A DNA stretch of 64,000 nucleotides from NCBI GenBank assembly GCA_017470995.1, contig JAFUXI010000008.1, positions 1 through 64,000 of the forward strand. Direction: 5' to 3'. Positions 1 through 64,000 of the stretch are shown here, one piece after another. The position numbers were made by a program, and so were the translations under genes. Within the stretch, counting starts at the first letter, position 1. Each line of letters begins with the position of its first letter. The notes beneath the pieces are model-generated. The model ran no database searches, was not told the DNA's origin, and saw nothing but the letters and a program-made list of their open reading frames with translations. Source of the DNA: Spirochaetales bacterium (lineage in GTDB: Bacteria; Spirochaetota; Spirochaetia; Sphaerochaetales; Sphaerochaetaceae).

Positions 1-1
1 C

Positions 2-868
2 ATCGACAAGGACAAGAAGCATCTGAACGGGCAGATCGGAAAATATGACTGCAAAATGACGGACATCTCCAACCAGTGGGCCGCAATTGCCGTCCAGGGA
101 CCGAAGAGCAGGGAACTGATGACCGTTCTCTCCGGTGGAGTCGAGGTTACGCCGCCTGCAAAGAACGCCCTGAACTGTCTGGTTCTTGAAGGCCACGAGG
201 CAAAGATCGCCAATACGGGCTACACCGGAGAACCGGCAGGTTTCGAGGTCTATGTCAGAACCGAGGATGCCTCCTGGCTCTGGAACAGGCTCATGGAGCT
301 CGGAGCAAAGCCTGCCGGACTCGGAGCAAGGGATACGCTGCGCCTTGAGGCAGGCTATCCGCTCTACGGTCATGAGATGGGCACCGACCCCAGCGGAAAG
401 CGCATGCCTATCTTTGCGGTGCCTCTTGCAAGCTTTGCCGTCAACTTCTCCGAGGAGAAGGGCGCCTTCATCGGAAGGGACGCCCTCTCGATCCAGCGCG
501 ATGCCGCTGCGCGTATCAAGGCCAAGGATTATTCGGACATGTCTGTCCTTCCCAAGCGCATCAAGGCCATCGAGCTTGTGGACCGCGGCGTCATGCGTGC
601 AGGCATGGAAGTCTACAAGGACGGAAAGCAGATCGGCTGGGTCACCAGCGGAACCATGGTTCCCTATTATCAGGTCGAAGGCGAGGGAGCCGATACGGTT
701 CTCACAGACCGGGTCTCAAGACGTGCCATAGGTCTCTGCTATGTCGATGCCACCTTGCGCAAGGGCGATATTGTAGAGGTCGATGTCCGCGGCAAGAGGC
801 TTCAGGCAAGAATAAAGCTGCATCATATCAAGAACGGCGAATCGCGTTATGTCGTGCCGGTAAATTAA
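2..868 (+). CDS. gcvT: Aminomethyltransferase (glycine cleavage T protein), 5' truncated by window edge
   Basis: The reading frame is open from base 2, so the N-terminus lies upstream of the window; the ATG at 56 is internal. T protein moves the methylene group of aminomethyl-lipoyl-H protein to tetrahydrofolate and releases ammonia. The visible part has the GcvT hallmarks: an AVQGP segment, the [13 protein letters not shown] segment (family consensus TGYTGE.GFE), a [20 protein letters not shown] segment, and a C-terminal barrel domain ending in GWVTSGT and a K-R-rich tail. It is followed 26 bases later by gcvH and is the first visible gene of a six-gene run for glycine cleavage. No upstream leader or riboswitch can be judged because it is outside the window. 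Confidence 0.97.
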
Positions 869-894
869 GAAATATAGGTATTTGGAGGAAAGAA

Positions 895-1272
895 ATGAAC
901 TATCCCAAGGAATTGAGTTATGCAAAGACCCATGAGTGGGTAAAGACCGAGGACGGCGTCTCCGTCATCGGAATCACCGATTATGCCCAGCATGCACTTG
1001 GTGATGTCGTTTTCGTAAATCTCCCGCAGGAGGGAGATGTAGTGACAGCAGGCGAGAGCTTCGGCGATGTCGAGTCGGTAAAGGCTGTCAGCGATATCAT
1101 CAGCCCCGTGACGGGTACCATCTGCGCAGTAAACGAGGAACTTGCAGACTCTCCCGAGCTTCTCAACAACGATCCGTACGGAGCCTGGATCATCAAGGTT
1201 CAGGATGTCTCCGATACCGATGAGCTTCTCGATGCAGCTGCATACGAGGCTCTCTGCGCCCAGGAGGGCTGA
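895..1272 (+). CDS. gcvH: Glycine cleavage system H protein
   Basis: 125 aa, the normal size for H protein, the lipoyl carrier that shuttles the aminomethyl group between the P, T and L proteins. The lipoyl attachment lysine is K63 in the ESVKAVSD segment, placed in the usual hairpin after FGDVE. N-terminal KTHEWVK and [16 protein letters not shown] are typical. A good ribosome site (GGAGG, 882-886) precedes the ATG. It sits between gcvT and gcvPA; the next gene begins one base after its stop. Confidence 0.98.
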
Positions 1273-1273
1273 G

Positions 1274-2590
1274 ATGGGGCATTACATCCCTTCGACCGAA
1301 GCCCAGCAGAAGCAGATGCTTTGTGACATAGGGCTGAATGATTTCAAGGATCTTTACAAGGATGTGCCGGCCTCGATGTATCTGGACAGAAAGCTGGACA
1401 TCCCCGAGGGCAAGAGCGAACTCGAGGTCCAGCGCGCCATGGCATCCATTGCCTCGAGGAACAAGGTCTACAAGACCGTTCTCAGAGGGGCAGGCAGCTA
1501 TGACCACTACATCCCCTCGATTGTCAGGTACATTCCCGCCAAGGAGGAGTTTTTAACCGCCTACACGCCGTATCAGGCCGAGCTCAGTCAGGGAGTCCTT
1601 CAGTCCATATTCGAGTACCAGACGATGATCTGCATGCTCACGGGCATGGATGTCTCAAACGCTTCCGTCTATGACGGAGCGACCGCTGCAGCCGAGGCCG
1701 CAGCCATGTGCCGTGACCGCAAGCGCCGTGTTACGCTGATCTCCGAATCAACTCATCCCGATGTTATCAACACTGTCAGGACCTATTGCTTCGGAACCGA
1801 CGACGAGCTGCGTCTGGTGCCCTGCAAGGACGGCAAGACCGACAAGGAGGCCCTGAAGCAGATGCTGCAGGGCGCAGATGTCAGCGGCTTCTATGTACAG
1901 CAGCCCAACTTCTTCGGACTGTTCGAGGATGCAACGGAGCTGGGAAATATCGTCCATGAAGCCGGCGCCATGTTCATCATGGGCTGCAACCCGATCGCCC
2001 TTGCAATCATGAAGACCCCTGCCGAGTGCGGTGCGGACATCGCCGTCGGAGAGGGGCAGCCTCTCGGTCTTCCCATGGGTTACGGCGGTCCGTATCTTGG
2101 CTTCATGGCCACTACAGCAAAGAACATGAGAAAACTCCCCGGAAGAATCGTGGGACAGACCACGGACAGCAAGGGAGAGCGATGTTTCGTACTGTCGCTG
2201 CAGGCGCGTGAGCAGCACATCAGGCGTGAGAAGGCAAGCAGCAACATCTGTTCGAACGAGGCCCTCTGCGCCCTGACTGCCAGTGTCTACATGGCTGCGA
2301 TGGGACCGTCGGGCATGAAGGAAGTGGCTTCACAGTGCATGGCAAAGGCTCATTACCTTGCCGCCGAGCTGTGCTCGATCAAGGGCGTGAAGATGTGCTT
2401 TGACGGCCGGTTCTTCCATGAGTTCCTTCTTGATATGCCGAAGGCAGACGAGATTCTTGCCAAACTCGACGAGAACGGGATTCTCGGAGGACTCAGGACT
2501 TCTGACGGAATACTCTGGTGCGTTACGGAGAAGGCCTCCAAGGTAGACCTCGACAGGACCGTATCCATTGTCAGGGAGGTGCTCGCATGA
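1274..2590 (+). CDS. gcvPA: Glycine dehydrogenase (decarboxylating) subunit 1
   Basis: 438 aa. The frame is open further upstream inside gcvH, but the MGHYIPST start at 1274 matches the family N-terminus and follows the gcvH stop by one base, with GGAGGG in the end of gcvH as the likely ribosome site. This is the N-terminal half of the PLP-dependent P protein in its two-subunit form. Segments such as YIPSIVRYIPAKEEFLTAYTPYQ, ASVYDGATAAAEA and GYGGPYLGFMA are characteristic. It overlaps gcvPB by four bases (ATGA), suggesting translational coupling of equal subunits. Confidence 0.97.
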   Translation: MGHYIPSTEAQQKQMLCDIGLNDFKDLYKDVPASMYLDRKLDIPEGKSELEVQRAMASIASRNKVYKTVLRGAGSYDHYIPSIVRYIPAKEEFLTAYTPYQAELSQGVLQSIFEYQTMICMLTGMDVSNASVYDGATAAAEAAAMCRDRKRRVTLISESTHPDVINTVRTYCFGTDDELRLVPCKDGKTDKEALKQMLQGADVSGFYVQQPNFFGLFEDATELGNIVHEAGAMFIMGCNPIALAIMKTPAECGADIAVGEGQPLGLPMGYGGPYLGFMATTAKNMRKLPGRIVGQTTDSKGERCFVLSLQAREQHIRREKASSNICSNEALCALTASVYMAAMGPSGMKEVASQCMAKAHYLAAELCSIKGVKMCFDGRFFHEFLLDMPKADEILAKLDENGILGGLRTSDGILWCVTEKASKVDLDRTVSIVREVLA

Positions 2591-3990
2591 AGCTGATTTT
2601 CGAGAAAAGCGTAAACGGAAGAAGCTGCACCATCCTGCCGAAGTGCGATGTGAAGCAAACCTGTCTGGACGAGGACCTCGAAAGACAGAGCTCCCTTGAT
2701 CTTCCACAGTTGGGAGAAAGCGATATCAGCAGGCACTATACTGAGCTCTGCAAGAACGTCTACGGAGTCAACGACGGTTTCTATCCCCTGGGCTCCTGTA
2801 CCATGAAGTACAACCCAAGGATCGACGAGCAGATCGCCTCCATGCCTGCTTTCACGGACATCCATCCTCTTGCACCCGAGGCTTCGACTGAAGGCTGCAG
2901 AGAGGTACTGGACCTTGCAGGAAAGTATCTGTGTGAAATCACGGGAATGGATGACATGACCTTCCAGCCTGCCGCAGGTGCCCACGGGGAGTTCACCGGG
3001 GTGCTTCTGATAAAGCAGTACCACAAGGCAAGAGGTGATGAGAAGAGAACCAAGATCATAGTTCCGGACTCTGCCCACGGCACCAATCCCGCCACGGCTG
3101 CGATGTGCGGTTTCCAGGTTGTGAACATCAGTTCCTCTGAAGACGGATGCGTTGACCTTGATGCCCTCAAGGCCGCCCTCGGCGAGGACACCGCCGGCCT
3201 GATGCTGACCAATCCCAATACCCTGGGAATCTTCGATGAGAACATCCTGGAGATCACCAGGCTTGTACATGAGGCAGGAGGACTGTGCTACTACGACGGA
3301 GCCAACCTCAATGCCGTCATGGGCATAGTGCGCCCGGGCGATATGGGATTCGACTGCATACACCTGAACCTGCACAAGACCTTTGCAACTCCCCATGGAG
3401 GCGGAGGCCCGGGAGCAGGGGCAGTGGGATGCAAGGCCTTTTTGAAGGACTATCTGCCGTCCAGTGCGATCATGGGTTCAAAGGGAATCCAGGTGCGTTC
3501 CTTCTCGGGCAACTTCCTTGTGGTGGTGAAGGCTTTGACCTACATCCTGACGCTGGGAAGGGAAGGCATTCCCGAGGCAGCGCGCAATGCTGTTCTGAAT
3601 GCCAACTACCTTATGAAGCGTCTGGAAGGTACGTTTGAACCTGCATTCGAGCGCATCTGCATGCATGAGTTCGTCCTCGGTCTGGGCCGCTTCAAGGAGC
3701 AGACAGGAGTAAGCGCGCTGGATGTAGCCAAGTCCCTGATAGACAGGGGCATCCATCCGCCTACGATGTACTTCCCGCTGATAGTGCATGAGGCGCTGAT
3801 GTTCGAGCCGACCGAGACCGAGAGCATGGAGACCCTCGATCATGTGGCCGATGTGCTCAGGGAGCTCTATGAGCTTGCCCATAAGGATCCGGAATACATG
3901 AAGGGTGCACCCCACAATGCACAGATAGGCCGCCCGGACGAGGTTCAGGCTGCGAGAAATCCGATTCTCAGATGGAAGGCCGATGATTGA
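2587..3990 (+). CDS. gcvPB: Glycine dehydrogenase (decarboxylating) subunit 2
   Basis: 467 aa. The start at 2587 (MKLIFEKS) is chosen over an upstream in-frame start because it forms an ATGA overlap with the gcvPA stop. It is the C-terminal, PLP-binding half of split GcvP. The PLP lysine is in the HLNLHKTFATPHGGGG segment; GSCTMKYNP near residue 75 and the GAHGEFTG, DSAHGTNPA segments are conserved. With gcvPA it decarboxylates glycine and loads the aminomethyl group on GcvH. It overlaps the next gene, lplA, by eight bases. Confidence 0.97.
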   Translation: MKLIFEKSVNGRSCTILPKCDVKQTCLDEDLERQSSLDLPQLGESDISRHYTELCKNVYGVNDGFYPLGSCTMKYNPRIDEQIASMPAFTDIHPLAPEASTEGCREVLDLAGKYLCEITGMDDMTFQPAAGAHGEFTGVLLIKQYHKARGDEKRTKIIVPDSAHGTNPATAAMCGFQVVNISSSEDGCVDLDALKAALGEDTAGLMLTNPNTLGIFDENILEITRLVHEAGGLCYYDGANLNAVMGIVRPGDMGFDCIHLNLHKTFATPHGGGGPGAGAVGCKAFLKDYLPSSAIMGSKGIQVRSFSGNFLVVVKALTYILTLGREGIPEAARNAVLNANYLMKRLEGTFEPAFERICMHEFVLGLGRFKEQTGVSALDVAKSLIDRGIHPPTMYFPLIVHEALMFEPTETESMETLDHVADVLRELYELAHKDPEYMKGAPHNAQIGRPDEVQAARNPILRWKADD

Positions 3991-4969
3991 AAGACTTCTT
4001 CTGCTCGAAAGCCGGAGCAACGACATCTACGCGAACCTGGCTCTCGAGCAGTATCTTGCCCAGAACGTCAAGAGCTCTTGGTGCATTCTCTTTCTCTGGA
4101 GAAACAGTCCGTGTGTTGTCATAGGACGCAACCAGAACGCATACAGGGAGTGTAGGACCGATCTTCTTGACCGGATGGGCGTAAAGCTGTCCCGCCGCCT
4201 CTCCGGAGGCGGTGCCGTCTATCAGGACCTCGGAAACCTCAACTTCACGTTCTGTACCCGTCAGGAGGACAGCGACATAAAGAAACAGCAGAGCGTTATC
4301 CTCGAAGCCTGCAGGAGTCTCGCAGTAGATGCCCGTCTCTCGGGACGCAACGACATGCTTGTCGGGGATCGCAAGTTCTCGGGAAACTCGTTCTACACTC
4401 ATGACGGGGTGAGTTTCCACAACGGGACGCTGCTTCTGGACGTGGACCTGAAGGCAATGGAGAAGTGCCTCAGTCCGTCTGATCTGAAGCTTTCTTCCAA
4501 ATCAGTGGATTCGGTGCGTTCACGCGTTGTGAATCTTCACGACCTTAATGAGGCAATCGACAGCACAGCCATGTGCAAAGCCATAAACAAGGCCTTTTCG
4601 ATGGTCTATGGCCTTGATGTGCAGCGGTTTTCCTACGACTCAATCGACATGGAAGACCTGGAGAAGAAGAGGCAGTTCTTCTCGTCCTACGAGTGGATCT
4701 ACGGCAAAAACGCTGATTTCCCGCTGACTGTTTCCAGTCGCTTTACCTGGGGAGAGATTTCCGTCAGCCTTCAGGTCAGAAACGCAGTATGCGCTGACGT
4801 GAAGGTCTACACCGATGCCCTGGACCACAATCTGGCCCCTGCAATCGAAACGGCACTGCGAGGTGCGAAATACAGCGTTTCGCAGCTCTGCCTCAGGATT
4901 GAAGGAGCACGGCTCGACACAATATACTCGAATGATATCTGCAGCATGCTGCAAAAGGAGTTGGGATGA
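3983..4969 (+). CDS. lplA: Lipoate-protein ligase A
   Basis: 328 aa, normal for an LplA with a C-terminal accessory domain. It uses ATP to attach free lipoate to GcvH or other lipoyl domains. Visible motifs: the N-terminal LLLESRSNDIYANLALEQYL, the WRNSPCVVIGRNQNAY segment, and RRLSGGGAVYQDLGNLNFTF (lipoyl-AMP binding loop RRxSGGGAVxHD-like). NDMLVGDRKFSGNS contains the expected catalytic-lysine region. It overlaps both neighbours (gcvPB by 8 bases, lpd by 4), so it is co-made with the lipoylated H protein. Relying on scavenged lipoate is an inference; lipA/lipB are not in the window. Confidence 0.95.
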   Translation: MIERLLLLESRSNDIYANLALEQYLAQNVKSSWCILFLWRNSPCVVIGRNQNAYRECRTDLLDRMGVKLSRRLSGGGAVYQDLGNLNFTFCTRQEDSDIKKQQSVILEACRSLAVDARLSGRNDMLVGDRKFSGNSFYTHDGVSFHNGTLLLDVDLKAMEKCLSPSDLKLSSKSVDSVRSRVVNLHDLNEAIDSTAMCKAINKAFSMVYGLDVQRFSYDSIDMEDLEKKRQFFSSYEWIYGKNADFPLTVSSRFTWGEISVSLQVRNAVCADVKVYTDALDHNLAPAIETALRGAKYSVSQLCLRIEGARLDTIYSNDICSMLQKELG

Positions 4970-6348
4970 ACGAATATCAGCTTATCGTAATCGGAGCAGG
5001 ACCCGGAGGTTATACTGCAGCCCTTACGGGTGCAAAGCTCGGACTCAGAACGGCAATCATTGAGAAAAGCGATCTGGGCGGAACCTGCCTCAACAGGGGC
5101 TGCATCCCGACAAAAGCCCTTCTGCATGCTTCTGAAACCTATAAGGCCGCGCTTTCTTCGGACGGCATGGGAATCCATGCTTCGGACGTTAGCGTGGATG
5201 TGGCAAAGCTCTATGAATTCAAGAGCCAGACCGTCGAGAAACTCAGAAACGGTGTTCAGATGCTTCTCAAGAGTGCCAAGGTGGACATCATCCGGGGCAA
5301 GGCTACGATCGGACCGGAAAGGGTTGTGAGCGTGGACGGACCTGATGAGGGACTGTACAAGGCGGAGCGCATTCTGATCGCCACGGGAGCCGAGCCTTCA
5401 AGACCTCCGATTCCCGGCCTTGACAGCGAGGGGGTTCTGACCAGCGACGAGCTGCTTGAGAAACTCGACAGGCTTCCATCATCGATCGTCATCATCGGAG
5501 GCGGCGTAATAGGTGTGGAGTTCGCAACCTTCTTCTCCGACCTCGGGTGCGAGGTGACGGTAATCGAGGCCTTGGACAGGCTTCTTCCCAACATGGACAG
5601 GGAACTCGGACAGGGTCTTGCCGTACAGTTGAAGAAGAGGGGCGTGAAGGTGTGCACATCCTCCACGGTCAGCAAGGTGGAAAAGACTGCAGAAGGCCTC
5701 GAGGTCGAGTTCACCCAGAAGGGTAAGGACGATAAGGCAATCGGAGAGAAAGTGCTCTGCGCCATAGGCAGAAGACCTTATACCGACGGTCTGCTGGCAG
5801 CCGGAATGAATCTGGAGATGGACGGCCGCAGGATCAGGGTGGACGGACAGTTCAGAACCAGTCTGGAGGGCATATACGCCATAGGCGATGTCTCCTCAAG
5901 GATCCAGCTTGCCCATGTGGCTACCGCTCAGGCGATTGCCTGCGTGAAGGCAATCGCGGGAGCTGAGGATGAAGCTGATCTGAACGTTGTTCCTTCCTGC
6001 GTCTACACCAGACCGGAAATAGCCAGCGTGGGGATGACCGAGGAAGAGGCCAAGGCAGCGGGAATCAAGGTCAAGAGCGCGAAGGTGACCATGTTCTCCA
6101 ATGCCCGTACCATCATTGCCGGCGGAGAGAGAGGCTACATGAAGCTTCTCTCAGATGAGCAGACGGGAGTCTTGATAGGGGCGCAGCTGATGTGCGAGCG
6201 TGCAAGCGACATGATCGGAGAGCTGTCTCAGGCCATTGCGGGCAAACAAAAACCGCACGACCTTCTGAAGGCCATGCGGCCGCATCCTACATTCGAGGAA
6301 GCAATGACCGAGGCGCTGACGAATCTCGCAACGCCCGGTGCTAAATAA
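4966..6348 (+). CDS. lpdA: Dihydrolipoamide dehydrogenase (L protein)
   Basis: 460 aa FAD/NAD flavoprotein that reoxidises dihydrolipoyl-GcvH. It has the FAD Rossmann fold GAGPGGYTAA at residues 9-18, the redox-active pair in GGTCLNRGCIPTK (about residues 38-50), the second nucleotide-binding loop IIGGGVIGVEFA near residue 176, and the C-terminal His-Glu pair in RPHPTFEEAMTEA. Its start overlaps the lplA stop (ATGA), making it the last gene of the gcv operon. It runs convergently into pepF with only a ten-base gap, and I see no terminator hairpin there. Being in this operon suggests it is dedicated to glycine cleavage. Confidence 0.97.
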   Translation: MNEYQLIVIGAGPGGYTAALTGAKLGLRTAIIEKSDLGGTCLNRGCIPTKALLHASETYKAALSSDGMGIHASDVSVDVAKLYEFKSQTVEKLRNGVQMLLKSAKVDIIRGKATIGPERVVSVDGPDEGLYKAERILIATGAEPSRPPIPGLDSEGVLTSDELLEKLDRLPSSIVIIGGGVIGVEFATFFSDLGCEVTVIEALDRLLPNMDRELGQGLAVQLKKRGVKVCTSSTVSKVEKTAEGLEVEFTQKGKDDKAIGEKVLCAIGRRPYTDGLLAAGMNLEMDGRRIRVDGQFRTSLEGIYAIGDVSSRIQLAHVATAQAIACVKAIAGAEDEADLNVVPSCVYTRPEIASVGMTEEEAKAAGIKVKSAKVTMFSNARTIIAGGERGYMKLLSDEQTGVLIGAQLMCERASDMIGELSQAIAGKQKPHDLLKAMRPHPTFEEAMTEALTNLATPGAK

Positions 6349-6358
6349 TCAAAGACTG

Positions 6359-8140
6359 TCAGCCGATGAGTTTCTCGAACTGATCCAGAAGGTCTGCGAA
6401 CTTTCTTGTTGCTGCCTCGACCGGAGCCTGTGTGGACATGTCCACGCCTGCACCCTTGAGCGTCTGGATCGGGAACTTGGATCCGCCTGACTTGAGGAAG
6501 CCGAGATAATCCTCCAGTTCCTGCTTTCCTCCGTTGAGCACGCGCTCCGAGAGGGCGATGGCAGCCGAGATTCCGGTCGCATACTTGTAGACATAGTAAG
6601 CTCCATAGAAGTGCGGAATCCTCAGACCCTCGAGGTCCGAGTTCTCCTCGAACTTCATCTCCGGTCCGAAGTAGGCCTCCAGAAGACCTCTGTAGGTCTG
6701 TCTCAGGGATGTCGTGGTCAGTACCTGGCCCTGTTCCTGCTGAGTGTGGCACAGAAGCTCGAATTCTGCGAACATCGTCTGCCTGAACAGCGTAGCAATC
6801 AGGTCATCGATCTGCTTGGCGATGATGTAGGTCTTCATCGTCTGGTCCTCTGCGTGGTCGGTGAGGTATTTGGCTACGAGCTGCTCGTTGAAGGTCGATG
6901 CGACCTCGGCCTCGAAGATGGTGTACTCATAGCACAGGAACGGATTGTTGCGCTTGGAGTAGTAGCTGTGCATGCTGTGGCCGCCTTCGTGGGCCAGTGT
7001 GAAGACGTCGCCGAGGACATCCTCCTTGTAGTTGAGAAGAATGTAGGGGGCTCCGATGAATCCGCCGCTGGAGAAGGCTCCGCTGCGCTTTCCCTTGTTC
7101 TCGTATCTGTCGACCCATCTGTCGGTGGTGATTCCCTTGTAGATGGTCTTCACGTAGTCCTCTCCGAGGGGCTGCAGTGCTGCTCTGACGATCTCTGCTG
7201 CTTCCTCATAAGTCTTGTGGGTCTTGATCGAACCTACGAGTGGAACATAGACATCGTAGTGCCTGAGCTCGTCCAGGCCGAGGATCTTCTTCCTGAGGGC
7301 GTAGTACCTGTGCAGTGCGGGGAAGGCCTTGTGGACTGCCTCGATGAGTCCGGTGTAGACGCTCTTGGGAACATCATCGCGATAGAGTGCACGGTCCAGT
7401 GCAGTCTCGAAGCCGCGGATCCTTGCATTGAAGATATCCTGCTTGACCGAACCGGCATAGAGAGTTGCTATGGTCTGCTCATGGGCCTTGTATGTGCCGT
7501 AGAACTGCTCATAGGCGCGTCTTCTTATCTCGCGGTCGGGATTGATCATGAACTGCGACCAGGTGCTCTGTGAAAGCGGCATATCATCGATCTTGCCGAA
7601 ATCCAGATCGACATTCGTAAGCATGCTGAAAGCCTTTCTCGGGGTCTCCTGAAGCTCTCCCTGCTTGGCTAGAAGCTCTTCTTCCTTGGGCGAGAGAGTG
7701 TGTTCCTTCTGCCTGAGGATCTTCTTGATGTAGACCCTGCTGTCGTCGAAGGCCTTGCTCTCGAGCCATTTGTCGATGTTCTTGATTTCGAGGATCTCGG
7801 GATCCATATAGCTTACGGCAGCTTCCAGCTGTGTGTAGACCTGGCTGACAAGGCCGATCTTGCGCTGGTTCTCCGGGTCATCTGCTTCCGCAGAGGACTT
7901 GAGCGATGCATAGACATATACCTGCTCGCCGAGCATGAATGTATCTGAAAGCCACTTCATTGCGGACAGGAGGTTCTCCGGGTCCTTGCCCAATGTTCCC
8001 CTGAACTTATCGGCTTCTCCGATCTTCTGCTGAAGCCTCTTGAGGTCGTCTTCCCAGGCCTCATCGCACGGATAAAGGCTGCTCAGGTCCCATTTGTCGG
8101 ACTCTGCCACCTGACTTCTTAAAGGTATCTCCTTTGCCAT
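6359..8140 (-). CDS. pepF: Oligoendopeptidase F (M3B metallopeptidase)
   Basis: 593 aa, the usual size of PepF. The zinc motif HEGGH is near residue 385 (context TLAHEGGHSMHSYY), with the third ligand expected in the downstream FEAEVASTFNE segment. It should cleave short oligopeptides in the cytoplasm; there is no signal peptide. The start is supported by GGAGGAG a few bases upstream. It stands alone between the gcv operon (convergent) and rdgB. Confidence 0.96.
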   Translation of the reverse strand: MAKEIPLRSQVAESDKWDLSSLYPCDEAWEDDLKRLQQKIGEADKFRGTLGKDPENLLSAMKWLSDTFMLGEQVYVYASLKSSAEADDPENQRKIGLVSQVYTQLEAAVSYMDPEILEIKNIDKWLESKAFDDSRVYIKKILRQKEHTLSPKEEELLAKQGELQETPRKAFSMLTNVDLDFGKIDDMPLSQSTWSQFMINPDREIRRRAYEQFYGTYKAHEQTIATLYAGSVKQDIFNARIRGFETALDRALYRDDVPKSVYTGLIEAVHKAFPALHRYYALRKKILGLDELRHYDVYVPLVGSIKTHKTYEEAAEIVRAALQPLGEDYVKTIYKGITTDRWVDRYENKGKRSGAFSSGGFIGAPYILLNYKEDVLGDVFTLAHEGGHSMHSYYSKRNNPFLCYEYTIFEAEVASTFNEQLVAKYLTDHAEDQTMKTYIIAKQIDDLIATLFRQTMFAEFELLCHTQQEQGQVLTTTSLRQTYRGLLEAYFGPEMKFEENSDLEGLRIPHFYGAYYVYKYATGISAAIALSERVLNGGKQELEDYLGFLKSGGSKFPIQTLKGAGVDMSTQAPVEAATRKFADLLDQFEKLIG

Positions 8141-8179
8141 TTTATCTCCTCCGAATTCTTAGTAATCAATAATTTGTAA

Positions 8180-8779
8180 TCAACCGATCATCCTGAGTAT
8201 GCAGCGCGAGGCCTTTCCCCTGTGGCTGTACAGGTTCTTCCCGCCGTCGGGAAGAAGAGCCATGGACGTGCCTGCCTCGTTGCAGTAGAACACCGGGTCA
8301 TAGCCGAAACCGCCTGTTCCGTCGACCTCCTGTTCCAGGATCCGGCCTTCGGCGCACTCCTGTGCGCAGTAGATCCTGTACCTGTCCAGCATGAGAACTA
8401 TTGCACAGACGAATGTAGCCTTGCGCTGGTCTCCGGTCTTTCCGTCGAGCATCCTGATCAGAAGCTGGTTCTTCTCGTGGGCGCTGAGGAGCGGGCCTCC
8501 GTCTTCGGATCCGAAGCGAGCGGTCCTGAGGCCCAGAAGGCCGGGCAGGGCGGGAACGATGAGGCCGGAGTCATCGGCCATCACCGGGTAACCCAGATTA
8601 TGTGCCACATCGAAGAGGGCACGGGCCTTGATCATTGCGTTCTCCTGAAAAGTACTTCCGTTTTCCTCGCAGTCGAACCTGATGCCCAGATCCTTCGGAA
8701 GAAGAATCTCGTGCGGTGCGAACAGCTGTGAAAACTCGTGTCTCTTATGTTCATTGGAACTTGCCAGAAGGATTTTCAT
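8180..8779 (-). CDS. rdgB: RdgB/HAM1 family non-canonical purine NTP pyrophosphatase
   Basis: 199 aa from the MKILLASSNEHK start, which matches the family N-terminus (ILLAS.N..K..E). An in-frame ATG 18 bases upstream (8797) gives an unlikely MGYPQI extension. The family removes ITP/XTP/dITP from the nucleotide pool. Other motifs: MADDSGLIVPALPG (catalytic Asp) and GTGGFGYDPVFY, followed by the SHRGKASR basic segment. The ATG has no Shine-Dalgarno, but a promoter-like pair ends six bases before it, so the message may be leaderless. Confidence 0.93.
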   Translation of the reverse strand: MKILLASSNEHKRHEFSQLFAPHEILLPKDLGIRFDCEENGSTFQENAMIKARALFDVAHNLGYPVMADDSGLIVPALPGLLGLRTARFGSEDGGPLLSAHEKNQLLIRMLDGKTGDQRKATFVCAIVLMLDRYRIYCAQECAEGRILEQEVDGTGGFGYDPVFYCNEAGTSMALLPDGGKNLYSHRGKASRCILRMIG

Positions 8780-8785
8780 GATTTG

Positions 8786-8814
8786 AGGATAACCCATTGG
8801 CCTGTGAATATCAA
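8786..8814 (-). promoter_or_regulatory. Candidate promoter of rdgB
   Basis: On the minus strand: TTGATA (8814-8809), a 17-base spacer, TATCCT (8791-8786), then six bases to the ATG at 8779. The predicted RNA start falls on or next to the start codon. Confidence 0.55.
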
Positions 8815-8818
8815 CGCA

Positions 8819-9856
8819 TCAGGCAGTTGCAGGCAGCTTTATTATCTTTATCCCGAAAGCCTTGAACGGCTCCAGCTTCTCCATCCTGCCGGGTTTGCGG
8901 TAACTGCGGCCCTTCAGCTGTTTGCCCAGATAGCCGTCCTGACTGTCGTTGCCCAGAACCATGGAGAGGATTCTCCTCGAATAGTACACCGCAGAGGCGA
9001 TCTTGGCAGGCTCCAGATTCAGGACCTCTCCCAGAATCGGGTACTCCACGTTCATCTTCCTTGTCTCGGAATCCCTGTTCGAGAGCATCAGACGGCATCG
9101 TCCTATCTCATCGCTGAGTCCGCTGTCATGCCGACCCGCGTTCTCATAGGAGCATTCCAGCTCCATGAGCCTCATGCGGAAGAAGTCCTTCCGGGCCTTG
9201 AAGTAGGACCTGCTTGTCCTGCCGGTGTCCGATTCGTTCTGGACCGCGCAGAGGTAGTCGGCAATCGCGAAGGTCTGCCTCCTGTCGCAGTTGAGAATCG
9301 AGCAGAAGTCGTCTATGGCATCCGAAGACAGGTAGGGCAGGAGGGTACACAGGAAGATGAAGAGGTTCCTCCTCCGCGACGGATGGCAGTTGCAGACGAA
9401 CCTGAGTCTCTCTGCGATCTTCCTGTGCTGCTTCTCAAGCTCAAGCTTCTCCTGGTTTTCGAAGAAACAGTCTTCCGGGCTTCTTTCGGCAACTTCCTCC
9501 TGGAAAAGGAATGTCCTCTCGTAGGCCTTCTCCGTGGAAGTGCGCCGCCTCTTGTCGCGGAGGTAACTGAAGGCCCTGAACTCCATCACATGCCTGAAAT
9601 ACACCGGAAACTGGCCGATGTCCGTCTTGAAGGCATCCACGATATCCCGCAGGTTTCTCTCTACATAAAGGATGAATCCGGACAGCTCCTCCTCATGCAC
9701 GATCATCCGCACCGACTTCATGAAGTAGATCTCGATGATCATGAGATCCCGCAGCTTCCGATAGACATCGGTAACGATGTCGAAATCCGGACCATAGCGC
9801 GAGGATAGCTTGAGATATCTGTCCACATAGCCGGACAACGTCTCCTGAGCCGTCAT
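8819..9856 (-). CDS. Unrecognised protein with sigma-70-like segments
   Basis: 345 aa, start ATG 9856 with AAGGGG upstream; a TTG one codon earlier is less likely. I do not recognise a named family. It is basic, soluble and largely helical. Residues about 65-110 (DIVDAFKTDIGQFPVYFRHVMEF... followed by YLRDKRRRTS) resemble sigma factor region 2, where 'F....G.F..Y....I......+RK.+R' is the usual pattern. Residues about 150-205 (AERLRFVCNCHPSRRRNLFIFL... and a later DRRQTFAIADYL) resemble a region-4-like helix-turn-helix. This is my own pattern comparison and not a family assignment. It is separated from zapB-like and rplT genes by a terminator. Confidence 0.55.
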   Translation of the reverse strand: MTAQETLSGYVDRYLKLSSRYGPDFDIVTDVYRKLRDLMIIEIYFMKSVRMIVHEEELSGFILYVERNLRDIVDAFKTDIGQFPVYFRHVMEFRAFSYLRDKRRRTSTEKAYERTFLFQEEVAERSPEDCFFENQEKLELEKQHRKIAERLRFVCNCHPSRRRNLFIFLCTLLPYLSSDAIDDFCSILNCDRRQTFAIADYLCAVQNESDTGRTSRSYFKARKDFFRMRLMELECSYENAGRHDSGLSDEIGRCRLMLSNRDSETRKMNVEYPILGEVLNLEPAKIASAVYYSRRILSMVLGNDSQDGYLGKQLKGRSYRKPGRMEKLEPFKAFGIKIIKLPATA

Positions 9857-10052
9857 CAATCATACCCCTTTCAGCCTGAGTACTTATCAGCCTAACAAAG
9901 CAGGGCGATACCCGTAAGACCCAAAATTCCGGATTCTCCGCTTTGTGCAAGTTTTTTTGTGTGGTATTGGGAAATATGCGATGGTTTTTGTAGAAATCTT
10001 TTCAAGAAAAGAAATTATTTTTTGTAAACTTGTTTTTACTACTGTATCGTGA

Positions 10053-10086
10053 CGTAAAAAAAGAGATCGCATTTCTGCGATCTCTC
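10053..10086 (-). terminator. Rho-independent terminator after the infC-rpmI-rplT-coiled-coil operon
   Basis: A 10-bp stem (AGAGATCGCA / TGCGATCTCT, 10062-10085) with a four-base loop, followed on the minus strand by a run of seven T (complement of 10055-10061). It lies 19 bases after the stop of the gene at 10105. Confidence 0.9.
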
Positions 10087-10104
10087 TGTTCACATTGATC
10101 AGAC

Positions 10105-10449
10105 TTACAGATCAATATCCTCCATTTCCATGTCGGAGATATCCATCTCTTCGGTGACATCTCCGCCGATGGCTGAGAACTGCTCTGCAGCCTCGAGGTC
10201 ATCAACACTAAGTTCGAGGTTGTCCAGTCCGACATCGTTGAGGGTCTCGAGGGATGTCTCGATGCTCTTCGAGATGCGCTCCTCGTCTTCCTTGTAGTTG
10301 TCAACGTAGGCCTGAAGTTCCTCATTATGAGCTGTTATGAGTTTGATGTCCCTTCTCAGAGCGTCATTCTCAGCTCTCAGCCTCTTCATATAGGCTGCCG
10401 CTTTCTTTACTCTCTCTTCGAGAAGTAACATGTTTTCATAAACTGTCAT
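10105..10449 (-). CDS. Small coiled-coil protein with acidic tail (ZapB-like)
   Basis: 114 aa from ATG 10449, which has GGAGG six bases upstream; an in-frame TTG two codons earlier is too close to that site. Residues about 5-60 form a heptad-rich coiled coil (LLLEERVKKAAAYMKRLRAENDALRRDI...), and the last 40 residues are very acidic, ending EEMDISDMEMEDIDL. The layout recalls small cell-division coiled-coil proteins of the ZapB type, but sequence similarity cannot be confirmed here. It is 36 bases after rplT and shares its terminator, so it is co-transcribed with infC-rpmI-rplT. Confidence 0.8.
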   Translation of the reverse strand: MTVYENMLLLEERVKKAAAYMKRLRAENDALRRDIKLITAHNEELQAYVDNYKEDEERISKSIETSLETLNDVGLDNLELSVDDLEAAEQFSAIGGDVTEEMDISDMEMEDIDL

Positions 10450-10485
10450 ATACAACCTCCTACCTTAATGTTACGACCTTTTGCC

Positions 10486-10845
10486 TCAACCCTCAAGTGC
10501 TTTTTTTGCAGTTGCAACCAAAGCGCTGAATGCGGCCTTGTCTTCGATGGCCATGTTGGAGAGTGCCTTTCTGTTGAGCTCGATGTTCGAGACCTTCAGT
10601 GCGTGCATGAACTGCGAATAGCTCATACCCTCGGCTCTGACTGCAGCGGAGATTCTGGCGATCCAGAGCTTTCTGAAATCTCTCTTCTTCTCCTTTCTGC
10701 CGCGGTATGCATAGGCACCGGCCTTTGCAACTGCGTCCTTTGCCACACGGTTATTGGTGCTTCTGCGACCATAGTAACCCTTGGCAAGCTCCATGATTTT
10801 CTTACGTCTGTCTTTGTGTTTGGTTCCGTCTACTGCTCTTGGCAT
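10486..10845 (-). CDS. rplT: 50S ribosomal protein L20
   Basis: 119 aa, normal size. Contains the hallmark AKGYYGRRSTNNRVAKDAV and KLWIARISAAVRAEGMSYSQFMHALK segments. GGAGGG precedes the ATG. L20 is an early 23S rRNA assembly protein and, in other bacteria, the translational repressor of its own operon. Confidence 0.99.
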   Translation of the reverse strand: MPRAVDGTKHKDRRKKIMELAKGYYGRRSTNNRVAKDAVAKAGAYAYRGRKEKKRDFRKLWIARISAAVRAEGMSYSQFMHALKVSNIELNRKALSNMAIEDKAAFSALVATAKKALEG

Positions 10846-10861
10846 AATTCACACCCTCCAA

Positions 10862-11059
10862 TCAAGCATAAGGAAGCATAACTTTTGCTTTCTTTGCTTC
10901 TACGTCGGAAAGAAGGCCGGTGGCTCTGAGAGATCTCTTGCGCTTGGTCGTCTTCTTGGTGAGAATATGGCGAAGGCCCTGCTTCTTGTATCTGACCTTG
11001 CCAGTCCCGGTGACCCTGTACCGCTTCGCTGCGGCTTTTCTTGTTTTCATCTTAGGCAT
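10862..11059 (-). CDS. rpmI: 50S ribosomal protein L35
   Basis: 65 aa, [22 protein letters not shown] start and the [11 protein letters not shown] basic segment are typical. It lies between infC and rplT in the universal order infC-rpmI-rplT, 16 bases before rplT. Confidence 0.99.
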
Positions 11060-11081
11060 TTCATACCTCTGTTAAAGCGCC

Positions 11082-11120
11082 CTGAGGAACAAGACCCCCT
11101 CAGTGGCTGCCGTATACGGC
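11082..11120 (-). promoter_or_regulatory. Stem-loops in the infC-rpmI spacer, possible L20-type control element
   Basis: The 94-base spacer holds two inverted repeats: CTGAGG/CCTCAG (11082-11087 with 11098-11103) and the self-complementary GCCGTATACGGC (11109-11120). In E. coli L20 represses translation through RNA structure just ahead of rpmI. That this spacer does the same is an inference from position only. Confidence 0.35.
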
Positions 11121-11153
11121 ACCGTTTCCGGCACCTTAATCCCCGTACGGAGA

Positions 11154-11705
11154 TTATTTGCTCTGTGGTTGCTTCTTTACACCCGCCTTGGCAGGGCTGA
11201 GAAGCATTGACATGTTTCTTCCTTCCATAGCCGGCTGGGAATCAACATTGTATAGTATCTCTTTTTCTGTCAACAGTTCAAGTATCTTGAACAGGACATC
11301 TTTTCCGAGTTCGGTGTGTGCGAGCTCACGGCCGTGGAAGCGGATTGTGACCTTGCATTTGTCTCCTCCGGAAAGGAACTCCGCGATGGCCTTGGACTTG
11401 ACCTCGAGATCGTGGGTATCGATCTTGGGCTGCATCCTGATCTCACGCATCTTTACGATGGTCTGGTTCTTCTTGGCTTCCTTGAGCTTCTTCTCCTGCT
11501 CGTATCTGTATTTCCCGTAGTCGATGATCTTGCATACAGGGGGATTGGCGTTGGGGGAAATCTCCACCAGGTCAAGGCCTGCATCCTCTGCCATCGCGAG
11601 GGCGTCGAAGTAGTTTGTCACGCCTCTCTTGTCGCCGTTTTCGTCAATCAGGAAAACCTCTTTAGCACGGATCTGTCTGTTGATCCTCAGTTCCTTTGTA
11701 GCCAA
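11154..11705 (-). CDS. infC: Translation initiation factor IF-3
   Basis: 183 aa from a TTG start at 11705 (protein M-ATKELRINRQIR). IF-3 keeps 30S subunits free and checks start-codon pairing. Family features: RINRQIRAKEVFLIDENG at the N-terminus, PNANPPVCKIIDYGKYRYEQ, the linker, and IRFHGRELAHTELG in the C-domain. A GTG two codons upstream (11711) is in frame, but GAGGTGA (11714-11708) is spaced for the TTG and would overlap the GTG. Use of a rare start fits the known self-control of infC, which in E. coli starts with AUU. First gene of infC-rpmI-rplT. Confidence 0.95.
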   Translation of the reverse strand: MATKELRINRQIRAKEVFLIDENGDKRGVTNYFDALAMAEDAGLDLVEISPNANPPVCKIIDYGKYRYEQEKKLKEAKKNQTIVKMREIRMQPKIDTHDLEVKSKAIAEFLSGGDKCKVTIRFHGRELAHTELGKDVLFKILELLTEKEILYNVDSQPAMEGRNMSMLLSPAKAGVKKQPQSK

Positions 11706-11771
11706 GCTCACCTCAATCGTATGAATTCTTATATAAAGTTTGGCCGGACATGATTATGTCCAGCGATGGAA

Positions 11772-11801
11772 AATATAGCATTGAAGCTCTTTCTGTGTCA
11801 A
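11772..11801 (-). promoter_or_regulatory. Promoter of infC-rpmI-rplT operon
   Basis: Minus strand: TTGACA (11801-11796), 18-base spacer, TATATT (11777-11772); a 17-base reading with CTATAT is equally possible. About 55-60 bases of leader follow, with a GGACAT/ATGTCC inverted repeat (11746-11761). Confidence 0.75.
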
Positions 11802-11839
11802 ATATATTCAAGTATATTATGGTGCCTAAAGGTATTAAA

Positions 11840-12538
11840 TTACTGATAATCGGGGCCGGAAAGCCTGAAAACGTGCACCATTATCCAATTGATGATCTTC
11901 GTGTAGGTCCTGTATACCGGTTCGAGGAGCGACAGGGCATAGCAGAGCTCCGCGAATACGATGCCTCCGGGGATGTCCAGCAGTACATGCTGTCTGGTCG
12001 TGATGGTGGAGATGAACACCGCAATCGCCATCACGAATGTGGCTATACGGAAAGCGATATGGAACTGCTTCTTGCCCCTCACGCCGATGAAGCAGAACCA
12101 CGAGGCCATGCAGTGCATGGAGGGGAAGTAGTTCGATGCCGGCGAGTCGGCGCTATAGCAGAAACGCAGGACCCTGTCCCACCAGCCGTCGCCGACGATC
12201 TCGACCCTTATGTCCGCCGTGGTGGGGCAGACCAGATAGAACACGAAGCAGACGATCTTTGCCACCTGGACCATTGCGAAGAACCTGTTGGCTTGCTCTC
12301 TGTCTTCCTGCATCGCGATTGCGAAATAGGAGAAGAACCAGAAGATGAAACAGCCGAAATAGATGAACATGGTCCATGGCACCGGTTTGAAGGTATAGTC
12401 GATTGGCAGCGCGACATCCCAGTGATGGAAATTCCTCGAGAGGAATCTGGCGCCCTGATATGCAATCTGGTTGGTACCGATGGTCAGCGCTGAAGAGAAA
12501 AAGGCGAAAATGAAGTTCTGCCAGGTGAGTTTCCGCAT
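11840..12538 (-). CDS. PAP2-family membrane phosphatase/phosphotransferase
   Basis: 232 aa from ATG 12538 (MRKLTWQNF). The frame is open to 12649, but that extension runs through the fba terminator hairpin and is unlikely to be translated. About six membrane segments. Family motifs: FPSMHC near residue 138 (PSGH-like motif) and TTRQHVLLDIPGG (R-x-H-xxx-D motif), arranged as in PAP2/inositol-phosphotransferase-like proteins that act on lipid phosphates. The first PAP2 motif (KxxxxxxRP) is not evident. It has no clear Shine-Dalgarno. Substrate unknown. Confidence 0.8.
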   Translation of the reverse strand: MRKLTWQNFIFAFFSSALTIGTNQIAYQGARFLSRNFHHWDVALPIDYTFKPVPWTMFIYFGCFIFWFFSYFAIAMQEDREQANRFFAMVQVAKIVCFVFYLVCPTTADIRVEIVGDGWWDRVLRFCYSADSPASNYFPSMHCMASWFCFIGVRGKKQFHIAFRIATFVMAIAVFISTITTRQHVLLDIPGGIVFAELCYALSLLEPVYRTYTKIINWIMVHVFRLSGPDYQ

Positions 12539-12550
12539 GGTAAACAAGGT

Positions 12551-12584
12551 TAATAAAAAAGGCCGCTTTAAACAAGCGACCTTT
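12551..12584 (-). terminator. Rho-independent terminator of fba
   Basis: Minus-strand stem AAAGGTCGC/GCGGCCTTT (one G-U pair that exists only in this strand's RNA) with a nine-base loop, followed by TTTTTTATTA. Confidence 0.85.
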
Positions 12585-12717
12585 CTCCGGAAACCTCTTG
12601 TTCCAGCATTTTGCGTTTCAATTCGGTGCCTACCAAACAGGTATGTCACCTCATTTCATCGCAATCTGCCGGCCAATAGGTTTCCAGATTTTATCCAGAT
12701 TGAAACGGGTTTTCGTC

Positions 12718-13710
12718 TCAAGCCTTGCCGGCTGAGCCGAGAACATCGATGTTCTTGTGCATGTACATCTTCTTGAGGGCATCGCGTGCCGGTGAGAGGT
12801 ACTTTCTCGGATCGAATACATCCGGATGCTCGGCAAGGTACTTGCGGATCATTGCCGTCATGGCAAGTCTTCCGTCGGAGTCGATGTTGATCTTGCAGAC
12901 TGCGCTCTTGGCTGCTTCTCTGAGCTGCTCCTCGGGGATACCGACGCTGTCCTTGAGCTTTCCGCCGTACTCGTTGATGATCTTGACGTATTCCTGCGGG
13001 ACGGATGACGAACCGTGGAGAACAATCGGGAATCCGGGAAGCTTCTTCTCGATCTCTTTGAGGATGTCGAAGCGAAGCGGTGGCGGAACGAGGATGCCGT
13101 CAGCGTTTCTCGTGCACTGCTCTGCAGTGAACTTGAATGCGCCGTGGCTGGTTCCGATGGAGATGGCCAGTGAATCGACGCCGGTCTTGGAAACGAAGTC
13201 GATGACCTCTGAGGGCTGTGTGTAGTGGGAGACTTCGGCCTGGACCTCGTCCTCGATGCCTGCAAGAACTCCGAGCTCGCCTTCGACTGTGACATCGAAC
13301 TGGTGTGCGTACTCGACGACTTTCCTTGTGAGAGCAACGTTCTCGTCATAGGGCAGGGATGAACCGTCGATCATGACTGATGAGAAACCGTTGTCGATAC
13401 AATCCTTACATGTCTCGAAGCTGTCGCCGTGGTCGAGGTGGAGGACGATCGGGATGTCATAGCCGAGCTCATGTGCATACTCGGTGGCACCCTTGGCCAT
13501 GTTTCTGAGCAAATTGATGTTGGCATAGTCTCTTGCACCCTTGGAAACCTGAAGGATGACAGGTGACTTTGTCTCGACACATGCGCTGATGATTGCCTGC
13601 ATCTGTTCCATGTTGTTGAAGTTGTATGCAGGAATTGCATATCCGCCCTTGACTGCCTTGGCGAATATCTCTCTGGTGTTTACCAGACCCAGTTCTTTGT
13701 ATGATGTCAT
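12718..13710 (-). CDS. fba: Class II fructose-1,6-bisphosphate aldolase
   Basis: 330 aa zinc-dependent aldolase of glycolysis. It shows HLDHGDS near residue 93 (zinc and catalytic residues), the SVMIDGSSLPYDENV and VEGELGVLAG segments, IGTSHGAFKF (second zinc histidine) and LHGSSSVPQE (third histidine, GSS loop). Start MTSYKELGLVNT has AGGAG upstream. It has its own strong promoter and terminator, so it is monocistronic. Confidence 0.97.
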   Translation of the reverse strand: MTSYKELGLVNTREIFAKAVKGGYAIPAYNFNNMEQMQAIISACVETKSPVILQVSKGARDYANINLLRNMAKGATEYAHELGYDIPIVLHLDHGDSFETCKDCIDNGFSSVMIDGSSLPYDENVALTRKVVEYAHQFDVTVEGELGVLAGIEDEVQAEVSHYTQPSEVIDFVSKTGVDSLAISIGTSHGAFKFTAEQCTRNADGILVPPPLRFDILKEIEKKLPGFPIVLHGSSSVPQEYVKIINEYGGKLKDSVGIPEEQLREAAKSAVCKINIDSDGRLAMTAMIRKYLAEHPDVFDPRKYLSPARDALKKMYMHKNIDVLGSAGKA

Positions 13711-13733
13711 TTAGGTAATCTCCTATACCACAA

Positions 13734-13762
13734 ATTGTACTGACATGGCGTCTTAGCGTCAA
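13734..13762 (-). promoter_or_regulatory. Promoter of fba
   Basis: Minus strand: TTGACG (13762-13757), 17-base spacer, TACAAT (13739-13734), about 20 bases before the fba ribosome site. Back to back with the promoter of the gene at 13812. Confidence 0.8.
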
Positions 13763-13776
13763 TAATAAGGCAGCAG

Positions 13777-13805
13777 TTGACGGTCGGGCCCTGCATCGTT
13801 ACTCT
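13777..13805 (+). promoter_or_regulatory. Candidate promoter of the gene at 13812
   Basis: TTGACG (13777-13782), 17-base spacer, TACTCT (13800-13805), then six bases to the ATG. The RNA would begin at about the start codon. Confidence 0.5.
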
Positions 13806-13811
13806 GTGGTC

Positions 13812-14693
13812 ATGGGAAAAAAGCCGGAGAAGCTGAAACAGAGGAAAAACCGCAAGGGCAGGGGTGTAATCATTGCCATAGCGGCAATAGTCCTTCTGTG
13901 CGCCGCCTGCGCTTGTGTCTATCTTTTTGCATTCCCGCGCATCAGCATCGTTGCAGACAGCTCCTTCTTCCAGGTGGTCCCGTCCTCTGACCTTATCAGG
14001 CTGAGATTGAACTATGCCTTCTCGGGCACCAGGCTTTCCGTCGTGAAGCTGGACGACCAGTGCTTCAACTCCAAGGATTTCTATGTGAATGCAATTTCCA
14101 GGGTCAGGGGAAAGACGGTGGTCCTCAGCCCGATGGTGAGCGAATATGCCATTGTCGAAGATGTTGACGTATCCTCCGTCCTCGAGCAGAGCACCGTAAT
14201 GGGAATCACCGTCGATAAAGAGAACACCTGCTTTGACTGCATTCTGATTCCCGATGAGCTTCCGGGCTGGCTCGACGCTTCTTCGATAATAGAAGCGGAG
14301 ACTTCAAAGATGTCCCAGAATGTTGCCTTGGTCTACAGTGCAAACAAGGTGTCCTATATCCAGGACATCATCGATGCATTTCCCGCAGGTCATGTCTCGG
14401 TGTTCGAGAAGAAGGGAAGCAGTGCAATCTTTGCTTCGAATACCCTGGAGGAAATGGACAGGCAGGGCATAGTTCTGGCCATGTGCCCCTATGTGAGCAC
14501 CTTCTACAGGTTCTTCAGCAATGAGACCACGGTCCGGTGGGTAGTGGACTACCGCTTTGCCTCTGTTGTTCCGGAGAAGAACCTCTATGCCGTGGTCATC
14601 CCTGATTTCTCCGGTTTGCAGTATGTCGCGGAAGATGTGGAGAAACATTCCCATACACTGGGTACTCTTCCATATATCTATGTGAAGAGATAG
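13812..14693 (+). CDS. Membrane-anchored extracytoplasmic protein, unrecognised
   Basis: 293 aa from ATG 13812; a GTG two codons earlier is also in frame. A lysine/arginine-rich N-terminus is followed by one membrane segment at about residues 19-42 and an outside domain of about 250 aa. The outer part alternates beta strands and helices (VMGITVDKENTCFDCILIP; NVALVYSANKVSYIQDIIDAFPAGHVSVFEKKG; YAVVIPDFSGLQ), which gives the look of a periplasmic-binding-protein or LacI-type fold tethered to the membrane. I cannot assign a ligand. Divergent from fba and convergent with tatD, whose stop is one base away. No Shine-Dalgarno. Confidence 0.75.
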   Translation: MGKKPEKLKQRKNRKGRGVIIAIAAIVLLCAACACVYLFAFPRISIVADSSFFQVVPSSDLIRLRLNYAFSGTRLSVVKLDDQCFNSKDFYVNAISRVRGKTVVLSPMVSEYAIVEDVDVSSVLEQSTVMGITVDKENTCFDCILIPDELPGWLDASSIIEAETSKMSQNVALVYSANKVSYIQDIIDAFPAGHVSVFEKKGSSAIFASNTLEEMDRQGIVLAMCPYVSTFYRFFSNETTVRWVVDYRFASVVPEKNLYAVVIPDFSGLQYVAEDVEKHSHTLGTLPYIYVKR

Positions 14694-14694
14694 T

Positions 14695-15519
14695 TCATCT
14701 TGCGCAGAGAGAGCTGAAGTTCTCCGTAACGATTTCTCCCAGTTCATTTACATCCATCCCGAGTATCTCCGCTGCACAGTTATAGGTGTGGATGATGTAT
14801 TCGGGGCTGTTTGTCCTTCCTCTAAGCGGTACGGGGGTGAGGTAGGGGGAATCCGTTTCAAGCAGAAGGCGGTCCCGGGGAACCTGCAGGATGCGCTCTC
14901 TGAGCTCCGTGTTTTTCCTGAACGTGAGGTTCCCGGCAAAGCTGATGTAATAATCATGCTCCAGCGCGGTCTTCATGAGATCTTCGTTGCCGTCGAAGCA
15001 GTGTATGACTCCGCCCTTATCCGGCCCCAGACGCCTGATGGTGTCCATGACATCTTCATCGGCATCGCGGTCATGGATCAGGACGCAGAGGCCTTTCTCG
15101 TTTGCCCATTTCATCTGGGTCTCGAATATGAGCTTCTGCTTTTCGCGGGTCCCGTAATCCCAGTAGTAGTCCAGACCTATCTCTCCGATGAAAGCCGGCC
15201 TGTATTTTTCAAAGTTGCCTTTCAGTACTTCCAGTTCCTTCAGAATCTGCTCGGTGCTCTTGAACTCCGAGTATTCGAAGTCTGGGTCCGCTCCCTTTGC
15301 TTCGCTGGCTCCGGCCTCCCAGGGGCCCATGGCCGCCGAAAGAAGAATCTGAGGGTAGGGCTCCAGAAGCTGTGCCCGCTGGGGCATGTCGTCATGGGTG
15401 CATCCGATGTCTATGCCGCCTTGGAAACCGTTGGAGGGACTTTCATCCAGAAAAGAAAAAACATTCACGCCCTTTTGGAGCGTGAACTGTGTGTGGAAAT
15501 GCGAATCAATGAATTTCAT
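14695..15519 (-). CDS. TatD-family metal-dependent hydrolase (deoxyribonuclease-like)
   Basis: 274 aa from MKFIDSHFHTQ at 15519; upstream in-frame Met at 15561 would overlap the clpX end and does not match the family. HFH near residue 7 is the first metal motif; GEIGLDYYWD holds the metal Glu; LIHDRDAD and GVIHCFDG carry further histidines; LLETDSPYLTP holds the last Asp. Placed seven bases after clpX, so probably in the tig-clpP-clpX unit. Confidence 0.93.
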   Translation of the reverse strand: MKFIDSHFHTQFTLQKGVNVFSFLDESPSNGFQGGIDIGCTHDDMPQRAQLLEPYPQILLSAAMGPWEAGASEAKGADPDFEYSEFKSTEQILKELEVLKGNFEKYRPAFIGEIGLDYYWDYGTREKQKLIFETQMKWANEKGLCVLIHDRDADEDVMDTIRRLGPDKGGVIHCFDGNEDLMKTALEHDYYISFAGNLTFRKNTELRERILQVPRDRLLLETDSPYLTPVPLRGRTNSPEYIIHTYNCAAEILGMDVNELGEIVTENFSSLCAR

Positions 15520-15526
15520 CGGCTCT

Positions 15527-16798
15527 TCAGCCCAGAAGCTTCTGTTCCAGGACAACGCCATCGGCGTTCAGCAGCGTCGGCTTGGACTTCTGAAGCACCG
15601 TTGAACTGTCGATCAGGACCTTTGAGACTTCCTTGTAGGAAGGAACGTCGTACATAATGTCGGTCATGATGGACTCGACTATGCTCCTGAGACCTCTTGC
15701 GCCGGTCTTCTGGTCATATGCGGTCTGGGCGATGGTGCAGATGGCATCATCGGTGAACTCCAGGTCCACGTTGTCCAGCTTCATGGTTGCCTGATACTGG
15801 CGGATGATCGAGTTCTTGGGCTCCGTGAGGATTCTCTTGAGATCCTCCACCTTGAGGTCGTTGAGGGCCACGTGGATGGGAAGCCTTCCGATGAACTCAG
15901 GAATAAGACCGAACTTGATCAGGTCATCCGGAAGCACGTTGGCATAGAGGGTAGCAAGATCCTTCTCCCTGCTGTCGGTGTGGCTCTTTCCGAATCCGAT
16001 CTCGGATGTTCCGAGTCTCTTCTCGATGATCTTGTCCAGTCCGACGAAAGCTCCGCCGCAGATGAACAGGATGTTGCGGGTATCGATCTTGAGCATCTCC
16101 TGGTTGGGATGCTTTCTTCCGCCCTGAGGCGGGACGCTGGCGACCGTGCCCTCGATTATCTTCAGAAGGGCCTGCTGGACACCTTCGCCTGATACATCAC
16201 GGGTGATGGATACGTTCTCGCCTTTCTTTGCGATCTTGTCCACCTCATCCAGGAAGATGATTCCGTGCTCGGCGGCAGAGATATCATCATCAGCAGCCTG
16301 AATCAGCTTGAGCAGTATGTTTTCAACGTCCTCTCCGACATATCCGGCTTCCGTTATGGTCGTTGCGTCGGCAATGGCGAACGGTACGCTGAGCTTGGTG
16401 GCAAGGGTTCTGGCAAGCAGTGTCTTACCTGTTCCGGTGGGTCCCATGAGCAGAATGTTGGACTTGTCAAGGGACACGTTGTCGTTCTGCTCGATGTCCT
16501 TCTCGAACTTGATCCTCTTGTAGTGGTTGTAGACGGCAACGCTCAGGATCTTCTTTGCCTGATCCTGGCCGATGACATACTCGTCCAGATATTCCTTGAG
16601 CTCATGCGGGGTGGGAAGCTTGTCGGGCAGGGCGTGAGTTGAGGTTGTGCCTTTCTCGGAGCCCTCGTCGTCATAGAGGATGCTGCGGCATCTGTCCACA
16701 CAACTCTCGCAGATGGTCACTCCGCCGGGACCGGTGACCATTCTGTTGGTTGAGCTTCCGCAGAACGAGCAGTATTTGTTGTTCTTTCCGAATGCCAT
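15527..16798 (-). CDS. clpX: ATP-dependent Clp protease ATP-binding subunit ClpX
   Basis: 423 aa unfoldase that feeds ClpP. N-terminal four-cysteine zinc domain (CSFC...CESC, residues 11-37), Walker A GPTGTGKT near residue 120, Walker [11 protein letters not shown], and the IGF-type loop region for docking ClpP (IGFGKS). The C-terminal AAA+ small domain is complete. One base separates it from clpP. Confidence 0.99.
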
Positions 16799-16799
16799 G

Positions 16800-17399
16800 T
16801 CAGACCTCTTTGTAAAGTATCTTGTCGACGATGTTGTAGGCCTTGGCGTCCTCGGCCGTCATGAAGTGGTCGCGCTCGATGTCTGCGGCGATCTTCTCGG
16901 CGGTCTGTCCGGTGTGTCTTGCAAGATAATCGATCGAGAGTTTCTTGAGCCTGATGATTTCCTTGGCGTGGATGCTTACGTCGGAAGCCTGTCCCTGTAC
17001 GCCGCCCCAAGGCTGGTGGATCATGACTCGTGCGGAAGGCAGTATCATGCGCTTGCCCTCGGCTCCGGCTGCAAGGATCAGGGCAGCCATGGAAGCTGCC
17101 TGTCCCATGCAGATGGTGGACACGTCGCTGGAAATGACCTGCATCGTGTCGTAGATGGCCAGACCTGCAGTCACGCTGCCGCCGGGAGAATTGATATAGA
17201 GGGAGATGTCCTTCTTGGGATCCTCGTTCTCCAGGAACAGAAGCTGAGCCACAACGAGGTCTGCCCCGGCGTCATCGATCTCCCCGTCCAGGAAGATGAT
17301 GCGCTCCTTGAGCAGTCTGCTGTAGATGTCGTAGGCCCTTTCTCCGAGGCCGCTGTGCTCTATTACCGTCGGAACAAGATATGATGACACTCTATCCAT
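16800..17399 (-). CDS. clpP: ATP-dependent Clp protease proteolytic subunit
   Basis: 199 aa serine protease of the double-ring ClpP family. Catalytic triad visible: S103 in [11 protein letters not shown]128 in MIHQPWGG, D177 in ERDHFM. The N-terminus ([17 protein letters not shown]) is the usual form. Sits between tig and clpX with seven- and one-base gaps. Confidence 0.99.
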
Positions 17400-17406
17400 T
17401 TAAACC

Positions 17407-18741
17407 TCAGTTCTCTTTCTTTTCCTCGGACTCTTCCTTGGGCTCTACGGGCTTGAATGTGTTGCTCTCAAGCAGAAGATCGCGGGCCTTCTTGTACTTG
17501 ACGTCATCCTCTGCGTAGATCTTCATGGATTCGTAGTTCGGGTTGTCCTTGTTGATGTCCTCACCGTAGTTCTTGAGCTCGGCCTCGATCTCCTCCTCGG
17601 AAACCTCGTATTTCTGCTCTTCCTTGATCTGCTCGATGATCAGCTGACCCTTGATGTTCTGGATCGTGTCTGCTCTTCTGGTCTCGAGGAAGTTCTCCTT
17701 TCCGCCGCCCTGGGCACCCATGATCTTCAGGACATCTTCCTCGCTCATTCCGAAGCGGGAGATGAAGTTCTGCCAATCCTGCTCGAGCTGTGCCTCGACC
17801 ATGCTCTTGGGAACATCGATCTCGGTCTTCTCAAGCAGAGCCTTGACAACTGCGTCGAGCTTGGCTGCCTTGTTGCCTTCCTCTGCGTTGTCCTCAAGCT
17901 GCTTTCTTGTGGCCTTCAGAAGGTCGTCGACTGTCTTGTACTCGTCCTTGACGTCCTGTGCGAAATCGTCGTCCAGCTCCGGGACTTCCTTGTACTTGAC
18001 TTCCTTGACTGCAACCTTGATCTTTACGGTCTTTCCGAGGTAATCGCTGCCCATGCCGCTCTCGTCGTCATAGGTCTTCTCGATGACGCTCTCGTCTCCC
18101 TTCTTCATGCCGACAAGATCCTTGTCCAGCTTGTAGAAGTTGTAGGAGCTGCCGACCGTGAATGTGAAGTCGTCTCTCTTGTTGGCTGCCATCTCGTTTC
18201 CGTCGGCATCGAGCTCTGCATAGTCGATGGTGACTATATCACCCTCGGCGATAGCACCGTTCTTGGTGATGACCATGGCGTTCTGCTCGCGGAGTCTCTC
18301 GATCTCTGCGTTGACATCGGCATCGGTGATCTGTCTTGCGGGATACTCGATCTCAAGTCCCTTGTACTCGGGCAGTGTGACTGTCGGGAGCACATCGTAG
18401 ATGACGCTGTATGTCACGTCTGTGTTGGGCTTGAACGGAAGCAGTGCATCCTCGTTCTGGAGCTCGGGTGTGCTGTAGGGAAGCGGGCGATCCTTTGCGT
18501 CCATGTCCTTGTAGGAATCCTGGAGGTTCTTCTCCATGAGCTTGAATGTGACCTCTTCGCGGATGGCATCGCCGTACTTGCTCTCGACAAGTGAAACAGG
18601 TGCCTTGCCGGGTCTGAAGCCCTTGAGTGTGAGCTTCTTGGCATAGTCCTTGATGGTCTTTGAATAATCTTCCTCGATTGTGGCTGCGCTGAGCGTAAGT
18701 GTGAGTTCCACGGATGAGTGCTCGAGTTTCTTGATTTCCAT
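17407..18741 (-). CDS. tig: Trigger factor (ribosome-associated chaperone/PPIase)
   Basis: 444 aa from MEIKKLEHSSVEL at 18741, with GAGAGGAA spaced correctly; a TTG five codons upstream is in frame but lies inside that site. The ribosome-docking loop appears as FRPGKAPVSLVESKYG (family GFRxGKxP). An FKBP-like domain follows at about residues 160-250, then the helical arms. The C-terminal tail is Glu/Lys-rich. First gene of tig-clpP-clpX, the common bacterial order, joining folding and degradation. Confidence 0.97.
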   Translation of the reverse strand: MEIKKLEHSSVELTLTLSAATIEEDYSKTIKDYAKKLTLKGFRPGKAPVSLVESKYGDAIREEVTFKLMEKNLQDSYKDMDAKDRPLPYSTPELQNEDALLPFKPNTDVTYSVIYDVLPTVTLPEYKGLEIEYPARQITDADVNAEIERLREQNAMVITKNGAIAEGDIVTIDYAELDADGNEMAANKRDDFTFTVGSSYNFYKLDKDLVGMKKGDESVIEKTYDDESGMGSDYLGKTVKIKVAVKEVKYKEVPELDDDFAQDVKDEYKTVDDLLKATRKQLEDNAEEGNKAAKLDAVVKALLEKTEIDVPKSMVEAQLEQDWQNFISRFGMSEEDVLKIMGAQGGGKENFLETRRADTIQNIKGQLIIEQIKEEQKYEVSEEEIEAELKNYGEDINKDNPNYESMKIYAEDDVKYKKARDLLLESNTFKPVEPKEESEEKKEN

Positions 18742-18886
18742 TTCTATTCCTCTCAACTAATGATTTTCAACGTTTGAAAAAATGTCGCTTCACAAATATA
18801 TAGAAATTACAGAAAGAAATCCACTACCTAGGTCGACATTTTTCCAAGTCTCGCATGGAACCGGAAAAAATAAAGTACATCAGCTA

Positions 18887-18915
18887 TTGCGCAAGTTCTG
18901 CAAAAATGCTATAAA
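18887..18915 (+). promoter_or_regulatory. Promoter of tRNA-Gly
   Basis: TTGCGC (18887-18892), 17-base spacer, TATAAA (18910-18915); RNA start expected about five bases before the mature tRNA. Confidence 0.75.
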
Positions 18916-18927
18916 CAATCTCGTCTT

Positions 18928-18999
18928 GCAGCAGTAGCGTAGTGGTTACGCACCACCTTGCCAAGGTGGCCTACACGAGTTCGAATCTCGCCTGCTGCT
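18928..18999 (+). tRNA. tRNA-Gly (anticodon GCC)
   Basis: Acceptor stem GCAGCAG/CTGCTGC, D arm GCGT/ACGC, anticodon stem CCACC/GGTGG with loop TTGCCAA (anticodon GCC), and T loop TTCGAAT in a CGAG/CTCG stem. The outer T-stem pair is A-C. Discriminator T; CCA is not encoded. It stands alone with its own promoter and terminator. Confidence 0.96.
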
Positions 19000-19017
19000 T
19001 TTTTTATGCCCTTTTAG

Positions 19018-19053
19018 GCCCTTGCAGATATGTTTTTGCAAGGGCTTTTCTTT
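19018..19053 (+). terminator. Terminator of tRNA-Gly
   Basis: Perfect nine-base stem GCCCTTGCA/TGCAAGGGC (19018-19026 with 19037-19045) followed by TTTTCTTT. It ends just before the convergent carB stop. Confidence 0.9.
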
Positions 19054-19056
19054 GAT

Positions 19057-22000
19057 TCAGTATTTGTTCGGCAGTTCCCTGACGATGTACTCTTTTCTCT
19101 CCAGGTACTTTATGGCCTCCACTGCGGCGCTGGCTGCAGAGGTGGTCGTGGTGTAGGGGACCTTGTTGCGCATGGCCTCGGATCGGATCTCGTCATCGCT
19201 TCGCCTTGAGTGGAAGCCCATCGGGGTGTTGATCACCAGGGCAACTCTGTGGGCTCTGATCATGTCAACGATGTTGGGGTGTCCGTCGTGGGTCTTGAGG
19301 ACAACGTCGGTCAGAACGCCCTGGTCGAACAGATCCCTTGCCGTTCCCCTTGTAGCAGCAATCTGGAAACCCATCTCCTGCAGGGCGAGGGCGATCGGGA
19401 CTATGGTCTTGCGGTCCTTCTTGTTCACGCTGATGATGACCTTGCCCTCCGTGGGAAGAACATTGCCTGCTCCGTTCTGGCTCTTGGCATAGGCTTCGCC
19501 GAAGCTTCTGCCGAAGCCCACGACCTCACCGGTCGACCTCATCTCGGGACCCAGCTGCGGGTCGACGTTTACGAACCTGTCGAAGGAGAAGACTGCTTCC
19601 TTGATGGCCCATCCGGTTATGCAGTGGCCTTCGCCGATGTCCTGTCCGCTTTTCACAAGGCCCTGTCTGACCAGGTCCTGACCCAGCCAGACCTTCGTTG
19701 CTGTCTCTATGAGATTGACTCCAGAAGCCTTGCTGATGAACGGTACGGTTCTGCTGGCCCTGGGATTCACCTCGATGATGTAGAGCTTACCGTCCTTTTC
19801 CGCGAACTGGATGTTCATCATTCCCTTGACGGGAATCTCCCTGGCAAGGCGAAGCGCCCAACTCTTCATCTGCTCGAGAATCTCGGGCTTGCTCTTGTAT
19901 GGCGGGAAGACGGATGCGCTGTCTCCGGAGTGGATTCCGGCAGCTTCTATGTGCTGCAGTATTCCGCCGATGTAGATGTTCTGTCCGTCAGAGACGGCAT
20001 CCAGGTCGTACTCGAAGGCATCCTCCAGGAACTGGTCCACAAGCACGGGAGCTTGCGGGGAGATTGTCACTCCGGATTTCTCGAAGAACTCGGCAAGACC
20101 GGCATCGTCGTATGCGATGAACATGCTTCTTCCGCCGAGGACGAACGAGGGTCTGAGAAGGACGGGGAATCCCACTTCATGGGAGCATCTGAAGACGTCT
20201 CCCGGGGTTCCGGCCATGCGGTTGTCCGGCTGTCTGAGTCCGAGCTTCTTGACCAGGGCGGAGAAAAGGCCCCTGTCCTCGGTCGCGTCTATGCCCGAAA
20301 GCGGGGTTCCGATTATGTTGGCGCCCCATTTCTCCAGTTCGTCCGCCATGTTAAGCGGTGTCTGTCCGCCCAGCTGAACGACTACGTCCTTCACCTGTTC
20401 CTTCTCCAGGATGCCTATGACGTCCTCTGCGGTGAGGGCGCTGATGTAGAGTCTGTCGGAAGAGGTGAAGTCCGTCGAAACCGTCTCCGGGTTGCTGTTG
20501 ATCATTATGGTCTTGCGGCCGTTTTTCCTGAACGCAAAGGAGGCGAGGGTGCAGCAGGTGTCGAACTCGAGTCCCTGTCCGATCCGGTTGGGACCGGAGG
20601 CTATGATGGCCACGGCGTTCTCGCCGAGCGGCTCGCCTTCATCCTCTTCGCCGTAGGCGGTGTAGCAGTAGGGTGTGAGGGCGTTGAACTCGCCGGCGCA
20701 GGTGTCTACGAAATGGACCGAGGGTCTGAGCCCGGCCTTCTTTCTCATCTCTTCAACGTCAGAGGCGCTGAGGCCTGCAAGCTGCGCGATCCTCTTGTCT
20801 GACATTCCCGCCTGCTTGGCCTTCAGAAGCAGTTCTTCATCGAGATTCTGTCTGATCCGGTTGTCCAGATCTGCCTGCTCGACCAGAAGCGAGAGGAAGA
20901 ATCTGTCGAATCCGGTAATCTTGGAAATCTCTCCGAGACATGTTTCTCCCTGTTCCGTTATGACTGTGTATGCTGCCTGAAGCCTCAGCGGATGAGCGCA
21001 CCTAAGCAGGGTATCAACGTCATTTTTAGCCCTATCAAGGCCAACCAGGCCCTCAAATTTCCTTTCGCTTGCCCTGATGCCTTTGTTCAGGGCCTCCAGC
21101 GCAGTCCTTCCCAGAGCCAGCGCCTCACCGACGCTTCGCATCTGTGTTCCGAGTGCGCTTGCAGGCAGCGGGAACTTCTCCAGCTCAAAGCGCGGCACCT
21201 TGACTGCGGTGTAGTCCAGAGCCGGTTCGAAGCACGATACCGACTGGCCTGTGATCTCGTTCACGACCTCGTCCAGGGTGTAGCCGACTGCGAGTTTTGC
21301 AGAGCAGCTTGCGATCGGAAAGCCCGTTGCCTTGGAGGCCAGGGCGGATGAACGCGAGACCCTCGGATTCATCTCGATTACTATCATCCTGTCGGAATCG
21401 TTCTGCATTGCGAACTGGACATTGGAACCTCCGCAGTCCACTCCGACTGCCCTCAGGATGTCGATGGATGCGTTTCTCATCCTCTGGTACTGCTTGTCGC
21501 TGAGCGTCTGGATCGGAGCGATCGTGATGCTGTCTCCGGTGTGGACTCCCATGGGGTCTATGTTCTCGATGGAGCAGACTATGATGGCGTTGTCCTTGCT
21601 GTCGCGCATGACCTCCATCTCGAACTCCTTCCAGCCTATGAGAGACTCTTCGAGAAGAGCCTCATGGGCCGGAGAGACCTCCAGGGCATGCTCCACCAGG
21701 GGAAGGAACTCCTCTTCGGTGTTGGCTATCGAGCCGCCCATTCCCCCCAGAGTATATGAAGGGCGGATTATGATCGGAAGCGGGATTTCCCTGCGGGCGG
21801 CCTTTGCCTCCTCCAGGTTGTGTACAACCGTACTCTTTGCGCTTTCGAGGCCTATCGAGCTGACTATGTCCTTGAAGGCGCCGCGGTCCTCGGCCTTGCG
21901 GATGGACTCGATCGATGCTCCGATGACCTTGACGCCGTACTTCTCGAGAAGACCCTTGCTTTCAAGCTCCATGGTCAGGTTCAGTGCGGTCTGGCCACCC

Positions 22001-22269
22001 ATGGTGGACAGGATGGCATCGGGTCCGACCTGCTGGAATATCTTCTCAACATAATCGGTGGTAAGCGGTTCGAGGAAGATGTGGTCCGCAATGCCCGGTG
22101 TGGTCATCATGGTGGCCGGGTTCGGATTTATCAGCGAAACCTCGTAGCCTTCTTCCTTCAGCGTCTTCACGGCCTGGTTGCCGGAGTAGTCGAATTCACA
22201 GGCCTGTCCGATTACTATCGGGCCGGAACCGATTACCAGTATGTGGTGTATGTCGTTTCTTCTTGGCAT
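19057..22269 (-). CDS. carB: Carbamoyl-phosphate synthase large subunit
   Basis: 1070 aa, full length. Two tandem ATP-grasp synthetase halves: the first begins with LVIGSGPIVIGQACEFDYSGNQAVKTL and the second with the matching AIIASGPNRIGQGLEFDTCC near residue 560. The last ~130 residues are the MGS-like allosteric domain (VIISVNKKDRKTIVPIALALQEMGF). It makes carbamoyl phosphate from bicarbonate and ammonia from CarA for pyrimidines and arginine. The ATG overlaps the carA stop (TGATG). Confidence 0.98.
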   Translation of the reverse strand: MPRRNDIHHILVIGSGPIVIGQACEFDYSGNQAVKTLKEEGYEVSLINPNPATMMTTPGIADHIFLEPLTTDYVEKIFQQVGPDAILSTMGGQTALNLTMELESKGLLEKYGVKVIGASIESIRKAEDRGAFKDIVSSIGLESAKSTVVHNLEEAKAARREIPLPIIIRPSYTLGGMGGSIANTEEEFLPLVEHALEVSPAHEALLEESLIGWKEFEMEVMRDSKDNAIIVCSIENIDPMGVHTGDSITIAPIQTLSDKQYQRMRNASIDILRAVGVDCGGSNVQFAMQNDSDRMIVIEMNPRVSRSSALASKATGFPIASCSAKLAVGYTLDEVVNEITGQSVSCFEPALDYTAVKVPRFELEKFPLPASALGTQMRSVGEALALGRTALEALNKGIRASERKFEGLVGLDRAKNDVDTLLRCAHPLRLQAAYTVITEQGETCLGEISKITGFDRFFLSLLVEQADLDNRIRQNLDEELLLKAKQAGMSDKRIAQLAGLSASDVEEMRKKAGLRPSVHFVDTCAGEFNALTPYCYTAYGEEDEGEPLGENAVAIIASGPNRIGQGLEFDTCCTLASFAFRKNGRKTIMINSNPETVSTDFTSSDRLYISALTAEDVIGILEKEQVKDVVVQLGGQTPLNMADELEKWGANIIGTPLSGIDATEDRGLFSALVKKLGLRQPDNRMAGTPGDVFRCSHEVGFPVLLRPSFVLGGRSMFIAYDDAGLAEFFEKSGVTISPQAPVLVDQFLEDAFEYDLDAVSDGQNIYIGGILQHIEAAGIHSGDSASVFPPYKSKPEILEQMKSWALRLAREIPVKGMMNIQFAEKDGKLYIIEVNPRASRTVPFISKASGVNLIETATKVWLGQDLVRQGLVKSGQDIGEGHCITGWAIKEAVFSFDRFVNVDPQLGPEMRSTGEVVGFGRSFGEAYAKSQNGAGNVLPTEGKVIISVNKKDRKTIVPIALALQEMGFQIAATRGTARDLFDQGVLTDVVLKTHDGHPNIVDMIRAHRVALVINTPMGFHSRRSDDEIRSEAMRNKVPYTTTTSAASAAVEAIKYLERKEYIVRELPNKY

Positions 22270-23363
22270 CAGGCTCTATCCTCCAGCAGTGAATCGAATA
22301 TCCAGGTTCCGTCCTGAGGTCCTGGTGAGGCTTCGGGGTGGAACTGCACGCTTCTGACATGCCTTGATCTGTCATAGAGGCCTTCTACCGTGCCGTCGTT
22401 GGCATTTACGAACCAGATGCTGACGCCTTCGGGCAGTGTGCTTCTGTCGCTCATGAAGCCGTGGTTCTGGCTGGTCACGAAGGTCTTTCCTGTATCCAGG
22501 TCCCTGACGGGGTGGTTTCCGCCGTGGTGTCCGAAAGTCATCTTGACGGTTCTGCCGCCGAGCGCCCAGGTAATGATCTGGTGTCCGAGGCAGATTCCGC
22601 TGACGGGAATCCTGCCGAGGCAGGTCTTCACTTCATTGACGGCTCCCTGAAGCAGGGCCGGGTCTCCAGGTCCGTTCGACAAGAAGAGCAGGCAATAGCC
22701 CTTGTCCAGCACATCGGATGCCTTGAAGGAAGGCGGAAGCAATGTCACATGAAGGCCTCGTCTGTAGATGTTCTCGATTATTGATTTCTTGATGCCGAAA
22801 TCCACCAGCGCAACTCTGGGGGAGTCTGCATCCGGGCACTTTGCAAAACCCTCTCCGAGATCCGGATCGGGGGTCTCTTTCTTTACGCTTACTCCGTCTA
22901 TCAGATCCCTCTCAGTTATTTTCGGGAAGGAGGCGAGCACCTTGCGTGCTTCTGCTTCCATGCCTTGTGGAAAAATCACTGCATTCTGGCTTCCGTAGTT
23001 CCTGATATGCAGGGTGAGGCTTCTGGTATCCACATCGGTTATTCCGCACTTGTTCTGCCTTGCCATGAATGACTGAAGGCTCTCCCGTCCGGGAGGAAGC
23101 GGTCCTTCGTAGAGCTTTCTTACAACAAGAGCCGTGGCATTTATTCCACAGCTCTCATTCCAGGATTCATCAACTCCATAATTTCCGATGAGCGGATAGG
23201 TCATCAGAACAATCTGCCCGTTGTATGACGGGTCGGTAAGTATTTCACTGTAACCGGTCATGCTGGTATTGAAAACAAGCTCGCCGCAACAGATGGAAGG
23301 ATTTCCGAAAATCCTACCGCTGAAGCACGTGCCGTCCGAAAGAAGCAGGTAGCCTTTTTCCAT
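22269..23363 (-). CDS. carA: Carbamoyl-phosphate synthase small (glutaminase) subunit
   Basis: 364 aa from MEKGYLLLSDGTCF at 23363, with GAGG ten bases upstream; in-frame upstream codons to 23405 have no ribosome site. N-terminal CPSase domain (FNTSMTGYSEILTDPSYNGQIV), then class I amidotransferase with the nucleophile in SGICLGHQ and His in VQFHPEASPGP. Supplies ammonia to CarB. The upstream region carries a four-copy TGCAACA box. Confidence 0.97.
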   Translation of the reverse strand: MEKGYLLLSDGTCFSGRIFGNPSICCGELVFNTSMTGYSEILTDPSYNGQIVLMTYPLIGNYGVDESWNESCGINATALVVRKLYEGPLPPGRESLQSFMARQNKCGITDVDTRSLTLHIRNYGSQNAVIFPQGMEAEARKVLASFPKITERDLIDGVSVKKETPDPDLGEGFAKCPDADSPRVALVDFGIKKSIIENIYRRGLHVTLLPPSFKASDVLDKGYCLLFLSNGPGDPALLQGAVNEVKTCLGRIPVSGICLGHQIITWALGGRTVKMTFGHHGGNHPVRDLDTGKTFVTSQNHGFMSDRSTLPEGVSIWFVNANDGTVEGLYDRSRHVRSVQFHPEASPGPQDGTWIFDSLLEDRA

Positions 23364-23419
23364 GGTTATAGAACCTCGCTTGTCATATCTACAACAACTT
23401 ACCAAAACCGTATGTTTAT

Positions 23420-23470
23420 TGCAACATCATTCGGTGCTTTTGCAACATTATAAATGCAACATCTGTTGCA
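23420..23470 (-). promoter_or_regulatory. Cluster of TGCAACA boxes over the carA promoter region
   Basis: TGCAACAT occurs at 23420-23427, 23441-23448 and 23455-23462, and inverted as TGTTGCA at 23464-23470; the last two form the near-perfect palindrome TGCAACATCTGTTGCA. On the minus strand a TATAAT (23452-23447) lies among them, about 80 bases before the carA start. No good -35 is seen, which suits an activator- or repressor-controlled promoter. The binding protein is unknown. Confidence 0.6.
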
Positions 23471-23652
23471 ATATAAACTGTTTATATGGCCTTTACATGT
23501 TTTGTCCAATTCGATATATTTCTAGTCCGACGGGATTTAACATCTACTTGCTCCGTCAGGGAACTGCCAGAAAAAAGATTGCAGAAAGACGACGAAGTGA
23601 AGAATTCCGAGTGCAAGGCGGAAAGACGAGATTGGCTAGTGCCAATTGAGGA
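23471..23652. other. Gene-free remainder of the carA-metK divergent spacer
   Basis: No convincing coding frame or known RNA. The only structure I see is a small inverted repeat ATTGGC/GCCAAT (23631-23646) just upstream of the metK promoter. Confidence 0.5.
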
Positions 23653-23680
23653 TTGACAACATAGCAATCGGGATTATACA
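23653..23680 (+). promoter_or_regulatory. Promoter of metK
   Basis: TTGACA (23653-23658), 16-base spacer, TATACA (23675-23680). The remaining ~55-base leader is too short for a SAM riboswitch. Confidence 0.65.
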
Positions 23681-23740
23681 CAAGTCGGATTGTGCAAGAT
23701 GTTTAATGGCAATTCCCTAAAATAGCTAAAGGAGGAAAGC

Positions 23741-24784
23741 ATGACTATGTTTTCAACCGAGATGGTGAGCAAATACCATCCAGACAAGTACGCGGATCAG
23801 ATATCCGACTCAATCCTTACAGTAATACTGAAATCCGACCCCAAGGCACATGTGGCCTGTGAGACCCTCGCAAAGGACGATACCGTCGTAATCGCAGGGG
23901 AAATCACCGCTTCATGCCACCCTGATTACGAGGCTATCGTCAGAAGCGTCGGAGACCGCCTCAACTACAAGGTCGGCAAGGTCATCAACCTGATTACCGC
24001 ACAGAGCCCCCAGATCGAGAATGCCGTTGATTCCGACGAGCGCATCGGCGCCGGCGACCAGGGCATGATGTTCGGCTATGCCGTCAGGGGCGGAAAGTAC
24101 TACCTGCCTTACGGACAGGAGATCGCAATCGACATCATCAAGGCAATCGAGAAAGACATCGAGACCAATCCCGATACAATCTTCCAGGGCGATGCCAAGA
24201 CCCAGGTCACGACAGACATTTCCGCCAGGGGCTATGTCAAGCCGCTGGATACCACACTGATTTCAGTCTGCCACAAGGAGGGTCTTACCCTCAATCAGGT
24301 CAAGGCAAGGACCTTGGAGCTTCTTGAAGAGAACGGAATTCCGATGGCCGGGAAGATGCTGATCAATCCTGCAGGTCTTTGGACCTTCGGAGGACCGGCC
24401 GCAGACTGCGGCCTGACGGGCAGGAAGATCGTCTGCGACCAGTACGGCGGCTATGCGCCGGTCGGAGGAGGGGCTTTCAGCGGAAAGGACCCGTCAAAGG
24501 TTGACAGAAGCGGCTGCTACATGGCACGCAAAGTCGCGGTGGACATGGTGAAGAAGTATGGCTTCGAGAGCGCATCCATCCAGCTTGCCTATGCAATAGG
24601 AGTCAGCGAGCCCGTATCGGTATCGGCATTCGGCCTTGATGTAGAAGGAAAGAGGGTGGACGTAAGTGAAGAAGTCATATCCACATATGACCTGACACCG
24701 AAGGGGATTTCCGATTATCTGAATCTCACCGAGCTCGATTATTCAAGGATTTCCGGCGGAAATCACATGATCAACTTCATCTGA
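23741..24784 (+). CDS. metK: S-adenosylmethionine synthetase, short form
   Basis: 347 aa, clearly shorter than the usual 380-400. It makes SAM from methionine and ATP. Motifs: KYHPDKYADQISD (ATP-binding His; the usual residues before HPDK are E-G, here K-Y), GAGDQGMMFGYA, GGGAFSGKDPSKVDRS, and a conserved ISGGNHMINFI-type end. AAAGGAGG precedes the ATG. It stands alone, divergent from carA and convergent with ade. The short length and altered N-terminal motif suggest a divergent MetK subgroup; enzymatic residues in the P-loop-like segment are kept. Confidence 0.93.
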   Translation: MTMFSTEMVSKYHPDKYADQISDSILTVILKSDPKAHVACETLAKDDTVVIAGEITASCHPDYEAIVRSVGDRLNYKVGKVINLITAQSPQIENAVDSDERIGAGDQGMMFGYAVRGGKYYLPYGQEIAIDIIKAIEKDIETNPDTIFQGDAKTQVTTDISARGYVKPLDTTLISVCHKEGLTLNQVKARTLELLEENGIPMAGKMLINPAGLWTFGGPAADCGLTGRKIVCDQYGGYAPVGGGAFSGKDPSKVDRSGCYMARKVAVDMVKKYGFESASIQLAYAIGVSEPVSVSAFGLDVEGKRVDVSEEVISTYDLTPKGISDYLNLTELDYSRISGGNHMINFI

Positions 24785-24793
24785 AAACCGTTG

Positions 24794-26536
24794 CTACTCT
24801 TCGATTTCAAGAGGTACGAAGTCGTACTTCTTGAGGTCGAACAGACCCATGTCCGTGATTTTTATCTCCGGAATCACGACCAGGGACATGAAACACAGCG
24901 TCATGAACGGATCCACGCCTCCGCTGATTCCCAGCTCGCGTCTTGCTGTCTCGATTATCGATGCCAGCTTCTGAGCCACGACTTCGCCCGGAAGGTCAGT
25001 CATCAGACCTGCGATCTCGTGCTGTACGCAGTCCAGAACCTTTCCGTCCTTGACCACCACCATGCCTCCACCCATTCTTATGAGCTTCTGAACCGCATGG
25101 TCCATGTCGATGTCGTTGTCTCCTGCAACTATGATGTTGTGCGAATCGTGCGCAATCGAGGTTGCGATGGCCCCGCCTTTCAGGTTCAGTCCCTTGATGA
25201 GACCCAATCCTATGTTGCCTGTTCCGTGGTGGCGCTCGACTACGGCGATCTTGACGATATCTTCCTTGTTTCTGCGCCAGATACCGTTTTTGTCCAGATC
25301 TACCCAGGCATCGGTCTGCTCGGTTACAACTGAACCGGGATTGACCTTCATGACCCTCACATGCGGGCTCTTGAGTTTGAGTTCGAAGCGTTTCGCGTTG
25401 AGACCTTTGACATCCATCTTTCCGCTGACCTTTTCTATGGATGTACGGCTCACGGATGCAAGGTATTTGTGTCCTGATGCCACGTGCTGACCTGCGGTAT
25501 AGACTTCTTCCACTCGGAAGTCCTTGTCCAGTGAAGACAGCAGCAGGAAATCGGCTCTTCTTCCGGGAGCGATTGCCCCGCGGTCGTCCAGGCGGTAACA
25601 GTTGGCGGCATTGACCGTCGCCATGCAGATTGCCGTTATCGGGTCCACGCCGGCGGCGATTGCCATGCGCACGTTGTTGTCGATATGTCCGATTTCGACC
25701 ATGGTCTTGGCGGCACAGTCATCGGTGCACAGAAGACAGCGGTCACTGTTCTTGTCATTCATGCCCTTCAGAAGATTCAGCAGGTCATGGCATGCGGTTC
25801 CCTGCCGCATGAGGACGTACATTCCGCGTCTGATGCGGTCCAGCATGTCCTTTGCGGTAGCGCACTCATGGTCAGTGGCTATTCCCGCCGCGCAGTAGGC
25901 ATCGAGACGCGGTTCGAATCCCAGATAGTGGCCGTCTATCATCTTCCCTGCGTTCTTTGCCACAAGTAGCTTGTCCAGTACTTCATCCCTTGCGGCACAG
26001 ACTCCTACGAAGTCCATCATTTCACCAAGGCCGAGGACCCTGGGATGATTGATTCTCTTTTCGATTTCCTCCGGTCCGATCCTGGCTCCCGAGTTCTCGT
26101 ACGGGGTGCAAGGCACACAGGAGGGAACCTGGAGGAAGACCGACAGCGGGAGGTTTTCCGTGGCCTGTAGCATATAGTCGAAACCGTCCAGTCCGCATAC
26201 ATTGACGATCTCGTGGGGATCTGCAATCACGGTCGTCGTGCCGCATGGAATGACGAGACGCGAATACTCCGAGGGGGACAGGTGCGAGGATTCTATATGA
26301 AGATGGCTGTCTATGAAGCCCGGTACCAGATACATACCATTGGCATCAACGACTTCCTGAGCCGCCGGGAACCACTGTTCACCGTAGCCTGCGATCATAC
26401 CGTCTATGATGTAGAGATCGGCATCGAATACTTCCTTGTTGAAAACATCCACGATATGGCAGTTTGTGATTCTCATATCTGCCCGATATCGTCCTCTTGA
26501 AACGTTGATCAATCTCTGAAGGTCTTTCTTCTCCAT
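24794..26536 (-). CDS. ade: Adenine deaminase
   Basis: 580 aa, normal for the Ade amidohydrolase family; converts adenine to hypoxanthine and ammonia. SHLHIESSHLSPSEY carries the metal HxH motif, followed by IADPHEIVNVCG; later DGHYLGFE, TDHECATAKD and LCTDDCAA (metal Asp), then the C-terminal deaminase domain (HDSHNIIVAGDND). A GGGGG run serves as ribosome site immediately after a terminator, so its message depends on read-through from the upstream permease or on an unseen promoter. Confidence 0.96.
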   Translation of the reverse strand: MEKKDLQRLINVSRGRYRADMRITNCHIVDVFNKEVFDADLYIIDGMIAGYGEQWFPAAQEVVDANGMYLVPGFIDSHLHIESSHLSPSEYSRLVIPCGTTTVIADPHEIVNVCGLDGFDYMLQATENLPLSVFLQVPSCVPCTPYENSGARIGPEEIEKRINHPRVLGLGEMMDFVGVCAARDEVLDKLLVAKNAGKMIDGHYLGFEPRLDAYCAAGIATDHECATAKDMLDRIRRGMYVLMRQGTACHDLLNLLKGMNDKNSDRCLLCTDDCAAKTMVEIGHIDNNVRMAIAAGVDPITAICMATVNAANCYRLDDRGAIAPGRRADFLLLSSLDKDFRVEEVYTAGQHVASGHKYLASVSRTSIEKVSGKMDVKGLNAKRFELKLKSPHVRVMKVNPGSVVTEQTDAWVDLDKNGIWRRNKEDIVKIAVVERHHGTGNIGLGLIKGLNLKGGAIATSIAHDSHNIIVAGDNDIDMDHAVQKLIRMGGGMVVVKDGKVLDCVQHEIAGLMTDLPGEVVAQKLASIIETARRELGISGGVDPFMTLCFMSLVVIPEIKITDMGLFDLKKYDFVPLEIEE

Positions 26537-26548
26537 GATCTGCCCCCG

Positions 26549-26578
26549 TTAAAAAACGCCGCAGGAAGAACCTGCGGC
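26549..26578 (-). terminator. Strong terminator between purine permease and ade
   Basis: Minus-strand stem GCCGCAGG/CCTGCGGC with a five-base loop, followed by GTTTTTTAACGGG. The T run ends about 13 bases before the ade ATG, so it lies between two same-strand, functionally linked genes. Confidence 0.9.
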
Positions 26579-26601
26579 AGAATTGTTTTTCTTTTCCCTT
26601 G

Positions 26602-27903
26602 TCAGATAGCCTTGAAAATGATCTTTGCTATGAATAGAGCGGCAATGACCCATGTGGTAACGCCGATTTCCTTGATCTTTCCGGAGAAAATCTTGACCAG
26701 GACATAGAACAGCATACCGAACATGATACCATCCGAGATGCTGTAGGCACATACCATGAACAATATGGTAAGGAACGCAGGGATGGCCTCCGTATAATCG
26801 GAGAAGTCGATGTCCAGGACAGGTGAGATCATCATGACACCGACGATGATCAGTGCAGGAGCGGTTGCTGCGCTGGGAATAGATCCGAACAGCGGCTCGA
26901 GGAACAGCGAAAGCAGGAACAGCACTGCGACCGTGACGGCTGTAAGACCGGTTCTTCCGCCCTCGGAAACGCCCGAAGCGCTCTCGACGAATGTGGTGAC
27001 GGTTGATGTTCCGAAGATTGCACCGACGGTTGTTCCGATAGCATCGGCGAACAGGGCTTCCTTGCAGTTCTGGATTGATCCGTCTTCAGCAATCAGGCCT
27101 GACTTGCCGGCGCAGCCGATGAGTGTTCCGACTGTATCGAACATATCGATGAAGAGGAATGTGAACATTACGACGATGAAGTCGAAGATGGTCTTTCCGC
27201 TTGAGAAGATGTCCTTGAATGCGAACTCGAAGAAGTAGGGTGCGCTGGGCAGGTATGAACCGCCTGCATACTTGGTGACACCGAACGGGATTCCGATGAT
27301 TGTGGTGATGACTATACCGATCAGCAGGGCGCCCTTGACTTTCTTGATCAGAAGGAAGGATGTAATGACCAGACCGATCATTGCCACTCCTGCGCTGCCC
27401 TTGAACCATGATCCGCTGAGCTCTACCAGAGTTGCACCGCCGACGATGATACCTGCATTCTGAAGTCCGATGAAAGCAATGAACAGTCCTATACCTGCGG
27501 CGATTGCCTTCTTGAGGCTGTGCGGGATGCTGTTGACGATTGCTTCACGGATATTGAAGAACGTCAGGATCAGGAAGATAATACCTTCACAGAAGATTGC
27601 TGTCAGGGCCCACTGCCAGGAATAACCCATTCCGAGACATACCGTGTAAGCGAAGAATGCGTTCAGTCCCATTCCTGCAGACAGTGCGAACGGAAGATTT
27701 GCCAGCAGTCCCATCACCAGTGTGGCGATGGCAGAGGTAATTGCTGTCGCGGCGAATACCTTGCCGAAGCCCATTCCTGATGCAGACAGGATTCCGGGGT
27801 TCACGGCGAGAATATAGGCCATTGTCATGAACGTTGTGATGCCGGCCATTATCTCGGTCTTGACATCCGTTCCCCTTTCCTTAAGCTTGAAGAATTTTTC
27901 CAT
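26602..27903 (-). CDS. NCS2-family purine permease (AzgA/PbuG-like)
   Basis: 433 aa, about 12-14 membrane segments. The N-terminus KTEIMAGITTFMTMAYILAVNPGIL and the AGMGLNAFFAYTVC, TTVGAIFGTSTVTTFVESASGVSEGGRTGLTA segments are diagnostic of guanine/hypoxanthine/adenine permeases in the AzgA branch. It lies just upstream of ade: import of adenine or hypoxanthine, then deamination. AAAGGAG precedes the ATG. Confidence 0.94.
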   Translation of the reverse strand: MEKFFKLKERGTDVKTEIMAGITTFMTMAYILAVNPGILSASGMGFGKVFAATAITSAIATLVMGLLANLPFALSAGMGLNAFFAYTVCLGMGYSWQWALTAIFCEGIIFLILTFFNIREAIVNSIPHSLKKAIAAGIGLFIAFIGLQNAGIIVGGATLVELSGSWFKGSAGVAMIGLVITSFLLIKKVKGALLIGIVITTIIGIPFGVTKYAGGSYLPSAPYFFEFAFKDIFSSGKTIFDFIVVMFTFLFIDMFDTVGTLIGCAGKSGLIAEDGSIQNCKEALFADAIGTTVGAIFGTSTVTTFVESASGVSEGGRTGLTAVTVAVLFLLSLFLEPLFGSIPSAATAPALIIVGVMMISPVLDIDFSDYTEAIPAFLTILFMVCAYSISDGIMFGMLFYVLVKIFSGKIKEIGVTTWVIAALFIAKIIFKAI

Positions 27904-28022
27904 AGTACAACTCCTTTGAGTCAGTATAGATTCAGTATTTATATTTTAAACCCATGTACGCTGAGAAGTAAAGGTTGAAGTTGTCTTACTATATTAAATG
28001 TAACCATATATCTGGATACGGC

Positions 28023-28051
28023 TGGAAATCTGCATGATAATACACTATACT
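28023..28051 (+). promoter_or_regulatory. Candidate promoter of the EAL gene
   Basis: TGGAAA (28023-28028), 17-base spacer, TATACT (28046-28051), then seven bases to the ATG at 28059. The -35 is weak (4 of 6). Confidence 0.45.
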
Positions 28052-28058
28052 TTCCCAG

Positions 28059-29984
28059 ATGCTTGCCAATTTCGCATACCAGTTCCAGTTCGAACTCTGC
28101 TCACTGATATTCCTTGTCTGTCTTGTGGTTCAGTACGGTTCCGCAAAGAGATTCCCTACGATTACCAACAAGCTGTTCTCCATAATCCTTCTGTGCGCGA
28201 TGCTGGACCTTTCCCTCGATATCGCAGGATGCATCACGCTGGAGTACATTACGACCGTCCCGGTCTGGGTGAACTATCTGGTGAACGGACTGTTCTACTG
28301 CCTGCAGACGATCATGCCGCTTCTGATGTGCATCTATCTGATATTTGCCCTCGGATATACCTTCTCCAGCAACAAGGCTTTCATAACCTTATTCGCTCCT
28401 GCCTCCCTGTTCCTGGGAATACAGCTTATCAATCCTTTCACAGGCCTCATCTTCTCGATCAGCGAGGTAGATGGGAAACTGGACTTTGTCCAGGGGCCGC
28501 TCCATATCCTGCTTTACGTCAGTGTGGCCCTCCATCTTCTGATTCTGGTGTCCATAGTGTTCTTCAACAGGGAGAAACTGGCCAAGAAGCAGGTCCTCAC
28601 AATACTGTTCTTCACTGCCATCGTCACCGTTGCGACGGCTTTCCAGATCAAGCATCCCTACATCATTCTGACCGGAACGGCAATGACCGTAGCCATAATG
28701 CTCTGGGATCTTACCCTCCAGAGCCCGGAAACCATGCTGGACGAGGACTCGGGAGCATTCAACTCCGCTGCGCTGCACCTGTTTCTGGACGGGGAGTTGG
28801 GACACCGCCAGGTGCACTGCATAGTTATCAACGTTGACGGACTGTCGACTCTGGACAGAGGATCCGGAAACCTTGCAAGCAAGACGCTTGCCCGTCAGGT
28901 CGGAGACTACTTCGAGCATGTGCATGGCCGCAAGAGCTGGTTCTTCAGGGATTCCAAGGCACGCTTCTGGATTCTGACTCGAACCCGTGCCGAGCTGGAG
29001 CAGGTCTCCGCTGCGATTGCGGAAAGATTCAAAGGCAACTGGGATGTCTCCGGAATCAGCGTGGATCTGATGGCAAAGATCCTCGTCGCCAGCACCAACA
29101 CTTCCACCAAGATATCCTCATCAGAACTTGTTTCAATCGTAAATGATGCTCTGAATTCTGAGAATGTTATCAATAATCACCGCATCAGACTTGATATAGA
29201 CTCTTCTTTGCTGGCAAAGTACAGACGTCAACAGATTATAGACGAGTCCATGAGACGCTCGGTGAAGACCGGAGACGGCCTCTATATCTGCTTCCAGCCC
29301 CTGATCTCCGCAGAGGGACGGAAGGTGAATGCCGCAGAAGTTCTCCTGCGCTACAACGACCCGAGTCTCGGGCCGATTCTCCCTGCGGAATTCATTCCCG
29401 TGGTAGAGAAGAGAGGCCTTGCGCTCTTCCTGGATACATTCGTTGTCGAAAAGACCTGCGCCTTCCTTGCGGCACATCCCGAGGTGGACATGCTCCACGT
29501 CAATCTTTCGGCAACGGAGTTCTTCCATAATCCTGCCAACAGGATTTCCGAGATAGTGAACCGCTACGGCGTTGATCCGAAGAAGATATGCTTCGAGATA
29601 ACCGAGTCTTCCGCAGCACGCAATGCCGAGTTCCTGAATACCTTCATGACCCAGATGATAGAGCAGGGCTTCTCGTTTGCCCTCGATGACTACGGAACCG
29701 GGTATTCGAATGCCCTGCAGGTCCTCAGCCTGCCGTTCAGGTGTGTCAAGCTGGACAAGGTGCTTCTTGACGAAGGCCAGAGGAGCCGCCGCTTCCTTGA
29801 AAGCACGCTTCACATGTTCTCCGAACTTGGCATGGTGACTGTTGTCGAGGGAATAGAAACCCGCGAGCAGTATGAGATGGTGGTTTCCCTCGGTACCCTC
29901 TGGCTTCAGGGCTTCCTGTTCTCACTGCCGATTCCCGAAAAGGAATATCTGGAATACATCGCCAAGGACTCGGAGACAAAGTAA
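28059..29984 (+). CDS. Membrane EAL-domain cyclic-di-GMP phosphodiesterase
   Basis: 641 aa. About seven membrane helices in residues 8-230, then a degenerate GGDEF-like region (about 245-395, no GGDEF signature), then an EAL domain (about 410-635). EAL residues look intact: AEVLLRY (EVL for EAL, Glu kept), NLSATEF (Asn), FEITESS (Glu), LDDYGTGYSN (Asp pair), KLDKV (Lys), VEGIET (Glu) and LQGFLF (Gln). It should therefore hydrolyse c-di-GMP at the inner membrane; the multi-pass N-terminus may sense a ligand. No Shine-Dalgarno; the ATG is seven bases after a TATACT box. Four bases separate it from the HAD gene. Confidence 0.93.
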   Translation: MLANFAYQFQFELCSLIFLVCLVVQYGSAKRFPTITNKLFSIILLCAMLDLSLDIAGCITLEYITTVPVWVNYLVNGLFYCLQTIMPLLMCIYLIFALGYTFSSNKAFITLFAPASLFLGIQLINPFTGLIFSISEVDGKLDFVQGPLHILLYVSVALHLLILVSIVFFNREKLAKKQVLTILFFTAIVTVATAFQIKHPYIILTGTAMTVAIMLWDLTLQSPETMLDEDSGAFNSAALHLFLDGELGHRQVHCIVINVDGLSTLDRGSGNLASKTLARQVGDYFEHVHGRKSWFFRDSKARFWILTRTRAELEQVSAAIAERFKGNWDVSGISVDLMAKILVASTNTSTKISSSELVSIVNDALNSENVINNHRIRLDIDSSLLAKYRRQQIIDESMRRSVKTGDGLYICFQPLISAEGRKVNAAEVLLRYNDPSLGPILPAEFIPVVEKRGLALFLDTFVVEKTCAFLAAHPEVDMLHVNLSATEFFHNPANRISEIVNRYGVDPKKICFEITESSAARNAEFLNTFMTQMIEQGFSFALDDYGTGYSNALQVLSLPFRCVKLDKVLLDEGQRSRRFLESTLHMFSELGMVTVVEGIETREQYEMVVSLGTLWLQGFLFSLPIPEKEYLEYIAKDSETK

Positions 29985-29988
29985 ATCC

Positions 29989-30840
29989 ATGCCGAGAGAG
30001 TTCAACCGACAGAACATCCGCATAGCCGCATTCGACCTCGACGGGACCGTCCTTCAGGGCAGCCTCATATCCGATAGGGTCGTCAAAGCACTGGGAAAGC
30101 TCTCGGACAGCGGGGTGGCGGTCACGGTATCAACCGCCCGCGACATCTCCCAGATTCCGAGGGATGTCCTTTCCTGCTTCCGCTACCGCGTCACCTCAAA
30201 CGGGGCAAGCGTCACCGACAGCGACGGCAACATCCTCGAGGACCATCCGATGGACGGCCGCACTGCAATCCGTGCGCTGAGCATAATTCGAAGATGCCAC
30301 GGCACATCATGTGTGTACCTGAACGGCTTCGTGGTAGCCACACCGCTTTTCCTGATCCGGTTGCTCAGACGCACCAACTACCTGTCCAAAGCCCACCGCA
30401 AGGCCACCAGGGAAGTCCGCAAAAACCGCATAGTCCTGCGCATGAGGGGCCACGTGGGAAAGGGAGGCCTAAGGGTCTACAGGATCCAGACGTTCTTCAA
30501 GAATCAGGCCGATGCCCTCAATGCCGCCCAACTGCTGAAGGAAACCGGACTTTTCAATCCGATAGTCCTGGAAGACAGCTCGATGGAAACCACCCTGAGC
30601 GGAATAACCAAGGCCCATGGCCTTCTGGAACTGTGTTCTGTCCTCGGCTGCACCGCTGACGGAATCATCGCCTTCGGAGACAGTGCAAACGATCTGGAGA
30701 TGTTCAGGACCGCTGGGTACTCCGTGGGCATGGGCAATGCAGAGCAGTGCGTGAAGACGGAAGCTGACTATATAACGGACCCCGTCTCGGAGGACGGGGT
30801 CGCGACTGCAATCGAAAAACTGTTCGGGTTTGGATTCTAG
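29989..30840 (+). CDS. Cof-type HAD-superfamily hydrolase
   Basis: 283 aa from MPREFNRQNIR at 29989; the frame is open upstream inside the EAL gene. HAD motif I AAFDLDGTVLQG, motif II VTVSTARD (threonine/serine), a mid cap with several basic residues, and motif IV GDSANDLEMF plus GMGNAEQCVKTEADYIT, typical of sugar- or flavin-phosphate phosphatases of the Cof group. Four bases after the EAL gene, so probably co-transcribed. Substrate unknown. Confidence 0.92.
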   Translation: MPREFNRQNIRIAAFDLDGTVLQGSLISDRVVKALGKLSDSGVAVTVSTARDISQIPRDVLSCFRYRVTSNGASVTDSDGNILEDHPMDGRTAIRALSIIRRCHGTSCVYLNGFVVATPLFLIRLLRRTNYLSKAHRKATREVRKNRIVLRMRGHVGKGGLRVYRIQTFFKNQADALNAAQLLKETGLFNPIVLEDSSMETTLSGITKAHGLLELCSVLGCTADGIIAFGDSANDLEMFRTAGYSVGMGNAEQCVKTEADYITDPVSEDGVATAIEKLFGFGF

Positions 30841-30850
30841 AATTAGGCTA

Positions 30851-30927
30851 TATACCAATTTTGATTGAAAACGGACGAAATGGTATAAAATATACCAAAA
30901 AGTCGTTTTTTTCTTAATATTGGTATA
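30851..30927. repeat. Nested TATACCA/TGGTATA inverted repeats between convergent genes
   Basis: TATACCAAT (30851-30859) and ATTGGTATA (30919-30927) flank a palindrome TGGTATA-AAA-TATACCA (30881-30897). The 90-base gap lies between the HAD gene end and the hexomutase end. It could act as a two-way terminator (a T run follows at 30905-30912) or a binding site array. Confidence 0.6.
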
Positions 30928-30930
30928 TCG

Positions 30931-32670
30931 CTATGATCTGACGAAGGTCTTTCCGTTACCCTTGATCTGGCCTTCACGCTCCAGGGCATGGAGAACCGAG
31001 TTCATCATCGGATCCTTTGCCTGTTCTTCGGTCAGTTCGAACCTTCCCGCACCTTCGATGGCTTTCATCACGGATGCGGCCACTGCGGCTTCCTTGCGCT
31101 TCGGGTTGCGCATCTTGGCACGGTGGTTGTCCGCAAGGGCCTGGGCAATCGGCCTCAGCGACGGCACCAGATCATCTATGCTCTTGAGATAGACGGCGTT
31201 CTTGTCCTCGGTTCCCGAGTTTCTGGAAATCAGAAGTGCTACAGTCATGCCGTCCTTGAGAACCTGGAAGGCCAAGACATTCTTGTTCATAAAGTGGCGT
31301 ACCTCATAGGAATAATATGTTTTTTCAGCAAGTGCCTTCGAAATCAGGCTATCAATCAGCTTGGAATCTTCTTTCCAGAGCTCCGTGTCCCTGGCAAAGA
31401 GTGACTTGTCCACGAAGTATGTGTACCAGGTCTTGGAGAAACCGCGGGTGAAGCTGTGATGTCCTTCCTTGAAGGCAAGCGCGGCAAGGGCTGCCGTCAG
31501 AAGACCGTTGCCCGAAAGGTAGGGCTTTCCTGCAGCTTCAAGCGGGATGATGACATGGCCGGAGGATTCGAATCCGATGACTATGTTCTTATCCGGGCAG
31601 TTGCATATCCACTTGTCGCCGACATCGGTGATGACGGCCCTGCAGCCGAACTCCCTTGCAAAGGAAACGGATGCCATTATATCGGACTCCAGGGTGTGCA
31701 CCACGCAGGAACCTTCGGGAACCTTTCCCTCGGCCTTGAGAAGCGAGAGAACAAGGAAGGACTCCTCGTCGCCGTCGTAGACTTTGACGCAGTCGGCTGT
31801 ATCATCGTACTTGAGAAGCATGCCCCTGTCGCCGTCACCGTCGGTCACTATTCCGTAGGAATCGGGGTTCTCGAAAAGGGTCTTTACGATCACGGGTGCG
31901 AACTCTGCCTGCTCCCTGGTATAGCTCTCATGGCCTTCAATCTCGGCAACGCCGCAGTGGTTGTTGATGTTGTATCCTTTTTCGTCGGCAGAGACACGGG
32001 TGAAGGGGATGCCGTTTCTGGAGAAGAAGGCATCGGCATAGCGTGTCCACGCACCGGCGGCGGTATCTATGATGAAGTGGATGTCCTTCATGCGCTTTGC
32101 ATCGACGCAGCTGTCCATCAGGGATGCAACACGCTGTGTGCAGTCTATCTGTCTGATTTCGCCGGCCTTGCAGAAAGGTCTTCCTTCAGACTGTGCAAGC
32201 TCCACCATGAGGGCAGACAGTGCGTAGTCTCCCATCTTGTCTTCAGGAAGGAGTTTCTTTCCGTCGATGAAGAACTTGATGCCGTTCTGGTTGGACGGGT
32301 TGTGGCTTGCGGTGAGCATTGCGGCACCCAGACAGCCATGCTCCAGCTGATGGAGCGGGACGATCGGGGTAGGGACGATGCCGAGGTAGTCGACATTTGC
32401 GCCGCAGGATGCGAAGGCGTTGTTCATGGCATCGACCAGGGCATTGCCGGTTACGCTGTCACGTCCGTCGGAACCCGTGGCGAAGGTGGAGGATGCATTG
32501 CCTCCGACCATGCGCACGAAGGCCCTTACCGCAAGGTCGATCAGAGTCGGTGTGATGAGCGTTTCGCTCAGAAAAAGGTCCAAAGAAGCAAGAGGGGAGG
32601 TCTCCTGTGTGGAAACCTTCCCTCTTATTCCGTCGGTACCAAAGAAATTAATACCTTTGAGATTTTTCAT
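30931..32670 (-). CDS. Alpha-phosphohexomutase (phosphoglucomutase/phosphomannomutase)
   Basis: 579 aa. FGTDGIRGKVS at the N-terminus, ATGSDGRDSV, the active-site serine loop TASHNPSNQNGIKFF, metal loop DGDGDRGML, sugar loop GFESSGH, and a C-terminal phosphate-binding RNSGTEDK. It lies 21 bases after the GH94 phosphorylase on the same strand with a CGGAG ribosome site. I infer that it turns the glucose-1-phosphate released by GH94 into glucose-6-phosphate. Confidence 0.95.
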   Translation of the reverse strand: MKNLKGINFFGTDGIRGKVSTQETSPLASLDLFLSETLITPTLIDLAVRAFVRMVGGNASSTFATGSDGRDSVTGNALVDAMNNAFASCGANVDYLGIVPTPIVPLHQLEHGCLGAAMLTASHNPSNQNGIKFFIDGKKLLPEDKMGDYALSALMVELAQSEGRPFCKAGEIRQIDCTQRVASLMDSCVDAKRMKDIHFIIDTAAGAWTRYADAFFSRNGIPFTRVSADEKGYNINNHCGVAEIEGHESYTREQAEFAPVIVKTLFENPDSYGIVTDGDGDRGMLLKYDDTADCVKVYDGDEESFLVLSLLKAEGKVPEGSCVVHTLESDIMASVSFAREFGCRAVITDVGDKWICNCPDKNIVIGFESSGHVIIPLEAAGKPYLSGNGLLTAALAALAFKEGHHSFTRGFSKTWYTYFVDKSLFARDTELWKEDSKLIDSLISKALAEKTYYSYEVRHFMNKNVLAFQVLKDGMTVALLISRNSGTEDKNAVYLKSIDDLVPSLRPIAQALADNHRAKMRNPKRKEAAVAASVMKAIEGAGRFELTEEQAKDPMMNSVLHALEREGQIKGNGKTFVRS

Positions 32671-32691
32671 TTTTTGCTCCGGGGATGGCAG

Positions 32692-35175
32692 TCAACCCAT
32701 CCTTACTTCTACAAAATGCCTCTTTTTGTCACAGAATGTCAACGGGATGATATTGCCGTCGATCTTCTTGCCGTCAACGAGGATTTCGGAAACACCTCTC
32801 TCGACGCCCTTGTCGTTGACGTACTTGATGGAGAACTCGGAACCCCTGAACGGTCTGACCGCCGTGAACTTCTTCCATTTGGAAGGAACGCACGGATCGA
32901 TTTCAAGTCCCTTGTAGTTGGGCCTGATTCCGAAGATGTTCTCGCAGAGCACGCGCTCTCTGGTGGGAGCTGTTCCGGTAAGCCATGTGTGGCCGCCCTT
33001 GCCGTAGTCGATGCTGGCAGGGCTGCAGACATATTCGGGATAGACGAACGGCTCGCAGCTGTAGTTGAACGGGTCATCCTTTGCGCAGACTGCAGGAAGC
33101 GTGTTGTAGAAATACTGCCATGCCTTGGTTCCTTCTCCTGCATAGCAGAGCGAGGCGATGAACCAGCTCTCCGTGTGGCGGAAGAAGCTTCCGTTTTCCT
33201 TCTTTCCGGGTGCGTTGCGCTTGAAGGCCGTGTAGTCTACAGGCGGTTTGCCCTTGGCAAGGGTGAAGTCTGCGGTGCAAAGAGCAATTCCGCCCTTGGC
33301 GACCAGCTTCTTCTCGACCTGCTTCTGGCTGGCCTTGAACTCGTCGATGGTTGCAAGTCCGCTGAAGAGCGCCCATGCCGTAGGCTCGAGGAAGAGCCTT
33401 CCGTCGGTATCTGCAGAACCTGCGTCCTGGCTCTTGTCCTTGTTGGGTCCGAGGAGTCTGATGAATGCCCCGGTTGAGTCAATGCAGTATTTTTCTACAG
33501 TATCCTTTGTAATCTGGGCTTTCTTTCTGCTGTCCTTTGCAATGTCTTTCTTGCCGATGAAATCACAGAGATCTGCGAAGTCCATGTTGGCCTTGTAGAG
33601 CTGCATCGCAGCCATGACGGAGCCATGATCCTCATAACCGGAGAGGTCATCGTTCCAGTCGGCATCGAACATGATGGGGATTCCGTCGAAGCTGTTGGTC
33701 CAGACCTGGGAGAGGGCCTTCTGGCAGTGCTCGAAGATGGTTCCTTCGGCTGCCGGCATGTTCTCCTTGGCATCGGCATAGGGAACGACCTCGTCGAGGA
33801 GGCTGATGTCTCCGGTTTCCTTGATGTACTCACAGACTGCGAGGATGAACCAGATGGGATCGTCGCAGGCATGGAAGTCCAGTGTTCCGGGAGCCGAGAC
33901 ATAGAAGTTGTGGTATGTGCGGCCGTCGGAGAACATCTGCTTGCCGATGTACTTGATGAACGATCTTGTCTTGGCGCTGTCCAATGCCAGACCTGCGAGG
34001 ATGTCCTGAAGGATATCGCGGAAGCCGAAGCCATACTCGAAGCCCGAGTGATAGCGGCTCTTCATTCTGTTGAGGTTGAGAACCATTGCGCACTGGTACT
34101 GGATCCATCGGAACGACGGTCCGAAGAGCTTGTTTCCGGGAACATTGAAGCGCAGCTTGTCGAAGTCTGCGTTCCAATCGCGCATGACGGTTTCGAGCAT
34201 GGATTCCGCGACCTTGACATCGGAGAGCTTTGCCTCGATGGTCTTGAATTCCTTCTTGCCCTTGCGGTAGTAGTTGTCCGTGCTGCCTGCGGCGCTGAAG
34301 ATCGTGAAGGTCTTATATCCGCCTGCGGGAACCGTGATGTCGAAGCAGACGACTGAAAGCGAGCTTGTGGACTCCTGTGCCGGCTTGCAGGCAAGGACAC
34401 CGGTCTCAAGGGCCAGCGGGTTTGCCATGTTGCGGCTGTAGTGTCCCACGAAATCCTCATATCTCATGCTGAACTGTGTCAGCTTCTCGCTTGCGCTGTG
34501 ATAGAGCAGCTTTCCGAACATACCCAGATCCTCGTCCTCGTCATCCTCGAACGGGATTCCGTAGCCGTTGAACCAGATCAGGCCGTTGAGCTTCTTGTCG
34601 GGGAAGCCTCCTGCCATCATCAGTGAGTTGAAGCCGGAGAACTGGATGCCTCTGGCGTCTCCGACGTTTACCGGATTGACTCCGAAGACCTGGATCTTGC
34701 GCTCGCGGTCCTCGTTGTTCTTGACTGTAACCAGCTGAACCATTGCATCGTACTCGTTGGGGATGAAGCATCTGGTCTTCACATCGAGGCCGATATAGCT
34801 TGTCTCACGGGTTACGCAGCCGAAGGAGTAGGTGGTCTGCAGCTTCTGGTCATCGTGGAGAATCGGGTACCAGCAGTCGGTGAAGTACCTGTCTCCTTCC
34901 TTGAAGTAGATGAAGGAGCCGAGTTGGCGGCACTTGTAGGGATCCTCGTGTACGAATCCGTTGACGAGGTCTCCTTCCTGGGTTCCGATTCTTGCAAACG
35001 CCGATCCGTTGTTGGTGATACCCCAACAGAGGGTCTTTGTCGGTTCCTGGTTTCGTCTTGTCTGAAGCATGAGCCAGGGTTCACGTGTCATGTTTCCCTT
35101 TTCCTCGCGGATGCATACGTCACCGTTTTTCAGAAAACAGAAATCACCGTTGTTCTTTAATGTTTTTTTAGCCAT
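32692..35175 (-). CDS. GH94 glycoside phosphorylase (cellobiose-phosphorylase family)
   Basis: 827 aa from MAKKTLKNN at 35175 (GGAGGG four bases upstream); further upstream codons run into the promoter region. Domain order fits GH94: N-terminal beta-sandwich, helical linker, (alpha/alpha)6 barrel and C-terminal jelly roll. Barrel motifs: HACDDPIWFILAVCEYIKETGD, FDADWNDDLSGYEDHGS (the first Asp of DWND region is the catalytic acid in the family) and the late GKGGHTWLTGTAPT (phosphate site). No signal peptide, so it acts on imported disaccharide in the cytoplasm. The exact sugar cannot be read from sequence. Confidence 0.92.
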   Translation of the reverse strand: MAKKTLKNNGDFCFLKNGDVCIREEKGNMTREPWLMLQTRRNQEPTKTLCWGITNNGSAFARIGTQEGDLVNGFVHEDPYKCRQLGSFIYFKEGDRYFTDCWYPILHDDQKLQTTYSFGCVTRETSYIGLDVKTRCFIPNEYDAMVQLVTVKNNEDRERKIQVFGVNPVNVGDARGIQFSGFNSLMMAGGFPDKKLNGLIWFNGYGIPFEDDEDEDLGMFGKLLYHSASEKLTQFSMRYEDFVGHYSRNMANPLALETGVLACKPAQESTSSLSVVCFDITVPAGGYKTFTIFSAAGSTDNYYRKGKKEFKTIEAKLSDVKVAESMLETVMRDWNADFDKLRFNVPGNKLFGPSFRWIQYQCAMVLNLNRMKSRYHSGFEYGFGFRDILQDILAGLALDSAKTRSFIKYIGKQMFSDGRTYHNFYVSAPGTLDFHACDDPIWFILAVCEYIKETGDISLLDEVVPYADAKENMPAAEGTIFEHCQKALSQVWTNSFDGIPIMFDADWNDDLSGYEDHGSVMAAMQLYKANMDFADLCDFIGKKDIAKDSRKKAQITKDTVEKYCIDSTGAFIRLLGPNKDKSQDAGSADTDGRLFLEPTAWALFSGLATIDEFKASQKQVEKKLVAKGGIALCTADFTLAKGKPPVDYTAFKRNAPGKKENGSFFRHTESWFIASLCYAGEGTKAWQYFYNTLPAVCAKDDPFNYSCEPFVYPEYVCSPASIDYGKGGHTWLTGTAPTRERVLCENIFGIRPNYKGLEIDPCVPSKWKKFTAVRPFRGSEFSIKYVNDKGVERGVSEILVDGKKIDGNIIPLTFCDKKRHFVEVRMG

Positions 35176-35481
35176 TAGACCCTCCGTAAAGTCTGTCCAC
35201 GCTTTTGAAAGCGATTGCAATGATTTTCTTCGTTTTAACGTGAAAAGAAATTTTTGAACTTCACGCAATCGAATCATAATGCTTAAAAATACAAATTCAT
35301 TATTTACAAGACATTATAAAAGACAATTTTTTTGAAACTGTCAGATTTAACGTGAAAATTCTTCTTGACTTTTCACGAAAGAGAATACACCATAAAAATG
35401 CACTTGTCAAATTTTTTGTGTAGTGTACGTATGTGCGCCTGACGGCGACGGAAAGCTATAGAAGGAGTGAAGGAGAAAAAA
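35176..35481. promoter_or_regulatory. Divergent control region of GH94 and the sugar importer
   Basis: Gene-free spacer with two copies of the operator-like box: GTTTTAACGTGAAAAG (35232-35247) and ATTTAACGTGAAAATT (35345-35360), plus half sites CTTCACG (35259-35265) and TTTTCACGAAA (35370-35380). A related-looking GAAAGCGATTGCAA sits at 35207-35220. A TTGACT (35365-35370) is a possible -35 for the importer, but I see no good -10. The spacing suits a LacI-type repressor controlling both directions. Confidence 0.7.
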
Positions 35482-36933
35482 ATGAAGAAAACACTTACTG
35501 TCCTTTTGGCAATCCTGCTCTGCTTTGCGATGGTCATGATCGCATCCTGCAGCAAAGGGGATTCCGGTTCATCCTCATCATCCACCACTGCCAAGGCTCC
35601 GGCCAAGGAGAAGGTGAAGATTCAGATCATGGTCGGATTCGGAACAGGTACCGACCCCTCACAGATTGCTGTTCATGAGGAGCTCCAGAAGCAGTTCAAT
35701 GACACAGTCGGAAAAGAGAAAGGTATCGAGCTTGAGTTCCTTACAGTCCCGTATGCAGATGCATCAACAAAGTTCACAACCCTCGTCGCAGCCGGAATGA
35801 GCCCGGATATCTGCGGTCCTGTCGGAATCATGGGTGTTGCACAGTTCATCGACCAGTGGCTCGATATCGAACCGTACATCAAGAAAGACAACATCGACCT
35901 TTCAGACTATGATGATGCTCTTGTCGAGAGCAACCGCTACAACATCAACGGTGAGTCAAAGCTTGTCGGTCTTCCGATCGGTTACTATCCTTCGGCACTG
36001 TTCTACAACGAAGACATCTACGACAGAGCCGGCCTCGAGTATCCGCCGGAGGAATGGGGCACTGCAGACTGGACATATGACAAGCTGTACGAGCAGGCAA
36101 GGCTCATGACCCTGGATATGTGGGGTTCCGATGCCAACGATCCTGACTTCGATATGGACAACGTCGTACAGTACGGCTATGACGGAACCGACTGGTCTCC
36201 GTGGAGAGCCTGGGTAGGAAAGTTCTTCGACGAGAACGGCAAGAGCGTCGCACTCGGAATGTCGGATGACTACAAGACCGCTACCATGAACAGCCCCGAG
36301 TGGATCAAGGTTTTCTCGGAGCTCGAGAGAATGATTTATAAAGAAAAGGTCAGACCCAGATCAGACGCTGCCGCCGGCGCATCCCTGTTCGGCGATGCCG
36401 ACCCGCTCGGATCCAACAGACTCGGTGTCTGGGAGACATTCTCATGGATGAGCTATGCATTCGAGAGCTGGGATGCCAACTTCAGCTGGAACATCGGTGC
36501 AATTCCTGCAATGGACGGCCATGTTGTTTCCGCAACCAACATCGATACATTCGTCATCACAAAGAGCAGCAAGCATCCTGACGAGGCTTGGGAAGTCTAC
36601 AAGTGGCTCTTCAGCGACGAGGTCTACTCCAAGCTGAACCACAACTACGGCGGAATCCCGGCAATGAAGGAACTTCAGGCACAGTGGCTCGACGAGCAGA
36701 AGGCAGAGAGACCGAACATCAACTGGCAGGTCCTGCTGGATGCCGGTGCATATGCCGACAACCCGAACAACGAGAGCTGGGTCCCGGGTTACTCACAGGT
36801 CTGGGATGAGATGGAGTTCGCAATGGCCAGCATCATCAGCGGTCTGTACGATACTCCGGAGCAGGTCGCAGAGGATCTGAATGACGAAGTTCAGTACATC
36901 CTCGATGAGTACTGGGCAGCACAAAATAATTAA
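35482..36933 (+). CDS. ABC sugar transporter, solute-binding lipoprotein
   Basis: 483 aa, family 1 extracellular solute-binding protein. Start MKKTLTVLLAIL at 35482 (AAGGAG upstream; an in-frame ATG five codons earlier is too close). Lipobox near VMIASC, then a Ser/Ala linker and the mature protein, with EVYKWLFSDEVYSKLNHNYGGIPAMKEL typical of the family's C-lobe. First gene of the importer operon; the ATPase is not encoded here, so a shared MsmK-type ATPase is likely. Confidence 0.93.
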   Translation: MKKTLTVLLAILLCFAMVMIASCSKGDSGSSSSSTTAKAPAKEKVKIQIMVGFGTGTDPSQIAVHEELQKQFNDTVGKEKGIELEFLTVPYADASTKFTTLVAAGMSPDICGPVGIMGVAQFIDQWLDIEPYIKKDNIDLSDYDDALVESNRYNINGESKLVGLPIGYYPSALFYNEDIYDRAGLEYPPEEWGTADWTYDKLYEQARLMTLDMWGSDANDPDFDMDNVVQYGYDGTDWSPWRAWVGKFFDENGKSVALGMSDDYKTATMNSPEWIKVFSELERMIYKEKVRPRSDAAAGASLFGDADPLGSNRLGVWETFSWMSYAFESWDANFSWNIGAIPAMDGHVVSATNIDTFVITKSSKHPDEAWEVYKWLFSDEVYSKLNHNYGGIPAMKELQAQWLDEQKAERPNINWQVLLDAGAYADNPNNESWVPGYSQVWDEMEFAMASIISGLYDTPEQVAEDLNDEVQYILDEYWAAQNN

Positions 36934-36942
36934 GGTAATCAT

Positions 36943-37851
36943 ATGAGTAAAGAAAGACGGATTATTCCGCAATCTGAACGATATGCCAGATGGGGTTATG
37001 CTTTCATAACCCCCTGGGTCATCGGCTTTTTGGTATTCACCTTCCTGCCGATGGTATTCTCCATGTATCTTGCCTTTACAGATTATGATACGATCAACCC
37101 TCCCAAGTGGGTGGGTTTTTCGAATTTTGCGAAGATGTTCACAAAGGGCGAGATGTGGCACAGCCTCTGGATCACCGTCAAGTTCGGTATCCTCTCTCTG
37201 CCTCTCGGTCTGGTTTCAGGCTTCCTTCTTGCATATCTCCTTAATATGAAGATACCCGGAATGAAGTTCTGGAGAACCATCTTCTATCTGCCGGCAATGA
37301 TAAGCGGTGTTGTAGTCGCCATGCTGTGGAGAGGAATGTTCGACGATCAGTACGGTATGATCAACTTCATCCTCAGAACCGCAGGACTGCGAGGTCCCCA
37401 GTGGCTTTTGGATCCGAAGTACACCCTGTACTGTTTCCTCTTCCTCTCCGTATGGGGATGCGGAGGTGGTATGGTCGTTTACCTTTCCGGTCTTCAGAGC
37501 ATACCCACTGCACTATATGAGGCAGCCGAAATCGACGGTTGCAGCAAGTTCCAACAGCTGATTCATGTTACTGTCCCGCAGATGACCCCGATCTTCTTCT
37601 TCAACCTGATCATGGGTCTTATCGGAATGTTCCAGTACTTCGCAGAACCTATGGTCCTGACAAAAGGAGGACCGGCGGATTCGACGATGTTCTACAACCT
37701 GTATCTGTACAAGCACGCATTCCAGTTCAGAAACATGGGCTATGCATCCGCATTGGCCTGGTTCCTGTTCATGATAGTGCTTCTGCTGACACTTTTGACC
37801 TTCAAGTCTTCGGAACTCTGGGTCTTCTATGAGTCGGAGGTGAAGAAATGA
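36943..37851 (+). CDS. ABC sugar transporter permease (MalF-like)
   Basis: 302 aa, six membrane helices starting YAFITPWVIGFLVFTFLPM. The EAA loop for docking the ATPase is YEAAEIDGCSKFQQLIHVTVPQMTP near residue 190. Nine bases after the binding protein; overlaps the second permease (ATGA). Confidence 0.94.
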   Translation: MSKERRIIPQSERYARWGYAFITPWVIGFLVFTFLPMVFSMYLAFTDYDTINPPKWVGFSNFAKMFTKGEMWHSLWITVKFGILSLPLGLVSGFLLAYLLNMKIPGMKFWRTIFYLPAMISGVVVAMLWRGMFDDQYGMINFILRTAGLRGPQWLLDPKYTLYCFLFLSVWGCGGGMVVYLSGLQSIPTALYEAAEIDGCSKFQQLIHVTVPQMTPIFFFNLIMGLIGMFQYFAEPMVLTKGGPADSTMFYNLYLYKHAFQFRNMGYASALAWFLFMIVLLLTLLTFKSSELWVFYESEVKK

Positions 37852-39056
37852 TTTTACTTGTATTCTTCCTTGTAATAATTAATCTCTTCCTCTGGGGCTT
37901 CGCCATCTCCGATTCGGTCGGTGTCATGACCAAACGCAGACTTGCAAGACGCAGAACCATCGTGGCAATGATCATCATCGTCGTTGCAGCCATGGCAATC
38001 ATCTACCCGGTCGTTTCTATGCTCGGAGGCTCGGTGTCATCCAAGCAGGTCAGCAGAACGGTCCCCGAGGTCAAGCTCGGTGATTTCTGGAACGTCATCA
38101 GGACAATGACCAGAAACCTCGTTCCCATCGAGGGAAAGAGGATCAACATCAAGCAGGACCACATCGACAAGGCTGTCGCATCGCTTTCCGAAACCAAGAA
38201 TCTCAGACTGGAGACCGCTCCGTATTCCGTCTATGCGATGGAAATCGAAGGAAAAGAGCTTCATGTCGCCAAGATCGGAAAGGTCGGAAGCCAGTGGATC
38301 TATCTGGATGAGGACGAACTCGATGATGTCTATCTCGCAACTCCGGCTTCGGAGGAACAGCGCGTAAAGGCGGTCAAGTTCACATGGTCGAACTATCCCG
38401 ACGCACTGTCCAAGGGCGATTTCGGACGTTATGTCATCAACTCCATCATCCTGGTCGTGATCAACACCATCGGAGCCCTGCTGTCATCCACATTGGTTGC
38501 CTACGGCTTCTCAAGGTTCAGGTTCAAGGGCCGCAACTGGATGTTCATCGTCCTTCTTTCGACGATGATGCTTCCGGCACAGGTATCCCTGATCCCGAGC
38601 TTCATCATCTATACCAAGCTCGGTTGGTACGGAACATACCTGCCGCTGACCGTTGCAGCATACTTTGCCGCCAGCCCGTGGAACGTGTTCCTCATGAGAC
38701 AGTTCTTCATGGGACTGCCGCTTGAGCTGGATGAGGCTGCAAAGATCGACGGATGCGGACCTGTCGGAATCCTGGTGAAGGTCATCGTACCGCAGTCAAC
38801 TGCAGTCATGCTGACAATCACACTGTCGACCGCAGTCTTCTGGTGGAACGACTACTTCTATTCATTGATCTACCTGCAGGATCAGAAACTCTATCCTGTC
38901 GCACTGGGCCTTACCGCCTTCGATGCCAAATACTTCAACAACAGCGCCCTCAAGGCCGCTGCTACAGTCATGATGCTTGTACCGCCTATTCTGATGTTCT
39001 TCTTCTTCCAGAAGTTCTTCATTCAGGGCACGGTCATCTCGGGAGTCAAGGGTTGA
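37848..39056 (+). CDS. ABC sugar transporter permease (MalG-like) with extra helix and periplasmic insert
   Basis: 402 aa against about 275 for typical MalG proteins. Start at 37848 has a strong GGAGGTGA. Residues 1-20 form an additional membrane helix before the normal first helix (about 39-60). Between that helix and helix 2 (about 195) is an insert of about 110 hydrophilic residues with alternating strands (LRLETAPYSVYAMEIEGKELHVAKIG; QWIYLDEDELDD). The EAA loop (DEAAKIDGCGPVGILVKVIVPQS) is near residue 300. The insert would project into the periplasm beside the binding protein. Confidence 0.92.
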   Translation: MILLVFFLVIINLFLWGFAISDSVGVMTKRRLARRRTIVAMIIIVVAAMAIIYPVVSMLGGSVSSKQVSRTVPEVKLGDFWNVIRTMTRNLVPIEGKRINIKQDHIDKAVASLSETKNLRLETAPYSVYAMEIEGKELHVAKIGKVGSQWIYLDEDELDDVYLATPASEEQRVKAVKFTWSNYPDALSKGDFGRYVINSIILVVINTIGALLSSTLVAYGFSRFRFKGRNWMFIVLLSTMMLPAQVSLIPSFIIYTKLGWYGTYLPLTVAAYFAASPWNVFLMRQFFMGLPLELDEAAKIDGCGPVGILVKVIVPQSTAVMLTITLSTAVFWWNDYFYSLIYLQDQKLYPVALGLTAFDAKYFNNSALKAAATVMMLVPPILMFFFFQKFFIQGTVISGVKG

Positions 39057-39060
39057 TCCG

Positions 39061-39981
39061 ATGAATCGTCTGTACGGTGTGAAGCTGTATGACCCTCGGT
39101 TCTGCACGGGCAGGACGGTCGACCTCCTTCAGGAGGCGGGCTTCAACACCGTATATCTCGGTCGGGACGCTTTGGTTCCGGCCTTTACCGAAGAGCTCTC
39201 TTCAAGAGGGCTCTTCTGGAACATCGTAGAGCCGGTTTTCCTCGCCTCCGAGGGCGAGGATCTGGCTGTTCTGGAGGACGGGAGTCTTGCTTCGGATGAC
39301 TGGGTGCGCTTCGTGTGCCCCACTGATGCGGTTCATCTGAATGATATCAGATGGCGCATAGCTTCCGACATCAGGACTCTCAATCCGCCCGGAGTATCTC
39401 TGGATTTCCTGCGGTTCTTCCAGTTCTGGGAGATGACAAGTCCTTTGGCCGAGGCAAAGAGCCTTCCGAAGAGCTGCTTCTGTACCAGATGCCGATCCCA
39501 GAGGATGGGAATGGAAAGACAGGAATTCTGGAGACAGAACATAGTGGAGCAGACGGCTCTGACTCTCTGCTCCCAGATCAGGCAGATTAATCCTGAGATC
39601 AGGATCGGCCTTCATTGCGTTCCTTGGAAACAGGATATGTATGATGGCGCTATTCTGAATGTTATAGGCCAGAATTTCAGTAATCTTGCTGAAATAGGCG
39701 ATTATCTGACCCCGATGGTCTACCATCATATGATGCACAGGGAGCCTTCCTACATAAAGGATTTCCTGCAGGAGATGGAGAGTCTGGGGTGTACGGAGAT
39801 CCTTCCTTCCATACAGGTCAAGAAGGCCTACAGGGAAGAAGAGGTGAGCAAAGAGGAATTCGGAGAAGCCCTGGGTTATGCGCTTGAAAGCCCGTCCAAG
39901 GGAGTTCTCCTCTACAAATGGGAAGATCTGGTCGATGATTCCGAACGCATGGATATCGTGAAGTCCATGCTGGGCCATTGA
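39061..39981 (+). CDS. Predicted barrel-fold glycosidase-like protein
   Basis: 306 aa, no signal peptide. I do not recognise a named family. The pattern is that of a TIM barrel: LLQEAGFNTVYLGRDA, then GVSLDFLRFFQFWE, RIGLHCVPWKQDMYDGA, and YLTPMVYHHMMHREP, where acidic and aromatic residues end strands as in glycoside hydrolases. A four-cysteine cluster (CFCTRCRS) follows the fourth segment. It lies between the importer and two secreted relatives, so a role in breaking down imported sugar is an inference. Confidence 0.6.
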   Translation: MNRLYGVKLYDPRFCTGRTVDLLQEAGFNTVYLGRDALVPAFTEELSSRGLFWNIVEPVFLASEGEDLAVLEDGSLASDDWVRFVCPTDAVHLNDIRWRIASDIRTLNPPGVSLDFLRFFQFWEMTSPLAEAKSLPKSCFCTRCRSQRMGMERQEFWRQNIVEQTALTLCSQIRQINPEIRIGLHCVPWKQDMYDGAILNVIGQNFSNLAEIGDYLTPMVYHHMMHREPSYIKDFLQEMESLGCTEILPSIQVKKAYREEEVSKEEFGEALGYALESPSKGVLLYKWEDLVDDSERMDIVKSMLGH

Positions 39982-40003
39982 CCTGGTTATAAAGGAAGTA
40001 CAT

Positions 40004-41002
40004 ATGAAGAAGAAACTTTTGAGCCTTGCTTTTTATGTCGCCATCGTGGCAATGCTGTTCGTTCTGGTCCTGATGGTTTCCTGCAAGAAGCAGGAAAGCG
40101 GTACAACCGCAACACCGACTGTGGCAGAGGAACCGAAGGTAGACTACGGTCCGAGCATTCCGCCTACCAAGACCGCCAAGGTCACCTGGGCAGGTTGCAG
40201 AAGATCAGACTACGGCTGGAAGGAAGCAATGTTCAAGAGAGAGCCTTCCGCGGAAGAATGGATCAACTATGCCGGCCGCATGGGCGCCGAATATGAGGGA
40301 AGCATTCCGTCGTTCATCTGGATCGTCGGTTCCATCACAGGCAACGAGGGTGCCCAGAGATGCTCGGTCAACTTCCCGGTAGGACAGAAGATCGAGGGTG
40401 TCGAGGACTTCCCCGCAGATATGAACAAGGCATTCCTGGACATGTGTGACGAGAAGGGCTACTCGGTCTGGCTTCAGGTCGAGCCCGGTGACTGTGACCT
40501 TGTCCCGCTGGCAAAGGCCACCATGGAGTACTACAAGGACCACAAATGCGTCAAGGGCTTCGGCGTTGATGTAGAGTGGTACAAGACCCGCAATCCCGAG
40601 ATGCCCGCCGGTTACGGCACAAAGATCGATGATGATCTTGCAAAGGCCCTCGACGAGGCCGTCAAGAGTGTCGATCCGCGCTTCACGCTGTTCCTCAAGC
40701 ACTGGGACGGAGGCTGGATGCCGCCGACATACCGTTCGGACATCATCTTCGTGAATGACAGCCAGTATTTCGACAATCTGGATAAGATGAAGAGCTTCTT
40801 CACAGCCTGGGCAGACCGCTATTATCCCAACCCGGTCATGTTCCAGATCGGTTATCCCGCAGACTTCGATGTCTGGGGAAAGCTCGAGAACCCCAAGGGA
40901 GAGTTGGGAGCCATCCTTGCCGAGGACGTCAAGGATGACCAGCACGTAGGTATCATCTGGGTCGACTTCAGTCTGAGGAAGGCCATGCAGAGTGGAAAGT
41001 AA
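40004..41002 (+). CDS. Lipoprotein, glycosidase-like, tandem copy 1
   Basis: 332 aa. Lipoprotein signal with a lipobox near VLMVSC. The mature part starts TAKVTWAGCRRSDYGW and shows a barrel-like series: YSVWLQVEPGDCDLVPLAK, VKGFGVDVEWYK (Asp/Glu at strand end), FLKHWDGGWMPP, DIIFVNDSQYF, NPVMFQIGYP and HVGIIWVDFS. These match the next gene segment by segment, so the two are tandem duplicates. I know no named family; the D-x-E in VDVEW is a candidate catalytic pair. Confidence 0.7.
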   Translation: MKKKLLSLAFYVAIVAMLFVLVLMVSCKKQESGTTATPTVAEEPKVDYGPSIPPTKTAKVTWAGCRRSDYGWKEAMFKREPSAEEWINYAGRMGAEYEGSIPSFIWIVGSITGNEGAQRCSVNFPVGQKIEGVEDFPADMNKAFLDMCDEKGYSVWLQVEPGDCDLVPLAKATMEYYKDHKCVKGFGVDVEWYKTRNPEMPAGYGTKIDDDLAKALDEAVKSVDPRFTLFLKHWDGGWMPPTYRSDIIFVNDSQYFDNLDKMKSFFTAWADRYYPNPVMFQIGYPADFDVWGKLENPKGELGAILAEDVKDDQHVGIIWVDFSLRKAMQSGK

Positions 41003-41003
41003 G

Positions 41004-41903
41004 ATGAAGAAGATTGCAGTTATCGTAGTATTGTTTATGGCTATAGCTCTTGTTTTGTCTTCCTGTGATGAGGAAGTTGTGAATTCCGGACCCTGCACCG
41101 TCAGATGGGCGGGAATCAGGATATCGACCTATGGAATGAGAAGCAGCTTCGGCAAGGACAATTTCCCTTCCGAAACTGATATGGCAGGTTATGCCGAGAA
41201 GATGGCAGGCTGCTATGAAGGCAGCAACGGAGCCTATATCCTCATAGTCGGTGAGCTTCACAGCGAGGGATGCGGACTCAGTTTCCCTGTAAGCGGAAGC
41301 TACGATTACATCTCCGGCAGCAAATATGACAGATATGATTCGTATCTGGATGAGTGCGATAAGCGCGGGATAGACGTCTGGCTTCAGGTGGAGCCGGGCA
41401 ATGCCGATCTGGTGACTCTTGCAAAGCTTGTGCTGGATCAGTATGGGAAACACAGCTGCGTAAAGGGATTCGGCATAGATGTCGAATGGCACAAGCCGGT
41501 TGAGGGAGTAGACGAGGGCACAAGACTCAGCGATTCGGATGCCCAGAGGGTTCTTTCAAAGGTCAGAAGCTACAATCCGGAATATACCGTGTTCGTCAAG
41601 CACTGGGACTACAGATGGCTTCCTTCCAGAATGGACGGCCTGATTTATGTCAACGACAGCCAGCAGTTCGAGTCAATGGATCACGTGATTGCCGAATTCT
41701 CGGACTGGGCTTCCCGATATGCTCCGCAGCCTGTCATGTTCCAGATAGGTTACAATGCCGACAAGGCAATATGGAACTCATACACAAACCCTGCCAAGCA
41801 GTTCGGACAAGCTATAGTTGATGCATGCAATTCAGGCAATGATGTCGGTATAATTTGGGTTGATATGACCCTGAGTCAGGTAATAAACAAGACAAATCTC
41901 TAG
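41004..41903 (+). CDS. Lipoprotein, glycosidase-like, tandem copy 2
   Basis: 299 aa from ATG 41004, one base after the previous stop. Lipobox near LVLSSC. Paralogue of the preceding gene: CTVRWAGIRISTYGM, GIDVWLQVEPGNADLVTLAKL, VKGFGIDVEWHK, FVKHWDYRWLPS, LIYVNDSQQF, PVMFQIGYNADKAIW and VGIIWVDMT align with it. The candidate catalytic D-x-E is kept. It lacks the longer linker after the lipobox seen in copy 1. Confidence 0.7.
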   Translation: MKKIAVIVVLFMAIALVLSSCDEEVVNSGPCTVRWAGIRISTYGMRSSFGKDNFPSETDMAGYAEKMAGCYEGSNGAYILIVGELHSEGCGLSFPVSGSYDYISGSKYDRYDSYLDECDKRGIDVWLQVEPGNADLVTLAKLVLDQYGKHSCVKGFGIDVEWHKPVEGVDEGTRLSDSDAQRVLSKVRSYNPEYTVFVKHWDYRWLPSRMDGLIYVNDSQQFESMDHVIAEFSDWASRYAPQPVMFQIGYNADKAIWNSYTNPAKQFGQAIVDACNSGNDVGIIWVDMTLSQVINKTNL

Positions 41904-41922
41904 GTTTGCGAAGGAAGGTCTG

Positions 41923-42927
41923 ATGGTAACAATCAAGGACGTAGCACAGCTCGCAGGTGTATCTCATACAACGGTCTCTCTTGCCTTGCGCAATTCGCCC
42001 AGTATCACTGCCGATACGAAGGCAAAGGTTCTCGCGGCTGCAAAGAAACTGAATTACCATCCCAACCACCTTGCACGCTCTCTTGTAAGCGGAAAGACAT
42101 ACGTCATAGGTGTGGTTGCAAACTTCTTCTCGTCCACATTCGAGATGGAGATCCTCAAGGGCATTGAGCAGAGCATCCGCTCGATGGAGACAGAGTACAC
42201 GATAAATCTCTTCGGAACCCTGGAGAAGAACGATCAGGTCCTGACCGACATCTGCCTCGGCAAGCATGCAGACGGCGTCATACTCCTTTCAATCAGTCCA
42301 TCCAAGGAAATCATCAAGCTATACAGCGACAACAACTGTCCGATGATAGTCATAGACGAAAAGGCCGAGGGAGCAATCGAAATCGTCATGGATAACTATC
42401 ACGGAGCCTACATGGCCACGGAGCACCTGATCAACTCGGGTCGCAAGAATCTTGCCCTGGTCATCGGTGACAGCAACCGTGAAGAGCTTGGTCTCTCCCA
42501 GAAGGAAAGGAAGGAAGGCTTCTTGCAGGCCATCAAGGATCATGACCTGTCGTTCAATCCGAGGAACATCTTCTATATCGAGGATTATTACTTCGAGGAG
42601 GGCCAGGTCGTCTTCAAGAGAATGCAGCGCTACGGTTCCGACATAGACGGAATCTTCTGCGCGGCAGGTGATATCGTGGCAGCCGGAATAATACTGGAGG
42701 CCAAGACGGAGCACGTCAACATCCCGAGGGAGCTTTCCATCGTGGGCTATGATGACGTGATGTCGTCTTCGTTGATCGATCCTCCGCTGACCAGCATCCG
42801 CCAGCCGCTCTTCCAGATAGGAAAGAATGCGTATGCCAGGATGGTGCGCCTTCTGGAAGGAAATGAGGAATACAAGCCCAACAAGTTTGTATATGAACCG
42901 CAGCTGATTACCAGATCATCGGTATGA
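41923..42927 (+). CDS. LacI-family transcriptional regulator
   Basis: 334 aa, standard LacI layout: N-terminal helix-turn-helix TIKDVAQLAGVSHTTVSLALRNSPSITADTKAKVLAAAKKLNYHPNHLARSL (hinge helix at the end), then a periplasmic-binding-type sugar domain. It is the only LacI-type regulator in the window and sits at the end of the sugar importer operon, so it is the best candidate to bind the TTTTAACGTGAAAA boxes. The effector is unknown. Confidence 0.94.
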   Translation: MVTIKDVAQLAGVSHTTVSLALRNSPSITADTKAKVLAAAKKLNYHPNHLARSLVSGKTYVIGVVANFFSSTFEMEILKGIEQSIRSMETEYTINLFGTLEKNDQVLTDICLGKHADGVILLSISPSKEIIKLYSDNNCPMIVIDEKAEGAIEIVMDNYHGAYMATEHLINSGRKNLALVIGDSNREELGLSQKERKEGFLQAIKDHDLSFNPRNIFYIEDYYFEEGQVVFKRMQRYGSDIDGIFCAAGDIVAAGIILEAKTEHVNIPRELSIVGYDDVMSSSLIDPPLTSIRQPLFQIGKNAYARMVRLLEGNEEYKPNKFVYEPQLITRSSV

Positions 42928-42999
42928 TGGTCTGTAGTTAGAGTATAAACTGAAAAACTATTAGAAAGTTTGAATTTAGAACATCAAAAGGAGTAAGAA

Positions 43000-44139
43000 A
43001 TGAAGAAACTTATTGCAACAGTTCTTATCGCATTGATTGCCTTCGCTGCATTTGCCGGTATTTCCGTTACATTGGATACCATCACTTCCTACAGCAGCAA
43101 CAAGACATGGGATCCGTTGGGAGAAACCAGAGAAGGTTTCAGAATCACGGGAGCGGAGTTTGATGACAGCGCCCACGGCGGTCCGGTTCTCGGAGAACTC
43201 ACCGCAACCATGGGCAAGGACAGCGTTGCATCCGCAAACGTGTCTATCCGTTTCAGGACACCTGTTTCCGCATATGAGGGAGCCGAAGTCAAGGTCCATG
43301 GCTGGGAAATCACGGCCAGGCTCTTCAGCGGATTCAAGATTTCAGTCGGTAACAGACCCTACGAGGTCTTCTCCGAGTCTGTCAGCTGGGAACCCGTCTC
43401 CGGAGCAGGTCTCTTCGAGCAGGGCAACAACAGAATCTATGTCGACTATACTCCTGATTTCCTCTCGGACCTGAACATCATCGCCGGTGTTTCCCTCGGC
43501 AGTGACTCCAAGAAGCCATTGAGCACACTGCAGGTTGCAGCCATCTATGACATCCCGCAGGCAGTGAAGATCGCCTTCGAGTTCCACAATGTCGCAGCCG
43601 ACCTCGGAAGCGGAGTCGACGGAGACACAAAGGCATTCTGTGCTCAGATCGACTATACCGGAACAGAGAACCTCGACCTTGTTGCCGGATACTGCCTTGT
43701 CAGGCAGGGCGGTTATACCGTTCAGCACAGAGTTGACCTGATGGGAACACTCTACACCGAGAAGTTCGGACTTGAATTCTATGATGCATTCATCATGCGT
43801 CTCTATGACGGGGAGAAGAACGGCAACAGACTCGGTGCCAAGATCTCCTTCTATGCAACAGAGAAGCTGACTCCGTTTGTCAAGGTGAACTGGTTCAAGA
43901 ACTACGGTTATGCATCAACCGTCGCAAGCCTTGCATGGGGCGACTGGCAGCTTTCAAGAGATCCGGGAGTCCAGGGCGGCAACATCATTTGCCTCGATGC
44001 AGGTTTCGGCCTGAATCTTTCCTCAACACTCTCAGGAACCATCGGCGGAGCTTTCAAGATCAACCTTACGGAAGGAACTGCAGACGATCAGAAGTTCTTC
44101 TGGTCGATCCCGCTCTGCCTGACAGCTTCGTTCTCCTGA
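43000..44139 (+). CDS. Predicted outer-membrane beta-barrel protein
   Basis: 379 aa with a cleavable signal peptide (MKKLIATVLIALIAFAAFAG). The mature part is made of alternating amphipathic strands with many Gly/Tyr/Phe ends (VNWFKNYGYASTVASLAWGDWQL; GGNIICLDAGFGLNLSSTLSGTIGGAFKINL) and ends near LCLTASFS, an aromatic-containing last strand. This suggests a porin-like barrel for sugar entry. AAAGGAG precedes the ATG; about 70 bases of leader separate it from lacI. Confidence 0.75.
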   Translation: MKKLIATVLIALIAFAAFAGISVTLDTITSYSSNKTWDPLGETREGFRITGAEFDDSAHGGPVLGELTATMGKDSVASANVSIRFRTPVSAYEGAEVKVHGWEITARLFSGFKISVGNRPYEVFSESVSWEPVSGAGLFEQGNNRIYVDYTPDFLSDLNIIAGVSLGSDSKKPLSTLQVAAIYDIPQAVKIAFEFHNVAADLGSGVDGDTKAFCAQIDYTGTENLDLVAGYCLVRQGGYTVQHRVDLMGTLYTEKFGLEFYDAFIMRLYDGEKNGNRLGAKISFYATEKLTPFVKVNWFKNYGYASTVASLAWGDWQLSRDPGVQGGNIICLDAGFGLNLSSTLSGTIGGAFKINLTEGTADDQKFFWSIPLCLTASFS

Positions 44140-44170
44140 TTTCCTGATTGTCGAAATATAGGTAGATACC

Positions 44171-46117
44171 ATGAACAGGCTTCTTAAAAGCTTAGTATTA
44201 GTCTTCCTGACGCTGGCGCTGGTCTTCGGACTGTGCGCCTGCAAGGAGGAGCCCCAGCAGCCGCAGGAGCATGTCCACACGTTCAGCTCCGAATGGACTA
44301 CCGATGCCAATTACCACTGGCATGCTGCGACGTGCGAACATACCGACCAGAAAGCCGACAGGGCAAAGCACACCTGGGAAAGTAAGGTCCTGACTCCCGC
44401 CACCCATACCACGGATGGCGAGAGGGAACTGACCTGTACGGGCTGCGGACTCACCAAGAAAGAGGTGATTCCCGCCATGACACTGGTCCATACCTTCTCG
44501 GAGGAATGGACCCATGACGAGACCTATCACTGGCATGCCGCGACATGCGAGCATACAGGCGAAAAGGGTTCATTCGAACCCCATACCTGGGACAGCAGTG
44601 AAGTAGTCACGCCATCCTCCTGCACGGTAGCCGGAACCATCCGCTACACCTGCAAGTGCGGTGCAGTCAAGGAAGAAGCTCTACCGCTGCATACCTTTGC
44701 GACAGCCTGGACCAGCGATGATACCTATCACTGGCACGCAGCTACATGTGAACACACCGAACAGAGATCCTCGGTCGAGGAGCATTCCTTCGGTACTGCG
44801 GTAATCAACGGCAACGGTACAGCTACGCTGACATGCAAGGTCTGCGGAAAGCAGGTCACGAGGGATCTTCCAGGCACCATCAAGATGGTCACCGCAGGTC
44901 CCGGCGAGGATGCATCCACTCAGGCAGTAATCTCCTGGCATGCCACCAAGACTGGCTCATCGCTTGAGTATGCGCTTGAGGACAGCGAACTGTGGACAGC
45001 AGTCGGAAATGCACAGTGCCACGAGACCCTGTCTACGGCCGACTGGAGGGATACTTCCGGCAACAAACTGGCAGAAAGCCACTATGTCTGCAAGGTCTAT
45101 CTTGACGGTCTGACTCCGGGCTCCAGGTACAAATACAGAATCAAGGACTCGGGTAGTTCTTATTCCGATGTCGCTCATTTCAACACCGCTGAAGCAGATT
45201 CCACATATTTCCAGTTCATGTGGCTCAGTGACCTCCATACTCCTAAGGGAGGTGAGACCTACATCAGACGTGTAGGGGAACTCATCGATTTCGCACAGGC
45301 CAAGGACGGCGTGGACCTCGACTTTGTCCTCTTTACGGGTGACATGGTCAACAAGGGCCAGATCTACAAGCACTGGAACTACTGGTCTGACAGCGGTCTT
45401 ATGAATGACCTGACATATGCCTTTGTCTGCGGAAACCATGACTACTACGGCTGGAAGGACAAGGAACGCACCACAAACGACTACTACAAGGAGTTTGCGG
45501 CCTATCCTGCCAACAACGATCCCGAAGGCGATGCATTCGTTCTGGACAGCAACTACTGGTTCATATGGAACAGGGTCCTGTTCGTATGTATCGACAACTT
45601 CACCACGGAAAGCGCAGTGCTCAGCAAGCTTGACGGAAGTTCCCTGTCTGCACAGCAGGCCTATTTCAAGGCTGTCGTAGAAGCCAACGAAGGCAATTAC
45701 GACTATCTGATTTTCTGTCAGCATCTGCCGTTCTTCAACACGGACACCAAGCCGTGTGACTACGGCAACTACACCAGCTGGCGCAAGATATTCGACCAGT
45801 ACAAGGTTGACTTCGCACTCTCGTCGGATGAACACACCTACAGACGTACATATCCGCTCTACAACAACCAGAAGCAGGAACTTGCCGAAGGAAAGGTGCA
45901 GGCCGGAACCGTCTATGTCGTCAGCAACCAGACAGAGGGTAGTTCGATCAGCGGACTCAGGAACGAGGCGGCAGAGGGCCTTAAGTACATCGAGTACACC
46001 GCCGGCGGAATCGGCGGAGCTTACTTCACCGTCACGCCTACCGAGATGACACTTCATCTCATCGGCTCCGGCGGAACGGAGAGGGATTCCGTAACAGTTC
46101 TCAAGAAAACCCGCTAA
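44171..46117 (+). CDS. Lipoprotein: three HWHAATCEH repeats plus purple-acid-phosphatase-like phosphoesterase
   Basis: 648 aa, lipobox near LCAC. Residues about 34-220 hold three ~60-residue repeats with the core W-x-x-D-x-x-Y-H-W-H-A-A-T-C-E-H-T and paired cysteines (TCTGCG, CKCG, CKVCG) that look like metal-binding ribbons. Residues about 225-340 form a fibronectin-like domain; then a calcineurin-type phosphoesterase: WLSDLHTP, FTGDMVNKG, VCGNHDYYG, FCQHLPFF. In the last motif the usual G-H-x-H-x-Y-x-R reads S-D-E-H-T-Y-R-R, so one metal histidine is replaced by Asp. It likely removes phosphate from an extracellular substrate. Confidence 0.85.
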   Translation: MNRLLKSLVLVFLTLALVFGLCACKEEPQQPQEHVHTFSSEWTTDANYHWHAATCEHTDQKADRAKHTWESKVLTPATHTTDGERELTCTGCGLTKKEVIPAMTLVHTFSEEWTHDETYHWHAATCEHTGEKGSFEPHTWDSSEVVTPSSCTVAGTIRYTCKCGAVKEEALPLHTFATAWTSDDTYHWHAATCEHTEQRSSVEEHSFGTAVINGNGTATLTCKVCGKQVTRDLPGTIKMVTAGPGEDASTQAVISWHATKTGSSLEYALEDSELWTAVGNAQCHETLSTADWRDTSGNKLAESHYVCKVYLDGLTPGSRYKYRIKDSGSSYSDVAHFNTAEADSTYFQFMWLSDLHTPKGGETYIRRVGELIDFAQAKDGVDLDFVLFTGDMVNKGQIYKHWNYWSDSGLMNDLTYAFVCGNHDYYGWKDKERTTNDYYKEFAAYPANNDPEGDAFVLDSNYWFIWNRVLFVCIDNFTTESAVLSKLDGSSLSAQQAYFKAVVEANEGNYDYLIFCQHLPFFNTDTKPCDYGNYTSWRKIFDQYKVDFALSSDEHTYRRTYPLYNNQKQELAEGKVQAGTVYVVSNQTEGSSISGLRNEAAEGLKYIEYTAGGIGGAYFTVTPTEMTLHLIGSGGTERDSVTVLKKTR

Positions 46118-46150
46118 CAAGCGGCTTTTCATAATAACCTCCAAAACACA

Positions 46151-46190
46151 GGCCCGGCCTCATTGAACTGAGACCGGGCCAATTCTATTT
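46151..46190 (+). terminator. Terminator after the phosphoesterase gene
   Basis: Stem GGCCCGG/CCGGGCC (46151-46157 with 46174-46180) extended past one mismatch by CTCA/TGAG, followed by AATTCTATTT. It may also serve the opposite-strand gene. Confidence 0.75.
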
Positions 46191-46207
46191 ATAGATATTC
46201 AAATAAT

Positions 46208-46471
46208 TTAATGATATATCAAAGGATAGTCTTCAGGCCTATATAGGGAATCGGTTTCAATATCGACATCAAGTTCCGGCCAATGGAGGTTCCCGAAAGC
46301 ATCCATTTCCAGAATAGCAAGTGCTTTCACTGGTGCGTTTTCAAAGAACGGGTACTCCTTGTAACTCATGAAGAATTCTTCACCGTTGACAAGAATCCAG
46401 ATTCCGAAGGGGGAGATGTTCGTTACTTCTGCATGCTTTTTACTGTTCAAAATGCTTTGTCCATTCTGCAT
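46208..46471 (-). CDS. DUF2442-family protein (partner of DUF4160)
   Basis: 87 aa from MQNGQSILNSKK at 46471 with GGAGG upstream. The ILVNGEEFFMSYKEYPFFENAPVKALAILE segment and the ELDVDIETDSL end are typical of DUF2442. It overlaps the DUF4160 gene by 32 bases. The two families are commonly found together as putative toxin-antitoxin-like pairs; no activity is proven by sequence. Confidence 0.85.
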   Translation of the reverse strand: MQNGQSILNSKKHAEVTNISPFGIWILVNGEEFFMSYKEYPFFENAPVKALAILEMDAFGNLHWPELDVDIETDSLYRPEDYPLIYH

Positions 46472-46676
46472 TGATTTCCTCCTTTCTTCTGTTAATAGTA
46501 TCAAGGATGGCAGATACTTCATGGGAGTCTAGATTAATGACTTTTGCAACTGATATTTCTGGTTCCAGCCACACTTTTACTTCTCCATCTGATGAAGACA
46601 CATGAACATGCCTTCGGTTTTCTTCCCTTGAAAAGAAGTAGTATCTGTATTTACCATCAACGAAAACAGTTGGCAT
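46440..46676 (-). CDS. DUF4160-family protein
   Basis: 78 aa, MPTVFVDGKYRYYFFSREENRRHVHVSS start is diagnostic (I/V-x-F-x-SREE-x-R-x-HVHV). GAGG precedes the ATG and a strong promoter lies upstream. Pair with the DUF2442 gene; stands in an AT-richer stretch, suggesting an accessory insertion. Confidence 0.88.
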   Translation of the reverse strand: MPTVFVDGKYRYYFFSREENRRHVHVSSSDGEVKVWLEPEISVAKVINLDSHEVSAILDTINRRKEEINAEWTKHFEQ

Positions 46677-46694
46677 AAGTACCTCTCAAATAAA

Positions 46695-46723
46695 AATATA
46701 GCAAATCAGTTTTTGACTGTCAA
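46695..46723 (-). promoter_or_regulatory. Promoter of the DUF4160-DUF2442 pair
   Basis: Minus strand: TTGACA (46723-46718), 17-base spacer, TATATT (46700-46695), 19 bases before the ATG. Confidence 0.8.
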
Positions 46724-46730
46724 ATTACAA

Positions 46731-46762
46731 AATAAAAAGCCTGAGTTACTTTCTCAGGCTTT
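46731..46762 (-). terminator. Terminator of the polysaccharide deacetylase gene
   Basis: Minus-strand stem AAGCCTGAG/CTCAGGCTT with a seven-base loop, followed by TTTATTTTG. Confidence 0.85.
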
Positions 46763-46786
46763 CAACGCTTGTTGGGGTTTAAATCA

Positions 46787-47941
46787 TCAGATCTTAAGCA
46801 GCTTCGGGTCATTGAGATACCTGATGGTATCCTTTGCAGTCAGAATCTGGACATCCTTCTTGGAGAGGATGTGGGCCAGCATTCTCCTGACCATGTTGCG
46901 TCTCTGCGCTGCATTGGCCTTGATCTTGGTGATTTCCTCGCCTTCAAGGTCGTTCTTGTCATACTTGTCGCAGTAGATGTCAGTGTGCATTCCGACATAG
47001 AACGGGCAGCGGTTGCCTTCATAGTGGAGATCGAAGGTGTATGCCATGGTCGCAAAGGCATCGTTCTCGTCCATGAAATACTCGAACCAGAGGTTCCAGT
47101 CCATGCCGGTGATCTTTCCGGAATTTACGTCGAAATCAGGGTTGTCTGCCGCAAGGCGGGCTCTGAGACCCGGGCGTGTGCCGTATTTCTCGCAGATTTC
47201 ATCGGGCGGGGTAGTGAAGACATACATCGGAAGAGCCCACAGACCGGGATGGCTGCTGATCATCGGTTTCTGGGAGTAGAATGCCTCTGAAACGAAGGTC
47301 TCTCCGGGACTTCCGTTGTCCATTGTGTAGGGCCAGAACTCGTTCTTTCCGTTCTTGTCTTCCTGCCAGCCTTCCTCGACTGCGGCTTCATAGAGGATGC
47401 CCAGCTTGTCAAGCGACGTGAACAGGTTGTCGTTGTACTCCAAAAACGGGGTCCTGAAACCGACGATGTCCTCTTTTCTGATTCCCAACCCGGAATCTTC
47501 CTTCTCGGGGGCATAGGGCTTCTCCATGGTCTTGTACCACTTCTCATGCTCAGCCATCCAGTCATTGAGATCCATGATCGGTGTGCGTGTAACGGGGTCT
47601 GCATCCCAGTCGAACTCAAGTCCGTGGGGATGGGAGTAGGTGTGCATGGCAATCTCGTTGCCTTCTACCTGCGCCCTGTGCCAGATTTCCTTGACATAGC
47701 GGTTTTCTTCCGTGTCATTGTCGGTGATGTTGTCAGCCTTGAGGAAGAACGTGCCTACAATCGGGCTGCCGTCGTGGTTCTTGTTCTCTTTGAACAGGTC
47801 CAGGATGAATTTGATTCCACCTTCGCCGCCGGAACCGGGAAGTCCCGAGTAGGCATTGTCGTCGAAAGTGAAAGATGCTAACTGGCGGACCTCATTTGGT
47901 TTGAGTCCGAACGGTGGATTAACTGATGGTGTTCTATTCAT
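46787..47941 (-). CDS. NodB-type polysaccharide deacetylase
   Basis: 384 aa from ATG 47941; a second in-frame ATG at 47953 falls on the promoter -10 and is less likely. No signal peptide, so cytoplasmic. Catalytic motifs: ASFTFDDN (Asp and metal Asp) near residue 29, and AMHTYSHPHG (the H-xxx-H metal pair). The large second half (MDWNLWFEYFMDENDAFATMAYTF; FYVGMHTDIYC) fits carbohydrate deacetylases of about 400 aa. A variant of the CGTGAAA operator box occupies its promoter spacer, so it likely belongs to the same regulon as the GH94 gene. Confidence 0.9.
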   Translation of the reverse strand: MNRTPSVNPPFGLKPNEVRQLASFTFDDNAYSGLPGSGGEGGIKFILDLFKENKNHDGSPIVGTFFLKADNITDNDTEENRYVKEIWHRAQVEGNEIAMHTYSHPHGLEFDWDADPVTRTPIMDLNDWMAEHEKWYKTMEKPYAPEKEDSGLGIRKEDIVGFRTPFLEYNDNLFTSLDKLGILYEAAVEEGWQEDKNGKNEFWPYTMDNGSPGETFVSEAFYSQKPMISSHPGLWALPMYVFTTPPDEICEKYGTRPGLRARLAADNPDFDVNSGKITGMDWNLWFEYFMDENDAFATMAYTFDLHYEGNRCPFYVGMHTDIYCDKYDKNDLEGEEITKIKANAAQRRNMVRRMLAHILSKKDVQILTAKDTIRYLNDPKLLKI

Positions 47942-47948
47942 ACTTGAA

Positions 47949-47976
47949 AGCATATCACTTTCACGTGAAAAAGCAA
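47949..47976 (-). promoter_or_regulatory. Promoter of the deacetylase with palindromic operator in the spacer
   Basis: Minus strand: TTGCTT (47976-47971), 16-base spacer containing TTTCACGTGAAA, TATGCT (47954-47949), then seven bases to ATG 47941. The palindrome shares the CGTGAAA half site with the boxes at 35232, 35345, 49472 and 49710. Confidence 0.6.
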
Positions 47977-48075
47977 GGTTTTATCTAATCAGCAGATCAA
48001 AACAGATAATCGTTCAATGATCTTTCAGATGAAAAAAACCAAATATTGTTGCAAAAACGCCTCTGAATTTCTAAT

Positions 48076-48092
48076 GAAAACTGCAGTTTTTC
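48076..48092. repeat. Palindrome GAAAACTGCAGTTTTTC, copy 1
   Basis: A 14-base perfect palindrome AAAACTGCAGTTTT in the spacer before hicAB. The same core recurs at 63552-63567. Confidence 0.6.
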
Positions 48093-48146
48093 CGTATTAG
48101 TAGTCAGAGCATGAAACATGCCTGAATTCAATTTCGGAGGGCTGCA

Positions 48147-48221
48147 ATGAAAACAGAAAGAAAAAGCTTGATACACGTGTTTACACGTGTTATATTTGGA
48201 GGTGCTCATGACAAAGCTTGA
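48147..48221 (+). CDS. Possible 24-codon leader ORF overlapping the hicA start
   Basis: ATG 48147 has a good GGAGGG five bases upstream. It encodes MKTERKSLIHVFTRVIFG followed by GAHDKA and stops 14 bases inside hicA, so translation could couple to hicA. It has no recognisable domain and may be fortuitous. Confidence 0.3.
   Translation: MKTERKSLIHVFTRVIFGGAHDKA
48168..48196 (+). promoter_or_regulatory. Autoregulated-looking hicAB promoter (P2-like) with CACGTG repeats
   Basis: TTGATA (48168-48173), 17-base spacer, TATATT (48191-48196). The spacer is made of two CACGTGT units (48174-48180 and 48184-48190), a natural HicB target. The predicted RNA start (about 48201-48204) falls at or past the hicA ribosome site (GGAGG 48198-48202), so this RNA would lack it. 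Confidence 0.6.
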
Positions 48222-48387
48222 ACTTGAACGTCGTTTGAAGAGAGCAGGCTGGTCAATTGAGCATGGATCTAATCATGATAAGGCTGTAAGTCCGGACAGG
48301 GCCGTGAAGATTCCCATTCCGCGCCACAAAGGTGATATTCCGAAGGGCTTGGTGCTGAGAATCATGAAAGATGCCGGCCTGGACTGA
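48208..48387 (+). CDS. hicA: HicA toxin (mRNA interferase)
   Basis: 59 aa from ATG 48208 with GGAGG five bases upstream; a GTG seven codons earlier is in frame but lies in the promoter. Sequence MTKLELERRLKRAGWSIEHG then SNHDKA and PIPRHKGDIPKG is the HicA double-stranded-RNA-binding-like fold, with the catalytic histidine expected in GSNHD. HicA cuts mRNA and blocks growth until bound by HicB. The usual aromatic residue two places after the His-Asp pair is replaced (HDKAV). Confidence 0.93.
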   Translation: MTKLELERRLKRAGWSIEHGSNHDKAVSPDRAVKIPIPRHKGDIPKGLVLRIMKDAGLD

Positions 48388-48405
48388 CCGGAGAAGGAGT
48401 AAAAA

Positions 48406-48786
48406 ATGAAGTATGTTTATCCTGCCGTTTTCGAACCGGCTGAAGAGGGTGGCTACATTGTTACTGTTCCTGATGTTCCACATTGCTACACCTCCGGCAA
48501 AGACATGGCTCAAGCTATTGAAATGGCCCAGGATGCAGCTGCTATGCTTCTTGTGGACTTTGAGGACGAAGGCTCTCAGATTCCCGAACCAAGCAATCTC
48601 GACGATTTGCAGACTACATCCATAAAGTCCCTCGTCCTTGTCGATACTGACTCATGGAGAAAGGAATTCGATAGCCGCGCAGTAAAGAAAACCCTCACGA
48701 TTCCTTCCTGGCTCAATACCAAGGCAGAGCGTGCCGGCGTCAACTTCTCCCAGCTTTTGCGTGATGCCCTGATGTCGGTTGTCTGA
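48406..48786 (+). CDS. hicB: HicB antitoxin
   Basis: 126 aa; GGAG precedes the ATG. The N-terminal half is the partial RNase H-like fold (YPAVFEPAEEGGYIVTVPDVPHCYTSGKDMAQAIEMAQDA), and the C-terminus is a ribbon-helix-helix (LTIPSWLNTKAERAGVNFSQLLRDAL) for DNA binding. It neutralises HicA and should bind the repeated CACGTG of its promoter. Eighteen bases after hicA. Confidence 0.94.
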   Translation: MKYVYPAVFEPAEEGGYIVTVPDVPHCYTSGKDMAQAIEMAQDAAAMLLVDFEDEGSQIPEPSNLDDLQTTSIKSLVLVDTDSWRKEFDSRAVKKTLTIPSWLNTKAERAGVNFSQLLRDALMSVV

Positions 48787-48815
48787 GCCATTCCTTTCAA
48801 GGCCGATACCCCTGA

Positions 48816-49214
48816 TTCAGACTCAAAAATGTCAAATATTCACAATTCATCGATGATGTGAGAAAATTGAAGAAGACGGAGACCACAAGGGAAGCAGTGG
48901 AAAGAGCCATCGATATGCATCCTACTGATTCACCGATAAAAAGGATCTTGGAAGACAACAGAGCGGAGGTGTCTGAGATGTTCATGTATGAATTCAATGA
49001 AGAGGAGTACAGGGAAGTAATCAGGGAAGAAGCTCATGAGGAAGGACTTGCGAAAGGCCTTGCGGAAGGGCGCGCAGAAGGGCGCGCAGAAGGCGAACGG
49101 CGAATTGCCTTGCTCATGACCAAGCTGAAGGAGCTTGGCCTGGTTGAAGACGCATTCAAGGCTGCCTCGGATCCCGAATTCAGAAACAAGCTCTACAAAG
49201 AATACAATCTCTAG
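48816..49214 (+). pseudogene. Remnant of a PD-(D/E)XK nuclease-family transposase-like (Rpn-type) gene
   Basis: The frame is open from 48816 after a TGA, with no ATG; the first usable start is GTG 48858, without a ribosome site. What remains is the C-terminal tail of the family: YSQFIDDVRKLKK, then EAVERAIDM, ILEDNRAEVSEMFMYEFNEEEY and the repetitive (E/A)EGLAKGLAEGRAEGRAEGE tail. The catalytic N-terminal two thirds is missing. A GCGCAGAAGG repeat codes the tail. Sits directly after hicB, consistent with a decayed mobile segment. Confidence 0.7.
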
Positions 49215-49471
49215 ATCAAAGGTTTTTGCCAAAACATCCATTATGAGGGGGCAGATACCTACCGGCATTACCGGATGTTTTGTTCGGGAGGCCTGGGGTC
49301 TGCTCTCTTGGGCCTCCGGTGCTGCAGCTTGCTCGTAATCATTTGCATTTCGTTCACATGAGATGGGGTTGTGTGTAGCAAATTATACTGAGGATTGATT
49401 ATGTCAGATTCTTGTCTCTGTAACCGAACGGACAGTCCGGCTGTTTGGATTGGTGTTAGGAGAATGAAAAG
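49215..49471. other. Gene-free stretch with two stem-loops
   Basis: AAAACATCC (49231-49239) pairs with GGATGTTTT (49273-49281), and GGAGGCC (49287-49293) with GGCCTCC (49311-49317). Neither is a clear terminator, though the first ends in TTTTG. No coding frame of note; 49330-49471 shows nothing I can name. Confidence 0.45.
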
Positions 49472-49495
49472 AGTTTTAACGTGAAAACAAGGAGG
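49472..49495 (+). promoter_or_regulatory. Operator-like box with orphan ribosome site
   Basis: GTTTTAACGTGAAAAC is followed at once by AAGGAGG (49489-49495), the same arrangement as at 49710, but no proper gene follows: the nearest ATG (49516) is 20 bases on and opens only 17 codons. It looks like a duplicated or abandoned gene front. Confidence 0.55.
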
Positions 49496-49680
49496 TGTTT
49501 TTATTCTGACAGACTATGAAAAAGTTGTCACGGAAAACAAACGCTATAAAGATCGGAAAAATCCGATGAAACACACTCTGCAACCGAATTCAACTGATAT
49601 ATTTGTTTGTTTAACTAGTAGTTACAAAAACGAATATTTATTTGCACCCCTTCAGAACCTTCCAATCAAGAAGAAAAATA

Positions 49681-49725
49681 TTGACAATCGACTTTTTGTA
49701 CTTCTATAATTTTAACGTGAAAAAA
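49681..49725 (+). promoter_or_regulatory. Promoter and operator of the surface-lipoprotein cluster
   Basis: TTGACA (49681-49686), 18-base spacer, perfect TATAAT (49705-49710), then the box TTTTAACGTGAAAAAA (49710-49725) over the RNA start region and AAAGGAGAG leading to ATG 49738. A repressor on this box would block the promoter. Confidence 0.8.
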
Positions 49726-49737
49726 GGAGAGTGCTAT

Positions 49738-50562
49738 ATGGCTAAGAAAATCACCTTTACAATGTTAGTCTTGCTGATTGTTTCAGCATTAGTTTTTGTT
49801 TCCTGTTCTCAGGAAACCGGTGGCAAGGTCCCCGGACCCGCACCTGCACCGGTAACCAAAATCGAGAACAAGGCCGGCGAAGTCAGCGGAAACATCGTTT
49901 ACAACGGCGACTTTGAGAGCGGCACTGATTCAGACCTCTCCGGAGACGGAGCAGGTATCGAGGTTGTTGAAATCGAAGAAGGACACGCTCTTCTTGTTGA
50001 CCAGCAGGAGACCTATGGTGAAGTCATGATGGACATCACCAAGTACTACGGTGCCGGAAAGAGCTTCTATGTCGAAGGTTGGTTCAAGGATGCAGAAAGC
50101 ACAAATACTGCCGACCTGACTGCAAAGCTGTCATTCAACATCGTTACCGGCGGCGGATATGAGACAATCCATCAGACCTACGACATCCCCGGTCAGTATG
50201 ACGGATCATGGCTTTCTGACGATGAGGCTGAGGAAATCTTCGGAATCGAGACCAACTGCATCGGAGAGGACATCTCGGACGGTGAGTGGCACAAGGTTTC
50301 CGCAATCCTGGATGCAGAGCAGATCGATGCCGTTATGACCAGCGAGGACGATCAGTGCCACTGGACAGGCGACAAGACCATGTACCTGCTTGCTGTCGTA
50401 TGGTATGTCGGAACCTATCCCGATCAGGGCGGTTACAAGTACTATCTCGACAACGTCGTGATCAAGGACCTCAACAGAGAACTCCCGACACAGGGAAGAA
50501 CCTACGAAGCACCTGAAGAGCCTGAAGAGGAAGAGCCGGAAGAGGATCTTGAGGATCTCTGA
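49738..50562 (+). CDS. Lipoprotein with CBM4/9-like carbohydrate-binding domain
   Basis: 274 aa from MAKKITFTMLVL at 49738. Lipobox near LVFVSC, then a Pro-rich linker. The domain begins GNIVYNGDFESGTDSDLSG, with the NGDFE..G start, the later YVEGWFKD and KYYLDNVVIKD end, all typical of CBM4/9 beta-sandwiches. The C-terminus is an acidic Glu/Pro tail (EAPEEPEEEEPEEDLEDL). First gene of the cluster behind the strong promoter-operator; probably binds a glycan at the cell surface. Confidence 0.82.
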   Translation: MAKKITFTMLVLLIVSALVFVSCSQETGGKVPGPAPAPVTKIENKAGEVSGNIVYNGDFESGTDSDLSGDGAGIEVVEIEEGHALLVDQQETYGEVMMDITKYYGAGKSFYVEGWFKDAESTNTADLTAKLSFNIVTGGGYETIHQTYDIPGQYDGSWLSDDEAEEIFGIETNCIGEDISDGEWHKVSAILDAEQIDAVMTSEDDQCHWTGDKTMYLLAVVWYVGTYPDQGGYKYYLDNVVIKDLNRELPTQGRTYEAPEEPEEEEPEEDLEDL

Positions 50563-50586
50563 TCTTCCGAATCAATTGAACGGATT

Positions 50587-50613
50587 TTGGCCATCAGCGT
50601 GTCTGGTGGCCAA
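50587..50613 (+). other. Stem-loop between two lipoprotein genes
   Basis: Eleven-base stem TTGGCCATCAG/CTGGTGGCCAA (one G-U) with a CGTGT loop. No T run follows, so it may be an RNA processing or stabilising hairpin rather than a terminator. Confidence 0.6.
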
Positions 50614-50653
50614 TGGCGTAATAAAAAGAAGACATTAGAAAAAGGAGAAAAGC

Positions 50654-53617
50654 ATGAAGTTAAGAAACTTTCTTATCGTTCTATTCGCCGTTCTTATGGT
50701 CTTTGCATTCGCAAGCTGTAAGAATGAGCCGAAAGTAGATCCGAAGCCGACACCCAAGCCGCAGCCTCAGATCCCTGAGTATTATCAGATCGAGGTTACT
50801 GAAGGTGTAGACAAGGACTACTGGAACAGAGACAAGATCAAGATCGAATGGGAAGAGGAAGTCAATGCCGGCGACGTCATTACCCTCAAGTACAGATCTG
50901 AAAGAGATGTCTACCAGTGGGATATCAGAGACGGTTCACTGAAGTGGGTCTATGAAACAAAGAAAGGCTCCTTCACAGATCCTGTCCTCGGCGAAGACGG
51001 ATGGTACACACTTACCTACACATTTGCCAATGATATCAACGGTGCTGCTGTCGATTCCAACGAGAGATTCGGTGTCTACTTCAGAGGCAACTATGTAACG
51101 ACAGACCTGTTCGAGATCAAGGACATCTACCTCAATGATGAGCCTCTGGAGATCACACAGGACAACATCAAGAGCTATGCAGTCCTCAACGGAACCGATG
51201 AGAACCCGATCATAGAGCACGACTGGAGCGTAAAGAACTGGTCAGTTCTGTTTGCAACCGGTACTGTCGGTGAAGTCGACAAGACTCCGCTTGCAGAAAA
51301 GGTTGTTGACGGAGGATTTGTCACAGGTGCTCCTGTTGCCAAGGAAGGCTACACGCTGTCAATCTTCACGGATGCATCTCGCACAACTCCCTTCGATGCA
51401 ACACAGCCCATCACCGAGAATAAGATTTTCTACTATTCTTATGTTGGTGTTCCCAGAACAGTTACCTTCAACACAATGGGTGGTTCCGAACTCGAGCCCG
51501 AGATCGTAGCCAACGGCGACATGCTTGTTGCTGCCGAAGAGCCGACCAAGGAAGGCGTTGCATTCAAGGCATGGTATAAGGACGAAGGTCTCACAGAAGC
51601 TTGGGTCATGACTGATCCTGTCCTTGGCGACATGACTCTCTATGCCGCATACGGCACACCCAGAACAGTCACATTCCAGGCCAACAACGGAGAGGAAGCT
51701 ACAACAAAGATTGTTGCTGACGGCAACGCAGTCAAGACTCCTGAGATTCCGACCAACGGATCCAAGATGTTCATCGGCTGGTTCACAGATGACGGAACAT
51801 TCGAGGTCCCATATAACTTCTCAGATCCTGTCACAGCTGACATCACAATCTATGCAGCCTGGGTCAACGCAACTGATGTAACACTCATGGATGGCACAAC
51901 AACCATCAAGACCTTCAAGACAGCTCTTGATGTCGCTCTTGCTGAGGATGATGAGAACCTTGCAATCGAAGATGACCGCATCGGCGAAGTCTTCGGTGGA
52001 TGGTATGCAGATGCTGAACTTACAACAGAGTATGATTACACAGCAGTTGTGACCGCACCTGTTACTCTCTATGCAAAGTGGACAGAGGCTCCCGTCTACA
52101 AGATGGTTGCAACACATGGTGTCGCAGAGGGTCTGTATGACTATGATAAGTTTGAGCTCAAGTACACTGCTGATGCTGAAAAGGTAAATGCAGGCGATGT
52201 GATCTCATTCAGATACAGATCAACAACACCGTTCACATTCTTCAGCGTCAGAGATTCAATTAAGTGGGTCTATGAGGACAGCACGGCAACCCGTGGAATG
52301 GATACTTACGAGACAAAGGAAGACGGATGGACATATGTCACGTATACTTTCACTGCAAAGTCATATGATGGCAAGGCAGACGCACCCGCCAATGCAACCT
52401 GGAAGTTCCACTTCGGTTCAAGAACCATTGTAGTTGGTGATGTCCTTGAAATTCAGGATCTCACACTCAACGGCAAGCCGCTTGAGGCTAAGCCCTCTTC
52501 AAGTTATGCAGCTCCGACTCTCTCTACTCTCGAAACAGCTGATGAATGGGCGGCTCATACCGTAACATTCAATACAAATGAGGGTTCGGCAATAGAAGCT
52601 GTTTCCATTGCATATGGTGGAAAGCTTGAGAAACCTGAAGATCCTACAAAGGAAGGAGTTCTCTTTGATGCATGGTTTACCGATGCAGAGCTCACAACTG
52701 CATTCAACTTCGATACACCGATTTTCGAAGACATCACTCTCTATGCAAAGTATGGTGAGACAGCCACTGTCACGTTCAGCGGTGCAGAGATTGAACCTGT
52801 AGTTCTTCTCAAGGGACATAAAGTTGCACAGCCTGCTGATCCTGCCAAGGCAGAGAACGTATTCGGCGGATGGTATGCAGATTCCGAATTCACAACAAAG
52901 TTCGATTTCACAGCTGCAATCGAAGCTGACACAACAATCTACGCCAAGTGGGTTCCGTCTTGGACAGTAACCATTAATTTCAATTATGGCGAGACTCCGG
53001 AGACAAAGGCAGTCTATGTCGGAAAGGGCGCTGTCATGGCAGCTCCGAATGGAATCGGCAGACCTGGCTACTTCCTTGAGGGTCTGTATGACGATGCAGG
53101 ATGCACAGTTGCTCACGATTTCGCAGCTGCTGTTACAGCTGACGCAACAATCTATGCAAAGTGGACAGCTGCCAACAAGGAATACAAGTACACGGCAACC
53201 GGAGACAAGGATCGCTTCCAGTTCAGATGGAAAGCTTCTTCTGTTGCAGCCCTTGATACTCTCAAGGCCGGTGATGTCCTTACATTCCAGGTGAAGTTCA
53301 CTCCTGTTGCAGGTTCTGCTCCGACCACCTACAGACTCAGATCCCAGTCTCCTGAGAGTGACATCGGACACAAGAATATCAGTCTTCCTAAAGCAGATGC
53401 TGACGGATGGATTTCTGTGAAGATTGTCATTGCTGAAGATGTTTCCGGTACCGGACTCGGACTCCTTCTCGGTCTGAACGGAACAGTAAAGGCAACCGAT
53501 ATCATGGAGATTAAGGGTGTTGCATTCAATGGTGTTGAGGTTCCTATCTCAACAAGCAGCACATCAAGCGGTCTCTATCCGGGAGCTCCTTGTGATGTTG
53601 AGGTTATTAATCTCTAA
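50654..53617 (+). CDS. Large surface lipoprotein: three copies of a new beta domain and seven InlB-type repeats
   Basis: 987 aa, lipid cysteine C22 (FAFASC). Three copies of a ~125-residue beta-rich domain (about residues 43-165, 468-630 and 845-980) share the order 'AGDVI-[TS]-[LF]-[KR]-YRS ... EDGW-x-[TY]-[LV]-TYTF ... EI-x-D-x-x-LN-x-x-P-L'. Between them are seven ~65-residue Listeria-Bacteroides (InlB B / Flg_new) repeats, four before and three after the second copy, each with VTF...GG..., GW[FY]...F and LYAKW. AAAGGAG precedes the ATG. It ends with a hairpin terminator. Probably a stalk that displays binding modules; the ligand is unknown. Confidence 0.88.
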   Translation: MKLRNFLIVLFAVLMVFAFASCKNEPKVDPKPTPKPQPQIPEYYQIEVTEGVDKDYWNRDKIKIEWEEEVNAGDVITLKYRSERDVYQWDIRDGSLKWVYETKKGSFTDPVLGEDGWYTLTYTFANDINGAAVDSNERFGVYFRGNYVTTDLFEIKDIYLNDEPLEITQDNIKSYAVLNGTDENPIIEHDWSVKNWSVLFATGTVGEVDKTPLAEKVVDGGFVTGAPVAKEGYTLSIFTDASRTTPFDATQPITENKIFYYSYVGVPRTVTFNTMGGSELEPEIVANGDMLVAAEEPTKEGVAFKAWYKDEGLTEAWVMTDPVLGDMTLYAAYGTPRTVTFQANNGEEATTKIVADGNAVKTPEIPTNGSKMFIGWFTDDGTFEVPYNFSDPVTADITIYAAWVNATDVTLMDGTTTIKTFKTALDVALAEDDENLAIEDDRIGEVFGGWYADAELTTEYDYTAVVTAPVTLYAKWTEAPVYKMVATHGVAEGLYDYDKFELKYTADAEKVNAGDVISFRYRSTTPFTFFSVRDSIKWVYEDSTATRGMDTYETKEDGWTYVTYTFTAKSYDGKADAPANATWKFHFGSRTIVVGDVLEIQDLTLNGKPLEAKPSSSYAAPTLSTLETADEWAAHTVTFNTNEGSAIEAVSIAYGGKLEKPEDPTKEGVLFDAWFTDAELTTAFNFDTPIFEDITLYAKYGETATVTFSGAEIEPVVLLKGHKVAQPADPAKAENVFGGWYADSEFTTKFDFTAAIEADTTIYAKWVPSWTVTINFNYGETPETKAVYVGKGAVMAAPNGIGRPGYFLEGLYDDAGCTVAHDFAAAVTADATIYAKWTAANKEYKYTATGDKDRFQFRWKASSVAALDTLKAGDVLTFQVKFTPVAGSAPTTYRLRSQSPESDIGHKNISLPKADADGWISVKIVIAEDVSGTGLGLLLGLNGTVKATDIMEIKGVAFNGVEVPISTSSTSSGLYPGAPCDVEVINL

Positions 53618-53637
53618 TCTTAATTGATTGATTCCAT

Positions 53638-53675
53638 GTGCCACTCGGGCAACCGGGTGGCACTTTGGGATTTTT
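53638..53675 (+). terminator. Terminator after the 987-residue lipoprotein gene
   Basis: Stem GTGCCACTCGG/CCGGGTGGCAC (53638-53648 with 53653-53663, one G-U) with a GCAA tetraloop, followed by TTTGGGATTTTTG. Confidence 0.85.
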
Positions 53676-53714
53676 GTTTGTTTGAATCATATATATTTAT
53701 AAGGAATTATGGAA

Positions 53715-54269
53715 ATGAAGAAGCCGGTTGTTATTTTACTTTGTCTGATGGCTGTTTTTGCTATTGTTTCCTGTAAGCAGGACCCCAAGCCTGCCGATGA
53801 ACCCGCACCTGTTGTCGAGGACGGCGGAGTTCTTACAGTAAAGCCGGCTTCCGCAGATGTTACTTGGGGAAATACAGACAGATTCCAGTTTTTGATCAAT
53901 CAGGAATTCGCCGATGGGGATTCAATTGAGTTCCTCCTGAAGCTTTCCGATTCATTTGAAAAGATTGTTCCCAGAAGCGGAAACGAGGCACTCAGCTGGC
54001 CCAAGTTCAGTACTTTGGCTTTGACAGCACTTGAGCAGACCGAGGATGGTTGGTACATCGTCAGCGTTACTGCCAATGACGAGTATGAGCAGTTGGGAAT
54101 CACTGCCATGCTTACAGGCGGTGCCGTTCAGGATGAGAATCTATTTGTCTCGATCAAGAACCTGAAGATCGGCGGCAAGCTGATTGATTTCGCAACATAT
54201 GACGAAGAAACCTGTGTTGCTCCGCTCGTGGCATGCCCGAGCGAAGTGACTGCTACTATAGAAAAATAA
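53715..54269 (+). CDS. Lipoprotein, single copy of the new beta domain (A)
   Basis: 184 aa from ATG 53715 (MKKPVVILLCL); another ATG two codons upstream is too close to AAGGA. Lipobox near AIVSC followed by KQDPKPADEPAP. The domain starts VLTVKPASADVTWGNTDRFQF and has SIEFLLKLSD, QTEDGWYIVSVTA and LFVSIKNLKIGG. By this pattern it is related to the genes at 54285 and 54967 and to the three domains in the 987-residue protein. Confidence 0.75.
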   Translation: MKKPVVILLCLMAVFAIVSCKQDPKPADEPAPVVEDGGVLTVKPASADVTWGNTDRFQFLINQEFADGDSIEFLLKLSDSFEKIVPRSGNEALSWPKFSTLALTALEQTEDGWYIVSVTANDEYEQLGITAMLTGGAVQDENLFVSIKNLKIGGKLIDFATYDEETCVAPLVACPSEVTATIEK

Positions 54270-54284
54270 TAAGGAGTGAAGGAT

Positions 54285-54941
54285 ATGAAGAGATTTCTTT
54301 CCATTATTTTTGCACTTCTTGCGGTTCTGATCATCGTTTCATGCAATCAGGACCCCAAAGCATCCGATGACCCTGCTCCCGCGCCGGCACCCGCACCTTC
54401 GGCAACAGATGAAGATGTGCTTGCCGGAAACGCATATTACAGACTTACGGCAACCAGAGAGGCAAAGAGATTTGCACTGCAGTATCTGGATGAGGAAGAC
54501 AGCACATATGATCCGGATGAAGGAGATGTGCTGACTCTCAAATACAGGACAAACCATTCCGTCGACCGCATATATCTGAGAGACTCTTCCCAGAATACTG
54601 TTTTCTCTGACGGAAGTTATCATACCATTGCGGAAGCTGATGATGAGTATGTTACCGGACCGGATGAGGACGGATGGTACACCTTTACCTTCACGTTCCC
54701 CGAGATGCTCGATACCAAGTTCGGTTTCCGCCTTGAGCTTTGCAACTACGGTGTCGGCAAATTCCAGCCCGGTGATTATCTTGACATCAAGGATCTTGAA
54801 TTCAAGGGGCAGAAACTGACCATCGAAGCTGCCAATGAAGACAACGAGTACCAGAGCAATCAGGGTGTTTATAATGCCGGATATACAGAAACAGGCAATA
54901 AGGACCACACTCTGCCTACGCTTTCGATTATCAAACTGTAA
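54285..54941 (+). CDS. Lipoprotein, single copy of the new beta domain (B)
   Basis: 218 aa from ATG 54285 (MKRFLSIIFALL); GGAG ten bases upstream. Lipobox near LIIVSC, then NQDPKASDDPAPAPAPAP linker. Closest of the three small proteins to the large lipoprotein: YYRLTATREAKRFALQYLDEE, then DVLTLKYRTNHSVDRIYLRDS, EDGWYTFTFTFPE and YLDIKDLEFKGQKL. No catalytic motif. Confidence 0.75.
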   Translation: MKRFLSIIFALLAVLIIVSCNQDPKASDDPAPAPAPAPSATDEDVLAGNAYYRLTATREAKRFALQYLDEEDSTYDPDEGDVLTLKYRTNHSVDRIYLRDSSQNTVFSDGSYHTIAEADDEYVTGPDEDGWYTFTFTFPEMLDTKFGFRLELCNYGVGKFQPGDYLDIKDLEFKGQKLTIEAANEDNEYQSNQGVYNAGYTETGNKDHTLPTLSIIKL

Positions 54942-54966
54942 CATGTAACAAAGGAGAGAATGGAAA

Positions 54967-55602
54967 ATGAAGAAACTTCTTGTATTTCTTTTCGTTTTGA
55001 TTGCAATCTTTGCATTCGCATCCTGCAAACAGGATCCGAAGAATGCAGAGCCCACACCCGCTCCGGAACCGGAGCCGGAAAATGTTGAACCCGAGCCCGT
55101 TGCTCCCATCGAGGAAGCCGGAGTTCTGTTCGTAAGACCCGCAGAAGGTGCTACATACAGCCAGACCGGCAAGTTCCAGTTCAAGCTGGATGTTTCATTC
55201 AATGCAAACGAGGCAATTGCCCTTTATGCAAAGTTCTCCAGCGACATTACATCCGTTGCTGTCAGACAGGGCGGCGGAGATAATACCAAATTCAAGGTAA
55301 ACGGTGTCGAGGCCGTACCCCTTGATGATTATGAGCAGGATGAAGACGGCTGGTACATCATTGCCATTCCCGCTGAAAGCGTAACACCCAATAGCGGCGG
55401 AGCTGCCGTTGATTCATGGCTCGGCCTCGGAATCACTGCCTATACTTCAGCGGTCGAAAGGGCCAACTGTTTCATCGCTCTCAAGGGCCTGAAACTCGGC
55501 GATGAGTACTTCGACATCACCATGTGGGACGAGGAAGACTGTGCTCAGCCCTACTACACATCACCTGACAAGCTGGATGTGACTCTGACATTGGATGAAT
55601 AA
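54967..55602 (+). CDS. Lipoprotein, single copy of the new beta domain (C)
   Basis: 211 aa; lipobox near FAFASC, followed by KQDPKNAEPTPAPEPEPENVEPEP. Domain: VLFVRPAEGATYSQTGKFQF, AIALYAKFSSDI, QDEDGWYIIAIPA and CFIALKGLKLGDEYFDI, in the same order as copy A. Copies A and C look like the closest pair. Confidence 0.75.
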   Translation: MKKLLVFLFVLIAIFAFASCKQDPKNAEPTPAPEPEPENVEPEPVAPIEEAGVLFVRPAEGATYSQTGKFQFKLDVSFNANEAIALYAKFSSDITSVAVRQGGGDNTKFKVNGVEAVPLDDYEQDEDGWYIIAIPAESVTPNSGGAAVDSWLGLGITAYTSAVERANCFIALKGLKLGDEYFDITMWDEEDCAQPYYTSPDKLDVTLTLDE

Positions 55603-55624
55603 TTATAAATAGGAGATATGGAAA

Positions 55625-56251
55625 ATGAAAAAAGCACTGTTGATTATTGGAATGATGGCACTTGTATGTGCAGTGGCATTCGCAGCAGAGAACCTCATCA
55701 GCTTCGGCGACATGGAAAGCGGTTCCACCACCAGCTGGATGGAGGAAGGAAGCTCACTCAAGTATGACAAGGGCAAGGGAATCGATGGTTCCACAGGTCT
55801 TCTTGTCAAGAATACTGAGGATTGGAGTGGCGTAGGTCTCGATCTGACAAAGATCCTCGACAGGACCAAGAGCTACTACATCGAGTGCTGGGTCAAGCTC
55901 TACAAGGCAGAGAAGAACCCGGTCAAGGCTTCCATCACACTCGAGTTCAGACCCGACCAGCTTCAGGGCTACGGTGAGGACTGGGAGAGCTACGGCTATG
56001 TCCAGACCAATATCGACCTCGATTACGAGGAGAGAGAGTCCACAGGAAACGAGATTGAGGTTAATGCAACAGAGTATGTGAAGCTCAGCGGCGTCATCAG
56101 ACCTGAAGATATGGAAACCCTTATCGACAACCACGGTGTCGAGATTACAAGACCGATTGTCGGAGTTACCTGCTACTTCAAGATCGAGCCCGCAAAGGCC
56201 AGAAGATACTGGGTTGACAACGTCTACATCGTAGAGATTCCCAACGTCTGA
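55625..56251 (+). CDS. Secreted CBM4/9-like protein
   Basis: 208 aa. Cleavable signal peptide (MKKALLIIGMMALVCAVAFAAE; no lipobox, so probably periplasmic or secreted). Mature domain ENLISFGDMESGSTTSW, GSTGLLVKNTEDWSGVGLDLTKIL, YYIECWVKLY and a YWVDNVYIVEI end, the CBM4/9 pattern as in the gene at 49738. GGAG precedes the ATG. Confidence 0.8.
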   Translation: MKKALLIIGMMALVCAVAFAAENLISFGDMESGSTTSWMEEGSSLKYDKGKGIDGSTGLLVKNTEDWSGVGLDLTKILDRTKSYYIECWVKLYKAEKNPVKASITLEFRPDQLQGYGEDWESYGYVQTNIDLDYEERESTGNEIEVNATEYVKLSGVIRPEDMETLIDNHGVEITRPIVGVTCYFKIEPAKARRYWVDNVYIVEIPNV

Positions 56252-56290
56252 TAAAAGACGATGAATCATAGAAACAATGGAGGGAAACCA

Positions 56291-58390
56291 ATGAAGAGAT
56301 CTATTAGTTTACTTCTCATAGCACTGATGATGCTCACGGTGCTTTTCGTATCGATTTCCTGTAAGGAAGCTGCGGAAGAGCCGCAGGAGCAGGGAACTGT
56401 CGTGACATTCGACACACAGGGCGGATCCAAGATCGATCCTGTTTCCGTCGAGCCAGGCACAAAGGTAATCAAGCCCAAGAAGAACCCTACTTACAACGGT
56501 TATGTCTTCCTCGGCTGGTACACCGACAAGGCCGGAACAACAGAGTATGATTTCTCTGCTGCCGTAAACGAGAGCATCACTCTCTATGCCAAGTGGCAGG
56601 ATCAGACTTCCTACGAGCACAGCGATCCTATTCTCCCGAAGGGAAGTGTTGCATTGAACAACAACTCATTCACAATCCCAATGGATTGGAGCGTGAATCC
56701 CAAGGGAAAGACCGGTCTTCCTGCAGTTACTTACAGCTTCTCGGGTGAGAGAACCAATGTGACCAACGTCACCCCCGAACTCGTGGCTGCCGTCAAGAAT
56801 ACTCCGCAGAGCTTCTTCGACGAGACTCCGAAAAAGATTCTCTTCCTGTTCAGCGACGGATGGGGAGTCACGGAAGTCAATATGTCCAGAGAGTATAAGG
56901 GTGAACTTATCATGGATTCACTGCCGTACAAGACAGAGTCCAAGACCGATGCCTACAAGCAGTACAGCTTCACGGATGCAAGTGTAAACAGCGATTACAC
57001 CTCACATTCTACAACCGACAGCTGCGCCGGCGGCACTCAGGTTCTCGCAGGTTACAAGACCAGATACGGCTACATCTCTCTTGATGTCGATGCAAACCCG
57101 GTCACGACCCTGATCGAGGCCGCACACGCCAAGGGATGGGCAACAGCCAACGTCACCAACGACAACATCGTAGATGCAACACCGTCTGCAGCCATGATCC
57201 ACGATACCAACAGATATCACTCGGATGTCCTGTACTACAAGGCTCTCAAGTATGCTCTTGCAGAGCAGGGTCTGGACCTCCTGATGGGTTGGGACTGGGG
57301 CATGAGCACCTATTACGCAACCGGTGACTGGGCCAGCAGACTTCTCAGCGCTGAGAAGGAAGGTATCAAGGATGCCATCTCAAGGCAGAAGCTCACATCA
57401 GCTGCTGCAAAGGCCGACTACAGCGACTCGATCAAATACTTCAAGGGCCTGTCCACCGACGAGAAGTACAAGGTTGCTTCATTCTCCGTGTACTATACTC
57501 TGTGGGAGAACCAGGATCCTGCAAGACGCAATTCCTTCCAGAGATGGACAACTACCGGAAGCGGAGAGCTTACACAGTATCTGAACTGGCTTGAGAGCCC
57601 GAGCGGACTTGCTGCAGCCATTGCCAACCTCGATTCCACATTCGGAAATCCTGCTGATTTCGTGACCAGATACACGAAGTTCAAGGATATTGTTGAGAAC
57701 ACGGATTTCTCCAAGCCGCTTCTCGGCTGCTGGACAAGCGACGGAAACGACTATGATTCCAATACTCCCAACAGAGGCTACACCATCCACGGCTCAATCG
57801 GAAAGGCATATCCTTCCTATCCCGAGATGGTTGCCTACACCATCTATCAGCTGGATAAGGAAGCCGGTGTTGACGGCGGATTCTTCACCATCATCGAGAA
57901 CACATGTACCGACGGTTGGGGACACTCCAACAACCAGGATACAAAGGTCTACAGCATGATGAACGAGGTCCAGTGCTTCGACGAAGGAGTTGCAATCGCA
58001 GTCAAGTACGTCCTCGAGCACCCGGATACACTGCTTGTCCTTTCGGCTGACCATGAGACCGGCGGATACAGACTCAGAGAAGGTTGGGAGACCGACTTCA
58101 GCATGATTTCGTCCACGACAACCGGCCACTCAAGCCAGAATGTACCTCTCTATGCTTTCGGAGCAGGTGCACAGAACTTCTCTGCAGAGGCAATCCTTGC
58201 CAAGTACGGTTCACAGGCCAATGCCGGACTTGAGCAGGACGGTAAGATCCACGAAGGTTGGATCACAGGTGCCCTCATGGGTGAGCTGATTACCGGAGAA
58301 GCTTTCGGTCTGACCGGAAATGCCGCATACAAGGGACAGCCGTTCACGACAAGCGGCACACCTTACGGCGGCCGCCTGTGGGAAAATTAA
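56291..58390 (+). CDS. Alkaline-phosphatase-family lipoprotein with one InlB-type repeat
   Basis: 699 aa from MKRSISLLLIAL at 56291 (GGAGGG upstream; a more distal in-frame ATG at 56261 has none). Lipobox near VSISC. Residues about 45-110 are one InlB/Flg_new repeat (VTFDTQGGSKIDPVSV...FLGWYTDKAG...LYAKW). Then a PhoA-fold domain: ILFLFSDGWGVTEV (metal Asp), DSCAGGTQVLAGYKT with nucleophile S244, IENTCTDGWGHSNN, LSADHETGGYRL and HSSQNVPLYAFGAG. All main catalytic positions seem present. It should remove phosphate from an extracellular ester, held to the surface by the lipid anchor. Confidence 0.9.
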   Translation: MKRSISLLLIALMMLTVLFVSISCKEAAEEPQEQGTVVTFDTQGGSKIDPVSVEPGTKVIKPKKNPTYNGYVFLGWYTDKAGTTEYDFSAAVNESITLYAKWQDQTSYEHSDPILPKGSVALNNNSFTIPMDWSVNPKGKTGLPAVTYSFSGERTNVTNVTPELVAAVKNTPQSFFDETPKKILFLFSDGWGVTEVNMSREYKGELIMDSLPYKTESKTDAYKQYSFTDASVNSDYTSHSTTDSCAGGTQVLAGYKTRYGYISLDVDANPVTTLIEAAHAKGWATANVTNDNIVDATPSAAMIHDTNRYHSDVLYYKALKYALAEQGLDLLMGWDWGMSTYYATGDWASRLLSAEKEGIKDAISRQKLTSAAAKADYSDSIKYFKGLSTDEKYKVASFSVYYTLWENQDPARRNSFQRWTTTGSGELTQYLNWLESPSGLAAAIANLDSTFGNPADFVTRYTKFKDIVENTDFSKPLLGCWTSDGNDYDSNTPNRGYTIHGSIGKAYPSYPEMVAYTIYQLDKEAGVDGGFFTIIENTCTDGWGHSNNQDTKVYSMMNEVQCFDEGVAIAVKYVLEHPDTLLVLSADHETGGYRLREGWETDFSMISSTTTGHSSQNVPLYAFGAGAQNFSAEAILAKYGSQANAGLEQDGKIHEGWITGALMGELITGEAFGLTGNAAYKGQPFTTSGTPYGGRLWEN

Positions 58391-58402
58391 GGAATTATTC
58401 CT

Positions 58403-59467
58403 ATGAAGAGAAAAACAGTATTGCTGATTTCTCTGATAGCAGTTCTTCTGCTTGCAGGCCTCTGTGCCTGCAAGCAGGAGGTTACTCCAGAGGAACCTAA
58501 GCCAGCCAGTGATCCCATTCCGAAATGGGAAAAGAGCAATGACGGCCTCCAGAATCTTCCGGATATCTATCCTTCCGGAACCGCGACGGGTGTGACAGAG
58601 GCACTTATCAACGGATTGAAGAACCCGCCGACATTCAAAGATGCAAAAAACCTGATTGTCATAGTCTGCGAAGGCCTGACAACAGAACTCATAGATTCCG
58701 TAAGCGGTGAAACCATTCTCAAGAACCTGCCGGTGAAGGGAACAACGACTTCCAAGTTTACTGACGCAGAAGGAAAGATCCTTGCCGACTATGTCATCAA
58801 CGACCTATACAAGACCAAGACCGGTATCGCATCGTGGGGAGAGCTTACCACCAACAGCATGAGGCGCATGACAACTACGGACGGCAATGAGGTATCATCT
58901 GCCAAGGTCAGCTATGACCAGTTCGAGCCCATCAACGGAATTTCGATTTCAATGACGCTTGGCAAGGCCGACTTTTCAGAGGTAAACGCTTCCGCGGACC
59001 AGCTGAATGAAATCTACAAATCCAGCGCTGTTTTCACATCATCGCTGGAGGAAGCCATTCCCCTGTACAAGAAGACTGATTATCATTTCTATTTCGATGA
59101 GGGCCGCCAGCATGACGGGCCTGTCAACAAGCTCTACACCATCTATACAAGTCTTGAGAGCCTGCCTTCCTTCAGACAGGAGGCTGCGTTCTCTCTTGCC
59201 TGGATGCAGAGTGTAATGATTAAGAATGACGGCTTTGCGCTGTTCATGTCCTACAGCCCGTCTACCGCGTTGGATGCCGACGGACTCAGGGACTTCGACG
59301 AAGGTCTGGCAGTTGCGGTCAAGTATGTGCTTGAGAACCCGGATACTGTCCTTCTGGTCTGCGGATGCCCCGTGGACGGCTCTGTTGCAAGTGTTCCGTT
59401 CTACGGAATAGGTAAGGGTGTTTCCGCCCAGAGCACACTCTACGAGTGCGTAAGCTCCGTATTCTGA
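58403..59467 (+). CDS. Degenerate alkaline-phosphatase paralogue (pseudo-enzyme), lipoprotein
   Basis: 354 aa, lipobox near LLAGLCAC. Follows the order of its two neighbours but with catalytic sites lost: FKDAKNLIVIVCEGLTTEL where they read VIIISDGMG (metal Asp gone); LTTNSMRRMTTT where they have DS-A-AGGT; and LLVCGCPVDG where they have ADHETG. Framework parts such as DGLRDFDEGLAVAVKYVLENPDTVLLV and VPFYGIGKG match well. No frameshift, and the frame and anchor are intact, so it may be a kept non-catalytic binder. Distance of 12 bases from the preceding gene. Confidence 0.8.
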   Translation: MKRKTVLLISLIAVLLLAGLCACKQEVTPEEPKPASDPIPKWEKSNDGLQNLPDIYPSGTATGVTEALINGLKNPPTFKDAKNLIVIVCEGLTTELIDSVSGETILKNLPVKGTTTSKFTDAEGKILADYVINDLYKTKTGIASWGELTTNSMRRMTTTDGNEVSSAKVSYDQFEPINGISISMTLGKADFSEVNASADQLNEIYKSSAVFTSSLEEAIPLYKKTDYHFYFDEGRQHDGPVNKLYTIYTSLESLPSFRQEAAFSLAWMQSVMIKNDGFALFMSYSPSTALDADGLRDFDEGLAVAVKYVLENPDTVLLVCGCPVDGSVASVPFYGIGKGVSAQSTLYECVSSVF

Positions 59468-59474
59468 TTTGTCT

Positions 59475-59503
59475 GCTGGCCGGTTTCCGGCCAGCTGTTT
59501 TTT
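59475..59503 (+). terminator. Terminator after the degenerate phosphatase gene
   Basis: Perfect stem GCTGGCCGG/CCGGCCAGC with a TTT loop, followed by TGTTTTTT. Confidence 0.88.
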
Positions 59504-59536
59504 ACTGGTATCTGATTTGATTAAAAAGGAGTTGAT

Positions 59537-61507
59537 ATGAAGAAGATTTCTTTCAGGATCCTGTCTGTTCTTCTTGCTTTGCTGATGATGTTCAGCATTG
59601 TCGCATGTAATCAGGAGAGCGCACAGCCTTCTCCCGAACCCACCCCGGTAGAACCGGAAAAACCGGCTCTTACAACCAAGTATTATATGCCCGCAGGCTG
59701 GAGCACAAAGGTCACGACTCCGATGTGGACAACTAAGGACGAAGGCACCGTCACCGTTCCCGATGCAGTGCTTGAGGGAGATTTCGAGACAGAAGTCACC
59801 AACGTGACTCCCGAGCTCAAGGCCGCCTTGGCAGCCGCAGTTGCCGATCCCGATTACTTCAAGGATGTAAAGAATGTCATCGTCATCATCAGTGACGGTA
59901 TGGGAATCACGCATGTGCAGGCATCCGAAGTCTGGAGTGGTGATCTGATCATGACACGTCTGCCCAATGTAGGAGCTTCAAAAACCCTTACACGTGAAGG
60001 AATCTACACCGACAGCGCAGCAGGCGGAACCGCACTCTCTGCCGGTTACAAGACCACAAAGCTCTTTGCCAACGTCGATGCAGAGGGCAATGACCTGAAG
60101 AATGTCTCCGAACTGGCAAGAGAGCAGGGTAAACTTGTAGGTATTGTCACAAATGCGGAGCTTGCCGATGCAACGCCGGCATGCTACAGCATCCACAACA
60201 AGAACAGAAGCCAGGGTTGGACCAAGATGTGTGAGCAGGAAGTCGTCTTCGGAGCAGACCTGTTCATGGGCAACGGCTACGGCGATTACTCCACATACTT
60301 CACCAGCACAGGCAACGAGCTTTATCCTATAACAGTTGCAAACAACATGAAGCTCTACAGACAGGCTTCGGATATCGTCAACCATTTTGCAGATGATGCC
60401 AAGATGTGGGCAATCTTCAGCGCAACCGCCAACAAGTTCGCCAGATTCGATACAACAAGCAAGAACTATCCGAACCTGCAGCAGATGACAGCCTATGCTC
60501 TTTCCTGGCTTGATGCCCACGATACCGCAGACAAGGGATTTGTGGTCATGATCGAGAACACCTATACCGACCACTTCGGACATGGCAATACTCCGCTTGA
60601 CGGTTCCGACAATACATACGGCATTGTCAAGGAAGTCCAGAGCACGGACGAGGCCGTGGCCATCGCCCTCAAGTATGTCCTGGAGCATCCCGATACGGCT
60701 CTGATCGTCACAGCAGACCACGAGACAGGAGCCACACAGCTCAGAGACGGATGGGAGACCGATTTTTCGCAGGTCAGGGCACCCAGCGGAAACCACTCGA
60801 CCCAGAACGTACCTGTATTTGCCATCGGAAAGGGTACCGAGGCTCTGAATTCCCTTGAGAGAACGGAAGAGGAGCGTGCAGCAGGTCTCAGATGGGCAGA
60901 GGCAACTCCGTATGAGAATGACAGAATCGGACAGGTTGTCGGAGCTCTTCTTGGCGATGACACCTTCGGCGGCGACGTAGCAACGGATGACAGCAGCAAG
61001 ACAAGTCCGAAGTTCGAGATTACAACCTCTGCTGTAGCCAACACTCTGACCTACACGCTTGAGATGACCGGTCCCTGGATCCAGAAAGGCAATTACATCC
61101 AGTTCAAGATCAAGCCCGTAAGCTCAAGCGACAAGATCACAGTGGTTGTTCAGGACAAGGACGGCACACCGAGCACTACAGCCGAGCTTCCAGAGACGGT
61201 ATTCTCGAGTACGGACGGCAAGACCCTCGAGATGAATGGCTACTATGCCACAACTCCGCTCATGAAGGCCTACAAACAGGCGTTTGTAACCACCTCGGGT
61301 TTCGAGGATGGCTGGTATCAGGTTTCCGTACCTGCAAACTCCAAGGGCAACAAGCTTGTGATTACGCTGACATCCTCAGGAGCATTCCCAGCAGGGTCCA
61401 AGATCGGCATGGATGACCTGACAATCCAGTTCGCATCCACAATCGGCTATCTCAAGTTCAGTTCAACCAATGCAACCGCATCTGGTGCCTGCCTTGTTGC
61501 CGAATGA
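59537..61507 (+). CDS. Alkaline-phosphatase-family lipoprotein with C-terminal beta domain
   Basis: 656 aa; AAAAGGAG precedes the ATG. Lipobox near FSIVAC. PhoA-fold domain about residues 85-480: VIVIISDGMGITHVQ (metal Asp), DSAAGGTALSAGYKTT with nucleophile S160, IENTYTDHFGHGN, VTADHETGATQL and HSTQNVPVFAIGKG. Residues about 490-640 are a beta domain with GFEDGWYQVSVPANS and KIGMDDLTIQF, in the style of the domain seen in the genes at 53715-55602. So an active-looking phosphatase is joined to a module shared with its neighbours. Confidence 0.9.
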   Translation: MKKISFRILSVLLALLMMFSIVACNQESAQPSPEPTPVEPEKPALTTKYYMPAGWSTKVTTPMWTTKDEGTVTVPDAVLEGDFETEVTNVTPELKAALAAAVADPDYFKDVKNVIVIISDGMGITHVQASEVWSGDLIMTRLPNVGASKTLTREGIYTDSAAGGTALSAGYKTTKLFANVDAEGNDLKNVSELAREQGKLVGIVTNAELADATPACYSIHNKNRSQGWTKMCEQEVVFGADLFMGNGYGDYSTYFTSTGNELYPITVANNMKLYRQASDIVNHFADDAKMWAIFSATANKFARFDTTSKNYPNLQQMTAYALSWLDAHDTADKGFVVMIENTYTDHFGHGNTPLDGSDNTYGIVKEVQSTDEAVAIALKYVLEHPDTALIVTADHETGATQLRDGWETDFSQVRAPSGNHSTQNVPVFAIGKGTEALNSLERTEEERAAGLRWAEATPYENDRIGQVVGALLGDDTFGGDVATDDSSKTSPKFEITTSAVANTLTYTLEMTGPWIQKGNYIQFKIKPVSSSDKITVVVQDKDGTPSTTAELPETVFSSTDGKTLEMNGYYATTPLMKAYKQAFVTTSGFEDGWYQVSVPANSKGNKLVITLTSSGAFPAGSKIGMDDLTIQFASTIGYLKFSSTNATASGACLVAE

Positions 61508-61515
61508 GGTAGGTT

Positions 61516-62628
61516 ATGAAGAAGCTAGGTTTATTCCTGCTGATTCTGTTGATGCTCATGTGTGCCTGTTCATGTGAGAAGCCGGGTGCCTACAAGGAAG
61601 CTGAAAAAAGCTCTGCGGCCGCTATCAAGCAGCGGCCCAAGAGCGAGGCTTCCGATACTGTCCTGGCAAGCTCCAAACGCAACGTAATCTATGCCTATTC
61701 CTTAAGCGATGTCACATATCCGGACCAGTTCACGGCTATAGTGATTTCGTTCCTGGATACATTCCCCGACGGGCGTGTGAACGAGAAGACGTTCCCGCAC
61801 ATCAAGGATACTCTGGATACCTTCCATGAGAAGTATCCGTACACCAAGGTCATAGCAGGCCTGGGCGGTGCCAGCAACAGCGATAGGCTGGGAGAGGTCA
61901 TCATGGATCCTGCAAAGCGCAAGGTGCTTGCAGAGACCACTGCTGCCTTGGTAAAGAGCCGCGGCATCGACGGCATCGACCTTGACTGGGAGTACTATTC
62001 GGATTATGCGGAGCGCAATGCCGCATATCTGGATCTGGCCCTGCAGCTTCGTGAGCTGCTTGGAAACGACATCATCCTTTCGATGGCCGGCCAGAGCGCA
62101 GGCAGTTTCTACAACGAGCCCAGCTGTATCCGCCTGATGAACGATGTTCTGGACTACACAAGCGTCATGACCTATGACTTTGATTACAGCAACAGGACAA
62201 GCGGAAAAATCGCCTACAACGGCAATTTTACGCAACTGAGGGGAGTCATGGAAGGTTACGCCTCTGTCGTAAATGACAAGTCCAAGCTTCTGATAGGTCT
62301 TCCTCTATACGGCCTGAAGTGGTGGGTTGACGAGAAGCGCATCTACTACCGCAACGAGGTCTCAAAGCGCTATGAGGGTGATTTCGGATACTCCAAGCTT
62401 TCTACCGAAATCGGAAATGCACCGATAGAGTACGTCGATGACAACGGTGTTGCCCTGGCATTCAAGACCAGGTATTCGTACGCCTTCGATGATGCCGTCA
62501 CGGTGACCACAAAGACCAACTGGGGCTGCACGAACGGCTACGGCGGAATGATGGCCTGGGTTGCCAGTTCGGACGATGCACTGTTCACCCTTGAACGTGC
62601 GGTCGTCACCGAGTTGAACAAGTACTGA
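61516..62628 (+). CDS. GH18 chitinase-like lipoprotein
   Basis: 370 aa. Lipobox near MCACSC. GH18 barrel: VIYAYSLSDV, TKVIAGLGGASN, the catalytic DGIDLDWEYY motif (D152, D155, D157, E159, all kept), SVMTYDFDYS and LLIGLPLYGLKWW, with a final YGGMMAWVASSD. The substrate should contain N-acetylglucosamine (chitin oligomers, peptidoglycan or host glycans). It ends the cluster, eight bases after the phosphatase, before a hairpin terminator. Confidence 0.92.
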   Translation: MKKLGLFLLILLMLMCACSCEKPGAYKEAEKSSAAAIKQRPKSEASDTVLASSKRNVIYAYSLSDVTYPDQFTAIVISFLDTFPDGRVNEKTFPHIKDTLDTFHEKYPYTKVIAGLGGASNSDRLGEVIMDPAKRKVLAETTAALVKSRGIDGIDLDWEYYSDYAERNAAYLDLALQLRELLGNDIILSMAGQSAGSFYNEPSCIRLMNDVLDYTSVMTYDFDYSNRTSGKIAYNGNFTQLRGVMEGYASVVNDKSKLLIGLPLYGLKWWVDEKRIYYRNEVSKRYEGDFGYSKLSTEIGNAPIEYVDDNGVALAFKTRYSYAFDDAVTVTTKTNWGCTNGYGGMMAWVASSDDALFTLERAVVTELNKY

Positions 62629-62646
62629 TAATGTAATTTATAGTTA

Positions 62647-62673
62647 AGAACCCCCGAAGATCTCGGGGGTTCT
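62647..62673. terminator. Stem-loop between the GH18 gene and the nuclease gene
   Basis: Eleven-base perfect stem AGAACCCCCGA/TCGGGGGTTCT with a five-base loop. T runs are short on both sides (GTTTG on the plus strand), so it is a moderate bidirectional terminator. Confidence 0.65.
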
Positions 62674-62701
62674 GTTTGAATAGCAAATTGAAGTCAAAAA
62701 T

Positions 62702-63487
62702 TCAATCACTTTCAGCATTAATGATCTTGTTTTCATCAAGCGCCAAATACTCACTTTGTAGTTCTTTTCTGAGTTCATCCTCTGTCGGGAGGTATAGCAT
62801 GTATTTGCTTGCAAAGATGTTTTTCTCATTTTCCGGTAACGTGTATTTGACGACAGAATCACTCTTGTCAGCACAGAAGACTATCCCGAGGGGCGGATTG
62901 TCGCCATCATTCATTAGTTCCCGTTCATAGTAATGGACATACATCTGCATTTGGCCTAAATCTTGATGGGTAAGATCGCCAGCTTTAAGGTCAATCAGGA
63001 CGAAGCATTTTAAAATGTAGTTGTACATCACTAGATCAATATAGAAATGCCTACCATCGAAGCAAATGTGTTTCTGGCGAGCTACAAAGGAAAAGCCACG
63101 GCCCAATTCGAGAAGAAACTTCTGCAGATGGGTAATTAATGCATTTTCGAGATTCGATTCATAGAAGTCATCATTAGGATGTACCCCCAGGAACTCCAGC
63201 ACATATGGATCCCTGATGAAGTCCTTAGGATGCTTGCCTGGTTCAACTTTATGGATATTATCTGCTACCGCTTCCTTGTTATGACTGGATAGCAGTCTTT
63301 CGTAGAAAAACGAGTTGATCTGTCTTTCAAGCTGTCTGACACTGTAGTTGGACTTCACAGCCTCGTCCATGTAAAACTGTCGTGCTTTATCGTCTGCTAC
63401 TCTCATCAATAGACGGTAATGCGACCAGCTCAATTGGTCACACAGTGTGTGGCGATTTGGGAATACCAAGTAAAACTGTTCATCCAT
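62702..63487 (-). CDS. DUF1016/YhcG-type PD-(D/E)XK nuclease, short form
   Basis: 261 aa; AGGAGG seven bases upstream supports this start. LSWSHYRLLMRVADDKARQFYMDEAV, then SVRQLERQINSFFYERLL, FIRDPYVLEFLG and RGFSFVARQKHICFDGRHFYIDLVMYN (nuclease core with the Asp) and CFVLIDLKAGDLTHQDLGQMQMYV (the D-x-K). Full YhcG proteins start with about 60-80 residues more, which are missing although the ribosome site is good. Related proteins occur in defence or recombination settings; here its role is unknown. AT-richer than the flanks. Confidence 0.85.
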   Translation of the reverse strand: MDEQFYLVFPNRHTLCDQLSWSHYRLLMRVADDKARQFYMDEAVKSNYSVRQLERQINSFFYERLLSSHNKEAVADNIHKVEPGKHPKDFIRDPYVLEFLGVHPNDDFYESNLENALITHLQKFLLELGRGFSFVARQKHICFDGRHFYIDLVMYNYILKCFVLIDLKAGDLTHQDLGQMQMYVHYYERELMNDGDNPPLGIVFCADKSDSVVKYTLPENEKNIFASKYMLYLPTEDELRKELQSEYLALDENKIINAESD

Positions 63488-63551
63488 ATTGTTTCCTCCT
63501 TGGAAGGCAAATATCTTTATAAGAGATTTTGTTGTTTATAGTCCTATACAG

Positions 63552-63567
63552 AAAAACTGCAGTTTTT
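63552..63567. repeat. Palindrome AAAAACTGCAGTTTTT, copy 2
   Basis: Perfect 16-base palindrome upstream of the DUF1016 gene, sharing AAAACTGCAGTTTT with 48076-48092. Confidence 0.6.
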
Positions 63568-63621
63568 ATTAGAAAAGGTTTGTGGGTTTTGGCGGATAAC
63601 TGTTGTTGGTAAAATCAATTA

Positions 63622-63650
63622 TCGACAGGAAAAAAAGATTTTGCTATACT
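63622..63650 (+). promoter_or_regulatory. Candidate promoter of the gene at 63658
   Basis: TCGACA (63622-63627), 17-base spacer, TATACT (63645-63650), seven bases before the ATG. Confidence 0.6.
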
Positions 63651-63657
63651 GAGATAT

Positions 63658-64000
63658 ATGGAGAACATCAGAGTTTCCGAGTTGTTTGATCTTAAACATA
63701 CTATTGCGTCAGAGTATCTGAAGGGGTTTGCTTATCCTTGGGAGGCACTGCCCGGAATATGTGATTTAGTCAGGACTCTCGGCAAGGGTTTGGATGAAGC
63801 TGAGTATGAGAAGCGCGGTGAAGATGTCTGGGTTCACAGAAGTGCCAGGGTTGTTCCCACTGCCGTACTGGCAGGTCCGGTGATTGTGGGCCCCGGTAGC
63901 TTTGTCGGCCACTGTGCCTTCGTGCGCAACGGGGTGCTTCTTGGCTCCGACTGTACGGTAGGTACATGCGTTGAGGTCAAGAATTCCATCATATTCGACA
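63658..64000 (+). CDS. Left-handed beta-helix (GlmU/nucleotidyltransferase-like) protein, 3' cut by window edge
   Basis: The first 114 codons are visible. N-terminal part MENIRVSELFDLKHTIASEYLKG is helical, followed by hexapeptide repeats: VWVHRSARVVPTAVLAGPVIVGPGSF, VGHCAFVRNGVLLGSDCTVGTCVEVKNSII, the [LIV]-G-x-x-x-x pattern of UDP-sugar acyl/nucleotidyltransferases. The VGPGSF and GSDCTVG turns match GlmU-type C-terminal helices, but the usual N-terminal pyrophosphorylase domain is absent, so the exact reaction is open. No Shine-Dalgarno; the ATG is seven bases from the -10 box. Confidence 0.85.
   Translation, partial: MENIRVSELFDLKHTIASEYLKGFAYPWEALPGICDLVRTLGKGLDEAEYEKRGEDVWVHRSARVVPTAVLAGPVIVGPGSFVGHCAFVRNGVLLGSDCTVGTCVEVKNSIIFD

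Follow-up and report, generated by a model that had tools for sequence, protein, structure and literature searches.

A run of genes near the end of a 64,000-nucleotide stretch of DNA from a Spirochaetales bacterium (the window) raises the question of whether binding-type proteins, phosphatase-family proteins and a glycoside hydrolase act as one surface system and, if so, on what. The original prediction was that they bind an extracellular glycan, strip its phosphate, cut GlcNAc links and feed a nearby importer. Ten consecutive plus-strand open reading frames are indeed located between 49738 and 62628, each 6 to about 91 bp from the next, and lipobox cysteines were counted in nine of the ten proteins, in line with the eight or nine lipoprotein signals proposed; the exception, protein F, has an ordinary signal peptide. 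Position 49681 is the start of a sigma-70 promoter (TTGACA-18-TATAAT, 49681..49710, plus strand) that matches at 12 of 12 positions, the first ATG of the cassette lies at 49738, and the arrangement of promoter and operator before the cassette is similar in four relatives. A hairpin with a T run between the genes for AP2 and AP3 (59475..59495, plus strand), present in five of six species, is a possible attenuator, and a strong hairpin 3' of the GH18 gene (62646..62676, plus strand) probably marks the end of the transcription unit. An eleventh gene, encoding an LbH (GlmU C-terminal-like) acetyltransferase-like protein, starts on the plus strand at 63658 and runs past the window end (63658..64000); it is found downstream of the GH18 gene in all six carriers, at a distance of 1-22 bp in four relatives and behind a small insert in the host and G005.

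The first six genes, all on the plus strand, encode the binding-type proteins A to F. F (55625-56251), a secreted protein whose signal peptide lacks a lipobox, scores 41.4 bits against CBM_4_9 (PF02018, cut-off 25.9), as had been anticipated, whereas A (49738-50562), a lipoprotein for which the same family had been proposed, reaches 17.6 bits and is CBM4/9-like by virtue of its distant homology to F, detected by BLAST. B (50654-53617) is a stalk lipoprotein of 987 residues in which profile searches place the expected three beta domains (residues 58-175, 495-624 and 841-976); of the seven InlB-type repeats attributed to it, six List_Bact_rpt stretches exceed the Pfam threshold and the seventh, recognized by eye, is degenerate. 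The profile also confirms a single copy of the beta domain of B in each of the small lipoproteins C (53709-54269), D (54276-54941) and E (54967-55602), and revealed an additional copy, previously overlooked, at the C-terminus of AP3 (residues 489-631). No Pfam family reaches its cut-off for this domain in B, C, D, E or AP3. The AlphaFold model of E (pLDDT 91.6) is a beta sandwich, and structural comparison of the domain model gave weak matches, several CBMs among them, with Z below 7 throughout and no Foldseek E-value below 0.001. The domain is a predicted jelly-roll of CBM-like appearance, for which carbohydrate binding is only suggested.

Three proteins of the alkaline phosphatase family, one of them dead, had been proposed next, and the residues agree. 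AP1 (56261-58390, plus strand) and AP3 (59537-61507, plus strand) are lipoproteins that score 112 and 131 bits, respectively, against PF00245 (cut-off 24.4) and are the only matches to this family in the host genome; AP1 has an N-terminal List_Bact_rpt repeat and AP3 the C-terminal beta domain. The active-site residues of AP3 are kept in an alignment to the solved alkaline phosphatase 2w5v, and an alignment of the three paralogues shows the nucleophile and metal-binding residues of AP1 to be intact. AP2 (58403-59467, plus strand), though a homologue, has no match to PF00245 and is not an enzyme of this kind; its counterparts of the motifs ENT.TD..GH and ADHETG are replaced in all six species. 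With dN/dS values of 0.10-0.37 where calculable, at a dS near saturation, AP2 is, as judged from its sequence, catalytically dead and under purifying selection. This selection on a dead phosphatase and the binding domain on one phosphatase are new here, and the dead homologue beside two apparently live phosphatases, together with the beta domain of AP3, points to phosphate removal as a step in the use of glycans, one to which little thought is usually given. The tenth gene (61516-62628, plus strand) encodes the anticipated GH18 enzyme, a lipoprotein scoring 125 bits against PF00704 (cut-off 29.6) whose DGIDLDWE sequence supplies the DxxDxDxE motif with the acid/base Glu. DLDWE is invariant across the six species and the first Asp of the motif is replaced in one; no other PF00704 gene was found in the host genome or in any carrier of the family.

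Upstream of the cassette, a GlmM-like phosphohexose mutase (30931..32670) and a GH94 glycoside phosphorylase (32692..35277) are encoded on the minus strand, divergently from a plus-strand series comprising the solute-binding protein and two permeases of a sugar ABC importer (35467..39056), a conserved protein without family hits (39061..39981), two paralogous lipoproteins (40004..41903), the first of which is modelled as a glycosidase-like TIM barrel, a LacI-family regulator and presumed repressor (41923-42927), a secreted protein that is possibly an outer-membrane barrel (43000..44139) and a purple-acid-phosphatase-like metallophosphoesterase lipoprotein (44171..46117). A polysaccharide deacetylase family protein with no obvious signal peptide follows on the minus strand (46787..47953).

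Inspection of related genomes, all metagenome bins with a completeness of 63-98%, showed that the gene set is linked in other spirochaetes and not scattered. The block lies on one contig in identical gene order in G002, G005 and G018, and G003 and G007 have matching pieces of the cassette on broken contigs. Of 138-139 family genomes, the same six, and no others, have full-length AP2 and full-length GH18, and A/F and full-length beta domains are restricted to those carriers among the family genomes. A pattern scan for AP3 with one genome per species returned rumen-type bins only, though such a scan with a single protein reaches no further than close relatives. In G018, which belongs to a different genus, the cassette stands in unrelated surroundings and the importer on a separate contig. 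A GH18 search of 393 genomes gave G371, from a different family, as the sole near orthologue outside the family; here the solute-binding protein, the permeases, the 39061 and 40004 proteins, LacI, the metallophosphoesterase (MPE) and GH18 are encoded in one run, with GH94 and the mutase divergent and no PF00245-type phosphatases near the set. The simple view that the cassette belonged to the importer locus from the start was abandoned, as only its GH18 gene is found there in G371, and in G018 it stands at another site. Nor does the 39061 protein mark the core operon, since G009 and G010 carry it in an unrelated context; these two were not counted as core carriers. We also made the new observation that, between close relatives, the surface genes are far more diverged than the backbone, whereas the importer genes are near-identical, a contrast that suggests that what is exposed is under selection, to which phages, protozoa or shifts in substrate might contribute.

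What ties the cassette to the importer is a LacI-type operator, TTTTAACGTGAAAA, which lies directly 3' of the -10 box (49710..49723, plus strand) and occurs 3' of the cassette promoter in five species. In the window, a second copy is found upstream (49474..49487, plus strand), two copies lie where the GH94 and importer genes diverge (35233..35358, plus strand) and an operator-like site with two mismatches precedes the deacetylase gene (47958..47971). Nine operator matches were counted in the window against 0.39 expected, a number reached in none of 100 shuffles, and four of the five genome-wide operator sites of the host fall in the window. In G018, the operator precedes both the cassette and the importer, and these are the sole hits there at up to one mismatch; in G371, copies precede the importer and the MPE-GH18 genes. 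The locus has what a LacI regulon is expected to have, namely the regulator gene, which is part of the importer operon itself, and conserved near-palindromic sites before its presumed targets. A second LacI, 79% identical and with its own operator-like site, is encoded elsewhere in the host genome and could also act on these sites. Since the same putative operator precedes both, the cassette and the importer operon appear to be two parts of a single system for harvesting sugar; together with the GH18 inside the importer operon of G371, the operator supports the proposed link to the importer; the predicted operator makes the regulon open to direct testing.

In light of these data, we consider it probable that uncultured rumen spirochaetes use a glycan by means of a LacI-controlled regulon and that the cassette forms its surface half. 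This reading builds on what was observed directly: which genes are present, that they are kept as a unit and occur together exclusively, the common operator sequence, the conserved loss of catalytic residues in AP2 and the sharing of domains. From operator position and synteny, LacI would repress the importer operon, the GH94 and mutase genes and the cassette at the TTTTAACGTGAAAA sites when the inducing saccharide is absent, and all three would be expressed when the sugar is present. The lipid-anchored jelly-roll modules of C, D, E and the stalk B, with the CBM4/9-type A and F, would then hold the glycan at the cell, presumably exposed on its surface, while AP1 and AP3 may strip its phosphate, AP2 may assist them non-catalytically, by binding or as a scaffold, and the GH18 lipoprotein would cut the chain. 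Oligosaccharides would pass into the periplasm, the 43000 product perhaps being the route, before the ABC importer takes them up; GH94 would split the imported sugar to a sugar 1-phosphate and the mutase convert this to the 6-phosphate. Of the original one-system proposal, gene linkage and a shared putative operator hold, whereas glycan binding, phosphate removal, GlcNAc cutting and the target are what we infer. The likeliest substrate is a glycan that contains GlcNAc and may be phosphorylated, although the clues to an amino sugar disagree. More tentatively, a phosphorylated-glycan system could have arisen as a transferable surface module, with one recurring jelly-roll domain in anchors, stalk and phosphatase and a conserved dead phosphatase that binds glycan or acts as a scaffold, placed under control of the operator that belonged to an older, chromosomal LacI-importer regulon, close relatives exchanging surface parts while regulator and importer stay constant.

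Two narrower forms of this explanation differ in the glycan. Use of chitin or chito-oligosaccharides proper, such as those of rumen fungal walls, is a real possibility, if one short of being probable: GH18 would yield chitobiose, GH94 GlcNAc 1-phosphate and the mutase GlcNAc 6-phosphate, to be deacetylated by the CE4-type protein or NagA. The chitinase motif of GH18, chitinases among its best solved matches, the membership of chitobiose phosphorylase in GH94, the best fit of the mutase to GlmM models, the operator-like site of the deacetylase and a NagB score above the cut-off in four of the five genomes searched for it, with NagB present in G018, are all consistent with this. However, among solved entries, cellobiose phosphorylases score slightly better against the host enzyme, confirmed as GH94, than chitobiose phosphorylase does, and NagA had no match in G018 (98% complete), for which reason the idea that all carriers break down GlcNAc by way of NagA was discarded; moreover, chitin leaves the three phosphatase-family proteins without a role. 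Mannose phosphates would suit the phosphatases if the substrate were an N-glycan or glycoprotein of fungal, ciliate or host origin, phosphomannans included, with GH18 and the 40004 and 40992 barrels as endoglycosidases. Foldseek places the 40004 model nearest to the endo-beta-N-acetylglucosaminidases F1, BT_3987 and H, but VIA-align ranks many TIM-barrel glycosidases equally and does not single out that family, so that we leave the two barrels unassigned; no alpha-mannosidase is among the families identified in the locus, and we regard this form as rather unlikely.

Two further explanations dispense with a glycan-utilisation regulon. The surface could scavenge phosphate, the phosphatases and metallophosphoesterase freeing it from organic esters and the modules holding cells on phosphate-rich particles, and two intact PF00245 proteins, the only ones of the genome, with a dead homologue and a purple-acid-phosphatase-like lipoprotein in one stretch would fit; but the operator joins the cassette to the importer, GH94 and GH18 and not to phosphate genes, and the distant G371 keeps GH18 and importer with no such phosphatases nearby, which makes this improbable. 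Finally, islands of repeat-bearing lipoproteins are common in spirochaetes, but that these are unrelated surface proteins, neighbours by chance, is scarcely credible given the synteny, the exclusive co-occurrence, the whole block elsewhere in G018 and the common operator, and the protein divergence between loci excludes one recent copy in all six.

A search of open-access papers returned no description of such a spirochaete locus, in agreement with the claim that none with this set had been described, while the kind itself, a glycan-utilisation locus, is known. AP1 and AP3 share their active-site residues with PF00245 alkaline phosphatases, 2w5v being the closest solved sequence, but differ in their lipid anchors, in the extra List_Bact_rpt or jelly-roll domains that they carry and in sharing an operon with a conserved inactive homologue. 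As in chitobiose and cellobiose phosphorylase pathways, the GH94 gene has those of a phosphohexose mutase and of a sugar importer for neighbours; however, the Arg occupying subsite +2 in either of those phosphorylases (PMC5309861) appears, in an alignment read against that work, to be lost from this acceptor site in the host enzyme.

The SusC/SusD polysaccharide utilisation loci of Bacteroidetes are similar in that surface lipoproteins bind and cut a glycan before oligosaccharide uptake and that a regulator beside the transport genes controls the set. The present locus is not one of them, as no SusC/SusD homologues are present among the genes scanned (about 24.8-63.5 kb), and it has instead an ABC importer, LacI-type control, a triple phosphatase block and a stalk with InlB-type repeats. 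Gram-positive gut bacteria have LacI-controlled ABC-importer glycan loci with cytoplasmic glycoside phosphorylases, and these share with it the solute-binding protein and two permeases, LacI, and the phosphorylase with its phosphohexose mutase; what sets the spirochaete system apart is a large surface lipoprotein half, phosphatases included, that stands behind the same operator and is unlinked from the importer in one genus.

The ten consecutive plus-strand genes that the original prediction read as one glycan-binding, phosphate-removing and GlcNAc-link-cutting surface machine feeding the nearby importer (A to F, AP1 to AP3 and GH18; 49738-62628) were all found in place. The genes are tightly packed, with a perfect promoter at 49681-49710 opening the run and a strong hairpin at about 62646-62676, 3' of GH18. 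An LbH acetyltransferase-like gene lies 1-22 bp 3' of GH18 in four relatives, and a small insert parts the two genes in the window and in the near relative G005; the insert is a YhcG-type PD-(D/E)XK nuclease gene in the window (62702-63487) and a small BrnT-looking gene in G005. Small genes judged by eye to be HicB-like and Rpn/PD-(D/E)XK-like occupy the gap between the deacetylase and A (48406-49214), and are missing from G005 and from a second relative, G003. A GC-rich hairpin with a T run in the AP2-AP3 gap (59475-59495), possibly an attenuator lowering AP3 and GH18 levels, is kept, with an altered sequence, in five of the six species; G018, a relative of another genus, does not have it. 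The genome bin is that of a spirochaete (1.92 Mb, completeness 81%), and the relatives found with the AP3 protein are Spirochaetales or Spirochaetes bacteria, two of them explicitly of rumen origin (water buffalo, roe deer).

Single contigs of G002, G005 and G018 bear the whole or nearly whole cassette in unchanged order, and G003 and G007 have parts only, on broken contigs. Of the 138-139 family genomes searched, the same six have full-length AP2 and full-length GH18, and only cassette carriers have A/F proteins or beta domains at full length. No A or F was found in G007, whose contig starts inside AP1; its AP3 is broken by a single in-frame stop codon (about 4064 of locus L047), unless this is an error of assembly. 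In G018, unrelated genes surround the cassette.

The importer half (30.9-48 kb) opens with genes for a GlmM-like mutase and a GH94 phosphorylase. Next come those for a sugar ABC importer, a conserved protein and a pair of TIM-barrel-like lipoproteins, then those for LacI (41923-42927), a secreted protein and a metallophosphoesterase, with the gene for a CE4-type deacetylase at the far end. At its N-terminus the metallophosphoesterase (44171-46117) bears a series of His/Cys-rich repeats (HTF..W..D..YHWHAATCEH) that is shorter in G005, and a third protein of the type encoded at 40004 and 40992 adjoins the deacetylase gene in G018 (L155, 2308-3381). Because G371, a spirochaete of another family, has much the same importer run without the surface cassette and a GH18 of 54% identity immediately 3' of the metallophosphoesterase, we infer from gene order that GH18 seems to be part of an older import system, with the surface cassette a later addition.

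The two halves share a putative operator. In five species, the -10 box of the promoter that opens the cassette is followed by TTTTAACGTGAAAA, or in one of them by TTTTAACGTTAAAA. With at most one mismatch, the site recurs upstream of the importer genes of the window, G005, G018, G007, G003, G002, G001 and G371. The window holds nine matches versus 0.39 expected (at most two mismatches, both strands counted). At one mismatch or fewer, G018 has only three sites: one belongs to the cassette, and the other two to the unlinked importer operon, which encodes a LacI of 81% identity. Another site, this one with two mismatches, lies upstream of the G018 deacetylase gene. In G371, a site is also found directly upstream of the metallophosphoesterase-GH18 pair. 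A second LacI elsewhere in the genome (79% identical; contig C48, locus L132, 2587-3692) has an operator-like site of its own and could possibly cross-regulate the cassette and importer sites, so that either of the two may act on them; a transporter-like gene adjoins it, and G005 has the same arrangement (L133).

A profile built from C, D and E picked up the shared beta domain three times in stalk B and once more at the AP3 C-terminus, with no significant match in A, F, AP1, AP2 or GH18. The domain is a beta sandwich in a confident AlphaFold model (pLDDT 91.6), whose solved neighbours, every match weak, include CBM4, CBM28, CBM29, CBM30 and CBM86 modules. F passed the CBM4/9 cut-off and A missed it. 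In G005, two shorter genes (L041, 10192-12822) stand in place of the single long B. Active-site residues of solved alkaline phosphatases are retained in AP1 and AP3 and lost from AP2 in every species; despite this loss, AP2 is evolving under purifying selection, as judged from dN/dS (0.10-0.37 where calculable; approximate, with dS near saturation). The catalytic motif is present in GH18, and no other PF00704 gene was found in any of the family carriers.

Comparison with G005 revealed a mosaic. Protein identity is 93-99% (dS 0.23-0.42) for the importer, LacI, the deacetylase and GH18, versus 44-76% for the 40992 lipoprotein (40992-41903), the pair formed by gene 43000 and the metallophosphoesterase (43000-46117) and A to AP3 (49738-61507), with dS above 1.3 or saturated; most borders between blocks are sharp. 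Because synonymous divergence is high, the pattern points to replacement of the surface-type genes by recombination rather than to selection on point mutations alone. Each locus lies on a single long contig, and a chimeric assembly is still conceivable. GH18 is a lipoprotein, yet it groups with the backbone genes, and may face the periplasm.

Taken together, the gene content and shared operator suggest that the whole locus is quite probably a LacI-controlled glycan-harvesting system, in which surface modules would hold a glycan, phosphatases trim it and GH18 cut it, the importer would take up the oligosaccharides, and GH94 and the mutase would pass them to glycolysis or cell-wall synthesis. 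GlcNAc is favoured as the putative sugar by GH18, the GlmM-like mutase, the deacetylase and NagB; the GH94 ranking and NagA, not found in G018, urge caution.

The component families are already known, and the open-access literature searched yielded no description of the gene combination, the dead phosphatase or the split regulon. In its way of working the locus is like polysaccharide utilisation loci, although it is not a member of their SusC/SusD type.
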